Assembly (NCBI GenBank): GCA_017857825.1
Contig: JAFMCK010000005.1
Span: 1 to 32,803 of the forward strand
Length of the DNA stretch: 32,803 bases
Reading direction: 5' to 3'
Source: Rhodospirillales bacterium
GTDB taxonomy: Bacteria > Pseudomonadota > Alphaproteobacteria > Rhodospirillales > Casp-alpha2
Made by a program: the position numbers and the translations under genes. Positions 1-32,803 of this stretch are shown here, in pieces; positions within the stretch are counted from its first letter, which is position 1; every line of letters starts with the position of its first letter. Below the pieces are notes generated by a model. It saw only the letters and a list, made by a program, of their open reading frames with translations. It did no database searches and was not told the origin of the DNA.

Positions 1-384
1 GTTTTGGAATACTGGAAAAATCTTTAGGCCATTCTTCTGTGCGGCGTCCCAGGCGGTCGTCAGCTGATCTGGGCGCATGAACGTTGGCTTTTCCATAATC
101 ACGTGTTTACCGAAATTGGCGAGCATTTCCATGCCGTGCTCAAAGTGCATACCGGACGGTGTGATGACCGCAGCAATATCGATATCGTCGATACTGTGCA
201 ACATTTCGCGATAATCGGTGAACGCCGGGACTCCAAACTGTTTGGCGTAGGCGTTGGCTTTGGACATATCCAAGTCGCACACGGCAGCCAACGAGATACC
301 GTCAACCGCGGTCAACGAGCCACAATGATGACCGGCAATGCGGCCGCACCCGATTAGGGCAACGCGAAGATCTTTATCGGGCAC
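1..384 (-). CDS. Gfo/Idh/MocA-family oxidoreductase, N-terminal part (truncated by left window edge)
   Basis: Minus-strand translation from GTG at 384: VPDKDLRVALIGCGRIAGHHCGSLTAVDGISLAAVCDLDMSKANAYAKQFGVPAFTDYREML...VIMEKPTFM; Rossmann GxGxxG and EKP motif. Missed by the ORF track, which lists other frames here. Confidence 0.9.
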   Translation of the reverse strand, partial: MPDKDLRVALIGCGRIAGHHCGSLTAVDGISLAAVCDLDMSKANAYAKQFGVPAFTDYREMLHSIDDIDIAAVITPSGMHFEHGMEMLANFGKHVIMEKPTFMRPDQLTTAWDAAQKNGLKIFPVFQN

Positions 385-403
385 GTGTTTAGGCCTCCGA
401 TGG

Positions 404-2017
404 CTATGTGTTGAAAGGGGTTTTAGCACCTGTCAAAAGCTGGTTCCAGGCATCGAAGCGCGGATCGCTCAATATCTTGTCCCATTCGACGTTTACAGGC
501 GCTGGGGGCTGCGCGATGATCGACTCTACGGTTTCTAGGGTTGTCGTCGTAAGTGCGACAAAACGAGGTAGGACATTGATCGATATCAAGCCGTCTAATT
601 GAAGCCGAACCGCTGGTACGCCCGCTAGAACCGCGTCCAGGCCCGATGCACCGGACGCGAAAACAACCAACTTTAGCCGAGTTTGCGCGGCTAGCCCGAT
701 GTTTGTTTCTGATAAATTGGCGCGTTCAGGTACAGGCAACGGGTACATGGGGTGCGGCTTAACCAGCACTGTATGACCGGCGTCGGCAAAGCGCGCGGCG
801 ACCTGCAACTGTGCTTGGGCTGCCGTGCGGATCGCCGACAACGGCACAAACACCAACCCATTTGGATCATATGCCGGCGCGTGCCGTGCGAATCGCAAAG
901 CACCCAATATCTGCAATCGATCCGGCGGAGTGCCCCATGCCGCCAACTCGTCGCGGTAGGCCGGGCCATTGCAGGCGATAATGTCGGGCAAGCTGGCGTT
1001 ACCATCAATATTGGTCTTGGCGGCATAATTAAACTGATGCGGCCCGATCACGGTGTGCTGATAACCGATGGTCGTGGTCGGGTGGGCACCAGCGGCGCGG
1101 CAAAGATCACGCTCCCACCCATGGTTTTCCCAAGGCCAACATAGGGTGGCGGGTGCGGCGTCGGCTAAAAAGGCGCGTTGGCAGTGCTGTTGCCAAAAAT
1201 TCATCGCTGGTCCGCCGCCGCTGTTTTCAAGTGCCGCACTGCGCCGGATCAACCAACGCCAGCGACCGTGTTCGATACTGTCGTCCGGCGTCCAAAGCCG
1301 ACAGGGCACCCTCAGCAATACCGCATATCGGCCCCAGGCGTGCAGGCTGGCAGTCCTTGGGTCTGCGCCTAAGCGCTGCGCCGTTTCGTGCCCGGTATCG
1401 GTATGCAGCAACCGCTTTAGGCCTTGGATGCGCTGCATAAGGTCGGCGAAGTACGCATCTTGGCCATCAGCACGGCTATCCGGATGGCCATACACCAAGA
1501 TCACCGATGCGCCTAGCCTCATGCGCGTGCGCATATGGCCGAGCGCGCGCCGCGTGCGTAGCAACGATAAAGCCAACTTCAGGCGTGCCGCATAGCCGCG
1601 TATAAAGCGTTTTAGTGCGATTGGCCAAAGCGGCGGTGGCGTGCCGGCCTGGACGTGATCAATTGATGCCAGATGGCGGAATATCCAGGGATCATCGCAG
1701 ATGACCAAGGTGCGGGGCGCCGCCTTGGCGAGATCTGAACAGATCGTGTGCCAGGCCAACGTGATGCCGAAATCCGATCCGAATGCGCCGCACATCGGCA
1801 TGTGCGCAATTGCGCCGCTGGGCTCTGCCTGTAGGATTTTACCGATCCGCGACCAGTCGTCTCGAATGCCTTCAAAGGCCTGCTCTAGCCGTGGTGCGGT
1901 GTTCGGTGTTTTGAGGGCCAAATCAAGGGATGCGGGCGCATCGGCGTTGATTGTCAGCCATTGATCATAGGTCCCGTGCGCGGGCAAATCCGTTGTGGTT
2001 GTCAGCAGGATGCTCAT
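404..2017 (-). CDS. Large surface-carbohydrate biosynthesis protein, GT-B/CDP-glycerol-transferase-like
   Basis: 537 aa ORF; motifs WPWENHGWERDL, GYQHTVIGPHQFNY, VLVKPHPMYPLP, FASGASGLDAVLAGVPAVRL resemble GT-B C-terminal donor-binding region. Confidence 0.65.
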   Translation of the reverse strand: MSILLTTTTDLPAHGTYDQWLTINADAPASLDLALKTPNTAPRLEQAFEGIRDDWSRIGKILQAEPSGAIAHMPMCGAFGSDFGITLAWHTICSDLAKAAPRTLVICDDPWIFRHLASIDHVQAGTPPPLWPIALKRFIRGYAARLKLALSLLRTRRALGHMRTRMRLGASVILVYGHPDSRADGQDAYFADLMQRIQGLKRLLHTDTGHETAQRLGADPRTASLHAWGRYAVLLRVPCRLWTPDDSIEHGRWRWLIRRSAALENSGGGPAMNFWQQHCQRAFLADAAPATLCWPWENHGWERDLCRAAGAHPTTTIGYQHTVIGPHQFNYAAKTNIDGNASLPDIIACNGPAYRDELAAWGTPPDRLQILGALRFARHAPAYDPNGLVFVPLSAIRTAAQAQLQVAARFADAGHTVLVKPHPMYPLPVPERANLSETNIGLAAQTRLKLVVFASGASGLDAVLAGVPAVRLQLDGLISINVLPRFVALTTTTLETVESIIAQPPAPVNVEWDKILSDPRFDAWNQLLTGAKTPFNT

Positions 2018-2063
2018 CGTTTTGTGCGGCTTTTCACGTGCGGATTGAAAGCTGCCGCCGGAT

Positions 2064-3080
2064 GTGCGATTTTCCCCGCCATTCCCGCGCAGTTATTTTG
2101 GATCAAAATCTGTGACATTAAATTCTGACTTGTCCCTGGACGCCGTTCGCGACGCGATTGAAGCGACCGAAGCCACCCCGTTGTTGATTGATGCCCGCGA
2201 CCGAGGGCTTACCGGTATTTCCGGTTTGAAAACGGTGGGTCTGTTACAGCGTTTGGCGCGCGCTGCCGAAGGCCATGATAGCTGCTATCTTGAAATTGGC
2301 GTGTTTCAAGGGCTGACGCTGGTTTCCAGTGCGCTGGCGGCGCCCACGTTACCGTGTTTCGGGATTGATAATTTTCGCATCCTGGACCCTGAAGGCACTA
2401 ACAAAAGCATTGTCGACCAGCGGTTGAACGATTTTGCGACGACCAACGCGCACTTGATCAATATGGACTTCGAAGATGCGTTGGCGGGTTTGCTTGCGCA
2501 AACGGACGACCAGAAAGTGTCGGTCTATTTTGTTGACGGGCCGCATGATTATCGCAGCCAGTTGGTGTGTTTGTTGGCGGCAAAGCCGCTGTTGGCACCG
2601 GGTGCCGTGATCGTGATCGATGATGCGAACTATCCTGCTGTCCGCCAGGCCACCTATGACTTCTTGACCAGCCATCCGGATTTTGCGCTGATGTTTGAAG
2701 CCTATACCGATGCGCATCCGGCGAATTTGGATGCCGCGACGTTGGCGGCTGCAGAAAACGGCTGGCTCAATGGTGTTAACGTGATAGTTCATGACCCGGC
2801 GCACTGGGTGGACCGTACGTTGCCGCCGGTTTCGGAAGATCGGACGTTGTATTTCAACGATTGGCTTGTCCATCGTTTGGCACTAGCCGAGCTTGCACCG
2901 CAAGCGTTGGCCTTGGCACATGCCGTCGTCGATGGCGCAGATGCCAAAGCCGAATCCACAGCCCTGAAAGCGGCTTATACGTCGTTGGCGCCAACCGCCG
3001 AAGCGCGCTCGCGTGATCGCAATACCTATAGTGCCGGTCTAACTTCTGGCCACCTCGCCAATATCAAAGCCGCAGGCTAA
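2064..3080 (+). CDS. Class I SAM-dependent methyltransferase-like protein (Methyltransf_24 style)
   Basis: 338 aa ORF; YLEIGVFQGLTLVSSAL ... VYFVDGPHDYRSQLVCLLAAKPLLAPGAVIVIDDANYPAVRQA. Only plus-strand gene inside the minus-strand run; the true start may be an internal GTG near residue 17. Confidence 0.75.
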   Translation: MRFSPPFPRSYFGSKSVTLNSDLSLDAVRDAIEATEATPLLIDARDRGLTGISGLKTVGLLQRLARAAEGHDSCYLEIGVFQGLTLVSSALAAPTLPCFGIDNFRILDPEGTNKSIVDQRLNDFATTNAHLINMDFEDALAGLLAQTDDQKVSVYFVDGPHDYRSQLVCLLAAKPLLAPGAVIVIDDANYPAVRQATYDFLTSHPDFALMFEAYTDAHPANLDAATLAAAENGWLNGVNVIVHDPAHWVDRTLPPVSEDRTLYFNDWLVHRLALAELAPQALALAHAVVDGADAKAESTALKAAYTSLAPTAEARSRDRNTYSAGLTSGHLANIKAAG

Positions 3081-3085
3081 ACTTT

Positions 3086-3886
3086 TTACAGCCAGTCGCC
3101 GCCGGTCAGCGGGATCATCTGGCCGGTGATGAATTGCGCCCAGCCCGACAATAAAAAGGTCATCAAGGCGGCGGCTTCATCGACGTGGCCCGGGCGTTTT
3201 AGGGGCACCATTTCTGCGCGGGCTTTCATGTCTGCATCCGTTTTGTCGTGCCAGCGCCCATGAAAGCCACTGTCGATGTAGCCGAACCTGAGCCCATTGA
3301 CCAACACCCCTGCGGGTGCTCCTTCGCGGGCCAAACCTTCGACCATACATTCGGTGCCGCGTTTGGCGATAGCATACGGAAAGCTCATGGCGCTGCCGCC
3401 GTGGATTGCCGATTCGGTTCCGGTTAAAAGAATACGCCCGCCGCGTTTGTTGTCCTGCATGTGCTGCATGGCGGCACGGGCCAAAAAGAACGGCTGGTTT
3501 AAATTGACGTCTATATCGCGCGCCCAGTCGGTATCTGGCATGTCTTTCCAATGGCCGCTGAAATGGATGCCGCCGCTAAGCACCACCAAAGCATCAATGC
3601 CGCCCGCTTCGGTGACGAATTCATGTACCAGCGCAACGCAATCATGGGCGCTGCTAAAAGCCTTGTTCAGATGGACCATGCGCGGATCATTGGACGGATG
3701 ACGCTTACTGGCCCCATGCGCGCCGATCCGGCAGTCGGGTCCTTGCAGCAGCATATCGACGAGCGCGCGGCCAAGCCCACCCGACGCGCCGGTCACTAAA
3801 ATACGCATCCCAGGGTCAATGGTGGGAATCCAATCAGGTGCTGTGAACGGGATCATTGTCTGCGTGCCTTTATGCGTTACTGCCAT
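3086..3886 (-). CDS. Short-chain dehydrogenase/reductase
   Basis: TGASGGLG cofactor motif, YAIAK catalytic motif, C-terminal TGQMIPLTGGDWL. Likely start at internal Met (MIPFTAPDW, about 3856). Confidence 0.85.
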   Translation of the reverse strand: MAVTHKGTQTMIPFTAPDWIPTIDPGMRILVTGASGGLGRALVDMLLQGPDCRIGAHGASKRHPSNDPRMVHLNKAFSSAHDCVALVHEFVTEAGGIDALVVLSGGIHFSGHWKDMPDTDWARDIDVNLNQPFFLARAAMQHMQDNKRGGRILLTGTESAIHGGSAMSFPYAIAKRGTECMVEGLAREGAPAGVLVNGLRFGYIDSGFHGRWHDKTDADMKARAEMVPLKRPGHVDEAAALMTFLLSGWAQFITGQMIPLTGGDWL

Positions 3887-4691
3887 AGACAGATTTTAAA
3901 TACGTTGCCGATTGCCGCACAGGACCCAACGCGTCCGTTGTGTCGACCATGCGTTGTTCGATCGAAATAAACCCTTCATAACCGACGTTCTTTAAAATTG
4001 CGGCAAAGCCGGCATGGTCTATTTCATCGGTGCTGCCAAGAATGCCAAGCCCTGGTTCGTTGACGTGGACGTGTTTTAAGTACGGCTTTGCGCATGCGGC
4101 GATCTCTGGCGTCATCTCGGCGTTTTCGGCGATCCCTTTGGCGTCGAGGTGCAACCCGACACTCGGCACCGCCAACGCTGTGACAAGTTTTTCGGCATCG
4201 ATCACCGAGTTGAGGAAATCACTGTCTTTCGGGCCTAACGGTTCAAAACAAAAACACGTGCCGTGAGTATTGATGCGCGCGTCTAACTCTTGAAAAAAGT
4301 CGATGGCATAGGCGTTGGCGTCGGCAAGGCTACGGCCATGACGCCATCGCCCCGCCCCCCAGATCAGTGTTTTTCCGCCAAGGTCGCGACAGATAGCAGA
4401 TAAATGCGTCATAAAATCAAGCACGCGTGCGCGGTCCGCCGACTCGGCAAAAAGGCCCATATCTTTTTGATCAAACAAAAGCGAATGTAGCCCTAAAATT
4501 TCGAGACCCGCCGCTTCGACATCGTGGCGATAGCGCGTCACCATGGCCGGTGTTAAGCCGTGCCATGTGTCTTGCCACACCCGACTAGGCGCGACCTCAA
4601 GCCCCGCAAAGCCGAGCTCGGCCAACGTCGGCAATTCGTGCAGATGGGAAAACGCTGTCAGTGCAATGTTTGAAATGGCGAATTGGCTCAT
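3870..4691 (-). CDS. Sugar phosphate isomerase/epimerase-like TIM-barrel protein (AP endonuclease 2 fold)
   Basis: 273 aa; FAISNIALTAF, FEPLGPKDSDFLNS, LHLDAKG, HVHVNEPG, GYEGFISIEQR typical of xylose isomerase-like TIM barrels. Its ATG overlaps the upstream stop (ATGA at 4691-4688). Confidence 0.82.
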   Translation of the reverse strand: MSQFAISNIALTAFSHLHELPTLAELGFAGLEVAPSRVWQDTWHGLTPAMVTRYRHDVEAAGLEILGLHSLLFDQKDMGLFAESADRARVLDFMTHLSAICRDLGGKTLIWGAGRWRHGRSLADANAYAIDFFQELDARINTHGTCFCFEPLGPKDSDFLNSVIDAEKLVTALAVPSVGLHLDAKGIAENAEMTPEIAACAKPYLKHVHVNEPGLGILGSTDEIDHAGFAAILKNVGYEGFISIEQRMVDTTDALGPVRQSATYLKSVYGSNA

Positions 4692-6469
4692 AAGTTGCCA
4701 AGCTCGACGAGGCGTTTAAAGCCGGGTTGGGTTTTGACTAGGTCTTCAAACGACCCTTTGCCGGCAATTTTACCGGCGTCGAAATATAAAATGTAGTCGC
4801 AGTCGCGAAGCGTCGAAAGCCGATGGGCGATGATGATGATGGTTTTGCTGCCCCGAAACGCATTGATCGCTTCGGTGATTTGGGCTTCGGTTTCGTTATC
4901 GACGGCTGACGTCGCTTCGTCGAGAATCAGAATGCTCGGGTTAAGATAGAGCGCGCGTGCGATGCCGATACGTTGCCGCTGACCCCCGGACAAGCGCACA
5001 CCTTTTTCGTTCAACCGGGTATCTAGCCCTGCGTCCATCTTTTTGATCGTGTCTGTTAAGCGGGCACTGTTGATGGCCGCCCAAACGGCAACATCGTCGA
5101 TCAACGCGTCTTCGACACCGAACGCAATATTGCGGCGCACGGTATCGTCAATGACCGATACCAGTTGCGGCACAAAGCCGATCTTTTTCGGTGGTGCAAT
5201 ATCTGTAACGTGGGTCCCGTCAACGATGACGTCGCCGCGCTGTGGAGAAATCAGACCTAGAATAATTTCAACTGTTGTCGATTTGCCGGCACCCGAAGAT
5301 CCTGCCAGCCCGACGATGTCACCATGTTTGACGACAAGATTAATGTCCTCAATCGACGGCTTATAGACGCTGGGATAGGTAAAGCTGACACCTGATAGCG
5401 CAATCGCGTCTTCGCCGGGCGCGGCATGTTCTATGTCAGCAGGCCGCGTATCAAGTTTGCGTTGCCAGTCGTCCGCCGCCACCATTTCGGCATGCAACAG
5501 TTGTATGATCTTGGTGCGGCGCGTCAGCTCTGACAAATTGGCGAGAATACGATTTGCCGACGGTAACAATCGAATGGCTGCGATCCCGAATATACTGACA
5601 ATGGCGGCATTATCAGCGGCACTGGCATCGGTCGTATCGGCCCAAATGACAAAGATACCGATCCCGGCAACAAGAATACTTTCCAAGACGAGGCGGGTGC
5701 CGCTCAGGTTTATGCTGGCGAGGCTTTGCAGCCGGCCACGGCGAAATACCGAGACGCTATAGCGATGTACGAAATGATCTTGATATCCGTAAACCAGGAT
5801 TTCTTTGATGGCGTTAAATGTCTCTTTCGCCAGGGTTAGCGCGCCCACTTCGAGGGTATACGCTTCTGCACCCCACCGACGAAACAGGGGGCTGACCAAC
5901 TTATGATATGTGAACGCGACGACCAATAAAGACACACCGGCTACGAGTGTCACCTTGGGTTGCGTGGCGATCAGTAGGCCGAGCGTTACAGTCGTCAATA
6001 AGAGGTCGAGCAGGGTTTCAAGCATCAGGCGTATCGAATCAAAGCCCGTGGGTGCACTGCTTGAAAGGTGATTAAGAAATTCACCGGTATTGCGCTGTAA
6101 GTATTGTTTGTAAGGCTGATGCAGATAATGCCGGTAAAGGCGCACCAAAAATGCCGACATGGCGTCATAGGCAATGCGCGCCGTGAAATAGTTCAACGCC
6201 ATCAAGACGACGTTTTTTAAAACCACAAATATGACGATAAATGCGGCGACCTTCGCGAGTTCAAAGTTATTTAGAAACGCATAGGCTGATTTCATCGGCC
6301 CTAACGTCGGCTCACTGGCACCGAGCAGCACATTGACTAGACTGACGAGCAGGGCCAAACTGCCAAGTTCAAGTAAGCTTGCAGCGCCCATCAATGGGAG
6401 GATCGCAAGTATTCTCATCCTTCCATTCCGGTTTGGAAGGGCAAACAGCATTTTAACTAAATTGAACAA
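4688..6469 (-). CDS. ABC transporter, fused permease/ATPase (PglK/MsbA-like lipid-linked glycan flippase candidate)
   Basis: 593 aa; Walker A GSSGAGKSTTVEIILGL, signature LSGGQRQRIGIARAL, Walker B SILILDEATSAVD, H-loop IIAHRLSTL; N-terminal membrane segments. Confidence 0.93.
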   Translation of the reverse strand: MFNLVKMLFALPNRNGRMRILAILPLMGAASLLELGSLALLVSLVNVLLGASEPTLGPMKSAYAFLNNFELAKVAAFIVIFVVLKNVVLMALNYFTARIAYDAMSAFLVRLYRHYLHQPYKQYLQRNTGEFLNHLSSSAPTGFDSIRLMLETLLDLLLTTVTLGLLIATQPKVTLVAGVSLLVVAFTYHKLVSPLFRRWGAEAYTLEVGALTLAKETFNAIKEILVYGYQDHFVHRYSVSVFRRGRLQSLASINLSGTRLVLESILVAGIGIFVIWADTTDASAADNAAIVSIFGIAAIRLLPSANRILANLSELTRRTKIIQLLHAEMVAADDWQRKLDTRPADIEHAAPGEDAIALSGVSFTYPSVYKPSIEDINLVVKHGDIVGLAGSSGAGKSTTVEIILGLISPQRGDVIVDGTHVTDIAPPKKIGFVPQLVSVIDDTVRRNIAFGVEDALIDDVAVWAAINSARLTDTIKKMDAGLDTRLNEKGVRLSGGQRQRIGIARALYLNPSILILDEATSAVDNETEAQITEAINAFRGSKTIIIIAHRLSTLRDCDYILYFDAGKIAGKGSFEDLVKTQPGFKRLVELGNL

Positions 6470-6518
6470 TAGACCTCACGTCTATGGGCTAAATAAATGC
6501 GCAGATTTGCGTTTGAAA

Positions 6519-7232
6519 TCATTCACCACCGGCAATGGCAATTATCTCGCCGGTCGCAAAACCATTTTGATCTGAACCATAAAAATATACTGCGCGGGCA
6601 ATATCGTCGGTGCTTGCCGCGCGTGCGGCCGGGATCATTTTGACCCGGTCACTCAGCCGCTTCGATGGGTCGTGATCATGAAATTTGGTGTCTGTGACGC
6701 CAACCCGAAGCGTGTTGATAAATACATTATCGCCCGCCCATTTTTTATAATCGTTGGGAATGAATTCGAGAAGATGCTTCGACACTGCGTAATTGAAACT
6801 GTTGCTGCCACCGCGAAATTTTACACCGATGCTACCGATATTGACGATACGGCCCCATTGCCGTGATTGCATCTGCGGCGCAAGTTCTTGGATGAGCCTG
6901 AACGTCGGCCACGAATTGGTTACGATCGCTGATAAAAAATCGTCAACATTTACATCTTCAAATCGACCCGGGAAAAAATTACCGGATAGATTGATCAGAA
7001 CATCACATTGCGAAATTTGGGCCTGGTTTTCAGAAATGAAGGTTTCCAATCCTTTTGGCGTCGCAAAGTCGCCTTGCGCGGTGATGGACGCCGAATTTTC
7101 TGAAATTAACGACTCTAACGCGGCATTTTGCGTGCGAAAGTGGCCAAGCACCGAAAACCCCGAATTAAGGTAAAGCTTAGTGACCGCAAGACCTATGTCT
7201 GAACTGGCGCCTGTGATTAAGACCTTTCGCAT
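6519..7232 (-). CDS. Short-chain dehydrogenase/reductase
   Basis: 237 aa; TGASSDIG, NLSGNFF, FNYAVSKH, ATGEIIAIAGGE. Confidence 0.87.
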   Translation of the reverse strand: MRKVLITGASSDIGLAVTKLYLNSGFSVLGHFRTQNAALESLISENSASITAQGDFATPKGLETFISENQAQISQCDVLINLSGNFFPGRFEDVNVDDFLSAIVTNSWPTFRLIQELAPQMQSRQWGRIVNIGSIGVKFRGGSNSFNYAVSKHLLEFIPNDYKKWAGDNVFINTLRVGVTDTKFHDHDPSKRLSDRVKMIPAARAASTDDIARAVYFYGSDQNGFATGEIIAIAGGE

Positions 7233-7244
7233 CTTTGCACCCGA

Positions 7245-8135
7245 TCAAGAAGCCTCGATAATTTTTTGCCAAGCTTTTGCATGTTCCGCTCCCATGAGCG
7301 TCCCTTTAACATCGCAACGTTGACAGGGGGCCTTTGTGCGATCGCCACAATTTAACAACTTTCGCGCTTCCATGAAATTATCGCCACACCAAACATCCAT
7401 GAATGATTGATTGTTCATGTTGCCGACGACTTTAGACTTATTCCAATCGTGAGAGCACAATAAAACGTCACCATTGTAGTCCATAAAAAATGTATAGCTT
7501 GGATAGTAGCACGGCGTTTTTAGCGGCTCGACTACGTCACTAATGGCGAATTCTGCTTTCGACATGGCACCGCCACGATTGCTGAGTGTGATGCCGAAGT
7601 CTTGTTCAGGCGGAAGGTAGCGATGTCGAATGACGAATTGACCATCATTCAGTCCGGCATCAATGCACATTTTCTCAAACCGCTCGGCGTCTTCAGCACT
7701 GTCGTACACACTTATCAGTATCGTCGTCAGCCCACTGTCGATAAGACGTAATAAACGGTTTTTGTTGAGCACGTCGCCGTTCGTGACCATTTCAATGCGC
7801 GCATTAGGGACATGTGTCGCAACTGTTTTGATGTGATCGTATATTTTTTTGTCTAACAGCGGCTCGACAAAACCTGAAAATAAAACAATGCCATCATAGG
7901 CAACCTCGCCCAACTCTCGCATAAGTTTTTCCAAGAGTTTTGGTGAAAGAAATTCTTTGATATCCGGATAATCTGGATCACTTCTGGGGCAAAAAGAGCA
8001 AACCCGATTGCACGTTCCAGACTCGCTAATTTCAACGACGCCAGGTAGAGGCGTCTGCAAATCAGGCTGACGCTCTAGCGCTTTGGAAATATGCGAGGAT
8101 TTCCGCGGGATCGCAGGATCAAAGAAATAATCCAT
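7245..8135 (-). CDS. Radical SAM protein with SPASM-like C-terminal cysteines
   Basis: CNRVCSFC (CX3CX2C) and C-terminal Cys cluster CYYPSYTFFMDYNGDVLLCSHDW...CGDRTKAPCQRC. ATG at 8135 (MDYFFDPAIPRK) has AGGTG 8 nt upstream; the ORF track extends to a TTG at 8336. Confidence 0.88.
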   Translation of the reverse strand: MDYFFDPAIPRKSSHISKALERQPDLQTPLPGVVEISESGTCNRVCSFCPRSDPDYPDIKEFLSPKLLEKLMRELGEVAYDGIVLFSGFVEPLLDKKIYDHIKTVATHVPNARIEMVTNGDVLNKNRLLRLIDSGLTTILISVYDSAEDAERFEKMCIDAGLNDGQFVIRHRYLPPEQDFGITLSNRGGAMSKAEFAISDVVEPLKTPCYYPSYTFFMDYNGDVLLCSHDWNKSKVVGNMNNQSFMDVWCGDNFMEARKLLNCGDRTKAPCQRCDVKGTLMGAEHAKAWQKIIEAS

Positions 8136-8374
8136 AGTTCTAACACCTAAAAAGTTCAATTTCTGAAGAAGATAGTCTGTCGTTTGTCCGAACATGTAAA
8201 TTGTTGGTACACATCGGGATGTTTGCATTCTGCCTCGGTTGATCTTGATGGCGTATGCACCAGATAACCGCGACACGCGCCCGCCACACTTTGATTGTCG
8301 CGGCGCAATTTGGTCAATTAATGTGCTTTCAACCAATGCACTGTCAACACATTCACGCCAGCGATGCGCGGGCT

Positions 8375-10102
8375 TTACTTTAACGACGAATCCGTCAAAC
8401 CGATATCTTTCCGAAAAACACCAATAAAAGGTGTTTTTGAAAAATGAACCAAGCCTGAAAGTCGCGCAAAGAAGTCACTTTCATCGCCTGCTTCAATGGC
8501 CCGAATGCGCGCCGCTGCTTGGTGCGCATCACGAACGCAAATCTCTGGATAATCGCGAAGAATACTAGAAACTTGTTCGCGCATTAAATCTGCAAAAAAT
8601 GTATATTGCCCGAATTGCAGGCCTTCTATCACGACCGACGATGGATCCGAAAAGCCGTATTTTTTTGTGCAAAGCAGCTCGAACAACGGCGCATTCGTTT
8701 GTTTGACATTCGTTAAACCTTCGATGCAGTCTTTGAAAAATGATTTCCCGAGCGGGGTCTCTGAAAACGATTTTTTAAGCTGCAAGAAAATTGTCCGTTC
8801 TGGAAACTCTGTGGCGAGTTGTCTTACAAACGAAACCATTGTTGGCAAGCCGACAAAAGCAGACGTGTAAATGACAATATCGTCTGAACGCGGGCTGCCC
8901 ATCAAAGCAAAATCAGGCTCCTTCGCATTGAAGGATCCAACGGGCGAGACGATCATATTTTCGTCCCAAGTCTTTTTGGTCGTCTCATTATACAAAGCGC
9001 TGCTGTGTACATAAAATGTATCAAAGCTAATGTAATGCCACATGGGTGAATGTGTCGTGTAGGTCGGAAAGCCATGGATAACACCGTATGCCTTTCCGCC
9101 GATCCTATTTAACTGCTCTCGTCGCAGTATGTGCTCGACGTTATATTCGTCTCTACACCAAAAATGTTTGATTTTGAACCGATGAAATAACGCGTGAAAC
9201 ATCGCGCGTTTATATATGATGGAGCTGACTAAATAGTAGTGCGCAGGACGAAGCGTCCGGTATGCGGCATAGTAATTCAGCGTATCTTGAAAGGCCTGCT
9301 GAATGGCCAAGATTGCGGCCTTAACGTCAAAGCGGCCATCGGTCACCTCACATTTATCATATGCGGCTAACTCGAATTTATCCGTCGGTTGCGTTCTATT
9401 TCTTTTCACAAGAAGAACGTCACCGCCGACGCTAGCGGCGTCGTATAATTTAAAGTCCGAAGGGTTTAAATAAAAATCGGCACCTAAAAAATAATTCTTT
9501 GGCTGCAGCGAGCCAAGGCGCGTTCGTGATAAAATCCATGCGACGGAATACGACACAATAGCAAAACCAAGGCTAAAATTAATAAATGACCTGAGCCATT
9601 TTTTTGGGCGGCTTAAATTTATTTTCTCTGTTTTATCCGCCGTAAATGCATCGAAAAGACCGGCAGTATCGGAATCAATACCAGAATAGGAAACCGTGCC
9701 TTTCGGGACGGCTTTATTGATCGAATCAATCTTTAGTACCCGTATATGGGCTGGCTTCATGTAATTACAGGTTACTTGTTTGTAGGCGAATACATCAATT
9801 TTGTTCGGTAAGTTTATATTTGAATATCCGAACTGATTATTGTGCCACGCCTCGGTTTTTCCGAAGACGTCGTAAAATAATGTGCGAAGGGGATAGTCCC
9901 AGACTAGCTGCATCTCAGGCGCCAAAACGCGCGCATCTTTGACGCTATCAAAGCGGGTCAAAAAGTCGTGTGCACGGCTCAATATCGGGTTGAATATCGG
10001 TAGGTGCGCCGACACCTCGAGCACATAGGTGTCGTACCCTAATGCAGACCTAACGAGCACATTAAAGATCGTGATTTCGTTGAGGACATAAACTTTAATC
10101 AC
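8375..10102 (-). CDS. Large unclassified glycan-biosynthesis protein, possibly GT-B-like
   Basis: 575 aa ORF in the operon; FWCRDEYNVEHILRREQ...YGVIHGFPTYT and DIVIYTSAFVGLPTMVSFVRQLATEFPERTIFLQLK suggest a GT-B-like C-terminal half. No confident family recognised. Confidence 0.55.
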   Translation of the reverse strand: MIKVYVLNEITIFNVLVRSALGYDTYVLEVSAHLPIFNPILSRAHDFLTRFDSVKDARVLAPEMQLVWDYPLRTLFYDVFGKTEAWHNNQFGYSNINLPNKIDVFAYKQVTCNYMKPAHIRVLKIDSINKAVPKGTVSYSGIDSDTAGLFDAFTADKTEKINLSRPKKWLRSFINFSLGFAIVSYSVAWILSRTRLGSLQPKNYFLGADFYLNPSDFKLYDAASVGGDVLLVKRNRTQPTDKFELAAYDKCEVTDGRFDVKAAILAIQQAFQDTLNYYAAYRTLRPAHYYLVSSIIYKRAMFHALFHRFKIKHFWCRDEYNVEHILRREQLNRIGGKAYGVIHGFPTYTTHSPMWHYISFDTFYVHSSALYNETTKKTWDENMIVSPVGSFNAKEPDFALMGSPRSDDIVIYTSAFVGLPTMVSFVRQLATEFPERTIFLQLKKSFSETPLGKSFFKDCIEGLTNVKQTNAPLFELLCTKKYGFSDPSSVVIEGLQFGQYTFFADLMREQVSSILRDYPEICVRDAHQAAARIRAIEAGDESDFFARLSGLVHFSKTPFIGVFRKDIGLTDSSLK

Positions 10103-10151
10103 GTCAAAATCCCCAATATTGAATACGGCATATTTTCATTCGAATATGTGC

Positions 10152-10823
10152 TCATCTTGTTTCGTTATATAAGTTCGCGATGTCACATAACCCGTTCAAT
10201 ATCAGAACATTTTTCTTATCGAAGAACGCTTTCCAACCGTCAAATTCACTCATTTCGGTAAGGAATATAAAATCCATACCGAAGTGTTGGGCGGCCTCGT
10301 AATCGTATTTTGCATCGCCGACGAAAACCGGATTATTTGCCAGTATGCCTTTGTCTTTTAAGGCGTCGATGATCTCTACCTTATTTCTTGGGCTTCCGTT
10401 GATGCTTTGAAAAAGGTGGCTTAAACCCTTTTTCGAAAACACGTTATTCAATTCTATTTCATCGCCACCAGAGACGACGGCACATGTATGGCGCTTGTTC
10501 AATAAGGACAAGAATTCACGCAGGCACGGCGCTTCTTCACACGCCGGCAATGCATTGAAGACATACTCACCGTACTGAGCCAGCAGCGTTTCAGTTAACG
10601 CCTCGGGGTTTGGTGCGTTAAGAATTGTTTCGCTGAAATGCGCTAATTTTTTGTAACGTGAAATCCCCCCGTTGGAGACATGATACTCAACAAGCGACGT
10701 CATCGCTTCTGGTCCGTATGCGCGGCCGACTTCACGAAAGGCATTCGTCTTTATCTGATTGCTGTTCAATAGAACGCCGTCGCAATCGAACAGCCAGACG
10801 TCGTAGTCGCTGAGTGAGCGCAA
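10152..10823 (-). CDS. HAD-superfamily phosphatase
   Basis: DxDG motif LFDCDGVLLNS, motif II VVSGGD, motif IV FVGDAKYDYEAAQ. Confidence 0.87.
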   Translation of the reverse strand: MRSLSDYDVWLFDCDGVLLNSNQIKTNAFREVGRAYGPEAMTSLVEYHVSNGGISRYKKLAHFSETILNAPNPEALTETLLAQYGEYVFNALPACEEAPCLREFLSLLNKRHTCAVVSGGDEIELNNVFSKKGLSHLFQSINGSPRNKVEIIDALKDKGILANNPVFVGDAKYDYEAAQHFGMDFIFLTEMSEFDGWKAFFDKKNVLILNGLCDIANLYNETR

Positions 10824-10848
10824 AACTATATTTCTTTCATCAACATTT

Positions 10849-11568
10849 TTATTGAATAATCTGCCGGATCTTTTCTAAATCTTCCGGCGTATCGACGGCG
10901 TAAGATTGGCCTGAAAGTTCAATCATATGAACTTCAAAGCCGAGCTCCAAAAACCGAAGAATTTCTATGTCTTCAATATTTTCCAGGTGTGTTTTTTTGC
11001 TTTGATCGGCAAATGCCTGCAAAGCGGCACGTGGGAATGCGTAAATACAAATCTGCCGTTTTGCAGTCTGAAAAGACAGCGCCTTCGTTGTTGGGATTGC
11101 GGCGCGGCTCATATACAAGAGTCGGCCATCCGGCCGCGCGACCACCTTGGGAATGGATGGGTTTCGAAAACTTTCTTCGTCCTCAATCACGGCCATGCCG
11201 TTGATCACGCTTTCGGGATTCTTCTTTGCGGCTCGAATGATATTTGAAATATCTTCCGGATCGATAATTGGCTCATCACCTTGAACGTTGATATATATAT
11301 CGGCATCAATTTTTTCTGCAACACATGCCAACCGATCCGTTCCTGTTAAACAATCGGCGGGGGTCATAACGACTTTCGCTGAAAATTCTTCGCAATGCCG
11401 TTGAATTCTTTCGTCGTCTGTTGCGATGTACACGTCTTCGGGTGACGTGCTCATGATGCACCGCTCATAGGTGCGCTGGATCATGCTTTTGCCGCAAATA
11501 TCAATGAGCGGCTTTCCAGGAAGTCGACTGGATTGATAGCGGGCCGGAATAACCACGATGGTTTTCAT
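10849..11568 (-). CDS. kdsB: CMP-3-deoxy-manno-octulosonate cytidylyltransferase family (KdsB-like)
   Basis: VVIPARYQSSRLPGKPL, YIATDDERI, TGTDRLA, YINVQGDEPIIDP, YAVDTPEDLEKIR: hallmark KdsB motifs. Symbol denotes the family; substrate unproven. ATGA overlap with the upstream gene. Confidence 0.88.
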   Translation of the reverse strand: MKTIVVIPARYQSSRLPGKPLIDICGKSMIQRTYERCIMSTSPEDVYIATDDERIQRHCEEFSAKVVMTPADCLTGTDRLACVAEKIDADIYINVQGDEPIIDPEDISNIIRAAKKNPESVINGMAVIEDEESFRNPSIPKVVARPDGRLLYMSRAAIPTTKALSFQTAKRQICIYAFPRAALQAFADQSKKTHLENIEDIEILRFLELGFEVHMIELSGQSYAVDTPEDLEKIRQIIQ

Positions 11569-13211
11569 GAGGATTTGTGCGTTCCAATTACAAGCGGATT
11601 GAATAGCGTTTGCTGCGTGACGGAAAACGTCGTCGGCGTTAATGCGATGAGCGGCACGTCGTGAGATGAAGCGTTGTAGGCCTCAATAATATGGTTCATT
11701 TCGCTGCGTGCTCGATGGCTCAAATCGTCGTCGCCGTCAAAACCAACTAAGAAGATACGCTTCGCGCCGGCAGCGACGGCAATGCAAATGGCATAGGCAG
11801 CCCCCAAAGAGCTCGGGATTGTGCAATCGAAACTACGGGCTTCGAATTTACGGGAATCAATCTTCACACCAAAATCGAATATATTCATACCTTCAAGGAT
11901 GCCCCCATGAAGATTATAGGTCTGATGTAGCGGCAGAATGATCGGTTGTTTTATCTCTAGATAATGCGCCGATTCAATCAATATCCTTGCTGGGTTGCAG
12001 GCAACAAAGGCGTCTATTAGGTCATTTGGAAGCGGCGTTGACGTGTTTATAGACAGCACGGATATTTCATTATTCGAAATGAAATTTTTGATGTCGTCTG
12101 AATATTCTCGAACACTTTGACCTGCACCGATGATAAGGAAATCATCCGCCGTAAATAATTCTGAAGGTGACCTTTCTTGCAAGGTCGACGTTGATTCCGT
12201 GCCCATTACGGCACTTGATAAATTCTGTAGGCTAAACGTGTGGCTGTTCTCACCCTTTAGCCGTTTCAAAACGCTCATCACGACATTTGGATCGTATTCC
12301 ATATCCGAGTGCATGGTTTGCACATAGGTCGGATGAATATTTTCTTTGGCAGAAAAATAATAAAGTGGGTTAGGGCCCCAGCGATATTTATCTTTTAAAT
12401 CTTCAATGTCCGTCATGCATATCGAGATCAGACTTTCTGAATTGAAAGTATTGTTGAAGCGGCTTTCCAATTCGCCGATTAAGACTTCGGTCTTGGCATT
12501 TCCCGCACCGCGGCCCATGCCCTGAAGCGTTGCATCCAACCACGTAACCCCTTCAGCGGCGGCAGCCAAAGAATTTTCAAGCGCGCGTTCCATATTATTG
12601 TGGGTATGAATACCAAGTTCACCCGACCATTCTTTGCGTAATGTATGAATGCATCGAACCACATCTTCTTTGCCCATGTTGCCTAACGAGTCTGCAAAAT
12701 ACAGAACTTCAATCGCCTCGCAGCGCGCCATCTTTAACGCAACTTCCGTCAACTCATCATCGCTGGCCCGCGATACCTGCATCAGGTTTACGATGACCGT
12801 ATAACCTTTGGCTTTTAATAAATCGGTGATCTCGGGGATATGGCTTACTTCGTGGAGGTGCGCAGCAACGCGAACAATCTCGACCGGCGAGTTTATACGC
12901 TCGTCAAATAGCATGTCGAGCGCAGCGGCAATGCCGTTTTCATGCTTTATCAAATCGCTCGCATTGACCATCACGGCGATTTTCGAATGCGTTGGTAAAT
13001 CTAGGCTTTTGAGAAAAAGGTCCGTGGTAAAAAAATATGGCCCATAAAATCCCTCTTTTGCAAAAGTGCGCAAGCCAAGCTCAAGAACATCAACGCGTGA
13101 CTCATCTAACGCGCGAAGATATTTCTCGACCAACGGTCGCGAGAAATTCCAAGCATTATAGTAGCCACCGTCTCTGAGTGTGCAGTCGAGAAGTTTGATA
13201 TTCTTGGTCAT
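11565..13211 (-). CDS. DRE-TIM metallolyase (HMGL/4-hydroxy-2-oxovalerate aldolase-like) fused to a C-terminal DUF115/MptE-like Rossmann domain
   Basis: 548 aa; KLLDCTLRDGGYYNAW, LGIHTHNNMERALENSLAAAAEG, LQGMGRGAGNAKTEVLIG (metal and active-site motifs); C-terminal FLIIGAGQSVREYSDDI ... RIFLVGFDGDDD. Confidence 0.83.
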   Translation of the reverse strand: MTKNIKLLDCTLRDGGYYNAWNFSRPLVEKYLRALDESRVDVLELGLRTFAKEGFYGPYFFTTDLFLKSLDLPTHSKIAVMVNASDLIKHENGIAAALDMLFDERINSPVEIVRVAAHLHEVSHIPEITDLLKAKGYTVIVNLMQVSRASDDELTEVALKMARCEAIEVLYFADSLGNMGKEDVVRCIHTLRKEWSGELGIHTHNNMERALENSLAAAAEGVTWLDATLQGMGRGAGNAKTEVLIGELESRFNNTFNSESLISICMTDIEDLKDKYRWGPNPLYYFSAKENIHPTYVQTMHSDMEYDPNVVMSVLKRLKGENSHTFSLQNLSSAVMGTESTSTLQERSPSELFTADDFLIIGAGQSVREYSDDIKNFISNNEISVLSINTSTPLPNDLIDAFVACNPARILIESAHYLEIKQPIILPLHQTYNLHGGILEGMNIFDFGVKIDSRKFEARSFDCTIPSSLGAAYAICIAVAAGAKRIFLVGFDGDDDLSHRARSEMNHIIEAYNASSHDVPLIALTPTTFSVTQQTLFNPLVIGTHKSS

Positions 13212-13276
13212 TTAGATTGCCTTTTGTTTAAACCCTTGGCGTTTAACGGCCATGTTATCTTTTTGCCGAAATGTTT

Positions 13277-13441
13277 CTAAGCGTTCGTAAAATCACATAC
13301 GTGCAAACGCCCTAACGATCTTGGCGCAGCGGAGATGAATTTCAACCAAGCATACCACTGTTTGATCGACAAGTTGATGGCCCCAAGCGGTCTTGGAAGA
13401 CGCCTAAGCGGGGTGCGATAATCAAAAACGGTTTCGCCCAT
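13277..13441 (-). CDS. Possible small ORF (54 aa) in a long intergenic gap
   Basis: MGETVFDYRTPLRRLPRPLGAINLSIKQWYAWLKFISAAPRSLGRLHVCDFTNA; below the ORF-track length cut-off; no convincing Shine-Dalgarno. Confidence 0.2.
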   Translation of the reverse strand: MGETVFDYRTPLRRLPRPLGAINLSIKQWYAWLKFISAAPRSLGRLHVCDFTNA

Positions 13442-13462
13442 TTATGCTTAACATGTCGTCTA

Positions 13463-14143
13463 TTATTGTGATTCTGCTAAAATCGCATGGCACAGCCGCA
13501 ACTGAAATTCCGTATCGATATCAATTGACCGCTCTTCGGGCATCACGATGGCACGGGTTTCATCGTCCATGAAAACGCGATGTGCTAAAAACCATTCGGT
13601 CCGAAACGCAAAGATAGCCCCGTTCAACATCACCGTTGCGCTCGAAGCCGACGCAGTTTGATCCGTCGCCATGGGCGTCATCCTGCCGTCGTGCGTTACC
13701 TTATAGCACCACCATGGCTGATGGCTCACTGGGCCGACGGCAACACAGCTGTCGATCTTGGTATCGGCCAACAACGCCAGCGCGGTTGAAATATCGTCTG
13801 AGCAACGAAGCGGCGAGGTCGGTTGTAGCAACACACCAACGTCATAGGTTTCGCCGATGCTTGAAAAGTGCTGCAACGCGTGGGCGACAACATCAGCTGA
13901 GGTGGCGTCATCACTCGCCAAGTCGGGCGGTCGCATAAACGGGATCTCGGCGCCAAAACTTTTTGCGACGTCGGCGATCTCGCGATAATCGGTTGAGACA
14001 ATCACCCGGTCAATAATAGCGCATCCAAGTGCGGCTTCAATCGTCCACGCAATCAGCGGGCGCCCGCCGACGTCGCGGGTATTTTTACCCGGCACGCGCT
14101 TTGATCCACCACGGGCAGGAATAATAGCGAGGACGCGCATCAT
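13463..14143 (-). CDS. neuA: CMP-nonulosonate (acylneuraminate/legionaminate-type) cytidylyltransferase
   Basis: AIIPARGGSKRVPGKNTRDVGGRPLIAWTIEAAL, VIVSTDYREIADVA, LLQPTSPLR, SIDIDTEFQLRLCHAIL: NeuA/LegF/PseF family. Confidence 0.9.
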   Translation of the reverse strand: MMRVLAIIPARGGSKRVPGKNTRDVGGRPLIAWTIEAALGCAIIDRVIVSTDYREIADVAKSFGAEIPFMRPPDLASDDATSADVVAHALQHFSSIGETYDVGVLLQPTSPLRCSDDISTALALLADTKIDSCVAVGPVSHQPWWCYKVTHDGRMTPMATDQTASASSATVMLNGAIFAFRTEWFLAHRVFMDDETRAIVMPEERSIDIDTEFQLRLCHAILAESQ

Positions 14144-14174
14144 TGGTGATGTTTTGAAATGATGTTGAAGATTG

Positions 14175-15347
14175 CTATTGGCCTTGCAGTTTATCTACGA
14201 GCTGCGGGCTCGAAGGCAGGTTGATGGTGCGGCGGTATAAATCGCCTGCGTTTTTCATGCGCGCATGCGGCGCGGATTTATAAATTGGCAAATCATGCAA
14301 CGGATACCAAAGTGGCCGACAGCTCAACCCGGCATCATTCAGTGCCGCCAGGATATCGTCGCGATGTTCGGCAACATGCTCATCCAAGATAATTGCATTG
14401 AGCCAGTAGTTGCTTTGCCTGTCAGTGCGCTCGATTAAAAACCGGACGTTATCTATGTTGCCAAAGGCGGCGTCATAAAGCGCGGCCAACCGTCTTTTGC
14501 GTTCTAATTTCGAGGATAGTTGCTCCAATTGTCCGCATCCCAACGCCGCATTTAGGTTAGGCATTCTAAAGTTATAGCCGATGGCGTCGTGCTTATATTC
14601 CCATTTGTGCGGCGCTTTTGCCGTTGTGCTTAAATGGCGCATACGTTTTGCCAACTCTTGGTTCGCTGTCAAAACCGCGCCGCCCCCTCCCGTGGTGACG
14701 ATCTTATTGCCGTTAAAGCTTAAAATACCGACATCGGCGAACGTGCCCGCATGCCGCCCATGATAGGTTGAGCCAACGGCGCCCGCTGCGTCTTCAATCA
14801 TCGGGATATCCAACCTCTTGGCCAGTGCGGCAATTTCTTCGATGTCACCAATATGGCCAAAAACGTGGGTCACGACGATGGCGGCGATTCGGCGACCGGT
14901 TGTGGCATTGACCCAGGACGTATCTGTTTTTTTGCAAGTTTGTTCTATGTGGGCCTGCAACATTTTAGCATCAATACCGAATGACTGTGGTTCGCAATCA
15001 ACGAAATGAGGAATCGCACCCAAATGAGACGCCGCCGCGGCCGTTGCCACGAACGTCGTTGACGGCACAATAACTTCATCCCCGGCGCCTACACCAACGG
15101 CGCGATATGCCAACTGTAGGGCCGCCGTGCCGGATGCCGTTGCGATCGCAAATGGGTTGCCGGTCAAGGTGCATAAATCGTCTTCGATTCGATCAACGTA
15201 AGAACCGACCGATGACACCCAACCTGAGCGCACGCAGTCACTGGTGTAGTCTTCTTCGCGCCCGGTGAATTCGGGCTCGTGCAGTGCTGCTGCCGCGGGC
15301 ACAACCGAGCGTGCGGCAAAACAGATCTGGTCGATCAAGTCTTTCAT
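14175..15347 (-). CDS. legC: PLP-dependent DegT/DnrJ/EryC1 aminotransferase, LegC-like
   Basis: 390 aa; GWVSSVGSYVDRIED, ASGTAALQLAYRAVGVGAGDEVIVPSTTFVATAAA, IEDAAGAVGSTY, FNGNKIVTTGGGGAV (PLP lysine). Adjacent to NeuA/PtmE-like genes. Confidence 0.85.
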   Translation of the reverse strand: MKDLIDQICFAARSVVPAAAALHEPEFTGREEDYTSDCVRSGWVSSVGSYVDRIEDDLCTLTGNPFAIATASGTAALQLAYRAVGVGAGDEVIVPSTTFVATAAAASHLGAIPHFVDCEPQSFGIDAKMLQAHIEQTCKKTDTSWVNATTGRRIAAIVVTHVFGHIGDIEEIAALAKRLDIPMIEDAAGAVGSTYHGRHAGTFADVGILSFNGNKIVTTGGGGAVLTANQELAKRMRHLSTTAKAPHKWEYKHDAIGYNFRMPNLNAALGCGQLEQLSSKLERKRRLAALYDAAFGNIDNVRFLIERTDRQSNYWLNAIILDEHVAEHRDDILAALNDAGLSCRPLWYPLHDLPIYKSAPHARMKNAGDLYRRTINLPSSPQLVDKLQGQ

Positions 15348-15358
15348 CGGTGCAATTC

Positions 15359-16411
15359 CTATTGGCTCCGCTCAGTAAAATAGGACTGTGCTTCCTTGAA
15401 ATCTTCTTTCTGGCCAATATCAAGCCAGTACTCGCGTATTGGAAATGCAAGGCAGCGAATGCCATCATGCGACAGCATGTTGAAAAAATCAGTCATATAC
15501 AGGGGCGTATTTTCGGGCACCCGAGCAAAAAGATCACTGTTCAATACATAGATGCCCGCATTCACAAAGTACTCCTGAATAGGCTTTTCTTTGATTGCGA
15601 TGATTTCACTGTTTTCACACTGAACAACGCCATATGGAATTTGAAAGTCATAGCGCCGGATACACATGGTCGCCTGGGATTTCTGTTCCAAGTGATAAAG
15701 AAGCAAATTCGAAAAAGCGATGTCGGTCAGCACGTCGGCATTCATGACAATCACTGGCCGGTCCCCTCTCGGGGTGAAAAAACCCAGCGCACCTGCGGTG
15801 CCGAGCGCATTGTCTTCTTCGATATAATTAATGTTGGCACCAAAGCGCGCACCGTCGCCCAATGTGGCATACATCATTTCCTTTTTGTAATTCACCGCAA
15901 TCGTGATGTCGGTCAGTCCCTGCGAAACAAAATTTTCAATGATAATTTCAATCATTGGTTTTTCACCGATTGCAAGTAACGGCTTTGGCGTCGATTCTGT
16001 TAACGGCCACAGTCGCGAGCCCAATCCACCGGCCATCAAAATGACCTCTGCTGGAACCCTTCGTAGGTCTACATCGGCATGACTGACGTCCAAAACGTCG
16101 ATCACGCGACTGTCGTGATCAAGGATCGGAATATATTCCAGTTTTCGCTCACGGGCCTGGCGTATCAAACCTTTCTGCGCGGATCCGACGGTGCCCGTCA
16201 TCGGATTTTTGAACATTACGGTGCCGACGGGCTCGTCGAAACTTCGTCCATTAAGAATGGCGCGGCGAATATCGCCATCGGTGACGGTCCCGAGCAATCT
16301 GTCGTCTGCGTCGACGACGATACATATCTTTGCAACGTTTTTGTCGAGAACTTTGATGACGTCTGCGACTGTCGCTTCATCGCCTACAAAACAATTTTTA
16401 AATTGATCCAT
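15359..16411 (-). CDS. ptmE: Sugar-phosphate nucleotidyltransferase with N-terminal CBS pair (PtmE-like)
   Basis: CBS-like VVDADDRLLGTVTDGDIRRAIL, then EVILMAGGLGSRLWPLTESTPKPLLAIGEKPMIE; architecture of Campylobacter PtmE (GDP-GlcN route to legionaminate). Confidence 0.8.
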   Translation of the reverse strand: MDQFKNCFVGDEATVADVIKVLDKNVAKICIVVDADDRLLGTVTDGDIRRAILNGRSFDEPVGTVMFKNPMTGTVGSAQKGLIRQARERKLEYIPILDHDSRVIDVLDVSHADVDLRRVPAEVILMAGGLGSRLWPLTESTPKPLLAIGEKPMIEIIIENFVSQGLTDITIAVNYKKEMMYATLGDGARFGANINYIEEDNALGTAGALGFFTPRGDRPVIVMNADVLTDIAFSNLLLYHLEQKSQATMCIRRYDFQIPYGVVQCENSEIIAIKEKPIQEYFVNAGIYVLNSDLFARVPENTPLYMTDFFNMLSHDGIRCLAFPIREYWLDIGQKEDFKEAQSYFTERSQ

Positions 16412-17101
16412 TTACGATAGGCCATGTTCATTTTTTTGCGCTTGAATGACCCAATGCTTTAATTCCTTGGTGCCTTCCTCAAAGCTCCTGACCTGGTATT
16501 CTTTTGATCGCATTGAAAATCCGGCAAAAATTTCCGCGCAGTCTGCGTCGTTCGCGAAGTGATTTAAAACGGAATCATTATTTGGCCCGACAGAAATGCC
16601 CTTGAAAGTCCCAGGTGCTATTTCCTCACCAAAACCTTCGCCCCATGATCCTGTTGCCATCATGACCGAGAAAAACTGCCCACCGTCTTTGAGAAGTTCA
16701 CGGCAGTCCGCAACGATCCCGACCGTCGTTCTTAAAGGCATACATTGTAAGCAATTAACATCAATGACGGCGTCAAATGTATCACCGCCTACCAGCGCCC
16801 GAACGTCAAGTATATCGCCGACAAGAAGCTTCGTGTGATCCGATAGCCCTTCGTTATCGAGGCGGTCACGCGCTTGGCGTATGGCTGTTGCGGAGCCATC
16901 GATGCCCGTCACCGAAAATCCTTCACGCGCCATATACCAAATATTCGCGCCAGGCCCGCACCCCAGTTCTAAAATTCGGATGCTCTCGCGTGACTGAACC
17001 TTATAATAATTTCTCGCAACAAACCTGACTAAGCTCTCCGCTGGATAACGACCCCACTCATTTTCGGAAAATATCTCTTCCCAACGATGGCTCCATGACA
17101 T
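16412..17101 (-). CDS. Class I SAM-dependent methyltransferase
   Basis: 229 aa; IRILELGCGPGANIWYMAREGFSVTGIDGSATAI, FDAVIDVNCLQCM. Confidence 0.87.
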   Translation of the reverse strand: MSWSHRWEEIFSENEWGRYPAESLVRFVARNYYKVQSRESIRILELGCGPGANIWYMAREGFSVTGIDGSATAIRQARDRLDNEGLSDHTKLLVGDILDVRALVGGDTFDAVIDVNCLQCMPLRTTVGIVADCRELLKDGGQFFSVMMATGSWGEGFGEEIAPGTFKGISVGPNNDSVLNHFANDADCAEIFAGFSMRSKEYQVRSFEEGTKELKHWVIQAQKNEHGLS

Positions 17102-17157
17102 AGCAACATTTTCTCCGAATTTAAGGATACGTGATCAGCGGGTTAAATCAGTTTGGT

Positions 17158-18351
17158 TTATTTGAAATAGGCAACTGCACGTCGGTTCCTTAACCAGCCA
17201 GCCTGTTCATACAATTCGTACTGTTCCAAAACATCCTCAACCGCCGTTGGCGCAAGGCCAGCGGCTCGCCAGAGATGTCTTAGTTTGTCGATTAGCGGTC
17301 GAGAATGGATATAGAAATGATGAAGTCGCCTATTCTTGTCTATTAACGGTCGAATAAATTTACGAAAAATACTACGTGTTCTCGCAGCAGGTACAGCCGA
17401 TCCGGCACTTTTAGTAATATCTTGAATATCAAATATGGGGAGCTGTGGCTGATCAAGCTTATCTGCAGCTTTGGAAAACTCTATGATGAATTTTATATAA
17501 TGAGGCACATCTGCGGGCAAGTTGGTCTGCGGTGTCTTCTTTAATCTCGCAAAGCAATCCATCGCAATTTCTGTCTGGTTCATAATAATCGCATAGAACG
17601 CTAATTTTTGGAGGCGCGCGAATATGGCTGGCTTGTCTTGCCCGCTATTTTTTGTTGCTTCGGGCTTTTTAAGAAATAGCGCGTTCGTGACGATATCAAG
17701 ATTAGTTGAGCGGAGGCCTGTTGGTACTGATTGGGCACCAAACTTCATAAAGCCATCGAAACAGCAGAAGAAGAAGCCCAAACTTTCTAAGTAAGATTTT
17801 ACCTCAGAAAATGTTTTTTGTCCTTCATACAGTGGGTGCATTTCAGTTTCGGCAATGACGCATAGCGTTTCTTCGCGGAGACATTTTTCTGCGCCTTTCA
17901 ATACCTCCCAAGTGGCACCTTGAGCATCTATGGTGAGACAATGAGGCGGTCGCGCGAGTGCATCGCTAAAGCATATTTGATCTAAGGAACGAAATTCAGT
18001 CACTATTTCATGGTCGACTGACATAACGTTATCAAGTTTCGCAAGATATTTATATCTAGATATATAGTAAAAATTTTTGAATTCTTGCGATAATTGAAAA
18101 ATAGAACTCAGGTAAGGTTCGACCATAATATTAAATTTATCAGTATTGTTTTTATTGCTGATGCAAAAAGGGTAAACCGTTGCATATTTTCCAGCTTGAT
18201 CCAACGAACTGCGCGCTTCATTAATGCAGTCCGTATCAGGGTCATAATAGACGTAATCTATGTCATCATTAAATAACCTGGGTAGATGGATCGAGCCAGA
18301 GCCTTCTCTGGCACCAATATGATGATGGGAAAGGCGGTTACTGCTCATCAT
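17158..18351 (-). CDS. FkbM-like methyltransferase family protein
   Basis: LTIDAQGATWEVLKGAEKCL and CVIAETEMHPLYEGQKTFSEVKSYLESLGF are FkbM hallmarks. Start reassigned to ATG at 18351 (MMSSNRLSHHHIGAREG), overlapping the neuB stop (TAATG) with GGAGG just upstream. Confidence 0.78.
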   Translation of the reverse strand: MMSSNRLSHHHIGAREGSGSIHLPRLFNDDIDYVYYDPDTDCINEARSSLDQAGKYATVYPFCISNKNNTDKFNIMVEPYLSSIFQLSQEFKNFYYISRYKYLAKLDNVMSVDHEIVTEFRSLDQICFSDALARPPHCLTIDAQGATWEVLKGAEKCLREETLCVIAETEMHPLYEGQKTFSEVKSYLESLGFFFCCFDGFMKFGAQSVPTGLRSTNLDIVTNALFLKKPEATKNSGQDKPAIFARLQKLAFYAIIMNQTEIAMDCFARLKKTPQTNLPADVPHYIKFIIEFSKAADKLDQPQLPIFDIQDITKSAGSAVPAARTRSIFRKFIRPLIDKNRRLHHFYIHSRPLIDKLRHLWRAAGLAPTAVEDVLEQYELYEQAGWLRNRRAVAYFK

Positions 18352-19412
18352 TATGTGCCTCCTGTTTTGAGACTGATATCTATATGCGGATTTGGAAGAT
18401 CTAGTTTTTCGCCGGCAGAGAAATGTCGCCACGCAACCGATCCGACGACCCGATCAATGTCACGTGCCGGGATGCCGTCATTTGGCCGCAGCGCAACAAC
18501 ATCGTCATCGGCTATCGTCTCACCAAGCGCAATGTCACGCGCCGCAACCAAAGACCGACGCACAGACTTCACCACGTCTTTCTCTATCGGCAGCAGTCGC
18601 TTTTCCGCGGACCCCAGCATCGTCTCTGCGGTCCGGATGGAAGCGACGAGTCGAAACAGGGTTTCCGGGTCGGCAGACGCCATATGATCCGGTCCGGGGA
18701 GTGATCGATCGAGCGTATAATGCTTTTCAATGATTTTTGCGCCAAGCCCCACGGCGACCACTGCGGCAATCGTGCCGTTTGAATGATCTGACAAACCAAT
18801 GGGCAGCGAAAACTCTTCATGCAACGTTGTCATCGCCTTAATGTTCATATCTCTGTCAGGTGTTGGATACGCTGTTGTGCAATGTAGTAGTGTAATATCC
18901 AACGGATCATCGCTTATTTTCGCGCGGGCTTTGCGGAGTGTTTCTATCCCTAAGTTAACATCACTCAGATTACACATGCCTGTTGAAAGAATAATCGGAA
19001 GTCCATACGAACCGGCTAAGCGTACAAGCGGCACGTTATCAACGTCACCGGATGGAATTTTAATTCGTTGGATGTTTAGTTCTTCCACCAGGAACTTCAG
19101 GCTGGGAAGATCGAAGCCGGTTGAAAGAAATTCAATGCTGCGCGCGACGCAATGCCGTGCGAGGTCGACAAAAACCGATTGTTCTAACTCAAAGGTTTTT
19201 CCGAGTTCGTACATATCGTTGACACCCGACGTGCCAGCTTTTTGGTATTCAACCAAAGCGTTGTCTCGGCGCGTGACCAATTCGCGGTCCCACGTTTGGA
19301 ACTTCACCGCATCGGCCCCTGCATCCGCCGCAATATCGATCAAACGATGGGCCATGTCAGGGCTGCCGTTATGATTTACACCAGCTTCAGCGATGATATA
19401 GACACCACTCAT
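18351..19412 (-). CDS. neuB: N-acetylneuraminate/legionaminate synthase family (NeuB/LegI-like)
   Basis: IIAEAGVNHNGSPDMAHRLIDIAADAGADAVKFQTW, LSTGMCNLSDV, LLHCTTAYPTP, GLSDHSNG, EKHYTLDRSLPGPDHMAS, C-terminal SAF-like domain. Likely start MSGVYII at 19412. Confidence 0.95.
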   Translation of the reverse strand: MSGVYIIAEAGVNHNGSPDMAHRLIDIAADAGADAVKFQTWDRELVTRRDNALVEYQKAGTSGVNDMYELGKTFELEQSVFVDLARHCVARSIEFLSTGFDLPSLKFLVEELNIQRIKIPSGDVDNVPLVRLAGSYGLPIILSTGMCNLSDVNLGIETLRKARAKISDDPLDITLLHCTTAYPTPDRDMNIKAMTTLHEEFSLPIGLSDHSNGTIAAVVAVGLGAKIIEKHYTLDRSLPGPDHMASADPETLFRLVASIRTAETMLGSAEKRLLPIEKDVVKSVRRSLVAARDIALGETIADDDVVALRPNDGIPARDIDRVVGSVAWRHFSAGEKLDLPNPHIDISLKTGGT

Positions 19413-19413
19413 T

Positions 19414-20820
19414 TTACATACCTTTTGTCCTTGGCGCACATTGTTCTGCCTGCTTTGACAATGTCAAGATCTCGGCGTTAATGGCTGCCGTTGCGCTTTG
19501 CGACCCAGCCTTCATGGGGTCGTGGATTTTTTCGATTGGCGGAAAGGCGTCGAGGATCGCGGCGGCTATCTTGGGGGCTATTTCGCTGCGCACGGGTACG
19601 CGAGGGAAAAAGTATCCCGTTGTCTGTCCGCGTTTCAAAAATACAATCGCACCCACGACGCCATCAATCAAAATGATTTGGCTAAGAATATTGGGTGACG
19701 TCCGGCATCGATCAAACACCATTTGGTTTCGCGACCAGTTGGGTGCGTGCCCTGTTTGAGATTTGCGCGCGGCAAATTTCTCGCAAAGTGTTTGATGAAT
19801 ATATGCATAGTCGCCGGATGTTACTTTACGCTGCCCGACCTCATTGGCTGCGTCAGGGGCATCACTTTTGATATTGTGCGCCGGTTCTGTGGCCGCTGTT
19901 CGATAGCTTAAGAAAATGCCATCACGTCCGCCACCGATCGACTTATACGCTGTTGGGTTATGGATAATGCCGCCGACAAAGTAATTCAGCCGTAACGGTG
20001 AATATCGCTTTTTGAAATCCAACAAATGATCGTCGGGCCGTGTGGATCGGCCGCCGCCAAGGTGCATCCATTTAAAGCCTGCGTTTGCGTAATCGCGGAT
20101 CGCGATATCATGCAAAAGATACGAGGCATAGGTCTCTCGCCCACGCTGGGTTGATGCTGATAAATGCGTATGCGCAAAAATGCCGCCCGCGATACACAGC
20201 ATAACGCCAACCGGTTCGCCGTTGTCTTCTGCGACCCAGCTTCTGGAATAATCTTGCGCTAGGATATTTTTAAAATACTGCGCATCGAAATAATATCTCG
20301 CCGCTGCGTTGTTATGCTCCATACCGTCTTCATAGACGCGCCTAAATATCTCACTGTCATCTGCGCCTAAGCGCCGAACCTGCAACGCGGCGCCGGCAAG
20401 CCGAATGCGCTTTTGCGTGATCCTGTCATATGGCGGTACATCTTCTTCACGCCGTGTCGTCAAATCGACAAGGATTGTTGTCCGATTGAAACTGAAAAAA
20501 TCGAGATGTGGTCGCAATGCAGCGATATCGATAAACGGGTGAAACCGGATGAATTCGGCAACAACACCATCGTCGTAACATTTCTTTCGCCACGCGCGCA
20601 TGCCAACGTCTAAATCATCCGCCGTGCGGCTTAACGGACCGCCATAGCCCCACGGTGTCTCCGCATCAAACAGCCCTGTCGACTCTATCTCGCGGACCGT
20701 GGCCGAATGACAAAACCCATCGATATTGATTTCAGAAATATGTCCGTGGAATTGATGTATATTCAGAAACTCACGTTCATAATAAATATCATTCAAAATA
20801 TCGTCGTAATGATTTTTCAT
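19414..20820 (-). CDS. GNAT/FemAB-like acyltransferase
   Basis: 468 aa; WGYGGPLS, FIRFHPF, RSWVAEDNGEPVGVMLCIAGG, HTHLSAS, GFKWMHLGGGRS...LLDFKKRYSP typical of FemAB/GNAT_6-type proteins. Function of the C-terminal ~130 aa unclear. Confidence 0.65.
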   Translation of the reverse strand: MKNHYDDILNDIYYEREFLNIHQFHGHISEINIDGFCHSATVREIESTGLFDAETPWGYGGPLSRTADDLDVGMRAWRKKCYDDGVVAEFIRFHPFIDIAALRPHLDFFSFNRTTILVDLTTRREEDVPPYDRITQKRIRLAGAALQVRRLGADDSEIFRRVYEDGMEHNNAAARYYFDAQYFKNILAQDYSRSWVAEDNGEPVGVMLCIAGGIFAHTHLSASTQRGRETYASYLLHDIAIRDYANAGFKWMHLGGGRSTRPDDHLLDFKKRYSPLRLNYFVGGIIHNPTAYKSIGGGRDGIFLSYRTAATEPAHNIKSDAPDAANEVGQRKVTSGDYAYIHQTLCEKFAARKSQTGHAPNWSRNQMVFDRCRTSPNILSQIILIDGVVGAIVFLKRGQTTGYFFPRVPVRSEIAPKIAAAILDAFPPIEKIHDPMKAGSQSATAAINAEILTLSKQAEQCAPRTKGM

Positions 20821-20836
20821 TAATTAAAACCGCACC

Positions 20837-21985
20837 TTAAGGATATTCAGTTTCTAAGAATGCTTTTATGTGTTCGACGATGACGCGGGACGGCAACGTG
20901 GCTTCAGAATATCTTGAGAGTGAATCGGTCTCAGCATTCCGCTTCAATGAGAGTGCTTTGTGAAGCGCGTTGGAAATGTCATCAATCCCCCCCGAACAAT
21001 CAATAATGGTCGGTGTCCGAATGCGGCCTTCCTGGCGTGATCCGATATTAACCGTTGGCGTGCCAAGGGCAGGTGCTTCTGTCATGCCGCTTGATGAATT
21101 CCCAACGACAACATCAGCCGCAGCGACCAGCGAAAGATAGCGTCGAAATCCAAGGCTTTGAACTTCCGCGGCCGTGGTCTTGTTCTGTGCAACAAAACGA
21201 CGAATTTTTGCGCTGACCTGTAAGCCGCCCGGATCTGCATTCACACCGGTAAATACGATATTTGAATCCGCAAATTGGCCAAGCACCGATAGCAACGCGT
21301 CGATACTGCTTTCTGTTTCCGCAGGATATGACGTCACCGGGTGGTAGGTTACGGCGAACAATCTTTGTTGCGGCGAAAGGCCCAATTCAGCGAGTATCTT
21401 AGTCGCATTTTCGGGAATGTGTACGCACGAGTTTTCGATTCCAAGGTGGCCGACATTGAACACGTGTGATCCGTCTAAGGCGCGCTTTTTAACATTTTCT
21501 TGGTATTCTTTGTCAGCGACGAAATGAATTCGCGACATATCGGTGACGAGGGCGCGAAAAATATTATCCAGCGCGCCAAGGGTCGTCTCACCGCCGCCGA
21601 TATGGGCAATAGGTATGCTCAAAAACGTGGCTGCAATTGCTGCTGGAACGATCTCGTAACGGTCCCCAAGTAAAATAAGCAGATGCGGCTTTTGTTGCGC
21701 AAAGGCGTCAAAGAATAATCCATGTGCTGTGCCCATTGCGTGAACGATGGCAGAGGCAGACTGGTCGCCAGAATCAAGCGGTATCGTCGCCGAGGGAGCA
21801 AACCCTTCTGTGACGATTTCCGAAAGCGTCGCCCCGTGTTCTTGCGATAGATGGGATCCCGTGACAATTAGCGACAACGCCACGTCCGGGTCATCATCAA
21901 GATGGCGCAGCAGGCGGCTCAGCAAGCCAAATTCGGCTCGGCTTCCGGTTACTGCAGCAACTCTAAAAGGTGTTAACGTTGTCAT
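20837..21985 (-). CDS. neuC: UDP-N-acetylglucosamine/N,N'-diacetylbacillosamine 2-epimerase, hydrolysing (NeuC/LegG-like)
   Basis: VAAVTGSRAEFGLLSRLLRHL, LLGDRYEIVPAAIAATFLSIPIAHIGGGETTLGALDNIFR, VTYHPVT, VVGNSSSGMTEAPALGTPTVNIGSRQEGR. Internal ATG at 21985 (MTTLTPFRVAAVTGSR) is the probable start. Confidence 0.93.
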   Translation of the reverse strand: MTTLTPFRVAAVTGSRAEFGLLSRLLRHLDDDPDVALSLIVTGSHLSQEHGATLSEIVTEGFAPSATIPLDSGDQSASAIVHAMGTAHGLFFDAFAQQKPHLLILLGDRYEIVPAAIAATFLSIPIAHIGGGETTLGALDNIFRALVTDMSRIHFVADKEYQENVKKRALDGSHVFNVGHLGIENSCVHIPENATKILAELGLSPQQRLFAVTYHPVTSYPAETESSIDALLSVLGQFADSNIVFTGVNADPGGLQVSAKIRRFVAQNKTTAAEVQSLGFRRYLSLVAAADVVVGNSSSGMTEAPALGTPTVNIGSRQEGRIRTPTIIDCSGGIDDISNALHKALSLKRNAETDSLSRYSEATLPSRVIVEHIKAFLETEYP

Positions 21986-21990
21986 CAGCT

Positions 21991-23852
21991 TTACCCTGCA
22001 TCCAAAACACGAAACAGGCATTCTGTTGCTGATCGATTTTTTGACAGAGCACAAAGTTGGTCGATGGAGTCGTCTGCGTTCAAAAGCGGGTTCTCGTCAG
22101 CCAATGTCTGCAGATCGGTTGCGGATAGGATGACAGGCATTTGCGAGAACAGCCAACAATCAATACTTGATGGTTCAGGCACGAACCCAACATAGGGGCA
22201 TCCAAGCGCGATGGTCTGAATAAGTGCACCGGAACTTACAGGCCCATTGGCAACGTCCGCCCATAACGCATGTGCTTGTAAACCGTCTGTTCGCGGAATG
22301 ACCGTCGCGTCTAATTTCATGCGCGAGAACAGTACCTGGAAAAATTCTGAATTATCAATTGCAGGATGTCCCTTAATGCGAACGACTTTACCTTGCTCAT
22401 TTAATACTCTGACGAGGTCGATAAGGTATTGAACGGTGTTGGCGCGAAGTGCGGCGGGGTCTGCAATTCCCGAATACACGGTCATCTTTTGGTGTCATTA
22501 AAATGCACCGGCGTGCGCGGTCGCAAAGATCACCGCGGTATCAATACATCAACCGCTGGATATTCAGCCGCGACGCTCAAATGCGCCAATGCTTTGTTGG
22601 GATAGGCCCGGCCAAGGTATTCACTCCATGCCAGATTCCGGTCGACAAGCGGGGTTTGGCCTCGGTCGCCGCATCGTGCGCCGTCACGCACAGGTGTTAC
22701 GAAGATGCCGTTCAATAGCTCTTCAATAGGAATACCTACTATTATTGCGATCTCTGCAACGACACGTGAGCGGGCGGGACGAACGTCAGACACAACAACC
22801 CGCGCTAATTTGATACGATTAAATAATTTTCGGGTTCGTCTTACAAACCCTGCCATGGCGTGAAGCCGCTCCGATTGGAACAAGTATGTTTCAACGAAGT
22901 GCCGGCGGGCTTGTTCGCGTGCTGTCAGCGGCGGCAGCCGATTCCATGCGTCTCGATAGCGGGCAATGATTTTGCGGACGTCATGGATATCTGATGGGTT
23001 TATTTTTTCTTGCGGCATGCTGACCAATGCACTGCCGTTCATCAGGCACTGGAATATATACTTTGGCGTTTTTCGTGTCGCTTGGCCGATAAAAACGGGT
23101 GAGAAGGATCGCGGACTTTTTGAAAGTATAATTCCCTCCGACGCCAAATCACTCAGCAAGAAGAAAACGCTTCGCTTATTTCTGCAAAAGACAAAACGTA
23201 GTTTGCAGATAAGTTCGACACATCCAACAAAAACATCACGTAGTCTATATATAGGGCGGATCTGCATAGTGCTTGAACCCGCAAAAACAGCAAAATCTTG
23301 ATGAAGCGAATCAGAACGCAAGGTTTCTGTGTTATGACGTGAAAACGCCACGTTGTTTTTCGTGCAAATGTCTTGGACGAGCACTTCAATGTTGGTGATG
23401 TCCAACATATCGCAGTACGCACGTACACCACGCAGTTCTATGTATTTAGGTGTGAAGGTTTGGCAGATGGCGTCCAAGGCGGCATGAATTCGACGAAACA
23501 TATAATCGGCTGTGGCAATTTGTGAATCGAATTGCCGACCTAAAGAAACACCCGCGAATTGTGAGGCATCTGTTTCGTCGAGATACACCCAACTGGCGGC
23601 GTCGATAAACACGCTGCCTGCAGCGCCGTATTGATCGCTTGTCCAATCTTCTAAAAAGGCATCCGTTAATACAGCCTCGCCGCCAAGATTTCGCCACGCC
23701 CAACTCACGGACAATTCTGTGGTCACAACCAAGACATCAGCGTCGTCTGGTGACAGCGTGTCAAGGTGCTTTTCCGTACTGACAAGAACGATCCGTTGAT
23801 ATGACGTTTTTGACGGGGCGGACCCAAATTTATCGGAAAATTTTAAGATCAA
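21991..23852 (-). pseudogene. GT-like gene apparently split into two ORFs (22530-23852, 440 aa; 21991-22485, 164 aa)
   Basis: First ORF ends SVAAEYPAVDVLIPR*. The other frame then reads CIDTAVIFATAHAGAF, hits TAA TGA, and resumes MTVYSGIADPAALRANTVQYLIDLVRVLNEQGKVVRIKGHPA... which looks like the C-terminal half of a GT-B-like enzyme. A genuine two-gene split is not excluded. Confidence 0.5.
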
Positions 23853-23904
23853 GGCTATCCGGCGTTACAGAATGAGGGTTCGTGAGAAAATCAATTAACA
23901 AGGG

Positions 23905-24810
23905 CTACATTTCATGGGCTGATTTTGTTCCATAGCGGCGCCTATAGGCATCGCCCGGTCCACAATGACGGGATGATTCCAATGGAAAATCTTCACCGAC
24001 GGACAACAGCCATTTCTCCGGCGCTGACAGGTCGGCGATAATGTCTGATGAAATGTATCGTTGCTGATTAAGTAGTTGAGGAATACTTCGAAGGCGATAT
24101 TCGGTAAAGAATGTTCGGCGGCGGCGACCGCTCAAATTCTCTGACCCCCCATGCCAAACTTGTGAGTTTAACAGAACCCGTGATCCGGCTTTTGCTTCAA
24201 CCAGAACTTCATCTTTATGCTTTGCCGCTATATCGATGTGTTCTTGCGGATAATCCAAAATGCGATGGCTTTTTGGGATGATACGCAACGGCGCATTTTC
24301 AAGGGTCATATCATCGATCACAAAAAAGCAGAACATGCATTCAAAGGGGGCGGCTTCGTCCATTCGCGGCACCCAGTCGATGTGAATTTGTTGATTTCCG
24401 CCGCCTTTTAGTGGCTCGCGCATATCGACGGCGCTGACACGGAAGTCTGGGCCCAGAAGATGCTGCGCACCAAGCAGGACTTCCGGCATCGAGATAAGCG
24501 CCCGGAAACACCGATGCTTATTAATAAGATTGCCAAGACGAGCAGACCCGGGGTCGGCTAATTTTCCGGGTTCGCGCTCAATCACGAACTCCATCCCTTC
24601 CCAGCCGCCTTTGACACCTTCTTGGCGGCTAAGCTCATCTGTCACGTCACGTAGTTCTTCAAGCGACGTGCCGTGCTTGGACAAATGTTCAAGATCTGGC
24701 GGCAACACCACGTAGCCTAAATCATCGAACGTGCTGCGCTGCGCGTCCGTCAAGGCGGACGGCGAAATCTGATAGTATTGTAAAACGTCGTCGATATTAT
24801 TCATCGTCAT
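23905..24810 (-). CDS. Phytanoyl-CoA dioxygenase (PhyH) family Fe(II)/2-oxoglutarate oxygenase
   Basis: LGYVVLPPD, QQIHIDWVP (HxD), VWHGGSENLSGRRRRTFFTEYR (distal His and Arg). Confidence 0.82.
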   Translation of the reverse strand: MTMNNIDDVLQYYQISPSALTDAQRSTFDDLGYVVLPPDLEHLSKHGTSLEELRDVTDELSRQEGVKGGWEGMEFVIEREPGKLADPGSARLGNLINKHRCFRALISMPEVLLGAQHLLGPDFRVSAVDMREPLKGGGNQQIHIDWVPRMDEAAPFECMFCFFVIDDMTLENAPLRIIPKSHRILDYPQEHIDIAAKHKDEVLVEAKAGSRVLLNSQVWHGGSENLSGRRRRTFFTEYRLRSIPQLLNQQRYISSDIIADLSAPEKWLLSVGEDFPLESSRHCGPGDAYRRRYGTKSAHEM

Positions 24811-24873
24811 TCTACGGCCCTATCGCATCATTTGAGTTTTATGCACGGGGGATCGGCCTTGGCGAGCTATGGT

Positions 24874-25869
24874 CTATTTTAAAACCCAGTTGCCAAATAA
24901 GCTCTCAGCGCGATTAACGTCCTTAAAAAATCCCTGATTCAAGGCAGCCATCAATTCATCAATGCCGTCATCAATGCTGAATGCGGGCTCAAATTCCAAC
25001 TCGGAACGGACCTTGGCAAAGTTCACGCGGTAATTTCGCGGATCACCGCCGTGTTCCTCATAGGTGATGTGCGCGCCTGGAATGCGCGCCGCAATGGCTT
25101 CAACCAAAGACCGTTTAGTCGCGTTGTTGGTGTCACCGCCTGCATTAAAGACGGTGCCATGCACGATAGACTTTGGCGCGGCCAAGGTTTTCAAAAGCAG
25201 CCGTCCAAAATCACGGACGTGGCAATACGGCCGCCAGGTATCGGCATCAAATACGATGAGTTCATTGCCAATCGCCAGCTCTCGAGTGAACTCGCTGACC
25301 GTCAGATCAAACCGCATGCGCGGAGATAACCCGAACGCTGTTGCAAAGCGCAAAATCGTGGGCACATAGGGCAGCGTCGCGGCGGCTTCCATAAGGTAAA
25401 GCTCTGCCGCAACCTTTGCTTTTGCATAAAGCGATAACGGGTTCAGCGGCCAATTTTCGTCCGCAACAGCCCCTTCAGGGATGAGCCCATAGTTGGAACA
25501 CGTCGAGACAAAAATCACGCGATCAACAGTGCTTTCTGCCAGAACATCAAAAACCGTGCGGTAACCATCATCGTTGATCGCTTTTGATGCGTCGGGATAT
25601 GTTTTGGTGATTGGATCGCCGACCAGTCCGGCCAGCAAGATAACGTCATCAACGTCCGATAGCGCAGCGCGCACGGTATCTGCATCACACAAATCTCCAC
25701 GCATAAACTCGTAGCCCGGCTGGCCTAAGAAGCCGAATACAGTCCGATCATGTCCATAAACAAAAGAATCCAAGCATCTCACGGAGAAACCAGCCTCAAG
25801 GAATAAAGGTGTTACGGCTGTTCCCACGTAACCACCGCCACCAATTATTAGTACCTTGCGTTCGCTCAT
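24874..25869 (-). CDS. NAD-dependent epimerase/dehydratase (extended SDR)
   Basis: LIIGGGGYVGTAVTPLFLEAGF, VSTCSNYG, YAKAK, LRFATAFGLSPRMRFDL. Confidence 0.88.
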   Translation of the reverse strand: MSERKVLIIGGGGYVGTAVTPLFLEAGFSVRCLDSFVYGHDRTVFGFLGQPGYEFMRGDLCDADTVRAALSDVDDVILLAGLVGDPITKTYPDASKAINDDGYRTVFDVLAESTVDRVIFVSTCSNYGLIPEGAVADENWPLNPLSLYAKAKVAAELYLMEAAATLPYVPTILRFATAFGLSPRMRFDLTVSEFTRELAIGNELIVFDADTWRPYCHVRDFGRLLLKTLAAPKSIVHGTVFNAGGDTNNATKRSLVEAIAARIPGAHITYEEHGGDPRNYRVNFAKVRSELEFEPAFSIDDGIDELMAALNQGFFKDVNRAESLFGNWVLK

Positions 25870-25913
25870 CTTTTTATCAATCTCCGATATTCAATCGTGG
25901 GTTTTGATTTAGT

Positions 25914-25925
25914 CATGCTACCGCA
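25914..25925 (-). promoter_or_regulatory. ops-like element (TGCGGTAGCATG), candidate recruitment site for the adjacent RfaH-like protein
   Basis: Minus strand GCGGTAGCATG matches the enterobacterial ops core GCGGTAGCGTG at 10 of 11 positions; sits in the gap between the RfaH-like gene and the downstream operon. Confidence 0.5.
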
Positions 25926-25950
25926 CTCCGGGTGAAATCGCCCAAAGTGC
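25923..25950 (-). promoter_or_regulatory. RNA stem-loop directly upstream of and abutting the ops-like element
   Basis: Minus-strand GCACU-UU-GGG-CGAUUUCA-CCC-GG-AGUGC: 10-bp stem with two U·G wobbles that pair only in the minus-strand RNA. Confidence 0.55.
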
Positions 25951-25981
25951 AAATCGACGATAAAATCAGGCACCGCTGCGA

Positions 25982-26482
25982 TCAGATCGCGAACACGGCG
26001 TCTCCTGAAACAGTGGCCCGGACTTTCCGTCCGAGCAGGTCCAAAAGCACAACGACGCGGTTGCGCTCGTCTGTGCCTTCGAACAAAGCTTCTAGCTCAC
26101 CAAGCGGGCCCCGCTTTACCTGCACGGTTTCGCCTTGTTTAAAGCCGGTGGCGGTGCGGGTACGGATAAGGCCGCTGTCGTCCTGGCGGGCGCGAATTTC
26201 ATTGATCACAGGATCCGGGACGGCCGCCGGCTTTTCGCCAAAGCGGATCACATCGCGAATACCGACGGTGCCGCGAATGGCGCGCCAAGGGGCGCGATCC
26301 GGATCAATTGCGATAAACAAATAGCCTGGAAACAACGGTTTTGGGACCCAATCCACGCGCCGCGCATGGGCGCGGCGTTTCAGGTGTTTTGGCAGCAAAA
26401 CTTCAAACCCTTGGCGGATCAAATGGCCAGCGGCCACGTCTTCTGCGTTGATGTGGGTATGCGCGGCGCACCAATACGTCAT
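25982..26482 (-). CDS. NusG-paralogue transcription antiterminator (RfaH/UpxY-like)
   Basis: 166 aa; WCAAHTHINAEDVAAGHLIRQGFEVLLPKHLKRR...KPLFPGYLFIAID...RAIRGTVGIRDVIRFG, C-terminal KOW-like FKQGETVQVKRGPLGELEALFE. ATGA overlap with the regulator gene. Confidence 0.88.
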   Translation of the reverse strand: MTYWCAAHTHINAEDVAAGHLIRQGFEVLLPKHLKRRAHARRVDWVPKPLFPGYLFIAIDPDRAPWRAIRGTVGIRDVIRFGEKPAAVPDPVINEIRARQDDSGLIRTRTATGFKQGETVQVKRGPLGELEALFEGTDERNRVVVLLDLLGRKVRATVSGDAVFAI

Positions 26483-27171
26483 GTTGCACCTTCGTCGTCG
26501 ATGTCCGGTGCATGCCGCCGCATGCGATCGATGCCCAGAAATCCCGGTGCCATGATGCGGTCTTTCGGTAAGAAAACGCTGACAGCATTATGTGCTTCGA
26601 GGGGGCTATGTAGACGACAGATGATCGCCGCATCGAAGTTCGCGATGTCGTCAATGTGTTGTATGCGCTCTATCCCGGATAAATTGTCTAGTTTCGCATT
26701 TAACCCGCAAAAGATGGCCATTTGTTTTAGGCCTTCTGGCGCGGACATGGCGAAGATTTCTGCAAGATCGCCGTCGCCGACCAAAACAATGCGACGCCAA
26801 TCGTTGTTGAGGCACTGCTCATATATCTTTGCAGCCTCATTCCGCGTGGCGCGAAATAGACCCAGTGATTGCGTAAGATACTCCGCCGTCAATCGGGTCT
26901 TCTCTGTGAACCCGTGCGGCGTAAGGTAATATGCAAAGCGGTTGGCGGGGGCTTGGCGGACCTTGATCAGGCCTTTTTTGATGCAGCGTTTCAGATATGT
27001 ATTGGTTAAGCCAAGCGCGATCGATAGTTCGCTGGCGAGCGAGCGCTGCGATAGACTTTCATTGTCATGGACGGCATTCAGCAGGCCGAGCATGATACGC
27101 TCTTCACCATCAAATTTGTCCGACTGCAGATCTATTTTTGCCATGCGTCGTTCCGAGTGCCTCAACCCCAA
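26479..27171 (-). CDS. Winged-helix (MarR-like) transcriptional regulator with C-terminal Rossmann-like domain
   Basis: N-term SQRSLASELSIALGLTNTYLKRCIKKGLIKVRQAPANRFAYYLTPHGFTEK (wHTH); C-term RRIVLVGDGDLAEIFAMSA...FDAAIICRL. Likely start MAKIDL near 27144. Confidence 0.75.
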   Translation of the reverse strand: MGLRHSERRMAKIDLQSDKFDGEERIMLGLLNAVHDNESLSQRSLASELSIALGLTNTYLKRCIKKGLIKVRQAPANRFAYYLTPHGFTEKTRLTAEYLTQSLGLFRATRNEAAKIYEQCLNNDWRRIVLVGDGDLAEIFAMSAPEGLKQMAIFCGLNAKLDNLSGIERIQHIDDIANFDAAIICRLHSPLEAHNAVSVFLPKDRIMAPGFLGIDRMRRHAPDIDDEGAT

Positions 27172-27214
27172 ATATCGCCGAACGGGTTGTAAAAACTTGC
27201 GAATCGATGGTCAC

Positions 27215-27242
27215 CATATACTGTTCATCCCATGAACGTCAA
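27215..27242 (-). promoter_or_regulatory. Candidate sigma70-type promoter for the regulator/RfaH-like operon
   Basis: Minus strand TTGACG (27242-27237), 16-bp spacer, TATATG (27220-27215). Confidence 0.4.
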
Positions 27243-27261
27243 TCGTGTTCATGGGATGAAC
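27223..27261. promoter_or_regulatory. Inverted pair of 15-bp palindromic operator-like sites
   Basis: GTTCATCCCATGAAC (27223-27237), 9-bp spacer, GTTCATGGGATGAAC (27247-27261). The two copies are exact reverse complements and each is a near-palindrome GTTCAT-N3-ATGAAC. Confidence 0.7.
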
Positions 27262-27315
27262 GCGATAAAGGATGGAGAAATGAAGCTAAAAAGGCTTTAA
27301 CTTTGTCGTTTGATC

Positions 27316-27356
27316 CCTTATTCGCACATGCCGACGGTTAAACGATTCGAATAAGG
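27316..27356 (+). promoter_or_regulatory. Leader hairpin whose 3' arm contains the dehydrogenase Shine-Dalgarno
   Basis: CCTTATTCG (27316-27324) and CGAATAAGG (27348-27356) are perfect complements; AAGGA (27353-27357) is 8 nt upstream of TTG start 27366. Confidence 0.5.
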
Positions 27357-27365
27357 ACGTTTTCT

Positions 27366-28661
27366 TTGGCAACGACGCATCCGCCAGAAGCTGCACTGCA
27401 GCTGCCAAAAATTGCCGTGCTCGGCCTCGGCTATGTGGGCTTGCCCCTGGCACTGGCATTGGCAAAGCATTTTGATGTGGTCGGTTTCGATATTTCTGCG
27501 ACGCGCCTGCGTGGGCTGCAAGCGGGTGAAGACGACACCGGCGAGGCGGAAAGCGCGGCGCTCGGATCTTCCAATATCACGTTCAGCGGTGATCCTGCAG
27601 CGTTGGAAGGGTGCAATGTCTTTATCGTCACCGTGCCGACGCCGATTGATGCCGAAAACCGGCCTGACCTTCAGGCCGTGACCTCTGCAAGCCGGACCGT
27701 CGGTGGGGCTCTCCAGCCGGGCGGGATCGTCGTTTTTGAAAGCACGGTGTATCCGGGTGTTACCGAAGATATTTGTGGGCCGCTGCTCGCGGAAGTTTCG
27801 GGCCTCAGCTGTGGCGAGGATTTTTTCCTAGGCTACTCACCCGAACGGATGAATCCAGGCGATAAGGCGCACGGCGTCGAAAACATCACCAAGGTGGTTG
27901 CTGGCCAAACGCCTGAGGTCGCCGCCGTCTTGCGGCACGTCTATGGGACCGTGAACGGTGACGACATTTTTGTCGCCAAAGATATTCGCACCGCCGAAGC
28001 CGCCAAGGTCATCGAGAATGCACAGCGTGACATCAATATCGCGTTTATAAACGAAGTCGCGATGATCTTTTCGAAGATGGGCCTCTCGACCCATGATGTG
28101 TTGGAAGCTGCCGGGACCAAGTGGAATTTCTTGCCGTTCACGCCGGGCTTGGTTGGTGGCCACTGCATCGGCGTGGATCCGTTTTACTTGTCCCATGCCG
28201 CCGAACAGCATGACCATCATGCCGAGGTGATTTTGGCGGGGCGCCGCATTAACGACAGCATGGCCGGATTCCTTGCGGACAGTATCCATGCGCAATTACA
28301 GCCTTCGAGCCGTATCCTCGTGATGGGCCTGACATTTAAAGAAAACGTTCCAGACCTCAGAAATTCCAAAGCGGCGGATTTGATCTTTGCGCTGCAACGG
28401 CATGGTCATCAGATCACAGTGATCGATCCGATCGCTCGCGTTGCGGAAGCCCGCGACATCTATCGCGTTGAGCCCATTACGTCGACAACGGGGCTGTCAG
28501 GTTTTGATTGCATTGTCGGCACTGTGCCGCATGACGCCTTTCGGCAAATGTCGCATGCAGAGATTACAGAATTAATCACGCCGACCGGTTTAGTTGCTGA
28601 CATCAAAGGCATTTGGCGGGAACTAGAATTACCCAAAAGCATCCGCCGCTGGAATCTGTAA
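27366..28661 (+). CDS. Nucleotide-sugar dehydrogenase (TviB/WbpA-type UDP-HexNAc or UDP-Glc 6-dehydrogenase)
   Basis: 431 aa, TTG start; IAVLGLGYVGLPLALALAKHFDVVGFDI, VTVPTPID, ESTVYPGVTE, GYSPERMNPGD, FTPGLVGGHCIGVDPFYL, GLTFKENVPDLRNSK. Confidence 0.93.
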   Translation: MATTHPPEAALQLPKIAVLGLGYVGLPLALALAKHFDVVGFDISATRLRGLQAGEDDTGEAESAALGSSNITFSGDPAALEGCNVFIVTVPTPIDAENRPDLQAVTSASRTVGGALQPGGIVVFESTVYPGVTEDICGPLLAEVSGLSCGEDFFLGYSPERMNPGDKAHGVENITKVVAGQTPEVAAVLRHVYGTVNGDDIFVAKDIRTAEAAKVIENAQRDINIAFINEVAMIFSKMGLSTHDVLEAAGTKWNFLPFTPGLVGGHCIGVDPFYLSHAAEQHDHHAEVILAGRRINDSMAGFLADSIHAQLQPSSRILVMGLTFKENVPDLRNSKAADLIFALQRHGHQITVIDPIARVAEARDIYRVEPITSTTGLSGFDCIVGTVPHDAFRQMSHAEITELITPTGLVADIKGIWRELELPKSIRRWNL

Positions 28662-28662
28662 A

Positions 28663-29364
28663 GTGACGATTGCACGTTATGCTGCAGATTTCGAAAATGA
28701 GGTAGCAACGGCGCTGGCAGAAAACATCGCCGAACGCTTACGACAAGTTTTAGATTTCAAAACGCGCGCCGTGCTGGCGCTGTCCGGGGGTCGAAGCCCG
28801 CAGCGTGTTCTGCCTGTTTTAGCGCGGGCACCGATGGATTGGTCTGCGGTTGATGTGACGCTCAGCGATGAACGCTGGGTGCCGCCAAGCGACCCCGCCA
28901 GCAATGCGGCATTGATTGACCGGTGCTTTCTTCAAGAAGGTGCGGCGCGCGTGAACTTCATACCGTTGTGGACGCCAAATACGCCGCATGCAGAAGGCCC
29001 TACCCACGCGGATGCGCGGTTACGCAGCATAACCATGCCGCTAGACATCATCTATTTGGGGATTGGCGAAGACGGTCACCTTGCCTCGCTGTTTCCGGCG
29101 GATACGGCGGCGGCATTTACCGCGTCGCACGGGTTTAGCGTTTCAACGTTGGCGGATGTGTATCAGGCACCACGAGAACGCATCAGCTTGGATCTACCGA
29201 CACTGCTTGAGGCGGCAACGATCTATTTGCATTTTGGTGGCGCCGCGAAAGCGGCGGTTTATGAGACAGCCGTGAATATGACCACGCCGTCGGCTACCTT
29301 ACCCCTGAGCCTGATCGTGCAGAGCGGACACCCCGATATCCGCGTGTTCAGTTTTCGCGGCTAA
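28663..29364 (+). CDS. pgl: 6-phosphogluconolactonase (DevB/Pgl)
   Basis: AVLALSGGRSPQRVLPVLA, VTLSDERWVPPSDPASN, YLGIGEDGHLASLFP. GTG start 1 nt after the upstream stop. Confidence 0.9.
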   Translation: MTIARYAADFENEVATALAENIAERLRQVLDFKTRAVLALSGGRSPQRVLPVLARAPMDWSAVDVTLSDERWVPPSDPASNAALIDRCFLQEGAARVNFIPLWTPNTPHAEGPTHADARLRSITMPLDIIYLGIGEDGHLASLFPADTAAAFTASHGFSVSTLADVYQAPRERISLDLPTLLEAATIYLHFGGAAKAAVYETAVNMTTPSATLPLSLIVQSGHPDIRVFSFRG

Positions 29365-30600
29365 GTTTCGGCATAGGTTGTAGGCTAAAATAAACGTCAG
29401 AATGATCGCCGTAAGCCACCATTTCTGCCAAATGCCGAAACTGATGTTTGCTACGAAAAGCAATGTTGTCGCCGATCCCATCATGGCGGCACGCGCATTC
29501 TTCGTCAGATCGCTTTTCACGATGGTATAAAAACCTTGGGCAAGCAGGGCAATGAAAAGCAAGGTGCCGACCAGGCCGAGTTCCAGCCAGATTTGTAGCA
29601 TCACGTTATGCGGATGCAATGGAATCGGCTCAACGAAGATTTGCAACGGGCCATGATCGTAATAAACCTTCACCAACTTTCGCGTTGAGCTCGGGTAAAG
29701 ATTTTTGCTGGAATTCAGACCAAGCCCGATGATCGGTGTCTTTTCAATATTTTCGGCGGCGGCCCGCCAAATTAACATGCGACTTGCGACCGGTGGCCAC
29801 AAACCTTCGCCCGTGGGGACTTCTATGCGAGGGTCGGGCAATCGGTCTGTATTAAAGGGTAAACTTAAGCCGACAACGGTGAGCATTAATATAGCCGCAA
29901 TTGGAAAGGCACGCGGCAAAAGCCTTGCTGCGACAAAAGCCAGACAACCCACGCCCAAAGCAACGATGATCACAGCCGCATCGGCAAGCGCCGCTGCAGC
30001 GACGATCGCCAGCGCGAACAACACGCCAAGTCCACGTTGACGAAACCAAACCGCCAAGATCAATGGCACGGCCAAGCCGGTTAGGATGATCAGACCACTG
30101 TTGTACAGAACGCGGTAGTCCTTCAGCGTCGATTGTCCTTTGGAGAGGATATCGCGGCCGATGTACAGCAACATCCCATCGGTTGCATATTCAAACAGAT
30201 AAATGGCGCACATTACAGCAAAGCCGATCATCAAGCTTGTGCTGATTTTCCGTGTCGCCGCAGGTCCGGCTGAAGCAATGCTCAGGGCTAATATGATTGT
30301 GGCGGCGAAGACGCCCGAAATACCCGCAAGTGATTTCAATGCCGATGCATGGTCTGTCGCCCAAATCGTCGAGAGTGCCGCCCATCCAAGAAAGGCGAAC
30401 GGGACCAGCCATTGGCGCCCCAAATTTGGCAACGGTGGTCGTCGGCCCCACAGATCAACGGCCGCAATAATCATCAACAAAATGAGCGCAGGCACGATCC
30501 CTCTTGCAGCGAACAACACCAATGTCGGCATTAAGGCGAAGATAATGGCCATCATTTTTGATGTGGCGCTCGACATATCTGTGGTGATCTTTTCGGTCAT
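29299..30600 (-). CDS. O-antigen ligase-like / Wzy-C family membrane protein
   Basis: 433 aa, multiple hydrophobic segments, periplasmic loop with ENIEKTPIIGLGLNSSKN...PLHPHNVMLQIWLELGLVGTLLF (Wzy_C hallmark). Confidence 0.85.
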   Translation of the reverse strand: MTEKITTDMSSATSKMMAIIFALMPTLVLFAARGIVPALILLMIIAAVDLWGRRPPLPNLGRQWLVPFAFLGWAALSTIWATDHASALKSLAGISGVFAATIILALSIASAGPAATRKISTSLMIGFAVMCAIYLFEYATDGMLLYIGRDILSKGQSTLKDYRVLYNSGLIILTGLAVPLILAVWFRQRGLGVLFALAIVAAAALADAAVIIVALGVGCLAFVAARLLPRAFPIAAILMLTVVGLSLPFNTDRLPDPRIEVPTGEGLWPPVASRMLIWRAAAENIEKTPIIGLGLNSSKNLYPSSTRKLVKVYYDHGPLQIFVEPIPLHPHNVMLQIWLELGLVGTLLFIALLAQGFYTIVKSDLTKNARAAMMGSATTLLFVANISFGIWQKWWLTAIILTFILAYNLCRNLAAKTEHADIGVSALHDQAQG

Positions 30601-30728
30601 CGGTGCGGGGTCAATCAGTCGCGGTTTTTGCGTGGGTTAATGTGATCATCTTATTGAACGTACCGCCTAGCATGAAAATATCTGACGATAAAGCGCCGGT
30701 CATGGCAGTGTGCCAAACAAAAGCACGC

Positions 30729-32213
30729 TCACCCCTGCATCGCGAACCGCCACTTGATGGTCGTCGTCGCCGGTTCGTGATTGCCGAGAACGGTAATTTG
30801 TTGGCTGCGGTGCTGGCGACCATCATGAAAGCTGACACTCTCTTCGAGCATCACCGGATGACGGCAATGGAAGCGCCAGCCCTTGCCGCGTGGCGGTTTG
30901 ACGATCACCTCGCCCCCACCCTCGACCATGGATGCCCGAACGTCCGGGTGAAGATGAAACCGAATGGATAGTGGCTGCGAACTGCCACCGCTGAGGATGT
31001 CTTCCCCCCGGATGTCCGTACCGCCTGCATCGACATAGATACTGCGGGTATGCGTGATGCCGAATTTTCGATAGCCGTCGTGCTCGGCTTCGATCAGCCG
31101 CGCGCCTTCGTGGTCGCGGCGTGTTACCTTGGTATTCTGTATAGGGTCGGTATCCGTATCGTTTATCACCAAAGCCGTATGTGCGGCCGTCGACGCCAAG
31201 GCGTGCGCCCAGGCCTGATTGTTATCACCCAAGCGCCGACCGCAATTGCCGAATAGGCGCACCTTGCCGACGGCGACCTCGAAAGATGCCGGGGCGCGGT
31301 GGCCCCTGTCAGATGCGGGGTCCTCGCCGCAATCGAACAACAGCGTCGTTTGTCCGGCGCGGATGCGCTGATATCCGGTGTGGGTTGCTGACGTCATGGC
31401 GCGGGCTTTACTGGCGGACGCAGTGATCACGCGCTCGATCAGGTCTGCCGTGGCGTCTGTCGCACCCCCCATCAAGGCGAAGCCGCCATCGCCGAACTGC
31501 ATCGCTTTGATAAACGGCACCAAGCGGTCGATGGCAGACACCAAACCCACCGGCGGCTCAATATGATGCGCCAGCAATGCCGTTTGAATTTCAATCAAGA
31601 TCGCCAACACCGTCAGCGCAATCTGTGGTGCGCGCGATACGTGCCCCCCGTCACGCAGGATTTGGGCGTCGACATCGGCACCAAGTCGCGCCAACGCAGT
31701 CGGGAATGTTGCGCGCATGTCGGGGATCATCAGTGCGGCTGCAATGCGGGCTTGGTGCGCAAAAAAGCGCTGCCAAGCATACCCGTTGCCGCCATGCATG
31801 CGGTTAAGATGTTTGGCCGTGCGCAAAATTGCGACCGCCAACGACACTTTAAGCTCTGCCGGGATGGTTTGGTCGGCAGCCACATAAGCATCCAGCCAAC
31901 GTACCAAGCGCTCGCCGGCGACCTCGGGCCGCCACGTCTGGGCGTCCCAGCGATGATGTGCGCCCAGCCATTCGCCGAGTATGCCGCTGTCCGCCCCTAG
32001 TGAGGCTGCGTGCAACCAACGAAAATGCCCAATTGTTTCATCTTTTAGCGGCTGTGTGATCGGCCACGCGCCGTCGGCATACCAAGCGGCTTCGGCGCTC
32101 AACGTCGCATTCATGCCGGGCCCCTCAATCGTGGACGGCGCGCGTCGGCCCAGCCAGACGCTATAAGGCCAACTGCGATAAACCAGATGAGAAATTTTTT
32201 TAGCGACGCTCAT
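30729..32213 (-). CDS. Heparinase II/III-like family protein
   Basis: 494 aa; helical-toroid N-half (WYADGAWPITQPLKDETIGHFRWLHAASLG, RWDAQTWRPEVAGERLVRWL) and C-half GYQRIRAGQTTLLFDCGEDPASDRGHRAPASFEVAVG, AHTALVINDTDT. Confidence 0.85.
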   Translation of the reverse strand: MSVAKKISHLVYRSWPYSVWLGRRAPSTIEGPGMNATLSAEAAWYADGAWPITQPLKDETIGHFRWLHAASLGADSGILGEWLGAHHRWDAQTWRPEVAGERLVRWLDAYVAADQTIPAELKVSLAVAILRTAKHLNRMHGGNGYAWQRFFAHQARIAAALMIPDMRATFPTALARLGADVDAQILRDGGHVSRAPQIALTVLAILIEIQTALLAHHIEPPVGLVSAIDRLVPFIKAMQFGDGGFALMGGATDATADLIERVITASASKARAMTSATHTGYQRIRAGQTTLLFDCGEDPASDRGHRAPASFEVAVGKVRLFGNCGRRLGDNNQAWAHALASTAAHTALVINDTDTDPIQNTKVTRRDHEGARLIEAEHDGYRKFGITHTRSIYVDAGGTDIRGEDILSGGSSQPLSIRFHLHPDVRASMVEGGGEVIVKPPRGKGWRFHCRHPVMLEESVSFHDGRQHRSQQITVLGNHEPATTTIKWRFAMQG

Positions 32214-32270
32214 AGGGCAGCCTTAAGGCGCAATGATGTCGAAAAAATGACCAAGGTTAAAATGATCGCC

Positions 32271-32803
32271 TCAAGCGGCTTTCTTAATCAAGCGGGCCGC
32301 AAAGAATCCATCCAGTCCGCCTTGATCGGCGAGTTGACTAGGCAGGGTGCGAAGATCACCCGCCGGCGTCACGGCTTCCTGTAAGCCGCCGATTTCTGCG
32401 GCCTGTATCGGCACGCGCGCGAAGTCGGGATGGCGGCGCAAAAAGCCGTCGATCCGCGCCGGCCCTTCTTCCGGCTGCAGCGAACACGTTGCAAATACCA
32501 ACAAACCGCCCGGGCGCAGCATCTCGACCGCCGCATCAAGAAGGTCATCTTGCACCTGTGCTAGTTTTGTGATGTCGGCGGCAGATTTTAGATGCTGGAT
32601 GTCCGGATGGCGCCTGAGTGTGCCCGTCGACGAGCACGGCGCATCCAAAAGTACGGCGTCGGCCAAAGCGGGCGGACACCATTTACGGGCATCAGCAGCC
32701 ACCAATTCAGCGCTGAGCCAAGTGCGGGTTAAATTATCCCGTACCCGGTTCAGGCGTTTTGCCGAGATATCTAACGCAGTCACAACAGCGCCCGCAGCTG
32801 CAA
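32271..32803 (-). CDS. rsmB: RsmB/NOP-family rRNA m5C methyltransferase, C-terminal part (truncated by right window edge)
   Basis: Open to window edge (AAAGAVVTALDISAKRL...); DAPCSSTGTLRRHPD, GGLLVFATCSLQPEEG. The GTG start at 32783 in the ORF track is an edge artefact. Confidence 0.88.
   Translation of the reverse strand, partial: AAAGAVVTALDISAKRLNRVRDNLTRTWLSAELVAADARKWCPPALADAVLLDAPCSSTGTLRRHPDIQHLKSAADITKLAQVQDDLLDAAVEMLRPGGLLVFATCSLQPEEGPARIDGFLRRHPDFARVPIQAAEIGGLQEAVTPAGDLRTLPSQLADQGGLDGFFAARLIKKAA

Follow-up and report, generated by a model that had tools for sequence, protein, structure and literature searches.

A conserved hairpin-ops element beside RfaH-like genes of Alphaproteobacteria as a probable JUMPstart-type recruitment site

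Results

The DNA analysed here, hereafter the window, is a stretch of 32,803 nucleotides from a Rhodospirillales genome, and all the features described below are read on its minus strand. The gene of an RfaH-like specialised NusG paralog of 166 amino acids (25982..26482; matches to TIGR01955, PF02357 and the PDB) is overlapped at its start by a gene for a winged-helix protein resembling a MarR-type EPS-associated regulator (26479..27171; TIGR04176, E=8.8e-17, below cut-off), which is its probable co-transcribed partner. A gap of 112 bp lies between the stop of the RfaH-like gene (25982) and the next ATG (25869), that of an NAD-dependent sugar epimerase/dehydratase (24874..25869; PF01370, E=2.4e-33), with which a run of polysaccharide genes of about 22 kb, all in one direction, begins. 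Judging from orientation and spacing only, these co-directional genes (3086..25869) would be co-transcribed as the putative target operon, for a surface polysaccharide of the nonulosonic-acid type; NeuC-like (20837-22054) and NeuB-like (18351-19439) genes belong to it, and nucleotidyltransferases, an aminotransferase and an ABC exporter are among its other putative members.

The gap holds a hairpin-ops element (25950-25914) that reads GCACTTTGGGCGATTTCACCCGGAGTGCGGTAGCATG, in which the 5' 28 nt make up a stem-loop and the last 11 nt an ops-like core, and of which the epimerase gene is the first gene 3'. In minus-strand RNA the 5' arm GCACUUUGGG (25941..25950) pairs with the 3' arm CCCGGAGUGC (25923..25932), itself part of the conserved stretch TTCACCCGGAGTGC (25923-25936), in a stem of 10 bp including two U.G pairs; the loop is CGAUUUCA, and a UNCG loop is absent. 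The foot of the stem and the ops-like core have a GC in common. This core, GCGGTAGCATG (25914..25924), contains GCGGTAGC (25917-25924), is identical to GCGGTAGCGTG at 10 of 11 positions, and ends in a TG (25914-25915) equivalent to the pause dinucleotide of the E. coli ops (numbering of PMC5995543). The sequence, coordinates, strand, stem, gap length and ops match are exactly those claimed in an earlier, sequence-only reading of this DNA. The same reading held that the hairpin forms in minus-strand RNA only, which holds for the window copy owing to the two U.G pairs of its stem, but not for several relatives, in which the stem is perfect and would form in the complement too (antisense hits). 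Folding of 66 nt of the minus-strand RNA gave -20.6 kcal/mol, and 4 of 200 dinucleotide shuffles folded equally well.

The exact sequence GCGGTAGCNTG is found once in the window and twice in the 3.3-Mb genome, and the second genomic GCGGTAGCTTG was rejected as another site, being antisense within a coding region and without a hairpin. Sites within two mismatches of GCGGTAGCNTG number 28 in the window, about the shuffle expectation, and the 11-mer match taken singly is weak evidence; the ops match rises above chance because it is kept among relatives, as follows. From 60 relatives searched, 30 rfaH loci were taken, the window's own among them, and after orienting them the 27 related loci with sufficient downstream sequence were counted. 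The sequence-only reading had proposed a comparison of orthologous loci, and GCGGTAGC with a common upstream stretch is indeed kept 60-114 nt past the end of the rfaH match in 26 of these 27, the locus without the element being L026. Across the alignment of the 26 rows GCGGTAGC does not vary, and the TCACCC upstream of it hardly does.

A 23-nt weight matrix derived from the 26 copies, with a threshold of 14, was then applied to rfaH loci obtained by searching named genomes separately, a set that partially overlaps the related one. The element lies on the same strand 38-216 nt downstream of rfaH in 48 of 78 loci and elsewhere in the fetched DNA in 5/78; within the fetched flanks of the remaining 25/78, about one third, no element was found (L098, L100, L111, L112, L118 and some 20 more). 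Reversed sequences, used as control, reached a best score of 12.4 against the threshold of 14. Hosts include Rhodospirillales, Magnetovibrio, Bradyrhizobium, Nitrobacter, Rhodopseudomonas, Afipia and Paramagnetospirillum. An HTH homologue is located directly upstream of rfaH in 71 of the 78 named-genome loci, and in all 48 of those with a downstream element.

The GCGGTAGC motif is followed by NTG in 59 of 72 copies. In the window an ORF of 16 codons (25867-25916) starts at the ATG of the ops core; its TGA overlaps the epimerase ATG, and no sign of conservation of this ORF was found in relatives; a role of the ops-core ATG as start codon was discarded, since across the 72 copies the NTG frame is no longer than the other frames.

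To judge from sequence comparison, the hairpin is conserved by covariation, with the two arms changing in step. Pairing of each 5' flank with the 3' arm of the same copy has a mean energy of -16.2 kcal/mol over the 72 distinct copies, compared with -12.5 (sd 0.29; minimum -13.5 over 1000 permutations) when arms are permuted among copies and -8.7 when the flank is shuffled, and the own arm is preferred in 68 of the 72. A hand-checked, gap-light alignment of 11 copies contains 92% standard pair cells, versus 34-53% when the arms are slid, and 6 compensatory (double-sided) changes, versus 1.7 in shuffled alignments. The larger, model-fitted alignment displays 42 double-sided changes versus 14.7, a figure biased towards structure and including several antisense rows; all these pairing and covariation values take the copies as unrelated, phylogeny being ignored. 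Copies differ freely in the length of the loop and the sequence of the stem, and a few (L149, L005) combine a weak hairpin with an intact ops core.

Across the class, 318 genomes were scanned both for TTCACCCGGANTGCGGTAGCNTG with up to 3 mismatches and for RfaH-like proteins (E<=1e-14): the motif occurs in 56, RfaH in 79 and both in 44 (Fisher p=1.7e-21, with genomes counted as independent and their relatedness ignored). When at most one mismatch is allowed, the motif is left in 15 genomes, and RfaH is present in every one of them. Of 62 sites, 23 share the strand of RfaH and follow it at 48-229 nt, and the others lie kilobases from it, in divergent orientation, on a different contig or in a genome in which RfaH was undetected; therefore, the element both adjoins and stands apart from its gene. 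A Pfam search of the first gene after ten sites, mostly away from rfaH, gave matches for eight (NeuB, a DegT aminotransferase, two ABC exporters, an ABC-2 permease, a Gfo/Idh oxidoreductase, a hexapeptide transferase and a sugar dehydratase) and none for the other two. Sugar-polymer genes of such kinds are the company expected of RfaH, and away from rfaH the element usually precedes them. In two loci, L055 and L059, its upstream neighbour is a MarR-EPS-like HTH gene, and rfaH does not intervene; the RfaH of the first genome is on another contig, and in the second none was detected.

JUMPstart/ops elements (RF01707) are found in the leaders of enterobacterial capsule, O-antigen, hly and tra operons, and ops sites have been characterised in enteric relatives of E. 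coli. The element described here resembles JUMPstart in that the 3' foot of an RNA hairpin abuts GCGGTAGC-NTG, in preceding polysaccharide operons and in its link to RfaH. It differs in having its own stem sequence, with TTCACCCGGANTGC as 3' arm, in the base before GCGGTAGC, a fixed G in enterobacterial ops and T or G in the alphaproteobacterial copies, and in lying directly after its own rfaH, whereas JUMPstart is found in leaders of unlinked operons. The window stretch and 14 loci were searched with the Rfam model RF01707, which gave no match at E<=1, although a conserved stem-loop in the gammaproteobacterial JUMPstart is described in Rfam's source paper (PMC2864571). Conversely, a covariance model built from 11 alphaproteobacterial copies and applied to 377 genomes of the phylum returned 28 matches. 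One of them, in L199, is a canonical JUMPstart of the enterobacterial type (CAGTGCACTGGTAGCTGTTAAGCCAGGGGCGGTAGCGTG), with an E of about 0.01, and others are additional hairpin-ops sites, in part located beside RfaH; some weak matches without GGTAGC nearby (for example L186-L188, L191, L193 and L197) look like chance. The distance between stem foot and pause nucleotide is about 8-10 nt in the alphaproteobacterial and the enterobacterial group alike. Hence the element probably works like JUMPstart, and is not a member of RF01707 as curated.

About half of 30 gammaproteobacterial RfaH loci carry GCGGTAGC downstream of rfaH, most at 93-540 nt, and most of the sites examined have a hairpin. This rules out a novelty restricted to Alphaproteobacteria, and the cis layout is therefore broader than that class. 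The gammaproteobacterial loci with the motif at 93-540 nt, mostly preceded by a hairpin, are L203, L204, L207, L208, L210, L212, L213, L217, L220, L221, L223, L225 and L228, and all of their rfaH genes except that of L228 score above the RfaH cut-off.

The best NCBIfam match of the window paralog is RfaH itself (TIGR01955, E=4.6e-33), at 114.5 bits versus a cut-off of 144.5; consequently, we call it RfaH-like and do not file it as RfaH. Its PDB match is RfaH (2oug, 3e-14), and its identity to E. coli RfaH is about 26-33%. The two proteins share a NusG-type N-terminal domain, and the predicted domain of the window protein superposes on that of RfaH in the ops-paused complex (8pen) with a TM score of 0.88 and an rmsd of 2.1. 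In E. coli numbering, the window protein has H10, V16, H20, R23, Q24, K48 and V73, and thus keeps H20, R23 and Q24 of the ops contacts and not K10, R16 and R73. Likewise, in the alphaproteobacterial RfaHs H/N20 (56/56), R23 (44/56) and Q24 (53/56) prevail and K10 and R73 are mostly missing. In E. coli RfaH, K10 and R73 contact ops, and alanine mutants are strongly defective. A second characteristic of the alphaproteobacterial proteins is an arginine-rich arm at positions 37-42 (R37, R/S38, H39, A40, R41, R/K42; A40 in 56/56 and H39 in 55/56), a pattern, R-[RS]-H-A-R-[RK] (RRRHARR), that is absent in 24 sampled gammaproteobacterial RfaHs; by its sequence it is a candidate nucleic-acid arm. In the window copy of this stretch (26336-26377; about residues 36-49 of the RfaH-like protein), the second position is occupied by A.

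E48 is absent, position 48 being K in the window protein and A, R or V in relatives; the available part of a 2026 preprint reports the alanine mutant of E48 in E. coli RfaH as constitutively active (PMC13015549). AlphaFold2 confidently models the C-terminal domain of the window protein as a beta-barrel (pLDDT about 76-83), whereas the same method at equal alignment depth renders that of a gammaproteobacterial RfaH at low confidence and partly helical. Accordingly, neither the E48-R138 autoinhibition nor the helical hairpin of the E. coli C-terminal domain is predicted for the window protein, and these cis-encoded RfaHs are probably non-autoinhibited. A further difference from E. coli RfaH is that the window gene adjoins its target and its HTH partner.

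Discussion

We consider it highly probable that the element is an alphaproteobacterial JUMPstart/ops recruitment site for the RfaH-like factor encoded immediately upstream, because its sequence, its position and conservation, the covarying arms and the joint occurrence with RfaH and with polysaccharide genes all point that way. The pause or recruitment site put forward in the sequence-only reading is thus well supported at the level of sequence, by its conservation, by the tie to RfaH in co-occurrence, position and strand, by the covarying hairpin and by the nature of the bases kept in the ops core. In the E. coli ops, C3 to G8 form a DNA loop in which G5 and T6 are read by K10, H20, R23 and R73, the TG at 11-12 gives the pause, and the central bases are dispensable for pausing and needed for RfaH, C3, G4, G5, T6, A7 and G8 being required for its recruitment (PMC5995543); GCGGTAGC includes all six. 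Against this reading stand the lack of R73 and K10 in most of the alphaproteobacterial sequences, that of the window included, the 25 of 78 loci without the element, the score of the protein below the RfaH cut-off and the absence of an Rfam JUMPstart match.

By analogy with the biochemistry of E. coli RfaH, from which we infer pausing, binding, anti-Rho action and ribosome recruitment, RNA polymerase would pass the HTH and rfaH genes and arrive at the element, where it would pause on the T of NTG while the hairpin formed behind it; about 8-10 nt would separate the foot of the stem from the 3' end of the RNA. The exposed non-template GCGGTAGC would then form a small ops loop to be recognised by the N-terminal domain of RfaH, which, once loaded, would exclude NusG and Rho, recruit ribosomes and carry polymerase through the polysaccharide operon of about 22 kb. 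The hairpin could serve to stabilise the pause, to block backtracking or to bind the arginine-rich arm. A more elaborate scheme, to which we give limited credence, is a two-signal recruitment of non-autoinhibited, cis-encoded RfaHs, in which the ops loop would be read by H20, R23 and Q24 and the hairpin or the upstream duplex by RRRHARR.

The loss of R73 and K10 alongside a near-invariant arm that gammaproteobacterial RfaHs lack, together with the covariation that keeps the hairpin, could also be read in the manner of LoaP, a NusG paralog that binds and needs an RNA hairpin (PMC12691694), with the nascent hairpin as the main recruiter through the arm and the ops-like DNA mainly as a pause site. 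We hold this to be rather unlikely, given that GCGGTAGC is conserved more strictly than the hairpin, including bases that pausing in E. coli does not need, that loop length and stem sequence are free to change, and that the ops core is intact where the hairpin is weak (L149, L005). The system of Bacillus, LoaP and the dfn hairpin, is similar in combining a NusG paralog with a leader RNA hairpin of a long operon; it differs in that the hairpin is of UNCG type and LoaP antagonises NusA at intrinsic terminators, whereas the hairpin here is fused to an ops core (PMC12691694). Moreover, the window protein scores 47.6 bits in the LoaP family NF033641, versus a cut-off of 125. If RfaH instead loaded in cis without recognising ops, the element would be a hairpin-stabilised leader pause coupling transcription to translation, an idea in keeping with the absence of E48, with the beta-barrel predicted for the window protein next to a low-confidence, part-helical control, and with the ops-independent cis action proposed for such RfaHs in the available part of the 2026 preprint (PMC13015549). 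Nevertheless, the invariant central ops bases are those that E. coli needs for RfaH and not for pausing, which argues against a pure pause site, and elements remote from rfaH or on a different contig, most of them in genomes that possess RfaH, argue against purely cis loading, which does not explain them; we therefore judge this reading distinctly improbable.

A GC-rich hairpin within an intergenic gap might equally suggest an intrinsic terminator or attenuator limiting read-through past rfaH. However, a terminator scan of the site revealed neither a U-tract nor an alternative terminator, and the stem is followed by GGTAGC and then usually NTG, which leaves this explanation a very slim chance. 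The autoregulatory attenuator also envisaged in the sequence-only reading is accordingly abandoned, all the more so as the element lies downstream of rfaH and can therefore act only on the genes after it. As for a chance match without function, the abundance of near-matches in the window speaks for it, but the class-wide evidence of conservation, placement, strand and covariation makes it exceedingly improbable.

According to the available part of Wang et al. 2020 (PMC7593976), 18% of RfaHs belong to Alphaproteobacteria, an HTH-linked cluster is noted, the detailed mode of recruitment is known for E. coli RfaH only, and how paralogs encoded inside their target operons are recruited is unknown. 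The clusters CL4, with rfaH-like genes beside HTH regulators, and CL7, with such genes inside exopolysaccharide operons, are described there in terms that recall the window, and so are, in the corresponding part of the 2026 preprint, the monomorphic beta-RfaHs, which have lost some ops-contact residues and are proposed, as non-autoinhibited proteins, to act in cis without ops (PMC13015549). An ops site for alphaproteobacterial cis-encoded RfaHs is not reported in the available parts of these two sources, and no report of alphaproteobacterial ops sites was found in the main texts of the open-access papers searched. What is apparently new in the element is its own sequence, its cis-encoded partner and an RfaH that seems not to switch, the rest being JUMPstart-like.

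The finding that many cis-encoded and probably non-autoinhibited RfaHs of one class have a conserved hairpin-ops right after their gene bears on how such proteins are recruited, offers a concrete candidate recruitment site, open to testing, for Rhodospirillales, Bradyrhizobium, Nitrobacter and their relatives, and provides a covarying model with which candidate target operons of RfaH can be found where the JUMPstart model of Rfam misses them. It suggests that ops recognition predates the fold switch or is independent of it. The two-signal scheme, if true, would likewise make ops recognition older than, or independent of, fold-switching, and would bridge the DNA-reading mode of RfaH and the RNA-reading mode of LoaP. 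In Bradyrhizobium retamae (L114), two tandem candidate elements are located 72 and 312 nt downstream of rfaH, the second with GCTGTAGC in place of GCGGTAGC.
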